64,000 nucleotides of DNA. It comes from Cepaea nemoralis. Lineage: Eukaryota > Mollusca > Gastropoda > Stylommatophora > Helicidae. The stretch lies in contig JACEFZ010022373.1 of assembly GCA_014155875.1 (NCBI GenBank), positions 76,001 through 140,000 on the forward strand, read 5' to 3'. Numbering within the stretch: position 1 is the first letter of the stretch; each line of letters starts with the position of its first letter. Positions 1 through 64,000 of the stretch are shown here, piece after piece. The translations under genes and the position numbers were made by a program. The notes below the pieces were generated by a model. The model was not told where the DNA came from, did not search any database, and saw only the letters and a list, made by a program, of their open reading frames with translations.

Positions 1-593
1 TGAATGTATCATGTGTAAAGCACATCTCGGAACAGTAATAACATCTGATGGGAGATGCCTTGAAGAGATTAGAACAAGAATCGCCATGTCTAAGGTAGCC
101 TTTAGCAAAATGAAAAAACATACTGACCATTAAAAAGATGTCAATTGAAACGAGAAAAAGAGTGTTGAGGTGCTACATGGAACCTGTACTTTTATATGGA
201 TGTGAAGCTTGGATAACGAGCAGTCAAGCTGAAAAACATCTGATGGCTGTAGAAATGTGGTTTCTGAGGAAAATGCAAAGAATACCATGGACAGACAGAA
301 AGACCAATGAACAGGTCCTTCAAGAAACAAACGAAGATCGTAAACTGATTAGAGACATTAGACGCAGACAGTCAACATTTTTTGGGCATGTTATGAGAAG
401 AAATGGATTGGAGAACTTGGTGACAACTGGCAAGATCGAAGGGAACAGACCAAGAGGAAGACCTAGAAGCAAATTCCTGGATGGCTTAGCCACATTTCAT
501 GGTCGAGACAGGAACACAGAGCTGATCCACGACTCTGGTGATCGAGTTAGATGGCAAAACATGACCGCCCACGCTTACCGGCATGGCACATGA
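1..593 (+). mobile_element. LINE 3' fragment (C-terminal end of reverse transcriptase ORF), frameshifted
   Basis: This is the end of a non-LTR retrotransposon pol ORF. Positions 138-593 are open for 151 residues and carry the usual post-RT pattern: a block reading YMEPVLLYGCEAW, then FLRKMQRIPW, then FFGHVMRR, then a basic RPRGRPRSK stretch. The 26-120 region encodes the expected preceding block (LGTVITSDG) in another frame, so there is a frameshift near 120-138 and the copy is dead. The RT palm motifs lie left of the window or are missing. The sequence after the stop is ATGA-rich, as in other copies of this family here (antisense 9762-10142 and 33795-34395). Assignment to a named clade is not secure. 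Confidence 0.85.
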
Positions 594-613
594 TGAATGG
601 AAAGCACATACAT

Positions 614-850
614 GCCGGTCTCTCTGGCTGAGGGGTTACACCACTTTCTCTGTAATCCCGTTTATCATTCAGAGTCTCGTAGCGGGCGAGAAATGGGAGC
701 GGTTCGACCCCAGCTGGTGACTTGCGAGATAACTGAGCCGGCCGCTCAGAAAGCAATGGCAAACTACTGAGCGTAATCGTGCCAAGAAATCAACAGACAG
801 CTGAAAGATGCTGCTGTTAACAGCGATATTATGCGAATAAAAAATTTAAA
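614..850 (+). mobile_element. tRNA-derived SINE, subfamily B, with 13-bp TSD
   Basis: A 237-bp element. Its head has RNA polymerase III A-box-like (TGGCTGAGGGG) and B-box (GGTTCGACCCC) motifs; the body contains GAGCCGGCCGCTC and AAAGCAATGGCAAACTAC. It is flanked by an exact 13-bp duplication AAAGCACATACAT (601-613 and 851-863), which shows retroposition. The tail is A-rich. It landed just after the stop codon of the LINE fragment. It shares its body with the subfamily A copies at 5992-6234 and 8752-8998, while its tRNA-like head has diverged much more. Confidence 0.92.
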
Positions 851-863
851 AAAGCACATACAT

Positions 864-2500
<1,637 letters not shown>

Positions 2501-3270
2501 CGCAGTGACTGCTTGGGGCAGGAATCCAAGTCAAGACAGCAGGGGCCACGGAAGTGGAAATCCAGCAACTAATTCAGGATAATGCTCGCTCGGGTGATGT
2601 GATTATCTACTCAGATGGGTCGGTGCTGAGAAGTAAGAAAAGTGCCTGCGGGTTCTTATCAAAAGCTAATGGTAGACGTTTAGTGGAGGAGAGCCTGGCA
2701 TATGATACCACGACGTATAGCTTAAGAATATAGGTGAGGGCGGTCAATAAAGCTTTTCGCTGGATAGAGATTACGATACACAAACACTTCGTGATTGTAA
2801 TTGACTCAGAAAGCAGGCTGAGGAATGCGAGGACAGGCAAGCTTTGGGCAGAGTGGCTTGCTTCGCTTCGGAGGTCACGGGTGGCAAGCATCGCCTGGAT
2901 CTTTTCTCCAGGGCATGCCGGTGTGCTGGGGAATGAACATCGGACAGATTGGCTGGCTCTGCAAAACTTGGTGGAGTATTATTGCATGACAAGGAAGAAG
3001 TTGTTGCGGCCTTGTGGGAGCATGTGTACACCTCGGAGGAGAAAATGGATCACCATGGTCTGGCAAGAATGAGACAGCGAGGAGTTACGAGGGTAACTGG
3101 CCGACACTCGACGCTCAGAGGAAAGGCGAGACGGACATATAATCAGATTGCTACTGGTACTATTGGTGTTGGAACTCTTCGCTGGCTGCTGAGGATCGGG
3201 ACGGAGCGCTTATGGGATTGCCTCGAATGATGTGATGTCGTTTCCTAAAGCAATCAGTCAATCAATCAAT
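2501..3270 (+). mobile_element. 5'-truncated LINE fragment with RNase H domain
   Basis: The translation starting near 2546 reads through an RNase H fold: VIIYSDGSV (first catalytic Asp), then VIDSES (third acidic position), then FSPGHAGVLGNE. A TAG at 2731-2733 sits where relatives in this window have the catalytic Glu (SLTMEV), so the second active-site residue became a stop. A frame change follows near 2950, and the C-terminal end (GTERLWDC) matches the end of the I-like LINEs elsewhere (GSEHLWTE). The 3' end carries a short CAAT-type tandem tail near 3250-3270. RNase H after RT is typical of the I, R1, Tad and LOA groups. The copy is non-functional. Confidence 0.8.
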
Positions 3271-3468
3271 CAAGACAAGAGAGGGCAGACCAATTTTTCT
3301 GTTTCAGATATACTAGCACAGAGGATCTGCAGGATAATTAAGTGCGAAATTACCTGTAGTCTTAATCCTATGTGAGGAGGGGAGTCACCGCTGAACATAT
3401 AATTAAGTGTAAAGATGTTGATGTAAATGAACTTCTGTTTTTTTTTCCTTTCATGTATGTATTTGATG

Positions 3469-6400
3469 GTGTTTCCACCTTGTCGTGGTGGGGGAGCTTG
3501 AGTTTCTCAATGACCCTGAGAGCTATGCCGGCGGTAGCGTAGCTACCAGCAGGGCCTCCCAAGCCGGACAGGTCCATGGATAGAGAACAGATAAAGAGAA
3601 ACACCCTGGTCCTCCAGGTTGGGGGTTGAAGCGTGGGGTTAACATCCCCACCTTTATAAAAACTATTTTGTTACGAAACGGATACATAAGCCTCGAATTC
3701 GAACTGACTTATTTGGACAACGACCTCGGAACGTTAAAGGACTCTTGAGATTTAGAACATGGAATGTACGGACACTATATCGAGCTGGAGCGGCTGAAGA
3801 ACTAACCCGGGAGCTGGTGGAAAATCAAATGGATATAACAGCAATTCAAGAAATAAGGTGGCCAGGAGAGGGTACTTTAGAGCAAAATGGAATGATTGTA
3901 ATAAACATGAATTAGGAACAGGTTTTGTCATCAAAAAAGAGTTATGGGGGAACGTTCTAAACTTTAAAGCTGTTAATGACAGAATGAGTAAATTACGAAT
4001 AAAAGGTAAATGCAAAAATATAACGATGATTAATATACATGCACCTAATGAAGAGAAAGAAGATGATATTAAAGAAGACTTTTATAATGATCTGGAAGAT
4101 GTCATAGAAGAAACCCCCAAACAGGACATCCTGATTGTGTTGGGAGACTTCAATGCAAAAATAGGTAGAGAGCAAACTCATAAAAAAGTGGCCGGTATGG
4201 AAAGCCTACATACAACTTCAAATGATAATGGATGGAGAGTCATCAACCTGGCAGAAGCCAAAAGACTGCAGATTAGCAGTACCAGACTACAAAGAAAGGA
4301 TATACACAAACAAACTTCGAGATCATGTGACAAGAGAACCTATAATCAAATAGCTCACATTTTAATTAACAACAAAAATGCATTAAACATACAACAAGTT
4401 AGAAGTTATAGAGGAGCTGAGTGCCACAGCGACCACTTCCTCGTTGGAGCAAATTTAAAATAAAACTTAAGAGAGCTTTCTATACTAAATTACAAAGATT
4501 ACACCCAACATATAACAGAGAAAAACTACAAGAAATTACAGTCTAAGAGAAATTTACAGATGAAATAAAATGTAAACTTGAAACTCTGCAAAACCCTTTG
4601 GAGGAAAGCGTTGACCAAATTTGGTTGAACATCAAGAATACAATTCAATCTACCGCAGAAGAATGTCTCGGTGTGTTAACCACGCATAGAAAGAACAGAT
4701 GGCTCAATCACAAATGTGAAGAAGCAGTCATTAGGGAGAAGAATGCCAGACATCTATGGCTAAATGACATCAACAACATCCAAAAGGAAGAATAATATAG
4801 AAATGAATGTAAAGAGGCTACAAAAATAGTTCGACAGCAGAAGCGAGAATATATGAGTAATATAATCAAAGATATGGAAACTAATCACCAGAAAAACGAA
4901 TCCAGAAAGTTTTTTAACGAACTGAAGTCAATGAAACGAGGGCACCAACACAACACATATGGTTTACAAGACAAAAATGGGATATGATAAAAACCAATGA
5001 GGAAATGTGCAACACATGGAAAGAATATTTTGTTGAATTACTAAATTGTGAAGCTCCATGTAACACTTTCCCACAGGCAGTGGTTCTAACTTGTGAACCA
5101 TAAATTGAAGAACCTGCATTTGAAGAAATCCTAAATGTAATCACACGACTTAAAAACAATAAGGCAACTGGGGCTGATGGAATTGCGGCAGAATTTATAA
5201 AGGCAGGTGGCCATGCATTACATCTAAAGCTATACGAACTAATACTAAAAATCTGGAAGACAGAAGAACTACCCCATGACTGGAAAGAGTCATTATTGAT
5301 ACCTATCTTTAAGAAAAGAGACAAGTTCCAATGTGAAAATTATATAGGAATATCACTACTGCCCACAAGCTATAAGATACTAGCCGCAGTATTACTAACT
5401 AGACTAAAACCATATTCAGAAGACATATTAGGTGACTACCAGGCGGGTGTTAGACAAAACAGATCAACAATAGATCAGATATTTATCTTTCGACAAATAG
5501 CTGAGAAAAATTGGGAATGTAAAAGAGATCTCCATAGCATTTTTGTGGATTTTAAAAAGGCTTATGATAGTGTCCCTTGGAATAGTCTATGGAATGCTAT
5601 GCAGGAATTTGGAATACCAAGGAAGTTAATCAACATGACCAGACTATGCATGGAAGATACTTATAATATAGTATCATATAAAGGCAGGACATCAGACCCT
5701 TTACAAATAACATCTGGCTTGAAACAGGGTGATGCACTATCGCCGCTACTCTTCAATCTGGCTCTAGAGAAAGTTGTAAGGAAGGTAAAGGAGGAATGTT
5801 ATATTGGAGGAACATCCAAGCTGCTTGGTTATGCAGATGATATAGATATTATAGGGGAAAATGAACAAAAGACATTAGAAATATTGACTCACTTAAAGAT
5901 GGGGCTGGTTATCAATCAAGATAAGACAGAATATATGGTAATTTCAAGAGAAGGAATAGCTAAAAACTCTGGCCACATACAAATAGATAATTTTTTTTTT
6001 GCATATCCTTTACAGGACATCGCTGTCAACACCAGCATCTTTCAGCTGGATGTTGATTTCTTGGCATGATTACGCTCAGTAGTTTGCCATTGCTTTCTGA
6101 GCGGCCGGCTCACATACCCCGTAAGTTACCGATGCGATTCGAACCAATGCTGATTCTAACCTGTCATCACATTACCGACGAGAGTATACGAGATTACGGA
6201 GAAAAGTCATAACCTCTAAGCCACGAAGCCGGCTAAATAGATAATATGATCATTAAAAGAACGGAAACATTACACATACCTGGGTACAATCTTCAACTGC
6301 TCCAACATCATAAGGGAAGAAATACATACTAGAATAAATTCTGGAAATAAGATATACTACGCACTACAACATCTACTAAAATCAAATGCGCTATTTCGTA

Positions 6401-6882
6401 ACACCAAAATCACAATATACAAAACACTGATCAGACCAGTTGTGCTGTGTGGCTCTGAAACCTGGAGTACAACGAAAGGAGACGAAGCCTTGTTACAAAT
6501 CTTTGAGAACAAAGTTTTAAGACGTATCTATGGACCCATTAGGGATACACAACGTTGAGAGTGGAAAAGAAGAATTAACAAAGACATTTATGATCTGTTT
6601 AATTCCCCGCTAATCACTGGTATCATGAAGGCTAATAGACTACAATGGCTGGGGCATATAGAAAGAATGGAAGATAATAGGGAAACAAAACTCGCTTACA
6701 CTCAGGAAATAAATGACAGTAGACCCCAGACCAAGAAGACGGTGGAGAGATAATATATATACAGACCTACAAGCACTTGGAATCAACGACTGGCAAGAGA
6801 AGGTCAACCAGACGAGACGAATGGAGACGGATTGTATCTGCAGCAAAGAACCTCAATGGCTCGGAACGCTGAAAAGAAGAAG
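3469..6882 (+). mobile_element. Full-length RTE-like LINE with 12-bp TSD, decayed and split by a SINE
   Basis: Both ends are fixed by the exact 12-bp duplication ATGTATTTGATG (3457-3468 and 6883-6894). Without the inserted SINE the element is about 3.2 kb, the size of RTE/BovB LINEs, with a GAA-type tandem tail (6870-6882) as in that clade. The 5' end forms hairpins (3475-3491, 3605-3618, 3633-3651). The endonuclease begins near 3750 (WNVRTLYRAG), continues with QEIRW and GDFNAKIG (4144-4167), and ends in SDH near 4420. The RT includes VDFKKAYDSV, LKQGDALSPLLFN and an intact YADD near 5830. The C-terminal block [11 protein letters not shown] follows near 6650. Several frameshifts and stops (e.g. 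4795, 4990-5290, 6280, 6558) make it inactive. Confidence 0.92.
5992..6234 (-). mobile_element. tRNA-derived SINE, subfamily A, antisense, inside the RTE-like LINE
   Basis: A 243-bp antisense element. Read on the minus strand it has a tRNA-like head (A-box-like TGGCTTAGAGG, B-box GGTTCGAATCG), the shared body with GCAATGGCAAACTACT, a terminal TCCTGTAAAGGA hairpin and a poly(A) tail (poly(T) at 5991-6000 on the plus strand). The exact 11-bp TSD AAATAGATAAT lies at 5981-5991 and 6235-6245. The LINE coding sequence stops at one TSD and resumes at the other, so the SINE is younger than the LINE insertion. Confidence 0.95.
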
Positions 6883-6894
6883 ATGTATTTGATG

Positions 6895-7329
6895 TATTTG
6901 AATTGATTGTTTCAAAAACATTACTGTTCATTACTAACTGTATAGGTAATAAATGATGGAAAAAAGGACGTCATTTCCTCTCGTGAGTGTATGTTTTATT
7001 TGTCATAGTCAATTGATTTAATCAAAACAATCCTAGATAAAATTAGGTTAACTGTGAGAGGAGAGGCAAGGAACCACCAAAAGGAGATTCAGTGTATTAA
7101 GGGGAAAAACTGTTGTTAATGTTTTCCTAGAGGTATTATTCCTTTGTTTTCTGATACTCTATTTATGGACTCAAGCAACAGAGCCATTAAAGGTTAACGT
7201 AATTAAACGGGCAGGATAACATTGGGAAAGAGGAACGTAACATCCTTTCTCTCTTTGGGGTTGAGCTATCAACCATACATCCGACACACAGGATGTACCA
7301 TTATGTCCGGTTCTGTACCAGAATTATTC
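6895..7329. other. Unassigned spacer
   Basis: No coding, RNA or repeat signature recognised. It is bounded by the LINE TSD on the left and by the truncated start of the next LINE on the right. Confidence 0.5.
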
Positions 7330-9212
7330 TGTTGTGAGTCCATTTCTGTTCAACGCCTGCACTGGGAGAATCACTAGCGAGCAAATCATAGGACTGGGGA
7401 GGACATTGTCGTCTGCAGACGATGTTTTAGTGTATCGTCAGGGCAAGGATAGAAATCAGGTTGCTGTAGAACTACAAACCGAACTCAATCGCATAAGCAC
7501 TTGGTGGGTCGAATCTGGGGAAATAGTCAACCTAACTAATGCAGCAGTGACACGGTTCTCTTTGAACAACCATATTGTCAACACTCCAATACCAACTGTA
7601 AATCTGGGTTCAGAGACGGTGGAAAGAACGCAAGCAATGAATTACCTGGGGATACGATTTGATCGAAGCCTTGCTTATAATGAGCACATAGACCAGGTGA
7701 TAACAAAGGCCAAGCGGGGTTTAGCTGAAATGCGTGTGATGGCGGCAGCAAACTGTGATCAGCGCCATCTATTTCTTCTTTACGAGGGGCTGGTCATGTC
7801 TGTTTTGGAGTATGCGATGGCGATCCTGACTCTCAGCCACAAGCAGATGGAAAGGATGCAGAACGAAGCTATGCGTATTATTCTTGGATATACAAGAGAT
7901 ACGGCATGCAAGGCGATGCGCTACTTTCTTTATTTTCCAACAATGAGGGACAGAATACAAATTTGCCGAGCACGTGAGTGCCTCAGGGTCAATGCAAACA
8001 AACAACATCTACTGCATAGCGAGATTAAGAAGGTAAAGGGCAGCAGATTAAAAAGAGTAAAGTCGTGGATGGGTGAAGCGGAAGACGTTCTTCAGCTGGT
8101 ATGTTCACTTGAGGACTTAAAACCTGGCGAAGAGTGGGTACAAGTGCAAACAGAGTTCTATAAATCCTCTTCAGTATGCATTCAACTTGACAGGAAATGC
8201 AGGCAATAAAATCCAGCTGCTGTGCAGGCGGAAGTACAGGCTCTGATCTTCGAGAATTCTTTAGAGGATGATGTTGTCATTTACATGAATGGGTCGGTCG
8301 TTCGAGGAGTAAGAAGTTCATGGGCCTTTACGACTCAGGCTGGAAGGGAAATTGTGAAGGAAGAGTCTGGTACTTTTGCATTGAACGCAAGTAGCCTGAC
8401 CATGGAATTCATGGCAGCAAGTAAAGCAATAGCATGGCTCGAGACACAGATCGGGCATGGGTCAGAGATGGGGTGGATCCGAAAAGAGTGGTTGCTGTCT
8501 CTGGAGCAGTCTTAGTTGGCAAAGATTAGTTTCATTTTCGTGCCAGGGCATGCGGGTGTAGAAGGAAATGAACAGGCTGACAGGCTTGCACGTAGGGCTA
8601 CTGTGGAAGGCGGAGGACGAGCGATCGACCAGGCAGACATTCTGAATGCTCTACGAGAGGTAAGTCGTCTATGAGAACCAAGCGATGACTGTGAATCTAC
8701 AACCATATTCAGGCTGCTAGAACAGCAAATTAAAAGCTGTATGGCCAAACACGCCGGCTTCGTGGCTTAGAGGTTATGACTTTTCTCCGTAATCTCGTAT
8801 ACTCTCGTCGGTGACGTGATAACGGTGAGAATCAGCAGTGGTTCGAATCGCATCGGTAACTTACGGGGTATGTGAGCCGGCCGCTCAGAAAGCAACGGCA
8901 AACTACTCAGCGTAATCTTGCCAAGAAATCAACATACAGCTGAAAGATGCTGGTGTTGACAGCGATGTCCTGTAAAGGATATGCAAAAAAACAAAAAAAT
9001 GGCCAAACAAGAACATTACGCAGGAAGCCAAAGAAGAGTAATAAAATAACACAGAACTGGTGCCTGCCGTGAGCCGCTACACGCTGTGGGATTTGCTGAG
9101 GAGGGGATCCGAGCACTTATGGACTGAATTATTCGATGTGCAATGTGGATGACCTGTCGACTAACTATCTAACAAACAAACAAACAAACAAACTAACTAA
9201 CTAACTAACTAA
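7330..9212 (+). mobile_element. I-like LINE, 5'-truncated: RT end plus RNase H, CTAA tail
   Basis: The open frame 7334-8209 begins inside RT at SPFLFNA and contains SADDVLVY where an active enzyme has YADD. It continues through the thumb (EYAMAILTLSHKQMERM) to a stop at 8207. RNase H follows at 8222-8515: YMNGSV replaces YTDGSV, so the first catalytic Asp is Asn; MEFMA keeps the Glu; FVPGHAGVEGNEQADRLA is complete. A stop at 8513 and further changes follow. The C-terminus (LRRGSEHLWTE) ends near 9124, and the tail is tandem CAAA/CTAA (9170-9212). Residues expected in sequence are separated by a SINE at 8752-8998. The RT-RNase H order fits the I clade. The copy is inactive. Confidence 0.88.
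8752..8998 (+). mobile_element. tRNA-derived SINE, subfamily A, inside the I-like LINE
   Basis: A 247-bp SINE with an exact 11-bp TSD ATGGCCAAACA (8741-8751 and 8999-9009) that interrupts the C-terminal coding sequence of the I-like LINE. It has A-box-like TGGCTTAGAGG, B-box GGTTCGAATCG, the shared body, the terminal TCCTGTAAAGGA hairpin and an A-rich tail. It is nearly identical to the antisense copy at 5992-6234, so both are relatively recent. Confidence 0.95.
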
Positions 9213-9640
9213 CATGGGTTTGTTGGGGTGGGGATGATTGATTCCATTACATAGGTTTGATGGGGAGAATGATTGATTCCCTTATACGGATTTGATTGAT
9301 TCTGGTTATCGGGTTTGTTGGGGAGAGTGAGATTCTGGTTATCGGGTTTGTTGGGGAGAGTGATTGACTCTCTTACACGGGTGTGTTTGGGAGAACGATT
9401 TACTCTCTTATGTGGGTATATTGGGAAGAATGATTGATTCTCGTATACGGGTTTGTTGGGGATAAATATTGATTCTCGTATACGGGTTTGTTGGGGACAA
9501 TGATTGATTCTCTTACACAGCTGAAGTGGGGAGAATGATTGATTCTATTATACGGGTTTATATTGGAGAATGGTTGATTCTCGTATACGGGTTTGTTGTG
9601 GAGAATGATTGACTCTTGTATACGGGTTTTGCTATTACCC
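9213..9640 (+). repeat. Minisatellite, ~32-bp unit, block 1
   Basis: About a dozen imperfect units of roughly 31-34 bp, with core words GGGGAGAATGATTGATTC and TATACGGGTTTGTT. The same unit reappears on the same strand at 14998-15440. The array starts directly after the CTAA tail of the I-like LINE. Confidence 0.9.
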
Positions 9641-11022
9641 GATGTAACAGTGTCATAGGTTATGGCATTGTTCAGAAGAAAAGTCTAGTTTGTACACTAG
9701 ACAGTAAAAAGTGACTCGTCTGTGAGCACCTTTCACAAAGCGTGAAAAACGCCGGGAGTCCATCCATCCATCATGTGACATGCCGATAAGCGTGGGAGGC
9801 CACGTTCTGCCATCTTACTCGATCACCAGAGTCGTGGATCAGCTCTGTTTTCCTGTCTCGACCATGCCACGTGGCCAAGCCATACAGGTATTTACTTCTC
9901 GGTCTTCCCTTGGTCTCTTCCCTTCGATCTTGCCAGTCGTCACCAAGTTCTCTAAATCATTTCTTCTCATAACATGCCAACAAATTTTGACTGTCTACGT
10001 CTAATATTTCTTATCAGTTTACGATCTTCGTTTGTTTCTTGAAGGACTTGTTCATTGGTCTTTCTGGCTGTCCATATTATTCTTTGCATTTTCCTAAGAA
10101 ACCACATTTCTACAGCCATCAGATGTTTTTCAGCTTGACTGCTCTTCTACAAACCCACATTGTTCTTCTCCTATTTCAGGTTGTATTTTCTTCCTGACTC
10201 TTTGCCTGATAATTCTCATCAGAATCTTCGTGATGTAGCTCATTATACTAATTGCTCTATGTTGATCGCATTCCAGGGCTCCTGATTTCTTCGGGATTGC
10301 AATAAATATTAGATTACATAATTCATGAGGTATATCTCCAGTATCGTATAATGCATTCAGCAGTCTGGTGACTTGGTCTATGCCATATTCTTTTAAGGCA
10401 TTGATCATTTCTATTGTGATGTTATCTGTACCCGGGGTCTTGCCAATTTGTATATGGTTAAGAGCATTCTGAACTTCCATCTTCAAAATTGATGGTCCTT
10501 CATTATTATTCCGAAGATCATGTTCTTCATTTGTATCATCATAAAGGTCTTTCACATAATCTGACCACGCATGTAAAATCTGATCATTTTCTATTATGAT
10601 TTTGCCATCTTTGGTTTTTAGGCAACCCGTTGATGTGTGTTTTCTTTTGTTAGTGATGTAATTAATTCTTTTGTGCATTAATTTGGTATTCCGGGTGTTG
10701 TGTTGGTTTTCAATTTCCTTGCGATTTTCCTCAAGCCATGTTTCTTTTGCCTCTTTGCGTAGATTCCTAATTTTCCTGTGAATCACTTCATATTTTTTCT
10801 GGTTATTTTTGTTATTCCTTCTTACTTCCATGAGTTTTAAGATGTCTTTCGTCATCCATTTCTTGCGTCCTATTATCTTTATTTTTGGTATGGTTGTTTC
10901 AGCAGCTTGGTGGACTGATTTCTTTAATATTTCCCATGGTCACTGACGTCTTGAAATAATATTTCCATATCGGACAATGCATCAAATCTGTTCTTTACCT
11001 CTACGTTGAATTTCACTTGTAG

Positions 11023-11283
11023 GCCGGTCTCTCTGGCCGAGGGGTTACAACACTTTCTCCGTAATCCCGTTTATCACGCAGAGTCTCGTAAGCGGGCGAG
11101 AGCTGGCAGCGGTTCGACCCCCGCTGGTGACTTGCGGGATAACAGAGCCGGCCGCTCAGAAAGCAATGGCAAACTACTGAGCGTAATCTTGTCAAGAGAT
11201 CAACAGACAGCTCAAAGACGCTGCTGTTGACAGCTAAGTCCTGTAAAGGATACGCAAAAAAAAAAACACACACACACACAAAA
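11023..11283 (+). mobile_element. tRNA-derived SINE, subfamily B, inserted in the antisense LINE
   Basis: Subfamily B head (TGGCCGAGGGG A-box-like, GGTTCGACCCC B-box), shared body, TCCTGTAAAGGA hairpin, then an A-run that degenerates into an AC microsatellite (11266-11280). LINE coding continues on both sides. The flanks show only an imperfect duplication (CTTGTAG at 11016-11022 against CCTGTAG at 11287-11293), so this insertion looks older than the subfamily A copies. Confidence 0.9.
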
Positions 11284-12239
11284 GTGCCTGTAGATCGAAT
11301 TTTGTGTTTCTTGGTGGTGAATATTTGACTTAAGATTAATCTATGGTCGCTGTAGCAGTCTGCGCTTGGTATAGTTTTTGCGACCTTTAAGTCATTTCGA
11401 AATCTTCTGTTGATGAGAATGTGATCAGTCTGATTTCTGATCTTATGATCAGGACTCCAGCATGTCCATAATCGCCTTGGGTGCTGTTGATACCAAGTGG
11501 TTCCAATAATCAAATCATGCTCTTTTGCCCACTGTACAAGTCTGCAACCTCTTTCATTCTGTTCCCCTAGTCTATACTTGCCCACTATGCATCCGTCCTG
11601 TTGATTTCCAACTTTGGTAATCAAGTCACCCATTATGATATTTACTTCAGAATTCTTGCATTTATCGAAGGATTTCTCTAAATCATTATACAATTAATCA
11701 ATGCTTTCATCACTACGGTCTGCTATTGGTGCATAAACGTGTAAGACGTTGACATCAAAAGGTCTTCCACTCAACTTCACCAGTAACACTCTGTCTGATA
11801 CAGTTCAATATCCTTTCGATCGATTTTCCTCTCTCTCTTTATCCATTATAATCAGTCCAATATCCTTCGATCGATTTTCCTCTCTCTTTATCCATTATAA
11901 TTGCTACTCCACGCTGTTGTTTCTCTCCACCAGAATAGATTATTCCATATTCCTCAGATGTTATAATGCCCATTACTGTCTATCTGGTCTCACATATCTA
12001 ACAGGTTAATATTTAGCCTTCTCATTTCATTCTTAATGTTATCAAATTGTCCATCCTCACTCATAGTTCTTACATTCCAAGTTCCTACTTTCATTGTTGA
12101 TACTCTTTTGCACTCAGTCGCCTGATGACGGTCTGGAGTCTCCTGGTGCGCATGACTACCCCTACCGGGCGAGGCTGCTCCTATGGAGCACCCATTTACG
12201 CCGCTTCTCTGATTATGGATAAGACTGCAGCACATGATA

Positions 12240-12278
12240 TTCTTGGCATCTGTAAAGAAGGTAGTTTGCCATTGCTTT
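12240..12278 (-). other. SINE-body-like module in the LINE 5' leader
   Basis: On the minus strand this segment reads AAAGCAATGGCAAACTAC, then 12 bases, then TGCCAAGAA. The SINE bodies (e.g. 8888-8926) have the same two words with the same 12-base spacing. Here it is part of the LINE leader upstream of the endonuclease start and lacks the rest of the SINE. Confidence 0.75.
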
Positions 12279-12695
12279 CCTTCCTAGCAGTGACCATACT
12301 GGTCGATGACCGTAGCCATTGTCTCCCAAAAAAGAGATCCTCTGCCTACCGTCGTGAAGCTGGACACCATAACCTACAACGATCTGTTGGCTGCTCTTCA
12401 TCTTCATCCACCACCTGCACCCATGGCTTCACGTAACCCTGATCGGGAGGCTAAACGGGTACTCCACCTTGCCCAAGAGTGTCCCGTAGGATAGCGGAGG
12501 GAAGGAGGCACCTTACCTCTCCTTTGATAGGGCATACCTCTACCCCCGCTACCCGGAAGTTGCTCCGAGAAATTCTGAGCGTCTCCTTGAACGACAATCT
12601 GCGTTTGGCCACGTTCAAATGTGGACCTGGTCCTGTTACAAGTAGCAATGGCCATAGACTGCCCCGCTATTATATCGTTAGAGTAGTGATGTTGA

Positions 12696-12772
12696 GGTTA
12701 CAAGTGTTGGATACTATTGTTGAACAATTGTGATAGTTTACAAGTGTTAGATAGATTGTTGAACAATTGTGA
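12696..12772 (+). repeat. Two-copy tandem repeat, ~37 bp
   Basis: Two imperfect copies containing ACAAGTGTTRGATA and TTGTTGAACAATTGTGAT, lying between the LINE leader and the LTR element. Confidence 0.8.
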
Positions 12773-12833
12773 TTGCGTAAACGTGCTGTATTGAGTCTCG
12801 TTTACGTTTTTTCTTTTTTAGGGGGGGGGGGCC

Positions 12834-13424
12834 TGTCGACAACTCAACTGACAGGCACTATCGGATACTTCTCCCACACCAAACAAGAAAACTTGCAAGT
12901 CGTGTGCGAGGAAAATAAATGGTACATTTTATTGCCGTTGGCTCGCTACAAGCAGGTAACAGCCGCTAGTAAACACACAGCATAAAGCCACAGAAATTAT
13001 CTATCACTAGTTGCTAATGCCTATGCTAACGCTCTATCTATTTAGTTAAACACAAAACCCCTATCGCTACTCTAACGAGGTGCACACTACAAGTCCTGTC
13101 CTCCCGTCTGACGTTCTTTCATCCCGTCGTCACACACCACGCGGATCGACCTTGACCTTGGTGCGTGTTGCCTCACATGGCACGCTGATCGCAGACGTGG
13201 TATGTTGAGTGGATACTCAACTTCTCCGTGGCTACCACGAGGCGTGATGCTATCGTGATTAGAGTGCTGACTCTGAACAACGCCTGCGTGTCTCATGAGG
13301 GAATGGATAACCATCTCCCATTACCTCATCTCCCCTGCCCTTACCTCGGGCACCGTATCACCTCCTGGCCTCTTCAAGATTGACTGCTCCTCCTGGCGGA
13401 GGGGATGCGGTCGAGTCTTTGACA
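12834..13424 (-). repeat. LTR (left copy; 3' LTR in element orientation)
   Basis: A direct repeat of 14390-14982. On the minus strand it carries an AATAAA signal near 12922-12928. It differs from its partner by scattered substitutions and a small indel near 13272. Confidence 0.9.
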
Positions 13425-14389
13425 CACACCCACCCCTCCTGTGTTGCGTCATCAACTTTCACTCATTGGTTGTGACGCAAGAGGTTTCTAAAAAAAATGT
13501 AATGTCTCTAATTTGTTTTTTGTCAAAGACTTTAGATAACATGGCGTTGGGCACTCTAATAGACTTCTACTGACTATTGTCACAATGTAGCAAAACTTTA
13601 CTTGGCTACTGGCAATCGCCACAAACTTGACTGGTTGGCGTGAGCCCTCTTCTCACATGCTATATTATATTTATTAGAGGTATGTCTGAACCGGACCGTT
13701 GTCTTATAAGACCTGCCCTCACATAGTAAATTAACTTACTACCCATACAAAGTTGACTTTTTTAGAGTCAACACATGAATTGCTTCATGTCCCCCATATA
13801 ATATTTAACAACCATTATACAAGAGTGTGTGCGACAGGCTTTACCTACTTCGCTTCCGCGTGTAAAGTCCTATTTCACTGTTAAGTTAGTTTTTCGTTGT
13901 CTATTATGTCCCCTGACCCGAAGTTATTTCCCTTTGATCTAGAAAAAGTGTATGTAATTTATCTGTTTGTTTATCTGGTTGTTTGTGTGTTTGGATGTAA
14001 TTAATTTACTAATCTAACTTCTAACCTATTTTTCTACCTCCTATGTGTATGTATGTTAGTTTTTTAAGTGTCATAATTTGGTTAAATGTGGCCACAAACA
14101 GGTGTATAACACTAATTCGTGACTACATTCCCTTGTTATGAAACCCAAAATACACTAATCTAAGTTCTAAACTATCTTACAGACACACATTCACACTAAC
14201 ACATTCTCAACAACGAAAACCAACACTAACACAGACAAACATTAAAAGTCGCGCCAGGCAGCAGAAGACTTTGCTGACTGATCTCACTCTCTCCCGTCTA
14301 TTTTCCATTCGCTCTCAGTTTCACACTATGACACTTATGTTGTGGGCGTGGGTTCCAATCCCACTTCTGACACCACAATTATCCTTGCC
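13425..14389 (-). other. Internal region of the LTR element
   Basis: A 965-bp AT-rich region with no recognisable Gag, protease, RT or integrase motif in any frame. It has a purine-rich minus-strand run next to the left LTR and the primer-binding region at its right end. Confidence 0.8.
14345..14375 (-). promoter_or_regulatory. Extended primer-binding site, tRNA-Leu type
   Basis: On the plus strand this is a tRNA 3' half: a T-arm-like GTGGGTTCCAATCCCAC, acceptor end TTCTGACA and CCA. It resembles animal tRNA-Leu. The minus strand is therefore complementary to a tRNA 3' end, as in a primer-binding site, but the match runs about 31 nt instead of the usual ~18. It lies 14 bp from the LTR edge. 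Confidence 0.75.
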
Positions 14390-14982
14390 TGTCGACAACT
14401 CAACTGACAGGCACTATCGGATACTTCTCCCACACCAAACATGAAAACTTGCAAGTCGTGTGCGAGGAAAATAGATGGTACATTTTATTGCCGTTGGCTC
14501 GCTACAAGCAGGTAACAGTCGCTAGTAAACACACAACATAAAGCCACAGAAATTATCTATCACTTGTTGCTAATGCCTATGCTAACTCTCTATCTATTTA
14601 GTTAAACACAAAACCCCTATCCCTACTCTAACGAGGTGCACACTACAAGTCCTGTCCTCCCGTCTGACGTTCTTTCATCCCGTCGTCACACACCACGCAG
14701 ATCGACCTTGACCTTGGTGCGTGTTGCCTCACATGGCACGCTGATCGCAGACGTGGTATGTTGAGTGGATACTCAACTTCTCCGTGGCTACCACGAGGCG
14801 TGATGCTATCGTGATTAGAGTGCTGACTCTCTGAACAACGCCTGCGTGTCTCATGAGGGAATGGATAACCATCTCCCATTACCTCATCTCCCCTGCCCTT
14901 ACCTCGGGCACCGTATCACCTCCTGGCCTCTTCAAGATTGACTGCTCCTCCTGGCGGAGGGGATGCGGTCGAGTCTTTGACA
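14390..14982 (-). repeat. LTR (right copy; 5' LTR in element orientation)
   Basis: Partner of 12834-13424, with the same TG...CA ends. The sequence beyond it runs into the second minisatellite block. Confidence 0.9.
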
Positions 14983-14997
14983 GGGGGGCAATTGGGG

Positions 14998-15440
14998 ACG
15001 AATGATTGATGTTTGTATACGAGTTTGTGTGGGTGAATGATTTTTTCTCTTACACGGCTGTGTTGGTGACAATGATCCTCTTACACGGCTGTGTTGGAGA
15101 GAATGATTGATGCTCGAATACTTTTTTTTATTTTGGGTGGGGGGGGGGGGGGTGATAATTGATTTTCGTGTACGGGCTTGTAGGGGAGAATGATTGATTC
15201 TTGTATACGGGTATGTTCGGAAGAATGATTGATTGTCGTATACTGGTTTGTTGGGGAGAAAAAAATTGATTCACTTACACGGGTATGATGGGGACAATTA
15301 TTAATTCTCTTACACGGCTGTGGTGGGGAGAATGATTGATTCTCTTTCACGGGTGTGTTGGAGAGAGTGATTGATTCTTATAAACGGATTTTTGTTTTTG
15401 GAAGAATCATTTACTGACTCCCTTATACGGAGCTGTTTTT
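14998..15440 (+). repeat. Minisatellite, ~32-bp unit, block 2
   Basis: The same unit as 9213-9640 (GAATGATTGATT, TTACACGGGTGTGTTGG) in the same orientation, with more variable copies and a G-run at 15140-15151. The two blocks may be one array split by the LINE and LTR insertions. Confidence 0.88.
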
Positions 15441-15719
15441 GTCGACTGTGGATAGGAGAAAGAAAATCAAAAGGAGCGTTCTTGGGAAATGAGGCCAATC
15501 GGATCCATAGCTAGATGTTTGGCAAAACTAAAGAATCAGAAGAAGACAAACAGAGAAACAGACAGAGAGATTGAAATTGAAACAATAAGTAGACACAAAC
15601 AAAAGGACGTACTGAAAAAATGAAAACCAAGAGCAATAGTCATAATAATGCAAGAATGAAAAAAAACATAACGACTTAATACATTAATGCATGAGAGACA
15701 GAAAGCATTGACATGGCCA

Positions 15720-15859
15720 GAAGACAGATAGGCAGACGCAGATAGATAGACATGCTAGCAGGCAGAGAGACATAGATATAGACAGACAGATAGAAAGAAC
15801 AACTGATAAACAGATAGAGGGCGAGGAAAAAAGACAGACAGACAGACAGACAGACAAAC

Positions 15860-15925
<66 letters not shown>

Positions 15926-16086
15926 AAAAATTGGCAACAGACAGAAAGAAAAAGAAAGAAAGAAAGAGATAAAGACATACAAAAATAAGGCAGAAATTCA
16001 GAGCAAAGACAGAAAGCAATTCCGAAAGACAGACAGACAGATAGACAGACAGACAGACAGAAACACAGAGAGAAAGAATGAAAGAC

Positions 16087-16133
<47 letters not shown>

Positions 16134-16253
16134 AAATAAGAAAGAAAGTACTAAGGAAAGAAAGAAAGAAAGAAAGAAAGAAAGAATGAAAGAAAGAAAG
16201 AAAGAATGAAAGAAAGAAAATAAGAAATAAAGGAGGAAAGAAAGAAACAATGA

Positions 16254-16333
<80 letters not shown>

Positions 16334-16340
16334 AAGATGA
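15720..16340. repeat. Compound microsatellite region: ACAG then GAAA arrays
   Basis: ACAG repeats dominate 15820-15925 and 16025-16065. GAAA repeats dominate 15945-15970, 16085-16230 and 16250-16335. The long open frames across it on the minus strand (Leu/Ser/Phe/Cys-rich) are artefacts of the repeat. Confidence 0.95.
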
Positions 16341-16607
16341 AGAACAATTCAAATTAATATCCTAGAAACGAATTAGCATAATAAAAGCAACCCGAGATTG
16401 ATCAAATCCTTTTATCTTCCGGCTTACCTGAACATCCCTAAACACCCTCGCACCTACCTTTATCTCTGTACTTTTATTATGTCTATTCCATGGAAACCTA
16501 ACATGCATCGTATTGCCCAGACAATTAACACGGGGATGATTGCAATGTCTTGCAATGACATAAGATAAACAATATGAAGATTGATGCAGTTTTGCCAGTA
16601 GTGTTAC

Positions 16608-16861
16608 CTGGAGAAGCCTCACCAGACCCGCCCCCATTAAAGGGGTGGTTGGGTGCTGCCAGTCTATGTCAAGGCCACTAAACCCGTACAGGCGTAAGAG
16701 ATCGATCACGTGTCTGGAAAAAGCCCGTATGTTGTCATCGGATTGCGTCATTGATACGAAGGCATTGTGGGCTGTTACATTTGGACCCCCAATAGACAGC
16801 AGCCTCCTAGAGTTTTTCGCGACATCTCTGGTGTTGAAGTCTCTGTTGATGCGATAAGACA
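16608..16861 (-). CDS. Chitinase-like (GH18) protein, internal exon with the catalytic motif altered
   Basis: A 254-bp exon. The acceptor is AATAACAG at 16869-16862 (minus strand) and the donor is CAG/GTAACA at 16608/16607. It encodes the GH18 strand LLSIGGPNV, a helix, and the active-site strand FSGLDIDWQHP. The family motif is DGxDxDxE; here the first Asp is Ser and the catalytic Glu is Gln (codon CAG), while the two central Asp remain. A Glu-to-Gln change at this site is known from insect IDGF proteins, which bind but do not hydrolyse. The protein is therefore probably a secreted chitinase-like lectin or growth-factor-type protein (inference). The exon starts with two bases that complete a codon begun by the exon at 29180-29347. 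The next downstream exon was not found and may lie left of the window. Confidence 0.85.
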
Positions 16862-16881
16862 CTGTTATTGAATGTAAGAAT

Positions 16882-17163
16882 CAGAAATGAAGAAATCAAG
16901 ACTAAAGTTGTGGTTATAGCACAGCTAGATTTTGTTAGAAGGCAGCAAGTCAAATGGTTTGGCCATGTAACTAGGTTACTAACCAACAGTGTACCGCAAC
17001 AAGCAATGATGTACAGACCAGAGGCCGACCACGTAACCGTTGGACAGAAAGAATAGCAGTCCATAGAAAAATCTCGATAGATGAAGCCCGTAAACAAGAA
17101 CTTTCTCGCTGTTTATACTTCACCTCGACACGGCACGGTACAAATGCAACAAGATGAGATGAG
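16882..17163 (+). mobile_element. 5'-truncated LINE, 13-bp TSD, next to the chitinase-like exon
   Basis: A 282-bp LINE C-terminal piece (encoding VKWFGHVTRL and NSVPQQA) bounded by the exact 13-bp duplication TGAATGTAAGAAT (16869-16881 and 17164-17176). It lies antisense to the host gene. The same 3' segment, truncated at nearly the same point, is nested in another LINE at 36888-37179. Confidence 0.93.
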
Positions 17164-17318
17164 TGAATGTAAGAATGTGTTTCACTCACTGGCGCCTTGC
17201 CGTTTTAACTAACAGACGATAGATTGTTATGGTGTGCTTTAAACAAGGCATACTAACTATAACCAATGGCGGCAGTGAACGTTGTACATGTCCATATTTT
17301 GTCCATGTATCATGATCC

Positions 17319-17627
17319 GTCTATGGCTCTGAAACCTGGAGTATACGAAAGGAGACGAAGCCTTGTTACAAACCTTTGAGAACAAAGTTTTAAGACGCAT
17401 CTTTGGACCCATTAGGGATACACAAAGTGGAGAGTGGAAAAGAAGAAGTAACAAAGACATTTATGATCTGTTTAAGTTCCCGCTAATCACTGGTATCATG
17501 AAGGCTAGAAGACTACAATGGCTGGGGCATATAGAAAGAATGGAAGATAATAGGGAAACAAAACTCGCTTACACTCAGGAAATAAATGACCGTAGACCCC
17601 GAGGTAGACCAAGAAGACGGTGGAGAG

Positions 17628-17721
<94 letters not shown>

Positions 17722-17838
17722 CCTAAAAGCACTTGGAATCAACGACTGGCAAGAGAAGGTCAACCAGAGAGACGAATGGAGACGGATTGTATCTGCAGCA
17801 AAGAACCTCAATGGCTCGGAACGCTGAAGAAGAAGAAG
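17319..17838 (+). mobile_element. 5'-truncated RTE-like LINE, 10-bp TSD, with internal (TA)n
   Basis: Same family as 3469-6882 and colinear with 6450-6882. The TSD ATCATGATCC is exact (17309-17318 and 17839-17848) and the 3' end is the same GAA repeat. The C-terminal coding frame stays open from 17363 to 17827 and contains [11 protein letters not shown] and [10 protein letters not shown]. Inside it, a short TATATATA present in the other copy (6751-6758) has grown to about 90 bp. TA repeats never make a stop, so the frame survives. Confidence 0.95.
17629..17717. repeat. (TA)n expansion inside LINE coding sequence
   Basis: About 89 bp of pure TA between the sequence for WRDN and for TDLKALG. 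The homologous site in the LINE at 6749-6759 has only about four TA units. Confidence 0.95.
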
Positions 17839-17848
17839 ATCATGATCC

Positions 17849-18391
17849 CTCACTTGGCCTACATACTTTTATCCAGAGGAAAGGTAGCATTAATACATCT
17901 GGAATAATGCAAGCTGCCACATCAGGAAAGCATTGTTCTAACTGTCAGCCGGTCGGATCCCCCATAAGAGACCAGTTGCCCACCAAGCCTTAGGTCTTTG
18001 TCTGCCCTGCTGTCACGAATTGGCAGCCTTTACTTCCCAGAACAATTTTCGGTCCACTTTTGATAGGCCATGTAGAGAATCAACAGACGAACAAAACTGT
18101 TTTCTCTATATTCAAGGCTATACCGTCTTGACGTAAGCTTGCAAAGCCTGCAAGTAAACAAACCACCAGGAATGTCTTTCTATCTGAGAAGTGTAATTTG
18201 ACACCAGTCAAACTACCCAGCCAGTCCAGATTCAAAGTGTTACAGGTCAAACTGATAATTACACCCACAGGATGGCAGACTCCATGGACTGTGTAATTAA
18301 AACCGATCAGGCATGACACCTGATAAGCAGAGGTGCAAGGTGTGAAATCACTGATAAGACTCAGGGGGCTAATAATGGTCAGACCCACAGG
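17849..18391. other. Intron sequence, unassigned
   Basis: Lies in the large intron of the chitinase-like gene. No domain or repeat family was recognised. It is bounded by TSDs of the LINEs on both sides. Confidence 0.5.
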
Positions 18392-18404
18392 TGTGAAGGC
18401 TAGT

Positions 18405-21212
18405 TAGTTAGTTAGTTAGTCTTTCCTCTTTAGCCTAAGGCGGCGCATAGGGCAGAAGTCCTGTCTCTCCATGCCTGGCGGTTCGCTGCTATCTGTTGTA
18501 GATCTTGGATATTTACTTGGCCATTGAATGAGCCTTCTCTAATGATGGTTCTACGCAGGGTCTCTCTTGGTCTTCCCCGTTTTCTTTTCCCTACCGGTGA
18601 CCATATGAGGGCTTGGTAGGGGAGTCTTGTCTTGTCCATTCTGAGTACATGGCCGATGTAGTTCCAACGGCGTCTTCTTATGAAATTGGATACTGTATCT
18701 TGCTTAGTCTCTTGTCTTATTTGCGAATTGGTTCTGAAGTCTGTCCAGTGGATGTTTAGAAGTCTTCTAAGACATTTGTTCTCAAAATTGTCTAATTTTT
18801 TATCTAAAGCTACCGTTGATTTCCAACTTTCACATCCATACGTTAACACTGGAATCACACAAGAGTTGAAGATTTTAAGTTTTGTGTGTTTGCTGAGTGT
18901 CTTTGACTTCCAGATGTTTGACAGTTTATTGAAGGCACTAGATGCCAGTGCGATTCTAGATGATATTTCTGGTGTTGAGTCCCCTGTGGATGTCATTTTG
19001 CTTCCTAGGTATGTGAAGCTGTTGACTTTTTCAAGAACGTAGCTGTTCAATTTGGTCTCATCTGAACTGTTGGTAAGATCAATAGTCTTTGTTTTTATGG
19101 TGTTAATTTGGAGACCAATTTGCCCTGAAATATTTTGGAGGTGGTTTATTTTCTCTTGGGCATCCGGATGTGTTGAACTCAAAAGCACTATGTCGTCGGC
19201 AAAGTCCAGGTCTTCTAGAATTTTGTCAACCCAATGGATACCCATATTTGTGTTGCTTGTGCATTTGCGCATGACCCAATCGATAGCTATTCCAAAAAGC
19301 ATCGGTGATAAGACACAACCCTGTTTCACTCCTGTTTCGACTGAGAACCAGTCAGAGTTGCCTGTTTCTGTTCTTACGCAGCAACGTGTCTCTTTGTAGA
19401 AAGATTTTATGACGTTGGTATATTTGGTAGGAAAACCATAGATGTTAAGTAGATTCCAAAGTGAAGGACGGTGGATGCTGTCGAAGGCTTTTTGAAAGTC
19501 GACAAAGTTTGTGATTAATTTCGACTGGAATTCTACGGAGTCTTCAATGATTATTCTGAGGGTGAAAATGTGGTCTATGCATGACCGTTTTGGTCTGAAG
19601 CCTGCTTGTTCTTCTCTGAGCCTTTCATCTATCGCCTTTTTCAATCTCTCAAGTAACATGCTACAAAAAAGTTTTCCTGGTACTGACAATAGAGTGATAC
19701 CACGCCAATTATTGCAATCAGACATATCGCCCTTTTTAGGCAGTTTGAAAATTACACCATCTTTCCACTGTTGTGGTAGGGATTCGCTTTGCCAGATTTC
19801 ATTGATCAGCTGTAACAAACGTTGTAAGGTGTTCTCATCTGCTGCTTTGAGCATTTCTCCTGAGATTTCATCTTCACCAACAGCTTTGTTGTTCTTCAAT
19901 TTTTTGATGGCTGCTTTAATCTCTTCCATGGTGAATGACTCGCAGGAGGCATCCTAGTGGGGGCATAGTAATTTCTCCATCCAGGTTCGGAACAGTGTCA
20001 GGCTGCGGTCTATTTAATATTTCTTTGAAATGTTCTGCCCATCGTTGCTTTTGAAGGTCATCGGATAACAGTTGATTGCCTTGTTTGTCTTTGATGGGTA
20101 TATTTGGTGTAGGTGAGTGATTGCATAGTTGCTTCATGATATGGAATACGGCTCTGTTGTTTCCAGTTCTGGCAGCTGCTTCGGCGTCGGAGGCCAGGCT
20201 GTGAATAAAGTTCTGTTTGTCTTTTCGTGCGCTTGATTTCACCTCTTTATCCAACATAGAGTATTTTTGCTTATGGGTTTCATATGTAGATGTGTCTTTT
20301 GCAGAAAGAAGTGTTAGTTTTGCTTGTTTTCTTTCTTGTATCTTCGTCCAGGTGTTATCGCTTAGCCACTTCTTCTTCTGTCTTTGTACGTAGCCGACTG
20401 TGTTTGTTGCAGCATTTAGCAAGGTAGTTTTTTAGGAAATTCCAATTTTCTTCAATGTTGTTTTTAATATTCGCACTTGCTCGATATACTTTCTTTGTTA
20501 GCATAGATGCTTTGTACCTCTGAATTGAATGCGAGTTGGTGTTCTTTAGTCAGTAGGGACTGTGAGTTTATTTTCTTAATTCTGGGTGATCTGTGCAGAG
20601 TCTTGAGCTTTATTTTTAGTTTGGCAATGCAGAGATTGTGATCACTGCCAGCATCTGCACCTCTGTAGGCTCTGACGTCTTGTACTGATGAACGGAATTT
20701 GGCATTAATGCAAAAATGGTCTATCTGATTTTTTTGTGATGCTATCAGGCGAGTTCCACGTGACTTTGTGTATATCTTTGTGCGGAAATAAAGAGTTTGC
20801 TACTATCAGATTTGCTATTTCACAGAATTCTAGTAGTCTCTCTCCGTTTTGGTTCATATCCCCTAAGCCGTGAATTCCCATATATCTCTCAACACCCTTA
20901 TTGTCAGACCCTATCTTTGCATTGAAATCACCCATTACAACAACAATGTCGTGCTTGGGAGATGAGTTGATGGTACCAATTAGTTGTTCATAGAAATTAT
21001 CTTTGTTGATGTCTGTATCGTCGTTGGTAGGTGCGTAGCACTGGATGATTGTTAGCTTGAAATATTTCGTTTAGTAACGAGCTGTTATGATTCTATCATT
21101 TACTGGTTCCCAGCTGATCAGTGATCTTTCTACATTTTTTGACATGAACTCCGTTCGAATGATGGTTGTCGGTTCTTCCTGAATAAATTATATGTCTTTG
21201 TTCTTTTGTCTT
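18405..21212 (-). mobile_element. LINE, 5'-truncated, 13-bp TSD, CTAA tail, near-intact RT
   Basis: A 2.8-kb antisense LINE with the exact 13-bp TSD TGTGAAGGCTAGT (18392-18404 and 21213-21225). Its 3' tail is tandem CTAA (TTAG on plus at 18401-18420). The endonuclease part (21190-20630) has VVMGDFNAKIGS and AGSDHNL but lacks its N-terminus and contains stops. A connector frame (20422-19930) leads through one frameshift near 19950 into the RT frame. It lies in the chitinase-like intron on the same strand as the host gene, so its signals could affect splicing or termination. Confidence 0.93.
18430..19929 (-). CDS. LINE reverse transcriptase ORF (499 aa open)
   Basis: The longest uninterrupted enzyme frame of the window. 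In order: KNNKAVGEDEISGEML (RT entry), WRGITLL, EEQAGFRPKRSC, FVDFQKAFDS (motif A Asp), ETGVKQGCVLSPMLF (motif B), LDFADDIVLL (motif C, FADD), then YLGSKM, IPVLTYGCESW and a basic KRKRGRPRETLRR C-terminus. The first Met is only the first in-frame one; the natural protein starts upstream, where a frameshift separates it from the endonuclease. All RT catalytic Asp residues appear intact, but the element as a whole is broken. Confidence 0.9.
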   Translation of the reverse strand: MEEIKAAIKKLKNNKAVGEDEISGEMLKAADENTLQRLLQLINEIWQSESLPQQWKDGVIFKLPKKGDMSDCNNWRGITLLSVPGKLFCSMLLERLKKAIDERLREEQAGFRPKRSCIDHIFTLRIIIEDSVEFQSKLITNFVDFQKAFDSIHRPSLWNLLNIYGFPTKYTNVIKSFYKETRCCVRTETGNSDWFSVETGVKQGCVLSPMLFGIAIDWVMRKCTSNTNMGIHWVDKILEDLDFADDIVLLSSTHPDAQEKINHLQNISGQIGLQINTIKTKTIDLTNSSDETKLNSYVLEKVNSFTYLGSKMTSTGDSTPEISSRIALASSAFNKLSNIWKSKTLSKHTKLKIFNSCVIPVLTYGCESWKSTVALDKKLDNFENKCLRRLLNIHWTDFRTNSQIRQETKQDTVSNFIRRRRWNYIGHVLRMDKTRLPYQALIWSPVGKRKRGRPRETLRRTIIREGSFNGQVNIQDLQQIAANRQAWRDRTSALCAALG

Positions 21213-21225
21213 TGTGAAGGCTAGT

Positions 21226-23554
21226 GTGCGTGCAGAAAGAATTTTTATGACTGGACAGGTTGCAGTGTTAATTGCAATTAACGTCAGGGGGAGATAAGAA
21301 GAATTTATGAATGGAATTCCGGGGAGATAAGTGTCTACTGCTAGGCTAGGTATAAAAACCCCACTAGACCTGTTCCCTTTAGATTAAGTCTGACTTCAGA
21401 ACAGGTAGGCGGCCAGCTCAATGTTTGTAGTCATATGCATGATTATTATGTTGGCTTCTAGGAAGGATTTCTTAGTAACTATGCAACAGTCTTTTAGACA
21501 TATGAACTTTCAGTCTATATCTGATCTAGGTTATTGCAAGAACTATCATTGTCATAGGTTACTTGAGTGTTTTTTCTAAAGTTCTGTGTTCAATATCATT
21601 GTGCTTTAAGTGTTACTCTTCTGAGAAGTAGAAACTTAGGGAAGGAGATCTTGTCTAGATATACTTTTAGGTGTCTTGGTAGATGCTTGTCATTTCTTTG
21701 TACACTATCTTAGTTGCCTTTTTGGTGTGTGCATTTGTTGTACAGATTATAGTCAACTGACTATTTATTTAATTCTTACAACAGCAGTAACTAAGTGGTG
21801 ATTAAACCGGGCAGCTCAGCAAATATGGCTGGTCTGTGTGGTCACTTTAATTAGACGTTGTATATCTTATTTTGTAGCTATACAATATTAGTACTCATTA
21901 ATAATGCCTGATGCTATTATGTTGAGTATCATTAGATGTCCATCTTGAAGTAATATAATGTTTACGGATATGTTGGATGTATGTATGTGTAATTTCATAT
22001 GAATATACGATGCTAGTAATATGCTTCGTACATATTCTTTTTGTGTATATACGTCTCATTTCGTATACATACGAACTAACTAGTGCATTATGCTATGATG
22101 TTAAATTATCATAATATGTCTAGTTTAAGCAATATGTTTATGTGTATTGGATGTTTGATATATTGATTTGTCATATGCAAACCTACCAATATGAAGTGTT
22201 ATGCTATTGTCTGCGCATTGGCACATTGGCCAATGATTGTGTTGGAAGCAGAGGTGTAATGGTACAGACATTACCCACAATTGGTATAGGGTATATGGTG
22301 CTAAACTTTCTCATTGTATTGTGGGCGTGCGTCCACGGTAATGCATGGAAACCTGGCACAGCTACGGGTCACGGCTTGTAAGCCCGGATGACCCGGTACT
22401 ATTATAATACCATTACCGACCCTGTGAGCTGCTAACCCAACTTTGGATGGAGCGGCTGTACGACAGAATTTCTGTATTAGCGACATGGACATGGGGCGGC
22501 AGAAATGTAATCATTACAGTCGTGTGAGACAATTGAAAAGCCCGTCCCAGCCTAAAGACAGTAGGGAGAAGGAGGATGGTGAACACAGTAGAGCTGTAAG
22601 ATAAACTTGGCCAGACTGGTCATTGTATATGTTTGTCTTATGATATGTTTTAATTAGGATTGCGCTGATGTAGAACTAGATATAACACATTCTTGATTTT
22701 CTTTCAAGCTCTCACAAGGAGCACCTATGTTATAGATCTCAAGAACGAGTTATGACTAGGTAGAGCCAGGACTGGCAGACGTCAGAATACCGGCAAGCTG
22801 TTTTCTTTTTTGAGTCTACTGGAGAGTGGGGATCTGGACCACAGTTCCAGATAGATGAAGTAACAAGTAAAGTTACGTAATGTTTCTCATCACAATATGT
22901 TATATGATTTCATCATCCCCATATTGAAAACCATCAGATGTTTATGATTAGTAAATAAATGTTGTAGTCTTGTAACTCATAGTTCTCTCGTTATATTTCA
23001 ATTCCAATTGTGCATACGTGTTGTTGTGTACATTGGTGGGGGTTCACTTACACACCAAGGAAAGGAGCAGTCAGTGAGAAAAACCTGTACTAGGATAGTT
23101 GTCCTTAAACTTTAATTCAGACTTAAAAATCTATCCTAGCTAACATTCTCTTTCCTATTCCTTGGCGAATATTCATCACAGTTCATTTCAATTTTGTAAC
23201 GAGCCACTTAGAGCTGTACGTTGGATATTCATGGGCTTAATCTGTAGTTCAGCCATATAGATTTTGTCCCTAGTCAGTTTCTGACTATTTGGGGTTGCTC
23301 GCCATTGAATAATACTTTCATATAGCCGATGGGGCACCCCGACTTCTGACACCTGCTATGAACTTTATTCTTTAGGTTGATTATTGCTTGCACTAGGATA
23401 AGGCTTGTATCCGCCCAATTGCGTTCCTTCGCCTAAAGCCGTTGGCATAGTGTGGGGTGTCGGGCTTATTGAACCCCACCCAACATTCGGTGCTAACATA
23501 AAGCTGGTAGTACCGTCGACTGTCATACATTAGCTCTGTCATTTCTGACTAAGG
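21226..23554. other. Intron sequence, possible LTR-type element
   Basis: No ORF with a recognised domain. It contains a TATA-like box and hairpin (21351-21406), an AATAAA near 22952, a TG-rich TGTGTACA/TTGGTGGGGG junction near 23018-23035, and an antisense stretch near 23333-23353 (CGACTTCTGACACC) resembling the tRNA-Leu-type primer region of the LTR element. No direct LTR pair was found, so the identity is open. Confidence 0.4.
21351..21406 (+). promoter_or_regulatory. TATA-like box followed by 8-bp inverted repeat
   Basis: TATAAAAA at 21351-21358. Ten bases further begins ACCTGTTC (21368-21375), matched by GAACAGGT (21399-21406), an exact 8-bp stem with a 23-base loop around the expected transcription start. 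Possibly the core promoter of an LTR. Confidence 0.4.
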
Positions 23555-23800
23555 CATGACAGAATGGTGTTAAAAGTTATTACTGCCAGAGTAAATGGCA
23601 ACGATTGCCTGCAAAATACTATTGAAAGTAGATCATTAGTTACATCTATCAGACATAGACGAACACTCTCATTTGGTCATGTGATACGAAGACACATTTC
23701 ATTACGACTGGGAAGATCAGCTGGAGATAATACAGACGGACACGAGAAGACGTGGTGCAGGATGGCTTATGTCAGCGCACAGAGAGGGGTATCATCAACA
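23555..23800 (+). mobile_element. LINE C-terminal fragment, 5' part of a split copy
   Basis: Encodes NGNDCLQ and FGHVIRR, homologous to the LINE at 42655-43075. It runs without a break into the first units of the minisatellite at 23787-25105. The 3' remainder of the LINE lies beyond the array (25105-25195). Confidence 0.8.
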
Positions 23801-25105
23801 TAACTAATAGAGAACACATAGGGGAATATCATCAATAGAACACACAGAGGAATATGATCAACAGAACTAATACAGAACACACAAGCTTATATCATCAACA
23901 GAACTAATACAGAACACACAGGGGGATATCATCAACAGAACTAATACAGAACTTCGACAGAACGCACAGGGGAATATCATCAACAGAACTAATACAGAAC
24001 ACACAGAGGGATATCATCAACAGAACTAATACGGAACACACAGGGGGATATCATCAACAGAAATAATACAGAACTTCAATAGAACGCACAGGGGGATATC
24101 ATCAACAGAACTAATACAGAAAACACAGAGGGATATGATCAACAGAACTAATACATAACACACAAGGGGATATCATCAACAGAACTAAACAGAACACACA
24201 GTGGGATATCATCAACAGAACTAATACAGAACACACAGAGGGATATCATCAACAGAACTAATATAGAACACACAGAGGGATGTCATCAACAGAACTAATA
24301 CAGAAAACACAGGGAGCTTTCATCAACAGAACTAATACAGAACTTCAACATAACGCACAGAGGATATCATCAACAGAACTAATACAGAATATACGGGGGA
24401 TATCATCAACAGAAATAATACAGAACTTCACCTGAACGCACAGGGGGATATCATCAACGGAACTAATACGGAACATACAGGGGGATATCATCAACAGAAC
24501 TAATTCATAACACACAGGGGGATATTATCAACATAATTAATACGGAACACACATGATGATATCATCAACAGAACTAATACAGAACACACAGAGGGATATC
24601 ATCAACATAACTAATACAGAACTTCAACAGAACGTACAGGGGGACATGATAAACAAAACTAATATGGAACACACAGGGGGATATCATCAACCGAACTAAT
24701 ATAGAACTTCAACATAACGAACAGGGGGGATATCATCAACAGAACTAATACGGAACAGACTAGGGGATATCATCAACAGAACGCACATAGGGATATCATC
24801 AACAGAACACACAGGGATATCATCAACATAACTAATACAGAACATACAGAGGGATATCATCAACAGAATTAATACAGGACATACAGAGGGATATCATTAA
24901 CAGAACTAATACAGAACACACAGAGGGATACCATCAACAGAACTAATACAGAACACACAGAGGGACATCATCAACAGAACACACATAGAGATATCATTAA
25001 CTGAACACACAGAGGGATATCATCAACAGAACACACAGACGGACGTCATCAACACAACTAATACATAAAGTACAGATGGACATCATCAACAGAACGAATT
25101 CAGAA
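23787..25105 (+). repeat. 37-bp minisatellite derived from LINE coding sequence
   Basis: Roughly 30-35 imperfect units of about 37 bp: GATATCATCAACAGAACT, AATACAGAAC, then ACACAGGGG. The unit matches LINE sequence at 42973-43000 (GGATATCATCAGCAGAG, TTGATCCAGAAC), which encodes ISSAELIQN. The flanks are the LINE sequences expected before and after that point, so the array is an internal expansion of one LINE copy. Some units are shortened. Confidence 0.92.
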
Positions 25106-25195
25106 CGCACAGAGGCGAGATCTGAGAAGATACGCGAAAACCCACACATTTGTCCCGTCACAAGATGATGGTGATGATGATGATGATGATGAAAT
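25105..25195 (+). mobile_element. LINE 3' end beyond the minisatellite, GAT tail
   Basis: GAGATCTGAGAAGATACGC matches the AGAGATCTGAGGAGAAC stretch that follows the repeat-unit homologue in the LINE at 43007-43025, and it is followed by a GAT microsatellite (25164-25191). Confidence 0.7.
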
Positions 25196-28100
25196 GGTTA
25201 GCGTAACAAGCGCACAATTCTTCCCGTGATTAATCGAACAATTCAAGAATTGGTGCATAGTATTGCATGTAAAGGCTCCACCTGTAGCAAGCGTCCACAT
25301 CTGTATTCACACCCAGGTACTGTAGGTAGAGATGGGACGCCAGTCTCACACTAACTCATATTACTATTTACCTGTGACAAAACCGCCGGGGCTTGGTCTG
25401 GTTTGCCACGATAGATACAATCCCCTGCCTTTGCTCCAACCACCTCAATAGCACTCTACATCTACCAGGCCCCACACAAGCCGGGACAGCTTAACCTTCC
25501 CTCCATCACCTAGGGTTCCAAACCCCAAGGGGGCTCGGACCAGACACCAGTCATATCACTGCACAAAGTCATAGCTAAGAGAACAAAAAAATTTAATTCT
25601 GAACTACATCAACCACAACACAGAGAAGGATGGCTGAAAGCCAGACTAGAAGAACTATGTACAAGATCAGCTATGCAGATGAGTATTCATCATGGAGGCG
25701 GACGATAGCTCGTGCGGTTGTCCAGTCGTGGTAGCGACTCACCCAGGCTCCTCCAGTGGACTGGAACTCCAAGGTCTGCTGCCTCTCCAAAGTTCCCTCT
25801 TCACACAGAGAACCAAGCAAGGGCTGATCAAGCGCAGTACCACTGCCTGACTGACACTGCACCGATGAACAAGGCTCCTTCCTTGCTGTCGTCCTATTTA
25901 ACTCGTCACCCTCCTGATGAAGTCTGGGCCGACCCTAGCATATTAGCGGTCTCCCACTTGCAGAAAAAGTACATGTAGCACCGTCTCAAAATACACAAGA
26001 GCCAGGTCACTCTTCTATCTCATAAGTGACCCACACATGATATGTCACCTACACAATGAGCGGTTGCTCCACACGAACACACAATGTCACTGGTAAAGTC
26101 TATTAGGTGACTATAACACTTCACCTTGATTTCATGTCCCTGGACAAATAGATCTTCACACAGTCTCATGTAACTACCCTGATCAATGGGTAGTAATCAC
26201 AACCTAGCATACACTGTCAACAGTTCACCACGATGGCATGAGGTAGCTCCCTACCTTCACAAACATTGTCAACAGTTCATCACATTGGCATGAGGTAGCT
26301 CCTACCTTAACAAACATGTCACTCTGGTGTTCCCACCAATGTTGTAATCAATGTCCTAGGTCACTGGACCACATGTTGGCTTCATAAAGGTAACCAATGT
26401 AGAAACACTATTTAAGCATCAACTGATACATGGTGTCCCATAACCCAGTCGGGCCAGAAGCAAATAACACAGGACATGGTGACCGGTATCAATGATCACT
26501 CTGCTCAACTTGAAAGGTCACTACCTTGCAATCACCAAGGTTTACACAGAGGTTGAATGTCACCAGTGCTGCACTGGCTAGAATCACCAGACGTTTCAGT
26601 GTTGGATCCTCTCAGGATCGGATGACACTCGTCGGACTCTTGACGGAGGTCCTAACCTAGACCTACCGACTTATTCAGCACTCAGCTCCTTCCAACATTG
26701 ATCTCGCAGAATCAGACGACCACTCCCAGTATGGCCTCAATCAACTTCTGGATAGGCACTGGAATGAGTGGGCCCATAGAGCTCATGGTGAAGCTCTTGA
26801 ATCTTCTTCTGTATAGTAATAACAGATCCTGAAACACGGAGAGGTTGGTGTGAGTACTCAACTACAACAAAGACTACTAGCATCTCCACCCCGTCACCTG
26901 CCTCTCAGACATTCCTCATGTCTACCAACATGAGTATGAAATCATCACATCATAGATCTACTTAGTCACTATAATATATAGGCATAATGATGGTAGAAAA
27001 AGCATAGCACACCTGTTCAGTCAAGTAACACTTCTGGGCTACATATAACCCCTAGCACCAGAGTCGACTGTATGACTCTGTCAAGCATCCTTCGCCTGGT
27101 GCCAGTCCAATCCGGTTTCATCTTCCATCATCAATCAACATATACACTTACTTTCCTTTCAGTGTAGGGATTACTGTATCGAGAAGGTGTCCAGCCGGAC
27201 ATCTCCTTCCTGACAGACTCATCAATTCATCAATCCCTTAACCCATGGACTGATCAATTACACACATTAATAACTATATGTCCATAATGAATTATACTCC
27301 TGATAATTCATTACTATAGCATTAACCAAGGAGAACTCATGACTTGTTACACTTAAATAACAAACTCATATCACAGCCATAGTGTCAGGTCTGGGATCCC
27401 TGCCCCAGATCCTGAGTTGCCCTTGTATTCACTGACTCTCTTTCAGGTCAGTCATACCTGTGCCGGTCGAGCACAGCTGTGGTGGCCATTCACCATTACA
27501 CTTTCCCACAGCTACTGTAGGTCCCGTGTACCTTGTCCCGTGACGACTTAAGTCACGTCATCCAATGTAGCAAACCTCCAGACTCCACTACCAAACTTTG
27601 ACTCCACCTTTTGGGGGGGATTATTCTTCTCATATACTACTATTTCACGGCAGTACTCCAAGTACTCCATGAACCGAATCAGGGTTCCAGAAGAGTAGAA
27701 TATTCGAGACAGACACGGTTAGGTTCAAACCTCGATCTATCTAGTCACCACGGCCTCGAATTACGGAGTGCCGCTTCACCCTCGATCGGGTATGTTCACT
27801 CGTCGGATCTGCACGATCGCATTGGGTCGGACCTATTACCTATCGGGTTGGGGGTACCGGCCTACCTCCCACTGCCTAGACAAACGTAAGATGGAACATG
27901 CACGGTCATCGTAGCGGACGGACATGACAACCAGCAGTAACTATAGTATCAGGAATACTTTCTATCAACTGTTATTCTATCGATGCAACACCATTCGGCT
28001 TACGCGGAATAACACGGCTATCTGCACACAGCAAATACACCACTGCTGATTTCACCTTGATTCCTCGAAAAATCACCACCACTGATAGAACAATTAAGTT

Positions 28101-28929
28101 ACAATTCTAATGTCACGAAGCACATTCAACATCTCTAATAATAAGCTCTACCTTATCATTTACAGCGTCATGCATGTTGATGTAATGACTGACAAACTGT
28201 CGCCTTGCCTGCGTAATTAATAAACCAAACCAGTAACTGCTACACACTGTAACGCACATCGTTCGGCCTATTTTCTGTACACACCACTCGCTGTGGAATC
28301 GCTGATCGATAAAGCCTACTTAAATATGCAACCGCCAACTGTAACGGATAACTCAATTTTGTGACGGCAATTAATTCATTCCGGGAACTCAGCACGGCAT
28401 CACGACAACAATTAAATAATAGAATAAGTATTCAACTAACCTGTGATTGAAGAATCACAATCTTGACTGCAGATGTCCGCACTGGCCGCGATTATTGACA
28501 TCAAAATTACATCAGCCTGTTGGCTGCGATCTGTTCACGCTGAGATTTGGTGGGCGACTGACCACGACAATGTCAGTGCGCCTTCCACTCGCCTACACGG
28601 GCCGCGTGACTTTCTTGATTCATGAAGAAAACCAGAGTCACGATAAGTTCCACCAACCCGTGCTGCCTGAAGCACTCGTGAACTTAGAGCTATTTCCCAC
28701 GTACGCACTTAAGGGAACATTCTAGATTGTTCTATAAATAACTAGAATAGCTCCGCCCCGCACTACGTTTCTAGGGAAATCCCCTATTAATTGATATTAA
28801 TTTCAAGGGAGACTACCGCCTCGCACTCCCTTCAAAGGGCTATTATGCAGAGATATGCCGATCTGTAGCCGTTTCGTCACATTACCTGTGTCTGTGCTGT
28901 AGCCTGCTGGCAGTGAACGCTTTTCACAA
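25196..28929. other. Large intron, unassigned
   Basis: About 3.7 kb without a recognisable domain. A two-copy tandem repeat lies at 26214-26318. A TATAAATA lies at 28732-28739. On the minus strand a pyrimidine-rich stretch ending CGTGTTTCAG near 26832 resembles a splice acceptor, but the short frame after it is not recognisable. No LTR pair was seen. Confidence 0.45.
26214..26318 (+). repeat. Two-copy tandem repeat, ~52 bp
   Basis: Two copies of TGTCAACAGTTCAYCAC, then GGCATGAGGTAGCTCC, then CTACCTTMACAAACAT, differing by a few substitutions and one indel. Confidence 0.85.
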
Positions 28930-29075
28930 TTTCCCGACTTGCAGGGGCCAGGGTTCGAAACGAGCCGCAGACGATTTTGAAGCAGACTACCTTGCGTTGA
29001 TGTGAATGACATGAACGTCGGTCGTTCAGAAAGAAAAGGCAAACTAGTGAGCGTTATAATTACCCTGTAAAGCAC
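28930..29075 (+). mobile_element. Degenerate SINE of the shared-body family
   Basis: A B-box-like GGTTCGAAACG (28951-28961) is followed by a diverged body (GTTCAGAAAGAAAAGGCAAAC, then AGTGAGCGTTA) and CCTGTAAAG. It is much more diverged than the other SINE copies, so it is old. The 5' boundary is unclear and may lie near 28815. Confidence 0.7.
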
Positions 29076-29179
29076 ACAAATGTACAAACAAAATGCTACG
29101 ATTGATTGCAACATCATGTAAATGACACGCAATTAACATTTAACTGGCCTGTAGACTCCAGAAGGGCCTATTTCTCTAC

Positions 29180-29347
29180 TTGGATCCATTGGGCTGATAG
29201 TATAGTAGGAGGTGTCGATCCCGCCAAAGGCGTAGATGTAGTGAGTGCACAGGCTGAAGTCTATGTCCGAGCTGTCAAACCTGGCAGTTTGTCTGTACCT
29301 GGTGCTGGAGTTGAAGTAACACATCCTGATCATGTCGCCGGAGCACA
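29180..29347 (-). CDS. Chitinase-like (GH18) protein, N-terminal exon
   Basis: A 168-bp exon encoding the first GH18 beta strand and helix: CYFNSSTRYRQ, then DIDFSLCTHYIYAFGGID. This corresponds to the chitinase N-terminus (CYFTNW...DIDPFLCTHIIYAFA). The acceptor is GTCCCACAG/TG at 29348/29347 (minus) and the donor is CCAA/GTAGAG at 29180/29179. It ends with one base of a codon; the exon at 16608-16861 supplies the other two to make ATG (Met). The spacing from YAFGG to LLSIGG after joining is about 38 residues, as in the family, so no exon seems missing. It starts with two bases, implying an upstream exon (signal peptide) that was not found. Confidence 0.85.
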
Positions 29348-29514
29348 CTGTGGGACACAAGACGTGCAACAATGTCCACACAACATAGACATTTGTATGA
29401 TCAACAAATCAAATGAAGTTAGAAAAAAAAAGTGTTCTTGCATGTTACATAAAACCAATTTTAACATACGCCCGCATATCCTGGACAATTAGTAAACAGG
29501 CGAAACAATCACTG

Positions 29515-29895
29515 GAAGCCTTGTGGATGCGGTGGATTATAGAAGAATGCTGAAAATTAATTGGACAGCCAAAATGAGACATCATGACGTTTTAAGGGAA
29601 GCTGAGTCACAAAGACAACTTATCACAAACTTCAGACAGAGGCAGTCCTCATTGTTGTTGTTGTGGTTTTTTTTGGCTACGTTATGAGAAGAAAAAATTG
29701 GAACATGTTAAGACAACCGGACAGATTTGCAGAAAGAGAGATAGAGGATGACAGTATCAGAAGATTATTGACAGACTTGTGTCATGATACTGAAGGGAGT
29801 CTACGCGTGAATTGATCAATGACGTCAGAGATCATAACTTGATGAGAGGCATGATCGCCCACGCCAGCCGGCAAGGCATTGGATGGATGAATGTT
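29515..29895 (+). mobile_element. Degenerate LINE C-terminal fragment
   Basis: The frame from 29528 encodes MLKINWTAKM and QLITNFRQRQSS in the pattern of the LINE C-terminal block, interrupted by a GTTGTTGTTGTGG expansion near 29654-29667 and by stops. Its end resembles the HASRQG-type LINE terminus followed by GGATGGATGA. Confidence 0.7.
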
Positions 29896-30244
29896 CAACG
29901 ATTATTACAGTTGGTTGCAGGTCTTTCTCAGGGCGTTGAAATCAAGCCCGACATTATTTTGGCCGTTTGTTATTTCACAACAATATACAAGGTGACCAAA
30001 ATAAAAAACGAAACGGAACCAACAAATCTTGGAATGTGGGTACCGCATACACATTACTCGAACCTCGTAGATTTTTTTTTTTTATTATCGGAGTATCTTA
30101 AGGATAATATGTACCAGACCAGCAAAGATCAGGGAAATCCCCACAGAGGAATGCGGTCGAGTAATTATGCAAGTAAGCATCCAGCGCTGCGGAGGTCATT
30201 TGGAGCATATTTGGGAAAGAAGATATATTTTATGCACATCAAAT
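29896..30244. other. Unassigned spacer
   Basis: Nothing recognised. An open frame from 29812 runs across it into the D repeat and has no domain. Confidence 0.5.
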
Positions 30245-31765
30245 CAGATCACCTTTATTTTAAAAGGGTCACAAATTGGGCACGCAGGCCCGTCTTACAT
30301 TGGGCCCTTCCAATCACTCACCTTTCGCCCATCAGGAGCATTATACATTCACATAGGAAGAAAAAAACACATTGTGAAATGAATGTTGTAAACATAAACA
30401 AGGCAAATTACCATGCTTTGAGGCCTGTCATCAAGCGATGCTACAGGCATTATGGGACAAACTTCTCTCGCACCACACAAAAAGATTTGTCAGTCGTACG
30501 AGAGGAATTGATTATACATTTTATTGCCACTGGCTCTTTACATTACATAAATGCACAAAACTGTCACTAATGAATCACACATGAATACACAGAATTTCCT
30601 ATCACTAGTCGTCCCTAGCCCTACTGCTAAATTCTATCTACTCATGCTAAAGAAATACGCATCGACGCTAAGCGATGTGTTCCCTACGAAGTCCTGTCCC
30701 CAGTCTGACGATTCTCCGCGTGCTGATTACACAGTACGCGGAAGGACCTCGTGCGCACTTCGGCTTTTGCGTGCTATATCATTCAACACGCTTAGAGTAG
30801 TAGGTCTACTCTTGAGTTCTATTCTAGTGCTTCGGTGTCCTATCACGTTGGCGTGATTACACCGTGACCAGAGTGCTTACTCTCTGGTTGACACTTCCGT
30901 GTCTCATGAGAGAACTGTTTACAGTTCCCCTTCCTATCTACTCCCTACACCTACCCTGCCCTCATGTTGGGGCACTGGGTTACCTCTAATCTACTTGAGG
31001 TAGACCACTCATTCAGGGTGGTCTTCCCTCCTATCTATTTTAGTCTTTGACAAGGCCCATCTCTCACCTACTCACACATCACCCCACACACATATCACAC
31101 CACTTACACACACACCCCAACCCACCCACACACACCCAGGAACACATACATGCCCCACCAACCGACCCATCCTCCTCCCGCACATCCCCCACCCACACAC
31201 ACTGCTCTCACCTGTTCCCCCAACACAAACACACTCGCCACCCACACAAACATCCCCCACCAACCCACACATCCCGCGACCACCCATATATACATCCTAA
31301 ACCCACACATTATCCCCCACCCACACATCCTCTTTCCACCCACACCTCCAATAACCCATCCCCCAACCACACCTCCATCGACCACATATTCCCCACCCAC
31401 GCATACACATCCTCCACCAACCCACACATCGCACATCCACTCACACATCCCCAAACCATACACACACATCCCCACCAACTGACATCTCCCTACCCACACA
31501 TACACACACACACACATTTCCCTAACCACCTATACATCCCCATACACTCACACACACCCCACCACCCACACATACATTCTCCACGCTCCCATTCATGCCC
31601 TAGCCCACATCCCACCACACGATATTCCCAACCCACGCACCAAACACACACACATATCCCTCACTCGCACATCCCACACCCATATACAACCACACATCCC
31701 CCACCTACACACCACACACATATCTCCCACCCACATACCACACAATATCCAAAATATCGCAATAT
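30245..31765 (-). mobile_element. Dispersed repeat D, antisense copy with CA array, split by a solo LTR
   Basis: The 3' core (30245-30425, minus strand) contains TGTTTATGTTTACAACATTC, GAGTGATTGGAAGG, GTAAGACGGGCCTGCGTGCC and AATAAA, then a short AT-rich tail. After removal of the solo LTR its 5' side continues directly into a ~700-bp GT-rich array (CA-rich on plus, 31053-31765). The same core next to a GT-rich array is found at 35950-36390, 52900-53340 and 61260-62640. It may be the 3' end of an L2/CR1-type LINE or a separate retroposon; no ORF supports either. Confidence 0.65.
30426..31052 (-). mobile_element. Solo LTR related to the LTR element, 5-bp TSD
   Basis: A 627-bp sequence, TGTCATC...TTTGACA, flanked by the exact 5-bp duplication AGGCC (30421-30425 and 31053-31057). 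It is colinear with the LTRs at 12834 and 14390 (shared TACATTTTATTGCC, AAGTCCTGTCC, CGTGTCTCATGAG, AGTCTTTGACA) but clearly diverged, so it is a second subfamily. It shows that LTRs of this family end TG...CA and make 5-bp TSDs. Confidence 0.88.
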
Positions 31766-32084
31766 CGATTGCAATATCGATGGCAAAGCGATCGAGGTAA
31801 CTGAAATATTTGAAAATAACTGTACACAGACTGAAGTTTACGTTCACCAAATTTCAAGAAATGTGCTTGACCTTTGTAGGATTTAATACACTTTTTATGG
31901 GTTCTGTTTTTTTTTTTTTTTTTTTTTGTCACTCTATATTTCCTTAGTGAATATAAACACGGAAGTTCATGTTTGAGACTCGCTAAGCAAGTTAGTTCAG
32001 TAATTGTTTCTTTGTTTTCTGATAGGCCGACATTTCAACAACACAGGATGGTCTGCTTCTAAATGTCCCGTAATGGATTTCGAA

Positions 32085-32640
32085 CCTTCGACTCGGTATC
32101 ATCTTCAACATCATGTGCCCTGCCAGCTGGCATAGGAGTTCATATCTCTCTATAGATCTCGGTCATTGGTGTTTTGGAACAACTCTGCTGATGATATTCC
32201 TCCATGCCACGGTTTCAGTCCATCCAGCAACAATTCTCTTGGTCTGCCTCTACTTCTCTTCCCCTCGATCTGTCTATTTTTCCCGATATTCTCCAATGTT
32301 CTCTTCTCATCACATGAGCACAGAAGCCATGTGGCTCGTTCTTATTGTTATATATAATGTTCTAGTTTCATTAACCTCTCTTAGGCAGTCGTTGTTAGTT
32401 ACTTTGGCAGTCCCGGGAATTAGCAACATTCGTCTCAGGAACCACATCTATGTTGCTTCCATGTTCTTCCTAAATTGTTCATTTACATTCCACGATTCAC
32501 TGCCATACAGCAAAACTGGTTCTATATAGCACTTCAGCACTTTCTTTCTTACATTCAGTGATAGTGACTTATTGCATAAGATACACTTCATTCGTTCCTA
32601 TTTTACCAAACTCTTAGAGACTCTATGTAGTTGTGCTTAG
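32085..32640 (-). mobile_element. LINE C-terminal fragment, antisense
   Basis: Read on the minus strand: an RKKVLKCYIEPVLLYGSESW-like block in broken frames, HVMRREHW near 32290 and a WHGGIISRV-like end near 32180. Multiple stops and frameshifts. Confidence 0.8.
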
Positions 32641-33794
32641 CCGTGTCTGTTTTACTCTATAGAGTGTAGAGACTGGTAGCTCACACTTGTGTTGAGACTT
32701 CTCGCTCCTACGTTGCTTACGCACAGGTTTCTTTCGAGCTCGATGGGGCTTTGCTACGCTACATTAAGTTCTGTGAGTGATAAATCTCCACCGCGGAACA
32801 AACAATAAAAGAATCTTCCGATAGTCAAAGGCAGTCCTCCTTCTCCAAATGTTTGGGCCCCTGTGCTCTCCTGGAACGTTCTGGTAACGAGCCCACCCGG
32901 GTAACGACTTTGGGCGTCTTTCTGCTGTCGTGGGTTCGGAACGTGTATTGACACGTTTGTTTCGTTTGCCCACGTATCACATACATTGCGTCTACTAGCT
33001 AGCCACCTCACACTAGGAGTGGAGAACTGCTCTCTGTGCTTCGTGCCCTCACACAAATTCAACCACCTTCGGCCGTGAGAACCCAACTCTTTTCTGGCCG
33101 TTCCACTCTGTCGTCGCCTCGGCATCGGTGGTTCTCTAAGCACAACAGACATCTCTACCGTCATGTTGCCTTCTTGGTTTTCTGTTCATTGCTCAAAGAC
33201 TGCACCACTGCTCTCTTCCCTGGGAAGCCAGCTCTTCCTCTGGGTCACTTGATTGCGCGCTTGAGCTTTACGAAGTCTAAATGTACCGTGAGGGCCCTTT
33301 CTATTATGGTTTTTGCATAGTCATTGCCGTAATGGTTAGTTATTCATAATGCCGCAACTATTCGTGGTTTGGTTAAATTAGGACCATTCTGGCTCATGGG
33401 TGAATCGAACATAAAACGTTATCTGTAAAAGGCAGGCGTTCTGCAGCACTAAAGTACAAGTTCTCTGGTCATAAAAACCACCCGGATGAATTATCCCTCA
33501 CAGCGACCACAACATATCTCTAATTAGATGTTTAAAAGCAAACAGACGTTTTCTTATACTGAAGAACAAAGGCAGTAAAATGCGATATATGTACTTACGG
33601 TATTCCGTAATGGCCGTGACGTGTACAATCACAATGTGATACATCTTAGCTGTCACCATTTCTGCAGCAACCTTCTGTGATATAAAACGCATTAATTATG
33701 TGGTGTATTTACTTTCAGTCTTACATACGCACAACCACAATCTAACCGACAAAATAACAGTATAAATACAGTTCATAATCATTATGTACCATTC
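32641..33794. other. Unassigned segment, LTR-like composition
   Basis: Contains AATAAA at 32806-32811 and an open minus-strand frame 33164-32754 (136 residues, Arg/Gly/Thr-rich, no recognised domain). The strand asymmetry and signal content resemble a solo LTR, but no TG...CA ends with TSD could be fixed. Confidence 0.4.
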
Positions 33795-34395
33795 AGGTAA
33801 GCGTGTTCGGTCATGTTTTACCATCTCACTCGATCACCAGAGTCGTGGATCAGCTCTGTGTTCTTGTCTCGACCATACAATGTAGTCAAACCATCCAGTT
33901 ATTTACTTCTCTGACATCCCCATTGTTCTCTCCACCTCGATCTTGCCATTTGTCACCAAGTTCTCCAATTCTTTCTTCTCATAACGTGACCAACAAATTA
34001 TGACTGCCTACGTCTAATGTCTCTAATCAGTTTACGATCTTCATTTGTTTCTTATAGGACTTGGTGCATGTTTTTTTCTGCCTGTCCATGGTATTCTTTG
34101 TATTCTCCTCTGAAACCACATTTCCACAGCCATCAAATATTTTTCAGCTTGTCTGCTCATTGTTCACGCTTCAAATCCATACAAAAATGCAGGCTCTACG
34201 TAGCATCTCAACAACTCCTTTTCTCGTAGCAATTGACATCATTTTATTGGTCAGTGTGTGTGTGTGTGTGTGTGTATTTTTTCTTCTTGCAAAAGGCTAC
34301 CTTCGCTATGGCGATTCTTGTTCTAATATCTTTAAGGCATCTCCCATCAAATGTTATGCCTGTTCCGAGATAATTGTACCGTTTCACGTAGTTCT
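33795..34395 (-). mobile_element. LINE C-terminal fragment, antisense (same family as 1-593)
   Basis: Antisense and colinear with the 1-593 fragment: AGAGTCGTGGATCAGCTCTG at its left, the FGHVMRR-equivalent near 33980, and the ECYVEPAFLYG-type block near 34180. A GT microsatellite (34252-34275) interrupts it. Frames are broken. Confidence 0.85.
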
Positions 34396-34482
34396 TAGTA
34401 AAATATAGTTAGGCTTTAACAATTAGGCGATTCCAGTCTGTTTTATGCAAACATAAGAGTTGGTGTTGAATTTGGGGATAAC

Positions 34483-34699
34483 TGAAAACTGTCATTTACT
34501 GCCAATATAGTACCTTGCGGTGTATGGCACAGGGGTCTTTGAGCCTGAGGAATTAAGGCCGCCTGGCTAGTGCAGTCGCCGCAAACTGTGCAGGTTAAGA
34601 TTTTCTTTTTTGCCCCCGACAGAAAAAAATCCCACGCCTTACCGAGGGATCGAACCCGGGAGAGTCCGACGTTCTAGCCACACGGCAAGCCGTTCCTCT
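34483..34699 (-). mobile_element. tRNA-derived SINE, family C, antisense, 12-bp TSD
   Basis: A 217-bp element with the exact 12-bp TSD TTTGGGGATAAC (34471-34482 and 34700-34711). On the minus strand the head carries A-box-like TGGCTAGAACG and B-box GGTTCGATCCC, followed by a GCGTGGGATTTTTTTCTGTC linker and a body ending in ATGACAGTTTTC. This body differs from that of the A/B SINEs. A second copy is at 36470-36715. Confidence 0.93.
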
Positions 34700-34711
34700 T
34701 TTGGGGATAAC

Positions 34712-35329
34712 AAATTTTCCAAAACAATATAAGTGACTGTGTTTTAATAATTTCAGCAAAGGATTTTTCATTCGTTAACGTCATATGATTTATAACTCTG
34801 AAGAATGCACCTGCCAAGGTGCAACAGCATAAATCATTCAATAAATCAGGCAACATATTGTGTGTAGCTTCTGTGTTAAATATAAAATATTGCAAACATT
34901 TCTTCGCAGAACTCCCTCTAGTCACGGCCAGACGACAAGCCTCGATCTATTGCCAGTTCTCTTTCCTCGTGGACCCTTATATACCAGATGTCTGTAATTT
35001 ACACGGAAAGACAGTCCCAGAAGTCGCCGATTGTAAAACACTTTAAACCTGTCACATTTCGCACTGTATCGTCCAGCATTCTCTCCCGGGAGGTCGACAT
35101 GTCCGGTCTGTATACTGGACTTTAGAGAACTTGCTCTCGCTGTCAGATTCTCTCACAATTTAAATATACATAACGAATATTGTGAGGCCAAAACGGACAT
35201 ATTGGAGTCGTGTTCTTCATTCTCCAGGTAGCTTACTCTTCCTTTCTTCCTGTCTCGTTTAACTCAGTTTCTTAAGCGGCTGGTCTATGCACACACACTA
35301 AGCTACCATAATGTGCTTTGAGAACACCA
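34712..35329. other. Unassigned spacer
   Basis: No recognised gene or repeat family. Short open frames on both strands are not conserved domains. Confidence 0.45.
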
Positions 35330-35645
35330 CACACCAGCCTTTCGAAAACACCACACAATCGCGCTTCAACAGCACGACACAATAGCGCTTCAACACCACC
35401 ACACAACCGCAATTCCACACTACCACACAACCGCGCTTCAACACCACCACACAACCGCAATTCCACACTACCACACAACCGCAATTCCATACCACCACAC
35501 AAAAGCACTTCAACACCACCACACAACCGCAATTCCACACTACCACACAACCGCGCTTCAACACCACCACACAACCGCAATTCCACACTACCACACAACC
35601 GCAATTCCATACCACCACACAAAAGCACTTCAACACCACCACTTG
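35330..35645 (+). repeat. 24-bp minisatellite with 120-bp higher-order unit
   Basis: About 13 units of 24 bp (ACACCACCACACAACCGC plus AATTCC or GCTTCA). Five variants form a 120-bp block that occurs twice. The unit length is divisible by three and lacks stops, so frames stay open on both strands; this does not indicate coding. Confidence 0.93.
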
Positions 35646-35949
35646 GTATTAACAAACTTAAGAACAGTTTCAGCCCAGTTACACTACTCTATCTGGCACT
35701 GGCAAAGATCTAGAAAAAGGTTGACCACTGAATCTACTTCCTGGCACATGTGTGTATGCGCGTAAGATGACCCCGTAGGCAGGGTTAATCAATAAATAAC
35801 ATACAACTCATCACAATACTTGACCGGAAGTCATGTGTAAAGTATGTTATTAATATATTCTTCAACTAAACCATCGACTAAACTAAACGACTAATATATT
35901 CTTTCTTCTTAAGCAGTGATCTATAGACATTGACTAATTCTTTGTACTG

Positions 35950-36390
35950 TTCTCTTGTGCGTGCGTGTATGTGTGTATAAGTTTGTATGGGCATGTGTGT
36001 GTAGGTGTGTAGGTATATGTATGTGTGTGTATGTTCGTGTATGTATGTGTATATGTTTATGTGCGTATGTGTGCATATATGCAGTGTATGCAAGGGAGTG
36101 TGTATTTGTGTGTTACTGAGAGTTTGCAGAACGGTGAATGTATGTGCAAATGATGTATGTATGCAAGTATGTATGTGTGTGTGTGTGTGTTTATAAATGT
36201 GCGTGCGTACGTGTGTCTGCCTGTCTCATAACATGGTAATATGTATTGTTTATGTTTACAAAATCCAAATGTCAATGTTGTTTTCCTAATGCACAATTGA
36301 TGAAATAAAGGTGAATGATTGGAAGGGCCGAATGTAAGACCGGGCTACGTGTCCAAGTTGTGACCTATTGAAAATAAAAAAAGATTCTTC
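35950..36390 (+). mobile_element. Dispersed repeat D, sense copy with GT-rich region
   Basis: GT-rich sequence (about 35960-36215, TGTGTATGTATG-like) runs into TCTCATAACATGGTAATATG and the D core with TGTTTATGTTTACAAAATCC, GTGAATGATTGGAAGGGCC, GTAAGACCGGGCTACGTG and AAAATAAA. The junction word TCTCATAACAT is shared with the copy at 62447. Confidence 0.7.
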
Positions 36391-36469
36391 ATTCGTTCCA
36401 TGGGCTACGTAAACAGACTAATTAATATATTATTTTCTCCTCTAAACTTGGCTTTATAAACTGACTGTC

Positions 36470-36715
36470 GCAAAACTGTCATGTACTGTCTACAGTACGT
36501 TGCCGTGTAGGAAAGAGCTGGGTGTGGAGTTGGAGTCTTGAGCCTGAGGAATTAAGGCCGCCTGGCTAGTTCAGTCTCCGCGAATTGTGCAGGTTAGGGT
36601 TGTCTTTATGCTCCCAACAGAAAAAAAAAAATCCACGCCTTACCGAGGATTTGAACTTGAGTCTCCCATTCTAGCCGCTCGGCCAGTAGCTCCTCAACAT
36701 ACAGTGTCTAATTAA
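36470..36715 (-). mobile_element. tRNA-derived SINE, family C, second antisense copy
   Basis: On the minus strand it has a better-preserved A-box (TGGCCGAGCGG) and a B-box AGTTCAAATCC, then GGTAAGGCGTGGATTTTTTT and the same body as 34483-34699. A clear TSD was not found, so the borders are approximate. Confidence 0.88.
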
Positions 36716-36779
36716 TACATGATCTTCTCTTCCACATTGGGCAACATACCGTGAATAATTAATATATTCATTTCACACG

Positions 36780-37290
36780 AAGATGCGAAGAATACCACTA
36801 AGGGATAGAAAATCCAATAAGCCAGTAAACAAAGAACCAAATGAAAATCGTAAATTGATTAGAGACATTAGTCGTAGACAGTCAAGACAACAAATGATAG
36901 GAAATCACAAATGAAGACATCAGGACAAAAGTAGGGGTTATGGCAGCGCTAGATTACATCAGAAAACAGCATATTAAATGGTTTGGTCACTTACCTAGGC
37001 TATCAACTAACAGTATACCTCAACAAGTAATGATGTAGCAACAGAAAATGCCGGCCATGTAAATGATGGACAGAGCCAATAGCAGAGTCCATGGGAATCT
37101 CGATACTTGAAGCCCACAAACGGGCACTCTCCCGCTGTTTATACATCACATCGACACCGCGAGGTACATGAGGAATATTAGTCAAGATTTGTTGGTCATG
37201 GTATGAGAAGGATAAGTTAAAAATCATTGCGGCAACTGGCAAGATTTATGGGAAGAAAGGAAGGGGAAGGCAGAGAGATAAGTACCTGTG
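36780..37290 (+). mobile_element. LINE fragment split by a nested second LINE
   Basis: Outer LINE: 36780-36887 (MRRIPLRDRKSN, NRKLIRDISRRQS) continues at 37188-37280 (RFVGHGMRR, AATGKIYGKKGRGR). Nested LINE: 36888-37179 encodes IKWFGHLPRLSTNSIPQQ and is the family of 16882-17163. The 8-bp TSD AGTCAAGA lies at 36880-36887 and 37180-37187. Confidence 0.9.
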
Positions 37291-37386
37291 TGGGGTACAA
37301 AACTCCCCAGACACCATTAGTGGGTTGACATATATCTGTGTGGGGTACAAAACTCACCAGACACCATTAGTGGGTTGACATATACC
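37284..37386 (+). repeat. Two-copy tandem repeat, ~50 bp
   Basis: CTGTGTGGGGTACAAAACTC, CCAGACACCATTAGTGGG, TTGACATATA, given twice with one or two differences. Confidence 0.92.
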
Positions 37387-37552
37387 TGTGTTTCTTTCTG
37401 TGTGTCTTCATCAATATCCGGTTTATCCCATAAGGATTATAATTATGTGGACATCCTTGACGTCATAATCGTGTGCACCATTTAGCACTTTCTTGTCAAA
37501 TTAGCGTGATCGACGTGTGGCAGTGGCTTTGAGAAGGTGGAAGTAAGGGCAC

Positions 37553-37688
37553 AGACTGAAAACTTCACCAACACCAAAGGCATTGTACAGTCACTAGGAA
37601 AGAGATATGGGCACAGTCTGTATGACACCAACACCAAAGACAGTGTACTGTCACTAAGAAATAAGTATGGGCACAGACTGTATGACAA
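37553..37688 (+). repeat. ~66-bp tandem repeat, cut by the following retroposon
   Basis: Units with ACCAACACCAAAG, TGTACAGTCACTA and TATGGGCACAGACTGTATGA. The array resumes at 38341 (AACATCACATGCATTGTACA), after the 37702-38333 insertion. Confidence 0.85.
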
Positions 37689-37701
37689 CTACCCCAACAT
37701 C

Positions 37702-38333
37702 CCGGGCCCATCCGGGGGAGCAAAGAATAGTAACACTGTTGTCTACCATGCACGTCGTAAGAGGCGACTAAGGAGGATATGGTTCCGTCGCCCTGCTTCT
37801 GAGCGAGTGCGTAGCGCGACACCGAGCTGTGAGTTTCACATGGAATGCTTTTACATCTGTCCGCGGTTGTTTGTAGCGTGAACTGCATGTTCGGAACGAT
37901 GGCGGCCGGCTGTTGGTGGATTGACTGGTTTGCCTTTTCGGCTCACCAGTGCGTTTTTCAGGAGACTCCTGAGAGTCGCCGCTGGAGCTACGGAGTTCGT
38001 GCTTTGTGCGGTGCTTTCAGCAGGTCGCCCTGCAAAAAGAGACCAAGCCATATGGGATAAAGCCCGGGCCAATGAAGTCTTTCTGATGACTGCCGTTTCC
38101 ATCGACGATGAACAGTATTTTTCGTGGGGGACTTTTGTCTTGGCATTCTGGCGGGGCGGCATTATGCACAGTGTACCTGTTCGGACTGTTGGCTTGCTGA
38201 TACACCTGTCTATTCCATTGTTCACATTAGGCAGTGAGGAGCATTTTGTGTGGTATATACTGGCATAGGAACGGAGCAATATTGGGACGGCCCGTTGCCG
38301 TGAATTTGGAACCATGACTAACTAACTAACTAA
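37702..38333 (+). mobile_element. 632-bp retroposon with CTAA tail and 13-bp TSD
   Basis: Bounded by the exact 13-bp duplication CTACCCCAACATC (37689-37701 and 38334-38346). It begins CCGGGCCCATCCGGGGG, contains CGTCGTAAGAGGCGACTAAG near 37753, and ends in tandem CTAA (38317-38333). It has no RT. A frame of 115 residues (37921-38268) is open but has no recognised domain. The tail type equals that of the I-like LINE and of the LINE at 18405-21212, so a non-autonomous passenger of such a LINE is likely (inference). Confidence 0.88.
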
Positions 38334-38469
38334 CTACCCCAACATCACATGCATTGTACAATCATAATGAAACACACTATCCATTACCTCATATCGGGAG
38401 CCGTAACGTCAACTATTTGCTCCGCCACAACGCTTGGCAGTGGAAGATGATAACGATGATGAACACCAG

Positions 38470-38690
38470 AGCAGTATAACGTAAATATAAATGGGAACAC
38501 ACTGAAACAAGTTAGACAGGACACATATCTGGGCAGTGTGTTCACAGACGATGGAAGACTGGATAGAGAAATAGAAATGAGAATACAGAAAGCAAGTAAC
38601 ACGAACAGCCAAATAACTCATGTCATAAAAGATCTTAACATCAACATGCATACAGAAAGACATTTAAGAAATCACATCTGACGTTAGTGG
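38470..38690 (+). mobile_element. LINE fragment from the end of RT
   Basis: Encodes NGNTLKQV, YLGSVFTDDGRLDREIEMR and IQKAS, the conserved block between RT palm and C-terminal domain. Short, with broken frames on both sides. Confidence 0.85.
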
Positions 38691-39404
38691 TGATTTGTTC
38701 ATCAAGATTGACGTGGTGTTTTGTCCATCCAAATTGATGATGATCATTAATTGCATCCAGTGGGGATGAAGTTGGATGAAGAATGACTTGCGCAATGAAT
38801 TGGATTAAAGTTAGAAATAGTTGCGCAATTCGTCGACCTTACAATGTCGCATGAGCCCATCTGAATCCAGTGGCAAGATAAGACGACTAGAGACGAATAT
38901 AAGTGCAGTGGATGACCAGGCCTCTCTACGTGAATGACCGTGCTCATTGCGTTCCACAAAGTTTTACAGGTAAACGCAGTCTTGCCTGTTGAATCATCAA
39001 TAAATTCTTCCTGCAGTCTGCCTAATCCTATCTTCACATGCTGGGTAGGCATATCTTAGTCCACCGATTGGTTTGACGCCGAATCGGTAACCCATGCTTG
39101 GTTTTGCCGGTCTGTCACTGCTGTTGCCCGGGATTTGGGGGAGGGGTGTCCGCTGTCGTATGCCTACAAGTCCTAGGAGCCACAGGCGTGAGATGGATGT
39201 CAGACTTGGACCTGTGGAGAATTGGCCATGAAAAGGGCGTGGCAGCCATCCGTACCATAGGTACTACCGATGTTTGTTATTTCATACCCTCCAATGATGT
39301 TAGTACAAGCAACAAGACAAACAAAACACAGACAGTTACATTTGCTTCCTTTCTGCGACGTTTCACGGCAAAATCAGTAGGACAAAAAGAAAAAGAGGAA
39401 GAAA
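38691..39404. other. Unassigned spacer
   Basis: No recognised gene. The plus-strand frame from 39098 that runs into the I-like LINE fragment is open, but its N-terminal part has no domain. Confidence 0.45.
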
Positions 39405-40129
39405 CAGAAGAGGTATGGCATCAGGTGCTACAGATGAGTCAGTGCAAGAGCTGCCAGAAGAGATCTCACATGCAGACGATGTAATTATGTACACAGATGT
39501 GTATGTGATCAGAGGTAACACGAGGAGGGGAGGGGAGTTGTATGTAAAAGGCATGGACACTGTTTAAGAACGGAGAGTGCGGCATATGCTTATAGAGGAT
39601 CTAGCTTCAGAATGAAAAAGAATAAATAGCATGGCTCCAGACGCAGACATTCAATCTGGCTTGTGTATTTAGTGACTCATTGAACATGCTCAGGAGGATA
39701 GAGATGGGGTGGGTCCGAAGAGATGGCTTCTGTCTCTGGAGGGGTCTCGGCTGGCAAATATTAGTTTCATCTTCGTGCCAGGGCATGCGGGCGTTCATGG
39801 GAATGAGCAGGATTACCGGCTTGCAGGTAGGGCTACTGTGGAAGGCGGACGAGCCATGGACCAGGCAGACATTCTGAATGCTCTAGGAGAAGCAAGTCGT
39901 TTACAAGAACCAAGCGATGACTGGGAATCTACAACCATGGTCAGACTGCGAGAACAGCAAGTTAAAAGAGGTGTGGCCAAACAAGAACACTACGCAGGAA
40001 ACAAAAGAAGAGTAATAAACTCACACAGAACTGGCGTCGTTAGCCGCTACACGCTGCGGGATTTTCTGAGGAGGGGATCCGAGCACTTATGGACTGAATA
40101 GTTCGATGTGCAACGAGGATGATCTGTCG

Positions 40130-40183
<54 letters not shown>

Positions 40184-40226
40184 ATACTAACTAACTAACT
40201 AACTAACTCACTCACTAACTAACTTT
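39405..40226 (+). mobile_element. I-like LINE 3' end (RNase H), sense, CTAA tail
   Basis: Encodes SHADDVIMYTDVYVIRG (YTDGSV degraded), SDSLNMLRRIEM and, in another frame, FIFVPGHAGVHGNE, then LRRGSEHLWTE at the stop (40098). The tail is about 90 bp of CTAA (40130-40222). Frameshifts lie near 39540 and 39700. It faces the antisense copy at 40911-42240 tail to tail. Confidence 0.9.
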
Positions 40227-40650
40227 AGAATGAACAATAAGGCCCACAGGAGCCACTCTGTGCAACACCATCTTAGGAAGCTGATGAAGACATGAAGCCA
40301 ACCATCCTGTGTGTAACCCGTGTCGGAATAGAAGCATCGGCAGCGGTGACCGCTGCACAATAATAATAACAAATGGCGCTAATTCTACAAAATGAATATA
40401 TATCAGTAGATACTTAAAAAGGCACTCTAGAAGACAATCTTTATAATAGCGTACAATCTGGAAATAACTGTTGTTGCCATCAAATGACACCCTCCATGAT
40501 TGTTCTCTCCAAACTTAACAACCATAAAAGCAAGGATGGGAGCTACTTTATGATAAACAAACTGATGTAGTGATGACTTTTTGAGATCGCCTGGAGTGTG
40601 CAGCTGAATACAGGCTATATTTTTAGGAAAAAGGGGAAAGCGTTAGGGGA

Positions 40651-40659
40651 GAGAGATAG

Positions 40660-40728
<69 letters not shown>

Positions 40729-40806
40729 ATACGAGAGAGGGGGAAAGAGCGGAAGAGAAATATACAGATAGTGGGAGAGAGAGGGGGAAAGCGTGAGGGG
40801 AGATAG

Positions 40807-40887
<81 letters not shown>

Positions 40888-40895
40888 GAGAGAGG
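40651..40895. repeat. GATA/GA microsatellite
   Basis: GATA then GA repeats in two blocks (40655-40725 and 40815-40895) with a spacer. It lies between the two convergent I-like LINE ends, and its length differs in the second duplication copy. Confidence 0.97.
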
Positions 40896-40910
40896 GAAAC
40901 GCATGTGAGA

Positions 40911-42240
40911 TTAGTTAGTTAGTCGACAGATCATCCTCATTGCACAACGAACCATTCAGTCCATAAGTGCTCGGATCCCATCCTCAGCAAATCCCGCAGC
41001 GTGTAGCGGCTCACGACACCAGTTCTGTGTTGGTTTATGAAGCTTCTTTGGCTTCCTGCGAGTGTTCGTGTCTGGCCGCCCCTCTTTTAATTTGCTGTTC
41101 TCGCAGTCTGGCCATGGTTGTAGATTCACAGTCATCACTTGGTTCTCGCAAAAGTCTTACTTCTCGTTGAGCATTCTCGTCCGACCTCCACAGTAATCTT
41201 ACCTGCGAGCTTGTCAGCCGGCTCATTTCCTTGTACTCCCGCATGCCCTGGCACGAAGATGAAACTAATCTTTGCCAGCCGAGACCGCTCCAGAGATAGC
41301 AACCATTCTCTTCGGATCCACACCATCTCTATCCTCTTGAGCATGCTCATTGAGTCGCTAAGGAAACATGCCCTAGTGAATGTCTGTGTTATTGCTTTAC
41401 TTACTGCCATGACTTCCATAGTCAGGCTACATGTGATCTCAGCAAAAGCACCAGAGTCCTCCTTTACAATTCTCCCTCCAGCCCGAGCTGTAAAGGCCCA
41501 TCAGCTTCTCACATGTCGGACGACCGACCCATCTGTGTAGATGACCGCGTCACCGTCTAGCGAATTCTCGAAAATCAACCTCTGTATTTTCTATCTAGTT
41601 GGATGCAAACTGAAAAGGATGTGCAGAAGTCTGTTGGCACTTGTACCCACTCCTCGCCAGGTTCTAAGTCCTCAAGTGAAAAACACTTGCTGAAGGATGC
41701 CTTCGGCTTCACCCATCCACGACCGTCCTCATTTTAACCTGCTGCCCTTCACCTTCATAATCTCACTATGCAGTGGACGTTGTGTGTGTACGTTAACTCT
41801 GAGGTAGGCGCGTCCTCAGCAAACTTGTATTCTCTCTTCAATGATTGGAAAATCAAGAAGGTAGCGCATCGCCCTGCATGCTGTATCTCTTGTACATCCA
41901 AGAATAATGCGCATAGCTTCATTCTGTATACTTTCCATCCTTTCTATCTGCTAACGGCTGAGAGTCAGGATTACCATCGGGTACTCAAAAAAAAACAGAC
42001 ATGACCAGCCCCTCGTAGAGAAGACATAAATGGCGCTGCTCGCAGTTTGCTGCCGCCATCACCCGCATCGCAGCCAAACCCAGCTTGGCCTTTGTTATCA
42101 CCTGGTCTATGTGCTCATTATAAGCAAGGCTTCGATCAAAACGTGTCCCCCGATAATTCATTGCCTGCGTTCATTCCACAGTCTCTGAACACAGCTTTAC
42201 AGTTGGTGATGGAGTGTTGACAATATGATTATTCAACGAG
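40911..42240 (-). mobile_element. I-like LINE 3' part (RT end plus RNase H), antisense
   Basis: On the minus strand it starts near FSLNNHIVNTPS and passes RFDRSLAYNEHIDQVITKAK. The RNase H keeps YTDGSV (about 41540), MEVMAVSKAI, LSDSMSML and FVPGHAGVQGNEPADKLA, so the catalytic set is complete. The C-terminus and TTAG (CTAA) tail lie at 40911-40925. Stops and frameshifts occur in the RT part and after RNase H. Colinear with 7553-9212. Confidence 0.9.
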
Positions 42241-42428
42241 AACATACATGCATGCCAACTGTAAAGCGTGTGGGATTGGCCAAAGGAAACACATCGTTTG
42301 CTTTCATGTACTGTAAACGCCAACGGTGAAGCATTGTACATCTTGTGCGGCTGTGCATGTGGGCTTGCGCGCGTGATCGCGTATGACCGCGTGCTCGCAA
42401 GCATGAGTGTGATCGTGCATGCGAATAC

Positions 42429-42429
<1 letters not shown>

Positions 42430-42489
<60 letters not shown>
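42430..42489. repeat. (GT)n microsatellite
   Basis: About 60 bp of pure GT. In the second copy (59390-59478) the same site is GT with an inserted CGTG array. Confidence 0.97.
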
Positions 42490-42490
<1 letters not shown>

Positions 42491-42654
42491 CGACGATGAA
42501 AGAAAGCTACTCGAAATGAAGTTCACATTTAGCTTTTATTTAGCATTTTATGAAGAATACATAAACAAATAGGACAGAGCTATAAAGTCATATCACATAT
42601 TCTTTCTATCAAATACATATATAATAATTTCCAGTTGTTTATATATATATATAT

Positions 42655-43075
42655 ATATACTGTATGGCAGGAATCTTGGAATGTAAATGAACAAATTAAG
42701 AAGCACTTAGAAGAAACATAAATGTGGTATTTGAGACGAATATTGCGAATTCCTTGGAATGCTATAGTAACTAGCAACGATTGCCTGAAAGAGGCTAATG
42801 AAACAAGAACCATATATACAACAAAAAGAAAGAGACAAACAGCTTTCTTTGGTCATGTGGTGAGAAGAGAGACATTGGAGAAAATCGTGACAACTAGAAA
42901 GATCGAAGAGCTGAGAGGCAGAGGCAGACCAAGAGAAATGATGCTGGATGGATTCAGACGGTGGCATGGAAGGATATCATCAGCAGAGTTGATCCAGAAC
43001 AAAAATGAAAGAGATCTGAGGAGAACCATGAGCGCATACGCCAGCTGGCAGGGCACTTGATAATGATGATATATA
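42655..43075 (+). mobile_element. LINE C-terminal fragment, sense
   Basis: The open frame 42722-43060 encodes MWYLRRILRIPWNA, FFGHVVRRE, RGRGRPREMMLDG, WHGRISSAELIQN and YASWQGT. The segment GGATATCATCAGCAGAG (42973-42989) is the counterpart of the 37-bp minisatellite unit at 23787-25105. A TA run (42641-42659) precedes it. Confidence 0.88.
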
Positions 43076-43119
43076 TGTTTTATCAAAAGATTTAAATAGT
43101 ATATGGCATATACTGTCTG

Positions 43120-43378
43120 TTACGGAATATCAGTCTGACTCCTTGCCTACGTCCCCGTCTGCCTACCTGCCTGTCGGTTTCTCTGGCAGTCAGTCAGCCA
43201 GTCTGTCTTTATTGCTGTCTGTTATTCTGTTAGTGTTTACTTTCATGTGTGATTCACCTACCCAGTTTATATCCATCTATCCACCCTTCCTTCTGTCAGT
43301 CCGTTAGTCCGTCAGTCTGTCTGTGCATATATGTGTCGGTCCGTACGGATGTCTGGATATCAGTTAGTCACCCACTCA
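43120..43378. repeat. Degenerate CTGT/CTGCC simple sequence
   Basis: Low-complexity sequence rich in CTGTCTGT, CAGTCAGT and CCATC, ending in a TA run that marks the duplication edge. Confidence 0.75.
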
Positions 43379-43392
43379 ATATATATATATAT

Positions 43393-45640
43393 CTAGAGTT
43401 CATGATGGGCATCTCACCCAACATCACCGGTGCTGTCCAGTGTTTCGGTGCCACCCTCTGGCACTCAGGGCATGACTTCACATACCGACGCACATCATCT
43501 GTCATTCCCGGCCAATAGTAGTGGCAGGAAATCCGCTGCATGGTGGCGGCAATACCCATGTGTCCACTTAAGGAGATGGTATGCCCCATATGAAGAATCT
43601 GGGACCGATGAGCTTTCGGGACGACCAACTGACCGTATAGGTTGTCTCCCCTTCCTGCTCTCCTGTAGAGTATCCTATTCTTCATGTAGTACTGCCCCCG
43701 TCCTGGTGGATCAGCACTTTTCTGCAGCTTTTTGTAGCAAGGACGTAAAGTATCATCCTCACTCTGGGCAGTTCGTAGCTCCCCCGGCATTGGGTTAGTC
43801 ACAATTGCGTCTGCCTCTTCCGTTTTCGTCTGAGAGCGAGTCTGCATTGCTCCCATATGGATTGGCTCCCTGGGCATTCCCAGAAAGACATACCGGCAAC
43901 CTAGGATGACTGGAAAAATGGGATCGGTCAATACAGCAGCCTTGATGGTGCCGGTGACGTACCTTGACCGAATCTCCACATTAGCAATGGGCAACTTCAT
44001 GGTTACAGCACTCTTCTGTGCAGGCTGTATATCCAATGTTTCACCTGTGAATTGTTCTGGATGTACCAGATCCGCAGAAATCACGGCCTCCCCGTCCAGT
44101 CCTGTGTCGTATAAACACTCCACTTGACGACCGTTAACCTCTACCAATTCCACTACAGGTGGTTTTTCCTGGTCTGGAGTCTCGTCCTCGGCCTCGACCT
44201 GTTCGGTGGGCTCCACCTTAGGTTTCCCTGAGCACACGACGAATTGAGTGTCTCCTGACTTTCCCCTGCAGTCAATAGCATTGGGCGTATTCGACTGACA
44301 TTGGTTGCACCATTTCCCTGTCCTAGATTTTCTATTGTCGGACTTGAATGAGCTCTCCTGGTGGCGAGCTTCCTTGTTGACCTTGGCATTTTCCGTGACA
44401 ACCTCCTTGGAAGTCACTTGACATGCTGCAAAGTGAGGGTTCTTAGCCTTCGATTTGCAGTCCCTCGTATTGTGAGAGGGTGACTTACAAATTGAACACC
44501 ACTTCTCCGACCACGGTCGTTTAGGTGTAGAGCTTGAAGTGCTCTTGCTTCCCTCCTTCTTCTTCTCTGAACTATCCTCTGATTTTTGCCCATAAGGTTC
44601 CCACTTTTTTGTTCCTGAGTTTTTGGCTTTCTTCTTGTCATGTTTCTCTTGACTTTTGGTGTTGGTTGAAAGGTTTTCCCCTACCTCCCCATGTACCTCG
44701 ACGAACCGTTCTGCTAATTTAGTCACGAGGTCAATACGTTCCGCTCCTTGTTCTCCCAGGAACGTCCTGAGAGGTTTAGACATTTGCTTCTTCAGCTGGT
44801 CGACCACCATGAGCTCTTCCAGACTCTCATAGTCATGTGCGAACCCAGCCAAATCCATCCACTTATGGAGATAAGATTTAAGACGCAAACTGTAGGCGGC
44901 AAACAACTCTCCCGGTTCTCGTTTCGCTGCTCGAAATTTTTTCCGGTAGGTATGTGACGTAACCTCGAATCGTTTCAGCAGAGCCGTCTTTAACTCATCA
45001 TAATTGTTCTCATGTCCTGGTGGCAGGCGAGTATAAACCTCGTATCCCGTCCCGCGTAATCCCTGGGATAGCTTAAGATTCCATTTGTTACGCTCCAGAC
45101 CCATAGCAACTGACATAGCCTCGAAGCGTTGAAGGTATTGGTCAATCCTCTCTTTGTCCTCCTCGTAGACCGCTAAAGGAAACTTCATAGCATGGTACCC
45201 ATGTCCACCTACTGGTGTTGATCCTGGGATGGAGGAACCTCCAACTGCTCCCTCAGTTTCTCCATTAGATTGACTCTTCAACTCGAGTTCCCTCATCCGG
45301 TACTCGTGCTCCCTTTTCTGTGCTTCCTGTTCAGCTTCTAATTTCCTAGCTGCTTGCTCAGCTTCAAATTTCCTAGCTGCTTGCTCAGCTTCCAATTTCC
45401 TAGCTGCTTGCTCAGCCTCCAATTTCCTAGCTGCTTGCTCAGCTTCCAATTTCTTAGCTGCTTGCTCAGCTTCCAATTCCATCCTTCTCAATTCCAGCTC
45501 GGCCTTTCGATCTTCCCTTTCTGCTTGACGATACTCTCTCTCTCCACTTCCTGTATGTAATCCGTTAGAGCAGACCCAGCCAATCCCATTTCTTCCTCCC
45601 TTGCCTTTAATTCTGCGGTGCTAAGTTTAGGGGTGGCCAT
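43393..45640 (-). pseudogene. Ty3/Gypsy Gag-protease-integrase(N-terminal) ORF, truncated
   Basis: The gag start ATG is at 45640-45638. A 1-nt frameshift in a GA run near 45540 separates it from a frame open from 45491 to 43368. In order: 9-residue Glu/Ala/Lys coiled-coil repeats (KLEAEQAAR), the Gag capsid-like region, a zinc knuckle CSICKSPSHNTRDC, a second knuckle lacking its His, a protease-like YDTGLDGE, a linker MQTRSQTK, then the H2C2 integrase zinc domain (GHMG...YYWPGM...CPECQ). It is cut right after GEMPIMN, where the TA run begins. Integrase follows protease with no RT between: either Gmr1-type gene order or a deletion. RT, RNase H and the other LTR are absent. Confidence 0.88.
45340..45480 (-). 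repeat. 27-bp tandem repeats in gag (coiled coil)
   Basis: Five to six repeats of the 27-bp unit for KLEAEQAAR, with heptad-like Leu/Ala spacing, predicting a coiled coil at the Gag N-terminus. Confidence 0.9.
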
Positions 45641-45899
45641 TATACAGAGAGGTCAGCTAGCCGGTCTAGTACAATATAACTGCAAATTACTATACAGATA
45701 TATGAACAAGTACTATAAATCTAGATATACCACACACAGCACATTCACGCAGTGACAAGAGTAGAATCAGGACCACAGACCTATGCAGACGTGTGAAGTG
45801 TGAACAGGTAAGATATTAGTCCTAACCCCTATCCACATTCACTCTAGCTGGATTCTCCAAAATGATATCTCCCTTTTATAACTAAGGATCCCGTGTCAA

Positions 45900-46062
45900 A
45901 AGACCCCGTTGTCAGAAGATCCCACTGTCAAACGTTCCTGCTTGCAGGAGATCTCGCTGTCCAAGGATTCCGTTTACGGGAGATCCCGCTGTCCAAGGAT
46001 CCCGTTTACGAGAGATCTCGCTGTCCAAGGATCACGTTTACGAGAGATCCCACTGTCCAAAT
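45900..46062 (-). repeat. Leader tandem repeats of the Gypsy element, ~31 bp
   Basis: Five or six copies containing GAGATCYCGCTGTCCAAGGA and TCCCGTTTACG between the primer site and gag. Confidence 0.88.
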
Positions 46063-46080
46063 ATCCCGGACGAGCTCCCA
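46063..46080 (-). promoter_or_regulatory. Primer-binding site, tRNA-Pro-like
   Basis: The minus strand reads TGGGAGCTCGTCCGGGAT, one base from the classic tRNA-Pro primer site (TGGGGGCTCGTCCGGGAT). It lies 4 bp from the presumed LTR edge (TGTCGTG at 46085 on plus), fixing the element's orientation as minus. Confidence 0.88.
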
Positions 46081-46084
46081 ATAA

Positions 46085-46671
46085 TGTCGTGTCCTCCTTT
46101 AAAGTGTCGTCCCTGGAGTGAGGAGATCCGACACCCACATTATAATATTATTTTTTTCCCCCTCAATATTCTGGAGAATCCACCAGCTTCCGTCCAACAC
46201 ACTCCATCAGCCTATGGACACCTTTTCCTATCACTCTCACACTGTCGTACTATGCCCCCTTCTCATACTTCCCCAACGCAACATACTCAACAACTCTTGC
46301 TTCTAGAAATTAATAAAGATTAATTTATTAAAATAAAAGTGTAACGTGTATGAGACGTGTATGCGAAGAAAATGTGTGACGTGTTCTATAAAGTGTGTAG
46401 ACTCTGTCTCTCAGACATCAACTCAGTCAGCTGATCACAGCAAAGATAGACCACAGCACGTTACGTCAGAACAAGTACGTCTCACCCGTTGCCGGAACCA
46501 TCTTGCCGGATAATGCTTTGCCTCTGTAGACCTCTGGTAATCCAATTTCATGAACATCCGAAATAGACACCGGTGGTATTAAGAGTTAATCAGGGACCGG
46601 TTGCACTCTACACAATGTCCGTTCCTAATGTTCCTAAACAAACTGCACAAGTCTTTTGCAGTGTGTACGCA
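46085..46671 (-). mobile_element. Putative 5' LTR of the Gypsy element
   Basis: Begins TGTCGTG next to the primer site. The right edge is inferred at TACGCA just before the CTAA-tailed LINE scrap; no second LTR is present to verify it. AT-rich blocks near 46140 and 46310-46335 fit LTR signals. Confidence 0.55.
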
Positions 46672-46741
46672 GTTAGTTAGTTAGTTAGTTAGTCGACAGA
46701 TCATCCTCGTTGCACATCGAACCATTCAGTCCATAAGTGCT
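46672..46741 (-). mobile_element. I-like LINE, extreme 3' end only
   Basis: TTAG repeats followed by GTCGACAGATCATCCTCG and CCATTCAGTCCATAAGTGC, identical to the end of the I-like LINE copies (40912-40972). A ~70-bp 5'-truncated insertion. Confidence 0.88.
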
Positions 46742-48290
46742 AATTACTAATGTTGATTGTTACTGTGATTGATCCTCACTCGTGTCTATCTAGCCTCACG
46801 TATAATGTCTTGTGTTCTATTACACGAGATTATATAACACTAGGTAACTATTAGACTGTTCTCATTTAGTTACTACTGTCTGATGCTGGTGGTGCATCAG
46901 TAATCATCACTATCTTTGGTGAATCAACTTCCTCCTAGCTTAAGTTACGTTTCTGTATGCAACTTTATTGACTCTTGAACTGGTGTTCTTCAGAATGGGT
47001 TTTTTAATTCTTTCCCAAAACTTGTAGAGTTTCCTTGGATCTGGTAGGGAACCTAGGATAGAAACAACACATCTGGTGATAGTACTAGTCACTGATCCCT
47101 TCGGCTGAGTGTAAGCCTATCACCTTGCTTAATGATCTTTAGCTAACTAGACTTAGTCACAGAGCAGATTAGCTACCCACCTAGAGTCGAATCAGGCTAT
47201 GACAAAGAAAAAATATCAGCAAACAGAATGCGGAACCCCGCCCACCAGGGACACCTACGGGAAGATCCCAATTATCCTTCATTACTCAATTCTCAACTAG
47301 TAAAGCTTATCAACACTTCACTAATCTATTCTAGCTAACAGAGCCAAGTATCACTTCACTACTCTAGCTAGTTTCCACTAACAGTGCTAATCATCACACT
47401 ATAGTTTAACAAGGCCACAGTCTATAGTAATTATAACGAATATATTATAATAAGTTATACCTTAAATGGCACTACTGCAGTCCTATAAATCATATCTACA
47501 TCTGCCATATAGGCACGTGTAAAATTAAGTCACTAATTAACACACGGTAGATATTATTTCCACTGGCACTGCAGTGCCCTGCACTCTGTCTAGAGCATTA
47601 TTCAAGTCCACCCTAGTTGATCTCAACTCGAGTTTATATGGCAAACTACCAAAGTTGTCCACGTGACGTTATCCTTTACTCCCCCACACAGGTGGCACAG
47701 TGGCAAATCATCCCCTGTCAAGAACTATTTTCCTGGCTTAAATCCTGTCAAAGTTGTCAGTAATTGCCTAGATTCTCAAAACAAGCCAGCTAGTTTCTGT
47801 AAACTCCCAACAAAGAGTTTCGATACCAAGCTGCCAATCATCTTGATGTTCCGGAAACCAAGAATTGACAGATGCACTGTTTTCCGTACTAGGTACTTCC
47901 GTTTTACATCTGCCCCTGTGATCTCACGGCTTCCATCTGCATTCAAATGTTGACAAACTTGTCACTCTTCTGTTCCGTGGTGACAATCCCAGCAGCCATT
48001 TCCGTCTGATGTCCTGCCGTATAGATGCCAAACGGAACCATTCCATATCCTAAGCTGACAATATATGTGATTCTACTTGTTAATGAACTGCCAACTCTGT
48101 GTATCCATTCCTTCTCACTCACCACCAAATGTGTTTATGGGCTGACACGATGTAACCTGTACAGCTGTGTTTACTCTGTTAGTACAAATAGATGTCGCTG
48201 GTCGATCGTCCGCTTAATCCGAAAATCCTCTGTAATAATCAACCGGATAAACACACGGTTTCATTTTGTGACAGTCACACATAGTTAAGT
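46742..48290. other. Unassigned segment
   Basis: No domain recognised. Frames near 47663-47953 (plus) and 48128-47946 (minus) are open but not assignable; a donor-like GTGAGTGAG lies near 48118 on the minus strand. Confidence 0.4.
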
Positions 48291-48650
48291 CTCACGTTGT
48301 CGTGAATCAGTAATTGGTAAAAATCAAAAATGGATGCTCTTACCCTCACGTGTCACAATGCAATCTTCATTTAACTAAATAAACAGTCAAATAAACTTGA
48401 CAGTTGAGAGTGTGTAAATTCAGCACAATAATGGAGTAAATAAAAGCGCCGGCCCTTCTGTAGGGCGTGCGTGGTGATTATCACTTGTTAGCCCCGCATG
48501 GCTAATTCTCACGCTGACGTGGATCGATAATTGGTAACATTCAAAAACGGCTGCTCTTACCATCACATATCACAAAGAATCCCTCATTTCACTGAATAAA
48601 AGGTCACATAAACTTGAAGTGTTGAGTAGTATGTAAATCCACTCTTAGAA
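48291..48650 (+). repeat. Diverged two-copy tandem repeat, ~215-bp period
   Basis: TCTCACGTTGTCGTGAATC...GATGCTCTTACC...AATAAAC...GTCAAATAAACTTGA (48291-48425) reappears with many substitutions at 48508-48645. An old tandem duplication. Confidence 0.8.
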
Positions 48651-49035
48651 CGAACACAATGATATACACAACATCGCGATTGAATTAAGTAAACTTGTTA
48701 AAATATTCAAAAATCGAGAGAGCATGTGAAGACACAAAGCGATCGAGGTAACTGACATATTTGAAAATAACTGTACACAGACTGAAGTTTACGTTCACCA
48801 AATTTCAAGAAATGTGCTTGACCTTTGTAGGATTTAATACACTTTTTTATGGGTTCTGTTTTTTTTGTGTTTTTTTTTGTCACTCTATATTTCCTCAGTG
48901 AATATAAACACGGAAGTTCATGTTTGTGACTCGCTAAGCAAGTTAGTTCAGTAATTGTTTCTTTGTTTTCTGATAGGCCGACATTTCAACAACACAGGAT
49001 GGTCTGCTTCTAAATGTCCCGTAATGGATTTCGAA

Positions 49036-49591
49036 CCTTCGACTCGGTATCATCATCAACATCATGTGCCCTGCCAGCTGGCATAGGAGTTCATATCTAT
49101 CTATAGATCTCGGTCATTGGTGCTTTGGAACAACTCTGCTGATGATATTCCTCCATGCCACGGTTTCAGTCCATCCAGCAACAATTCTCTTGGTCTGCCT
49201 CTACTTCCCTTCCCCTCGATCTGTCTATTTTTCCCGATGTTCTCCAATGTTCTCTTCTCATGACATGAGCACAGAAGCCATGTGGCTCGTTCTTATTGTT
49301 GTATATAATGTTCTAGTTTCATTAACCTCTCTTAGGCAGTCGTTGTTAGTTACTTTGACAGTCCCGGGAATTAGCAACATTCGTCTCAGGAACCACATCT
49401 ATGTTGCTTCCATGTTCTTCCTAAATTGTTCATTTACATTCCAAGATTCACTGCCATACAGCAAAACTGGTTCTATATAGCACTTCAGCACTTTCTTTCT
49501 TACATTCAGTGATAGTGACTTATTGCATAAGATACCCTTCATTCGTTCCTATTTTACCAAACTCTTAGAGACTCTATGTAGTTGTGCTTAG
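49036..49591 (-). mobile_element. LINE C-terminal fragment, antisense (copy 2)
   Basis: Counterpart of 32085-32640, with the same breaks. Confidence 0.8.
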
Positions 49592-50745
49592 CCGTGTCTG
49601 TTTTACTCTATAGAGTGTAGAGACTGGTAGCTGACACTTGTGTTGAGACTTCTCGCTCCTACGTTGCTTACGCACAGGTTTCTTTCGAGCTCGATGGGGC
49701 TTTGCTACGCTACACTAAGTTCTGTGAGTGATAAATCTCCACCGCGGAACAAACAATAAAAGAATCTTCCGATAGTCAAAGGCAGTCCTCCTTCTCCAAA
49801 TGTTTGGGCCCCTGTGCTCTCCTGGAACGTTCTGGTAACGAGCCCACCCGGGTAACGACTTTGGGCGTCTTTCTGCTGTCGTGGGTTCGGAACGTGTATC
49901 GACACGTTTGTTTCGTTTGCCCACGTATCACACACATTGCGTCTACTAGCTAGCCACCTCACACTAGGAGTGGAGAACTGCTCTCTGTGCTTCGTGCCCT
50001 CACACAAATTCAACCACCTTCGGCCGTGAGAACCCAACTCTTTTCTGGCCGTTCCACTCTGTCGTCGCCTCGGCATCGGTGGTTCTCTAAGCACAACAGA
50101 CATCTCTACCGTCATGTTGCCTTCTTGGTTTTCTGTTCATTGCTCAAAGACTGCACCACTGCTCTCTTCCCTGGGAAGCCAGCTCTTCCTCTGGGTCACT
50201 TGATTGCGCGCTTGAGCTTTACGAAGTCTAAATGTACCGTGCAGGCCCTTTCTACTATGGTTTTTGCATAGTCATTGCCATAATGGTTAGTTATTCATAA
50301 TGCCGCAACTATTCGTGGTTTGGTTAAATTAGGACCATTCTGGCTCATGGGTGAATCGAACATAAAACGTTATATGTAAAAGGCAGGCGTTCTGCAGCAC
50401 TAAAGTACAAGTTCTCTGGTCATAAAAACCACCCGGATGAATTATCCCTCACAGCGACCACAACATATCTCTAATTAGATGTTTAAAAGCAAACAGACGT
50501 TTTCTTATACTGAAGAACAAAGGCAGTAAAATGCGATATATGTACTTACGGTATTCCGTAATGGCCGTGACGTGTACAATCACAATGTGATACATCTTAG
50601 CTGTCACCATTTCTGCAGCAACCTTCTGTGATATAAAACGCATTAATTATGTGGTGTATTTACTTTCAGTCTTACATACGCACAACCACATTCTAACCGA
50701 CAAAATGACAGTATAAATACAGTTCATAATCATTATGTACCATTC
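49592..50745. other. Unassigned LTR-like segment (copy 2)
   Basis: Counterpart of 32641-33794. The minus-strand frame 50115-49705 is open here too, one residue different from copy 1. Confidence 0.4.
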
Positions 50746-51344
50746 AGGTAAGCGTGTTCGGTCATGTTTTACCATCTCACTCGATCACCAGAGTCGTGGA
50801 TCAGCTCTGTGTTCTTGTCTCGACCATACAATGTAGTCAAACCATCCAGTTATTTACTTCTCTGACATCCCCATTGTTCTCTCCACCTCGATCTTGCCAT
50901 TTGTCACCAAGTTCTCCAATTCTTTCTTCTCATAACGTGACCAACAAATTATGACTGCCTACATCTAATGTCTCTAATCAGTTTACGATCTTCATTTGTT
51001 TCTTATAGGACTTGGTGCATGTTTTTTTCTGCCTGTCCATGGTATTCTTTGTATTCTCCTCTGAAACCACATTTCCACAGCCATCAAATATTTTTCAGCT
51101 TGTCTGCTCATTGTTCACGCTTCAAATTCATACAAAAATGCAGGCTCTACGTAGCATCTCAACAACTCCTTTTCTCGTAGCAATTGACATCATTTTATTG
51201 GTCAGTTTGTGTGTGTGTGTGTGTATTTTTTCTTCTTGCAAAAGGCTACCTTCGCTATGGCGATTCTTGTTCTAATATCTTTAAGGCATCTCCCATCAAA
51301 TGTTATGCCTGTTCCGAGATAATTGTACCGTTTCACGTAGTTCT
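50746..51344 (-). mobile_element. LINE C-terminal fragment, antisense (copy 2)
   Basis: Counterpart of 33795-34395, with a shorter GT run near 51207-51226. Confidence 0.85.
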
Positions 51345-51431
51345 TAGTAAAATATAGTTAGGCTTTAGCAATTAGGCGATTCCAGTCTGTTTTATGCAAA
51401 CATAAGAGTTGGTGTTGAATGTGGGGATAAC

Positions 51432-51648
51432 TGAAAACTGTCATTTACTGCCAATATAGTACCTTGCGGTGTATGGCACAGGGGTCTTTGAGCCTGAGGA
51501 ATTAAGGCCGCCTGGCTAGTGCAGTCGCCGCAAACTGTGCAGGTTAAGATTTTCTTTTTTGCCCCCGACAGAAAAAAATCCCACGCCTTACCGAGGGATC
51601 GAACCCGGGAGAGTCCGACGTTCTAGCCACACGGCAAGCCGTTCCTCT
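51432..51648 (-). mobile_element. SINE family C, antisense (copy 2)
   Basis: Counterpart of 34483-34699. The left TSD has one substitution (TGTGGGGATAAC) while the right one is unchanged (51649-51660). Confidence 0.92.
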
Positions 51649-52278
51649 TTTGGGGATAACAAATTCTCCAAAACAATATAAGTGACTGTGTTTTAATAAT
51701 TTCAGCAAAGGATTTTTCATTCGTTAACGTCATATGATTTATAACTCTGAAGAATGCACCTGCCGGGGTGCAACAGAATAAATCATTCAATAAATCAGGC
51801 AACATATTGTGTGTAGCTTCTGTGTTAAATATAAAATAGTGCAAACATTTCTTCGCAGAACTCCCTCTAGTCACGGCCAGACGACAAGCCTCGATCTATT
51901 GCCAGTTCTCTTTCCTCGTGGACCCTTATATACCAGATGTCTGTAATTTACACGGAAAGACAGTCCCAGAAGTCGCCGATTGTAAAACACTTTAAACCTG
52001 TCACATTTCGCACTGTATCGTCCAGCATTCTCTCCCGGGAGGTCGACATGTCCGGTCTGTATACTGGACTTTAGAGAACTTGCTCTCGCTGTCAGATTCT
52101 CTCACAATTTAAATATACATAACGAATATTGTGAGGCCAAAACGGACATATTGGAGTCGTGTTCTTCATTCTCCAGGTAGCTTATTCTTCCTTTCTTCCT
52201 GCCTCGTTTAACTCAGTTTCTTAAGCGGCTGGTCTATGCACACACACTAAGCTACCATAATGTGCTTTGAGAACACCA

Positions 52279-52594
52279 CACACCAGCCTTTCGAAAACAC
52301 CACACAATCGCCCTTCAACAGCACGACACAATAGCGCTTCAACACCACCACACAACCGCAATTCCACACTACCACACAACCGCGCTTCAACACCACCACA
52401 CAACCGCAATTCCACACTACCACACAACCGCAATTCCATACCACCACACAAAAGCACTTCAACACCACCACACAACCGCAATTCCACACTATCACACAAC
52501 CGCGCTTCAACACCACCACACAACCGCAATTCCACACTACCACACAACCGCAATTCCATACCACCACACAAAAGCACTTCAACACCACCACTTG
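52279..52594 (+). repeat. 24-bp minisatellite, 120-bp higher-order (copy 2)
   Basis: Counterpart of 35330-35645, with the same number of units and a few point differences. Confidence 0.92.
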
Positions 52595-52898
52595 GTATTA
52601 ACAAACTTAAGAACAGTTTCAGCCCAGTTACACTACTCTATCTGGCACTGGCAAAGATCTAGAAAAAGGTTGACCACTGAATCTACTTCCTGGCACATGT
52701 GTGTATGCGCGTAAGATGACCCCGTAGGCAGGGTTAATCAATAAATAACATACAACTCATCACAATACTTGACCGGAAGTCATGTGTAAAGTATGTTATT
52801 AATATATTCTTCAACTAAACCATCGACTAAACTAAACGACTAATATATTCTTTCTTCTTAAGCAGTGATCTATAGACATTGACTAATTCTTTGTACTG

Positions 52899-53342
52899 TT
52901 CTCTTGTGCGTGCGTGTATGTGTGTATAAGTTTGTATGGGCATGTGTGTGTAGGTGTGTAGGTATATGTATGTGTGTGTATGTTCGTGTATGTATGTGTA
53001 TATGTTTATGTGCGTATTTGTGCATATATGCAGTGTATGCAAGGGAGTGTGTATTTGTGTGTTACTGAGAGTTTGCAGAACGGTGAATGTATGTGCAAAT
53101 GATGTATGTATGCAAGTATGTATGTGTGTGTGTGTGTGTGTGTTTATGAATGTGCGTGCGTACGTGTGTCTGCCTGTCTCATAACATGGTAATATGTATT
53201 GTTTATGTTTACAAAATCCAAATGTCAATGTTGTTTTCCTAATGCACAATTGATGAAATAAAGGTGAGTGATTGGAAGGGCCGAATGTAAGACCGGGCTA
53301 CGTGTCCAAGTTGTGACCTATTGAAAATAAAAAAAGATTCTT
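52899..53342 (+). mobile_element. Dispersed repeat D with GT-rich region (copy 2)
   Basis: Counterpart of 35950-36390, with a slightly longer GT run near 53124-53143. Confidence 0.7.
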
Positions 53343-53420
53343 CATTCGTTCCATGTGCTACGTAAACAGACTAATTAATATATTATTTTCTCCTCTACAC
53401 TTGGCTTTATAAACTGACTG

Positions 53421-53666
53421 TCGCAAAACTGTCATGTACTGTCTACAGTACGTTGCCGTGTAGGAAAGAGGTGGGTGTGGAGTTGGAGTCTTGAGCCTGA
53501 GGAATTAAGGCCGCCTGGCTAGTTCAGTCTCCGCGAATTGTGCAGGTTAGGGTTGTCTTTATGCTCCCAACAGAAAAAAAAAATTCACGCCTTACCGAGG
53601 ATTTGAACTTGAGTCTCCCATTCTAGCCTCTCGGCCAGTAGCTCCTCAACATACAGTGTCTAATTA
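53421..53666 (-). mobile_element. SINE family C, second antisense copy (copy 2)
   Basis: Counterpart of 36470-36715. Confidence 0.87.
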
Positions 53667-53730
53667 ATACATTATCTTCTCTTCCACATTGGGCAACATA
53701 CCGTGAATAATTAATATATTCATTTCACAC

Positions 53731-54245
53731 GAAGATGCGAAGAATACCACTAAGGGATAGAAAATCCAATAAGCCAGTAAACACAGAACCAAATGAAAAT
53801 CGTAAATTGATTAGAGACATTAGTCGTAGACAGTCAAGACAACAAATGATAGGAAATCACAAATGAAGACATCAGGACAAAAGTAGGGGTTATGGCAGCG
53901 CTAGATTACATCAGAAAACAGCATATTAAATGGTTTGGTCACTTACCTAGGCTATCAACTAACAGTATACCTCAACAAGTAATGATGTAGCAACAGATAA
54001 TGCCGGCCATGTAAATGATGGACAGAGCCAATAGCAGAGTCCATGGGAATCTCGATACTTGAAGCCCACAAACGGGCACTCTCCCGCTGTTTATACATCA
54101 CATCGACACCTCGAGGTACATGAGGAATATTATTAGTCAAGATTTGTTGGTCATGGCATGAGAAGGATAAGTTAAACATCATTGCGGCAACTGGCAAGAT
54201 TTATGGGAAGAAAGGAAGGGGAAGGCAGAGAGATAAATACCTGTG
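53731..54245 (+). mobile_element. LINE fragment with nested LINE (copy 2)
   Basis: Counterpart of 36780-37290, with the same AGTCAAGA duplications flanking the nested piece. It has 3 extra bases (ATT) near 54131. Confidence 0.9.
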
Positions 54246-54656
54246 TGGGGTACAAAACTCCCCAGACACCATTAGTGGGTTGACATATATCTGTGTGGGG
54301 TACAAAACTCACCAGACACCATTAGTGGGTTGACATATACCTGTGTTTCTTTCTGTGTGTCTTCATCAATATCCGGTTTATCCCATAAGGATTATAATTA
54401 TGTGGACATCCTTGACGTCATAATCGTGTGCACCATTTAGCACTTTCTTGTCAAATTAGCGTGATCGACGTGTGGCAGTGGCTTTGAGAAGGTGGAAGTA
54501 AGGGCACAGACTGAAAACTTCACCAACACCAAAGGCATTGTACAGTCACTAGGAAAGAGATATGGGCACAGTCTGTATGACACCAACACCAAAGACAGTG
54601 TACTGTCACTAAGAAATAAGTATGGGCACAGACTGTATGACAACTACCCCAACATC

Positions 54657-55268
54657 CCGGGCCCATCCGGGGGAGCAAAGAATAGTAACACTGTTGTCTA
54701 CCATGCACGTCGTAAGAGGCGACTAAGGAGGATATGGTTCCGTCGCCCTGCTTCTGAGCGAGTGCGTAGCGCGACACCGAGCTGTGAGTTTCACATGGAA
54801 TGCTTTTACATCTGTCCGCGGTTGTTTGTAGCGTGAACTGCATGTTCGGAACGATGGCGGCCGGCTGTTGGTGGATTGACTGGTTTGCCTTTTCAGGAGA
54901 CTCCTGAGAGTCGCCGCTGGAGCTACGGAGTTCGTGCTTTGTGCGGTGCTTTCAGCAGGTCGCCCTGCAAAAAGAGACCAAGCCATATGGGATAAAGCCC
55001 GGGCCAATGAAGTCTTTCTGATGACTGCCGTTTCCATCGACGATGAACAGTATTTTTCGTGGGGGACTTTTGTGTTGGCATTCTGGCGGGGCGGCATTAT
55101 GCACAGTGTACCTGTTCGGGCTGTTGGCTTGCTGATACACCTGTCTATTCCATTGTTCACATTAATCAGTGAGGAGCATTTTGTGTGGTATATACTGGCA
55201 TAGGAACGGAGCAATATGGGGACGGCCCGTTGCCGTGAAGTTGGAACCATGACTAACTAACTAACTAA
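54657..55268 (+). mobile_element. CTAA-tailed retroposon (copy 2)
   Basis: Counterpart of 37702-38333, 20 bp shorter. The TSD CTACCCCAACATC is intact at 54644-54656 and 55269-55281. The deletion near 54893 removes sequence between two TTTT words and breaks the frame open in copy 1. Confidence 0.88.
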
Positions 55269-55404
55269 CTACCCCAACATCACATGCATTGTACAATCAT
55301 AATGAAACACACTATCCATTACCTCATATCGGGAGCCGTAACGTCAACTATTTGCTCCGCCACAACGCTTGGCAGTGGAAGATGATAACGATGATGAACA
55401 CCAG

Positions 55405-55625
55405 AGCAGTATAACGTAAATATAAATGGGAACACACTGAAACAAGTTAGACAGGACACATATCTGGGCAGTGTGTTCACAGACGATGGAAGACTGGATA
55501 GAGAAATAGAAATGAGAATACAGAAAGCAAGTAACACGAACAGCCAAATAACTCATGTCATAAAAGATCTTAACATCAACATGCATACAGAAAGACATTT
55601 AAGAAATCACATCTGACGTTAGTGG
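55405..55625 (+). mobile_element. LINE RT-end fragment (copy 2)
   Basis: Counterpart of 38470-38690. Confidence 0.85.
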
Positions 55626-56339
55626 TGATTTGTTCATCAAGATTGACGTGGTGTTTTGTCCATCCAAATTGATGATGATCATTAATTGCATCCAGTGGGG
55701 ATGAAGTTGGATGAAGAATGACTTGCGCAATGAATTGGATTAAAGTTAGAAAGAGTTGCGCAATTCGTCGACCTTACTCTGTCGCATGAGCCCATCTGAA
55801 TCCAGTGGCAAGATAAGACGACTAGAGACGAATATAAGTGCAGTGGATGACCAGGCCTCTCTACGTGAATGACCGTGCTCATTGCGTTCCACAAAGTTTT
55901 ACAGGTAAACGCAGTCTTGCCTGTTGAATCATCAATAATTTCTTCCTGCAGTCTGCCTAATCCTATCTTCACATGCTGGGTAGGCATATCTTAGTCCACC
56001 GATTGGTTTGACGCCGAATCGGTAACCCATGCTTGGTTTTGCCGGTCTGTCACTGCTGTTGCCCGGGATTTGGGGGAGGGGTGTCCGCTGTCGTATGCCT
56101 ACAAGTCCTAGGAGCCACAGGCGTGAGATGGATGTCAGACTTGGACCTGTGGAGAATTGGCCATGAAAAGGGCGTGGCAGCCATCCGTACCATAGGTACT
56201 ACCGATGTTTGTTATTTCATACCCTCCAATGATGTTAGTACAAGCAACAAGACAAACAAAACACAGACAGTTACATTTGCTTCCTTTCTGCGACGTTTCA
56301 CGGCAAAATCAGTAGGACAAAAAGAAAAAGAGGAAGAAA

Positions 56340-57066
56340 CAGAAGAGGTATGGCATCAGGTGCTACAGATGAGTCAGTGCAAGAGCTGCCAGAAGAGATC
56401 TCACATGCAGACGATGTAATTATGTACACAGATGTGTATGTGATCAGAGGTAACACGAGGAGGGGTAGGGGAGTTGTATGTAAAAGACATGGACACTGTT
56501 TAAGAACGGAGAGTGCGGCATATGCTTATAGAGGATCTAGCTTCAGAATGAAAAAGAATAAATAGCATGGCTCCAGACGCAGACATTCAATCTGGCCTTG
56601 TGTATTTAGTGACTCATTGAACATGCTCAGGAGGATAGAGATGGGGTGGGTCCGAAGAGATGGCTTCTGTCTCTGGAGGGGTCTCGGCTGGCAAATATTA
56701 GTTTCATCTTCGTGCCAGGGCATGCGGGCGTTCATGGGAATGAGCAGTATTACCGGCTTGCAGGTAGGGCTAATGTGGAAGGCGGACGAGCCATGGACCA
56801 GGCAGACATTCTGAATGCTCTAGGAGAAGCAAGTCGTTTACAAGAACCAAGCGATGACTGGGAATCTACAACCATGGTCAGACTGCGAGAACAGCAAGTT
56901 AAAAGAGGTGTGGCCAAACAAGAATACTACGCAGGAAACCAAAGAAGAGTAATAAACTCACACAGAACTGGCGTCGTTAGCCGCTACACGCTGCGGGATT
57001 TGCTGAGGAGGGGATCCGAGCACTTATGGACTGAATAGTTCGATGTGCAACGAGGATGATCTGTCG

Positions 57067-57132
<66 letters not shown>

Positions 57133-57134
57133 AT

Positions 57135-57165
<31 letters not shown>

Positions 57166-57169
57166 TTAG
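56340..57169 (+). mobile_element. I-like LINE 3' end, sense (copy 2)
   Basis: Counterpart of 39405-40226, with a longer CTAA tail (57065-57165). Confidence 0.9.
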
Positions 57170-57589
57170 AATGAACAATAAGGCCCACAGGAGCCACTCT
57201 GTGCAACACCATCTTAGGAAGCTGATGAAGACATGAAGCCAACCATCCTGTGTGTAACCCGTGTCGGAATAGAAGCATCGGCAGCGGTGACCGCTGCACA
57301 ATAATAATAACAAATGGCGCTAATTCTACAAAATGAATATATATCAGTAGATACTTAAAAAGGCACTCTAGAAGACAATCTTTATAATAGCGTACAATCT
57401 GGAAATAACTGTTGTTGCCATCAAATGACACCCTCCATGATTGTTCTCTCCAAACTTAACAACCATAAAAGCAAGGATGGGAGCTACTTTATGATAAACA
57501 AACTGATGTAGTGATGACTCTTTGAGATCGCCTGGAGTGTGCAGCTGAATACAGGCTTTATTTTTAGGAAAGAGGGGAAAGCGTTAGGG

Positions 57590-57592
57590 GAG

Positions 57593-57679
<87 letters not shown>

Positions 57680-57758
57680 GATACGAGAGAGGGGGAAAGA
57701 GCGGAAGAGAAATATACAGATAGTGGGAGAGAGAGGGGGAAAGCGTTAGGGGAGATAG

Positions 57759-57829
<71 letters not shown>

Positions 57830-57835
57830 GAGAAG
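57590..57835. repeat. GATA/GA microsatellite (copy 2)
   Basis: Counterpart of 40651-40895, with different block lengths. Confidence 0.97.
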
Positions 57836-57849
57836 AAACGCATGTGAGA

Positions 57850-59198
57850 TTAGTTAGTTAGTCGACAGATCATCCTCATTGCACAACGAACCATTCAGTC
57901 CATAAGTGCTCGGATCCCATCCTCAGCAAATCCCGCAGCGTGTAGCGGCTCACGACACCAGTTCTGTGTTGGTTTATGAAGCTTCTTTGGCTTCCTGCGA
58001 GTGTTCGTGTCTGGCCGCCCCTCTTTTAATTTGCTGTTCTCGCAGTCTGGCCATGGTTGTAGATTCACAGTCATCACTTGGTTCTCGCAAAAGTCTTACT
58101 TCTCGTTGAGCATTCTCGTCCGACCTCCACAGTAATCTTACCTGCGAGCTTGTCAGCCGGCTCATTTCCTTGTACTCCCGCATGCCCTGGCACGAAGATG
58201 AAACTAATCTTTGCCAGCCGAGACCGCTCCAGAGATAGCAACCATTCTCTTCGGATCCACACCATCTCTATCCTCTTGAGCATGCTCATTGAGTCGCTAA
58301 GGAAACATGCCCTAGTGAATGTCTGTGTTATTGCTTTACTTACTGCCATGACTTCCATAGTCAGGCTACATGTGATCTCAGCAAAAGCACCAGAGTCCTC
58401 CTTTACAATTCTCCCTCCAGCCCGAGCTGTAAAGGCCCATCAGCTTCTCACATGTCGGACGACCGACCCATCTGTGTAGATGACCGCGTCACCGTCTAGC
58501 GAATTCTCGAAAATCAACGTTTTAACTTCCACCTCTGTATTTTCTATCTAGTTGGATGCAAACTGAAAAGGATGTGCAGAAGTCTGTTGGCACTTGTACC
58601 CACTCCTCGCCAGGTTCTAAGTCCTCAAGTGAAAAACACTTGCTGAAGGATGCCTTCGGCTTCACCCATCCACGACCGTCCTCATTTTAACCTGCTGTCC
58701 TTCACCTTCATAATCTCACTATGCAGTGGACGTTGTGTGTGTACGTTAACTCTGAGGTAGGCGCGTGCTCTGCAAACTTGTATTCTCTCTTCAATGGTTG
58801 GAAAATCAAGAAGGTAGCGCATCGCCCTGCATGCTGTATCTCTTGTACATCCAAGAATAATGCGCATAGCTTCATTCTGTATACTTTCCATCCTTTCTAT
58901 CTGCTAACGGCTGAGAGTCAGGATTACCATCGGGTACTCAAAAAAAAAAAAAACAGACATGACCAGCCCCTCGTAGAGAAGACATAAATGGCGCTGCTCG
59001 CAGTTTGCTGCCGCCATCACCCGCATCGCAGCCAAACCCAGCTTGGCCTTTGTTATCACCTGGTCTATGTGCTCATTATAAGCAAGGCTTCGATCAAAAC
59101 GTGTCCCCCGATAATTCATTGCCTGCGTTCTTTCCACAGTCTCTGAACACAGCTTTACAGTTGGTGATGGAGTGTTGACAATATGATTATTCAACGAG
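57850..59198 (-). mobile_element. I-like LINE 3' part, antisense (copy 2)
   Basis: Counterpart of 40911-42240, with the RNase H motifs preserved and a longer A-run near 58940-58953. Confidence 0.9.
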
Positions 59199-59389
59199 AA
59201 CATACATGCATGCCAACTGTATAGCGTGTGGGATTGGCCAAAGGAAACACATCGTTTGCTTTCATGTACTGTAAACGCCAACGGTGAAGCATTGTACATC
59301 TTGTGCGGCTGTGCATGTGGGCTTGCGCGCGTGATCGCGTATGACCGCGTGCTCGCACGCATGAGTGTGATCGTGCATGCGAATACCCG

Positions 59390-59415
59390 TGTGTGTGTGT
59401 GTGTGTGTGCGTGCA

Positions 59416-59478
<63 letters not shown>
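59390..59478. repeat. GT/CGTG compound microsatellite (copy 2)
   Basis: GT, then CGTG repeats (59408-59448), then GT. Copy 1 has pure GT here. Confidence 0.97.
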
Positions 59479-59624
59479 CGACGATGAAAGAAAGCTACTC
59501 GAAATGAAGTTTACATTTAGCTTTTATTTAGCATTTTATGAAGAATACATAAACAAATAGGACAGAGCTATAAAGTCATATAACATATTCTTTCTATCAA
59601 ATACATATATAATAATTTCCAGTT

Positions 59625-59654
<30 letters not shown>

Positions 59655-59660
<6 letters not shown>

Positions 59661-60075
59661 TGTATGGCAGGAATCTTGGAATGTAAATGAACAAATTAAG
59701 AAGCACTTAGAAGAAACATAAATGTGGTATTTGAGACGAATATTGCGAATTCCTTGGAATGCTATAGTAACTAGCAACGATTGCCTGAAAGAGGCTAATG
59801 AAACAAGAACCATATATACAACAAAAAGAAAGAGACAAACAGCTTTCTTTGGTCATGTGGTGAGAAGAGAGACATTGGAGAAAATCGTGGCAACTAGAAA
59901 GATCGAAGAGCCGAGAGGCAGAGGCAGACCAAGAGAAATGATGCTGGATGGATTCAGACGGTGGCATGGAGGGATATCATCAGCAGAGTTGATCCAGAAC
60001 AAAAATGAAAGAGATCTGAGGAGAACCATGAGCGCATACGCCAGCTGGCAGGGCACTTGATAATGATGATATATA
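59655..60075 (+). mobile_element. LINE C-terminal fragment, sense (copy 2)
   Basis: Counterpart of 42655-43075 with an open frame 59722-60060. Confidence 0.88.
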
Positions 60076-60376
60076 TGTTTTATCAAAAGATTTAAATAGT
60101 ATATGGCATATACTGTCTGTTACGGAATATCAGTCTGACTCCTTGCCTACGTCTCCGTCTGCCTACCTGCCTGTCGGTTTCTCTGGCAGTCAGTCAGCCA
60201 GTCTGTCTTTATTGCTGTCTGTTATTCTGTTAGTGTTTACTTTCATGTGTGATTCACCTACCCAGTTTATATCCATCTATCCACCCTTCCTTCTGTCAGT
60301 CCGTTAGTCCGTCAGTCTGTCTGCGCATATATGTGTCGGTCCGTACGGATGTCTGGATATCAGTTAGTCACCCACT

Positions 60377-60378
<2 letters not shown>

Positions 60379-60450
<72 letters not shown>
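60379..60450. repeat. (TA)n microsatellite at duplication edge
   Basis: About 72 bp of pure TA; the corresponding run in copy 1 is about 12 bp. Confidence 0.97.
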
Positions 60451-60453
<3 letters not shown>

Positions 60454-60904
60454 TGGCTGTTAGTCAGTCAACCAGTCGACATGTCTGCCTACCTGACTGT
60501 CTGTCTCCTCATATGTATGTACCTGTCTGTCAGTCTGCCCAAGAGAACAATGAAAATGACATGGCTAACCCTAAGAAACCACTGCCAGAAGTAACAGGGC
60601 AAATACCAACCAACATCTGACTGCTCACGTAGCACAGTTGCAAAATGTCAAGATGTGATCTGGAACACGAACAAAGAGTGGTGGAGGTTTGGGGCTTTCC
60701 AAAGGGTCGGGGTAGCGGTGGGGGGGGGGGGGGGGGGGGTACAACATACCACTTAATCCCAAACAAAACAGTACCAGGAATAGTTGATATACCAACAGAC
60801 ATCAGCATAGAGATATGAAAAGATGATATGTAAGTAGAAATCATAATACAGATAGGAATAGATGATATACCAATATAAATCATCATAGAGATAGGTTAGT
60901 TAGG
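60451..60904. other. Unassigned spacer with G-run
   Basis: CTGT-type simple sequence to about 60540 continues the style of 43120-43378. A run of about 21 G lies at 60719-60739. No gene recognised. Confidence 0.5.
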
Positions 60905-60906
60905 TG

Positions 60907-60990
60907 CATATCCTTTACAGGACGTCGCAGTCAACACCTAGCATTTTATGGCTGTTTGTGATTTCTTGGCAGAGTTACTTTCTGTAATTT
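60907..60990 (-). mobile_element. SINE 3' fragment, antisense
   Basis: GCATATCCTTTACAGGACGT, GCAGTCAACACC and TTTCTTGGCA match the antisense 3' end of the shared-body SINEs. The head is missing. Confidence 0.78.
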
Positions 60991-61054
60991 ATGAGATGTG
61001 ATCAACATCGAACAATTAGTATATTGAGCACATTACACAGATTTTGCTATGATT

Positions 61055-61135
61055 TATCATGCAAAGAGTTAGGAGGGAAATACAACCAGACATAGGAAAA
61101 AGAACAATGTGGGATTGTAGAAGGCAAAGGTACAA
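61055..61135 (+). mobile_element. Short LINE RT fragment
   Basis: Encodes MQRVRREIQPDIGKRT and a CGFVE-like remnant, matching the antisense LINE near 10200-10150 (RVRKKIQPEIGEEQCGF). Confidence 0.72.
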
Positions 61136-61259
61136 TTACTGCTGTGTATATGCTAAATTTTTCTCAAATTCTTATACAATTTGTGTGAGAATGCTCACGA
61201 CAATCATCAGTGTATGTGTATGTAAATTGTGGAAGTTTGTTCATACTAGTTTAAGTGAT

Positions 61260-62640
61260 TATGTGAGGCATTATGTATGTGTCTACATGTGAAGAAGTGT
61301 GTGTGGGTGACGTATGTGTGAGGGAGACGTGTGTGTAGGGGATGTATGTGTGAAGGGAGTGTGTGTAGGGGATGTCTGTGGGGGTTGGGATGGGTGGGAG
61401 GGGGATGTGTGTATGGATGGGGGATATATGTGTGGGTAGGGAGATGTGTGTAGGTGAGGGGTGTGTGGATGAGTGATGCGGATGTGCCGGTAGGTGGGGA
61501 TGTATGGGTGGGTGGGGAGATGTGTGGAGGTTGCGTGGGTAGATTAAGCGATGTGTGGTGGGTGGGGGATGTGTGTGGGAGAGGGATGTGGGTAGGGGTG
61601 TTTGGGTATGTGGTAGGAAGTGTGTGGGCGTTAGTGGGTGGGGTTTGTGTATGTTGGTGTGTGGGGAATGTGTATGTGGGTGGGTCTGTGCGGAGGTGTT
61701 GATTGGTGCGGGGTGTGTGTGGGGTGCGGGGATATGTGTTTGGGGAATGAGTGTTTGGCTGGGTGGTTGGAGGTGTGTGGAAATTGGTGGGTGGGTGGGT
61801 GTGTGTGGGCTGGAGGATGAGTGTATTTGTGGGGAGGTGTGTGCGGGGGTATGTGTGTTAATAGGGAAGGGTGGGTTGGTAGGTGTTTGGGTGGGGGTGT
61901 GTTTGAGTGGGTGGGGTGTGTGCTTGCGGTGTGGGGGGATGTGTGTGGGTGGTTGGGGGATGTGTAATACTTGTGAGAGAACAAAGTGATGACTGCGAAT
62001 CTGCAACCATGGTCAGACTGCGAGAACAGCAAATCAAAAAATTGGTGGCCAAACAAGAACACTACGCGGGAAGCCAAAGAGGATGGATAAACCAACACAG
62101 AACTGGTGTCGTTAGCTGCTATATGCTTCGGGATTTGCTGAGGAGGGGATCCGAGCACTTATGGAATGAATGGGTGTTTAATGAGGATAATATATCGACT
62201 AACTAACCAACTAACTGTGTATGGCTGGGTGAGAGTGTGTGTCGGTGGGTGGGGTGGTATGTGGGGGTGGGTATGTGGGTGCGGGTGTGGGTGTGTGTGT
62301 TTGGAGGATGTGTGTGGTGGATGGAGGGTGTGTCTATGGGTGGGTGATATCTGTGGGTGGGTGGGGGTCGTGGGTAGGTGGATGGGGTGTGGGTGGGTTG
62401 GGGTATATGTGGGTGAGAGGGGGATGTGTGGTTGAGGAGGGATGTGTCTCATAACATTGTAATATGCATTGTTTATGTTTACAACATTCATTTGACAATA
62501 TATGTTCCTATGTGAATGTATCATGCACTATTGATGAATGACAAATGAGTGATTGGAAGGTCCGAATGTAAGACGGGCCTGCGTGCCCAATTTGTAACCC
62601 TTTTAAAATAAAGTTGAACTGAATTGAATTGGATGCTGAG
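61260..62640 (+). mobile_element. Dispersed repeat D, sense copy with GT-rich array
   Basis: GT/GGGTG-rich array (61290-61965 and 62218-62445) leads into TCTCATAACATTGTAATATG (62448) and the D core with TGTTTATGTTTACAACATTC, GTGATTGGAAGG, GTAAGACGGGCCTGCGTGCC, AAAATAAAG and a TGAACTGAATTGAATTGG tail. It is in inverse orientation to the copy at 30245-31765. An I-like LINE scrap interrupts the array. Confidence 0.7.
61968..62217 (+). mobile_element. I-like LINE 3' fragment inside the GT array
   Basis: Encodes VREQSDDCESATMVRLREQQ and LRRGSEHLWNE, then CTAA repeats. The array continues on both sides; TGTGTA flanks both ends (61959-61964 and 62216-62221) as a possible short TSD. Confidence 0.85.
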
Positions 62641-63079
62641 AACATTAATTGAACGTGATATAAAAGTAAACAAAGACATATTGTAAATGAATGCGACATG
62701 TTGTGTATGAATCATTGGAATCATCATGCACACCCAGATAAACCTCACGTATTGTAGATGGGTCTGACATAATGTAGATAAATGTGACATATTTACGATG
62801 AGTCTGTGATAATGACGATAAACTCGGGTTTTAATGAATTCACCTGAGCAGTCAATTATTCGTTATAGAATGAATCAGTAGTCTTGTATACAGAAGCGTT
62901 ATATAGTTTGCGATGTTTCAAGAATGCAAGTTAGAATTGCGTACGATGCCAAACACACACAATGAACACGCATCAAGGTGTGAACGATTGTAGGTGAGCT
63001 AGTTAGATGAACTTTACAAATTAACGATTGGCCGAGTGTAGACTACCGAGTATGATACCAAAGAGTATAACTGAAGGTA
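62641..63079. other. Unassigned AT-rich spacer
   Basis: No gene recognised. Confidence 0.5.
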
Positions 63080-63084
63080 CGAAC

Positions 63085-63145
63085 GCACTTTATTTTCAAT
63101 GAGTTAAGAATTGGGCACGCAGGCCTATCTGACATTCTATTCTTC
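63085..63145 (-). mobile_element. Dispersed repeat D, antisense 3' end only
   Basis: CTTTATTTTCAATGAGTTAAG then AATTGGGCACGCAGGCC and TCTGACATTC, the antisense D 3' end. No CA array follows, so this copy is truncated. Confidence 0.75.
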
Positions 63146-63505
63146 TTATCTCTCTTCCCCCATACATTATTTCATTCGTACATCACTTATGAAGCTAATC
63201 TTAGACATCAACAACAACCACAGAAACAATATGCATTATAAATGCATGTAACATGTGCAATAATCATTAATACACGACTCACTAAATCTATTTGTTGACA
63301 TCATAGTTATAATTAGCTCCGGTGTATGTAAAGTACCGCAGATAGATGGATGTTTATTTACAGATCTAGTGGCAAGCAAAAAGTAAGATTTAGACCAAAC
63401 AGGAATGGATGGCAGAAAATGGGAAGTAAAGTTATGTCGCAGTTATGACTTAAAAGTTGTTAATATGGCAGCAGACATGTTTTATCTTATATATAAAAGG
63501 CAATC
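63146..63505. other. Unassigned spacer
   Basis: No gene recognised. TATATAAAAGGCAATCTCC at 63489-63507 immediately precedes the CTGT/GTAT arrays. Confidence 0.5.
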
Positions 63506-63507
63506 TC

Positions 63508-64000
63508 CGTCTGTCTGTCTGTCTGTCTGTATGTATGTATGTATGTATGTATGTATGTATGTATGTATGTATGTATGTATGTATGTATGTATGTATGTAT
63601 GTATGTATGTATGTATGTATGTATGTATGTATGTATGTATGTATGTATGTATGTATGTATGTATGTATGTATGTATGTATGTATGTATGTATGTATGTAT
63701 GTATGTATGTATGTATGTATGTATGTATGTATGTATGTATGTATGTATGTATGTATGTATGTATGTATGTATGTATGTATGTATGTATGTATGTATGTAT
63801 GTATGTATGTATGTATGTATGTATGTATGTATGTATGTATGTATGTATGTATGTATGTATGTATGTATGTATGTATGTATGTATGTATGTATGTATGTAT
63901 GTATGTATGTATGTATGTATGTATGTATGTATGTATGTATGTATGTATGTATGTATGTATGTATGTATGTATGTATGTATGTATGTATGTATGTATGTAT
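63508..64000. repeat. CTGT then (GTAT)n microsatellite, running off the window
   Basis: A few CTGT units (63508-63527) followed by more than 470 bp of uninterrupted GTAT, open at the window end. Confidence 0.98.

Follow-up and report, generated by a model that had tools for sequence, protein, structure and literature searches.

The window analysed here, the whole stretch of 64,000 nucleotides from Cepaea nemoralis, contains at 23776-25114 a tandem array, a minisatellite whose 37-bp unit is repeated some 36 times and which has since decayed. Its host is an old, 5'-truncated copy of a LINE that runs from about 23568 to the end of a GAT tail at 25192. The first-pass annotation had placed a 37-bp minisatellite inside a LINE copy at 23555-25195, a span that proves correct to within about 15 bp. 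The features of the locus are as follows.

23568-23775, forward strand: left-hand remainder of the LINE copy, with C-terminal coding sequence that stops where the amplified stretch begins; its 5' end at about 23568 is a truncation (nhmmer)
23776-25114, forward strand: 37-bp minisatellite, about 36 units in 37-, 26- and 48-bp forms, corresponding to model columns ~313-353 (TRF, unit decomposition, nhmmer single-unit matches)
23776-23784, forward strand: CGCACAGAG at the left end of the array, with a copy at 25106-25114 (read from the sequence)
25106-25114, forward strand: CGCACAGAG at the right end of the array (read from the sequence)
25115-25163, forward strand: right-hand remainder of the LINE copy, corresponding to the 3' end of its reading frame (nhmmer match 25075-25177; matrix score 17.1 at 25107)
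25164-25192, forward strand: GAT tail of the LINE (TRF)

Tandem Repeats Finder (TRF) reports the 37-bp array as 23778-24782 plus 24802-25115. Decomposition into units gives 43 rows. Of these, 29 are close to 37 bp long, six measure 26 bp and one 31 bp; the other seven are partial pieces, among which are several 11-bp inserts that generate the 48-bp forms of the unit. The consensus unit is CACACAGGGGGATATCATCAACAGAACTAATACAGAA, and the six 26-bp units are without CTAATACAGAA. The number of units had been put at 30-35, slightly fewer than the 36 or so found here, and a looser count of the core ATCATCAACAGAA allowing up to three changes gives 41. A head-to-tail unit of this length lies within the 10-100 bp expected of a TE-derived minisatellite. 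Units differ from the array consensus by 8.2% on average (10.8% for the first three, 7.1% in the interior and 14.4% for the last three). Neighbouring units are more similar than distant ones, but not significantly so (r = 0.14; 276 of 5000 permutations were as high), and for the interior alone r = -0.003. Stepwise local duplication has therefore left no clear trace in this array. The pair of CGCACAGAG sequences at its ends is a candidate for the direct repeat of the first duplication, and may be either a cause or a consequence of the array.

The unit matches the stretch of the LINE that encodes ISSAELIQN at 42973-43000, as had been proposed. We mapped the locus onto two models of the LINE, a first profile built from four unexpanded copies in the window, and a second model made from 40 LINE pieces with the locus of the window array left out. 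On the first profile the left side (23582-23817) occupies columns 109-351 (E = 1.3e-18), and the right side together with the last unit (25075-25178) occupies columns 318-422 (E = 4.8e-5). Between the flanks there are 22 single-unit matches with E < 10, all lying at columns 313-359. The locus-excluding model gives the same arrangement, with nhmmer placing 23568-23818 at columns 92-351 (E = 1.7e-27), the array units at columns ~313-353, and 25075-25177, again including the last unit, at columns 317-417 (E = 7.5e-7). The unit is thus homologous to a segment within a TE, and in other insertions of that TE the segment occurs once.

The two flanks differ in the strength of their match. The left flank gives a pairwise local alignment score of 141, compared with a maximum of 45 in 200 shuffles. 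The right flank scores 41 against a shuffle maximum of 43, which is at chance level, and when it was aligned globally with two LINE copies 36 and 20 of 2000 shuffles equalled or exceeded the observed score. A matrix of the 59 columns that follow the unit, allowing one indel, scores 17.1 at the predicted place, 25107. None of 191,814 shuffled positions reached 17.0 (the maximum was 16.9), and every place in the window with a score above that at 25107 is another copy of the LINE. The same 59 columns used alone as an nhmmer profile gave only E = 3.1 at the expected place, and nhmmer with very short stretches gave no matches. LINE sequence is therefore present in order on both sides of the array, the right side being significant by profile and matrix but not by pairwise alignment.

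The first-pass annotation had described LINE sequence to the left and right of the array followed by a GAT tail, and the profile matches fall in just this order. It had named a lack of colinearity in the flanks as the observation that would tell against its interpretation; the flanks are colinear with the LINE, and the interpretation stands. Since left flank, units and right flank all map in order to a model from which the locus was excluded, we take the sequence to confirm that the array was born inside the LINE copy.

By reading, a run like the GAT tail is present on 10 of 19 other LINE 3' ends inspected. AATGGT occurs at 23563-23568, immediately before the LINE begins, and again at 25193-25198, directly behind the GAT tail, and by eye this may be a 6-bp target-site duplication. 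The end branch of the host copy is 0.52 changes per site, compared with the mean unit divergence of 8%, the placement of so long a row being unsure. On these figures the host copy seems to predate by far the differences between its units.

There are nine other near-full-length matches to the LINE in the window, or six after merging segmental duplicates, and none of them contains an array. Unexpanded copies include the following.

42658-43070, forward strand: unexpanded copy, the reference of the first-pass annotation (nhmmer)
59658-60070, forward strand: unexpanded copy, segmental duplicate of 42658-43070 (nhmmer)
32101-32516, reverse strand: unexpanded copy (nhmmer)
49052-49467, reverse strand: unexpanded copy, segmental duplicate of 32101-32516 (nhmmer)

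The duplicates belong to a tandem segmental duplication (31784-43392 and 48735-60392) with an offset of about 17 kb and 98.1% identity over 11.7 kb. Within it a diverged LINE piece spanning columns 185-299, at 37180-37391 and in duplicate at 54135-54346, is followed by a 50-bp two-copy repeat. Elsewhere in the window, a 27-bp repeat of 5.5 copies (45331-45478) lies in a 750-amino acid open frame with gag-like, SCAN and H2C2 zinc-finger matches, and is a repeat inside a retroelement coding region. At 63512-64000 TGTA is repeated 122 times with a 99% match, running past the end of the window.

Among the best 120 of 6506 protein relatives of the LINE, the named organisms are the gastropods Plakobranchus, Elysia and Bradybaena. 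The named relatives among these 120 are labelled endonuclease-reverse transcriptase or jockey-like by their sources, and our model covers only the 3' end of the element (the last ~420 bases). Three C-terminal pieces of the LINE matched no Pfam family at E ≤ 0.001, and Rfam returned nothing in the window at gathering score. In viral contigs the LINE peptide pattern gave five matches with no confirmed relative, and there was no exact copy of the array unit.

We searched the whole genome, 3.47 Gb in 26,579 contigs. A two-unit query, for which all counts are lower bounds, returned the window array and two further loci at ~80-82% identity, both of which are arrays inside copies of the same LINE. 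An unrelated satellite with a better match to the unit had been suggested as a possible refutation, and none was found. Nor did this query reveal any free or dispersed array of the 37-bp unit. Satellite DNA would have the same unit in arrays at other loci, and what was found was the window locus and the two LINE-borne arrays. The claim of satellite birth is therefore upheld as the birth of a minisatellite from LINE coding sequence, but not as that of a spreading satellite. On this evidence the 37-bp repeat appears to be a minisatellite at one locus, with no spread as a free satellite seen.

Arrays in other copies of the LINE were sought by pattern. A pattern that pairs two LINE motifs at the spacing of a tandem repeat had 776 matches, the first 100 being listed (contigs up to C4926); the reversed pattern had 230, so that the total carries some background. 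For a motif lying ~120 columns upstream of these, near column 200, there were 133 matches, the first 100 again being listed, compared with none when reversed. We took 20 loci from the pattern lists, four later ones and two from the two-unit query, making 26 loci with 27 array rows; pattern matches at C3343, C4670, C7360 and C13958 were left out.

In the main table of 24 array rows, including that of the window, LINE sequence lies on both sides in order in 16, counting L054, whose left LINE piece is only ~25 columns long. It is found on one side only in five (L009b, L051, L057, L058 and L059) and on neither side in three (L048, L052 and L055). No LINE flank was found for the 50-bp arrays of L048 and L064 or for the 56-bp array of L052. 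One later locus, L063, has three perfect 20-bp copies with LINE sequence on both sides. Copy number ranges from two (L049, L053 and L060) to 88 (L010). L060 and L061 are identical over 1901 bp, and L057 and L058 represent a single locus that has been duplicated; as duplicates these were not counted as separate births. L009 carries two LINE-born arrays about 600 bp apart, at 1171-2096 and 2714-4225, with units of 41 and 36 bp, opposite orientation and different register. At 2264-2701 in L050 a 49/83-bp array lies beside the 56-bp array, with weak LINE matches at columns 388-412 (E 0.08-0.8), and here amplification may also have affected the extreme 3' part of the LINE reading frame.

The amplified stretch differs from locus to locus. 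In arrays with LINE on both sides the unit spans columns 179-228, 183-222 and 192-225 in the upstream part; 283-337, 285-336, 297-364, 298-338, 299-346, 300-342 and 301-340; and 305-359, 318-353, 319-357 and 320-356. With L063 included, the both-sided arrays give 15 pairs of start and period, reduced to 12 once any that differ by no more than 4 columns and 2 bp are treated as one. Merging groups the register of the window array with those of L009a and L045, and because these are so close a shared breakpoint cannot be distinguished from a recurrent one at those two loci. Some registers recur at different loci, namely 30 bp (L054, L056 and others) and 56 bp (L046, L050 and L051). The non-LINE flanks differ among the loci, except for the duplicates L057/L058 and L060/L061 and other short shared repeats. 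A tree of the 3' parts of the LINE (177 columns) is mostly unresolved and star-like with long end branches; it shows no array-bearing clade and no sign of a single array-bearing ancestor, 177 columns being too few to exclude one. Given at least 12 clearly different registers, we conclude that the births were recurrent. It is likely that one parent LINE in one genome has given rise to at least 12 independent births in different registers, extending from a first duplication to arrays of ~3 kb, with junctions that can be read directly and on which the direct-repeat model can be tested statistically.

If duplication occurred by slippage at short direct repeats, adjacent matches to the model should overlap at the junction. 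We examined 17 collapsed registers, dropping L050, L051, L052, L054, L055, L057 and L058 (for repeat of a register or want of flanks) and keeping L009b, L048 and L059 despite their lacking one or both LINE flanks. An overlap of at least 4 bp was observed in eight of the 17; among 600 duplications simulated from copies in the window the proportion was 13% (p = 0.0007, one-sided binomial test). Variants of the test gave 7/16 (p = 0.002) and, with near-identical registers merged, 6/13 (p = 0.004) or 7/13 (p = 0.0005). A rank test on all 17 registers was not significant (p = 0.085), while one on 11 arrays with clean flanks, chosen after seeing the data, gave p = 0.005. Nine registers have homology of 3 bp or less, among them that of the window array (median overlap -3 by model). 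Individual junctions vary. At L046 the repeat is 12 bp long and has a single mismatch. At L060 the junction script gives 4 bp and the model 5; at L049 the script gives 0 and the model 5 bp, with AAGAC visible to the eye. Exact values from the script are 2 bp for L053 and 1 bp each for L041, L047 and L054; that for L043 is unusable. The excess of junctions with at least 4 bp is consistent with slippage at short direct repeats.

As background we sampled 80 kb at eight set places away from arrays on the array-holding contigs. The sample contains 15 LINE matches with E ≤ 1e-4, none having an internal array, and 10 tandem arrays (period 20-100, at least five copies) that cover 7.5 kb, one being T-rich and of low complexity. 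None of the 10 overlaps a LINE match. In L071 and L068, 10-kb samples away from arrays, there are minisatellites of up to 60 copies. These arrays point to a high general rate of minisatellites in the C. nemoralis genome, in which LINE copies would be one substrate among many.

Colinear LINE sequence on both sides of the array, unexpanded copies, many registers and two- and three-copy stages at other loci are all observed, and we infer an order of events in which insertion came first, a mechanism of slippage or exchange in DNA, and an absence of function. A 5'-truncated LINE copy with the (GAT)n tail of its family would have inserted at the locus long ago. Strand slippage or an unequal exchange, acting between direct repeats that were short and similar, would then have doubled some 37-39 bp of the copy's C-terminal coding sequence in situ. 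Growth would have followed by further slippage, including that of multi-unit blocks of ~85 and 122 bp, as well as by the gain or loss of 11 bp between internal ACAGAAC repeats. Many other copies of the LINE, in a genome prone to minisatellites, would have undergone this process independently. We consider this account as a whole highly probable. For the founding step, the junction overlap tests and examples make either slippage or unequal exchange at short homologies the most likely origin.

The array might instead have been present already in the LINE RNA, or have been made by template slipping during reverse transcription, and so have been inserted with the copy. The arrays examined fall within the final ~420 bases of the element, which are copied first and are the only part modelled, and the human survey suggests, in the portion available, that retrotransposition may help to start TE-derived repeats (PMC3389668). 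Moreover L009a and L045 have registers near that of the window array, and the 30- and 56-bp registers recur at several loci. Yet registers vary by locus, being of at least 12 kinds, the units have diverged much less than the host copy has, and no array-bearing clade is seen in the mostly unresolved tree. We therefore regard such an origin as improbable, while a two-copy start at reverse transcription followed by growth in DNA may have occurred. It is extremely improbable that the array is an unrelated minisatellite, whether one with a chance likeness to the LINE or one that came to lie within it. Such an origin would accommodate the weak pairwise DNA alignment of the right flank alone and the poor E value of the 59-column profile, but not the mapping of flanks and units in order onto one model built without the locus, nor the shared layout of arrays in other copies.

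A further proposal concerns the position of the births, with columns 280-360 of the LINE a true hotspot above the general rate of the genome. Raw totals of 776 tandem matches for the motif in that region and 133 for that near column 200 point this way, as do the 13 of 17 compared registers lying within columns 279-364. However, the loci were picked by motifs in those same two stretches, giving a biased sample, and the motifs are unequal in length and allowed letters. Their reversed controls differ (230 against 0), large arrays yield many matches each, and the counts are not normalised to copy number. With the sample chosen by motif we set the hotspot aside as improbable.

The sequence from which a minisatellite grew has often disappeared, but in this family the parent can be recognised in many sister copies and two- and three-copy stages remain visible. 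One LINE family with many independent junctions would offer a proper test of how TE-derived repeats start. Taken alone the window array is ordinary, and the recurrence is a useful natural experiment rather than a new kind of thing. Among the titles and abstracts listed from a partial coverage of the literature, we found no account of the present LINE family. PROsat, Pvc20 and chicken HinfI, which are LINE-derived satellites, have larger units and wide arrays. They derive from L1 ORF2 (PROsat and Pvc20) and from the 3' UTR and partial ORF2 of CR1 (HinfI), so that, like the window array, each has a unit that is at least partly LINE coding sequence; in the available part of the source they are listed as satellites, whereas the window array is a single-locus minisatellite (PMC9659126).

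Minisatellites born from TEs are a known kind in the accessible parts of two sources (PMC3389668, PMC6947457), and what is added here is recurrence within one LINE family. In the Haber and Louis model of 1998, as given in the available text of a review that also lists TE-born arrays, repeats of 5-10 bp on either side of a motif allow it to be duplicated, through slippage or through unequal exchange, before it expands (PMC6947457). The window array has CGCACAGAG at both ends, possibly as a product of the array itself. Unlike in the model, homology of at least 4 bp is present at only about half of the registers here, and the rest would need shorter microhomology or none. The human survey, in its available portion, traces 7,276 minisatellites and satellites to TEs, 601 of them to L1 outside the L1PA group; 300 of the 7,276 are flanked by direct repeats of 5-20 bp, and known starting mechanisms account for only 6% of the TE-derived repeats (PMC3389668). 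Like the human Alu, L1 and ERV minisatellites described there, the present arrays are short internal stretches amplified in place, mostly at single loci; they differ in belonging to a LINE family of another animal, with many arrays from one short coding stretch and up to 88 copies (PMC3389668). The Ogre-derived satellites of Lathyrus likewise involve tandem repeats inside a retrotransposon, which in Ogre were the seeds of longer arrays; on the part of that account available, the repeats lie in the 3' UTR of an LTR element and gave rise to satellites, whereas those described here lie in the coding sequence of a dead LINE (PMC7004042).
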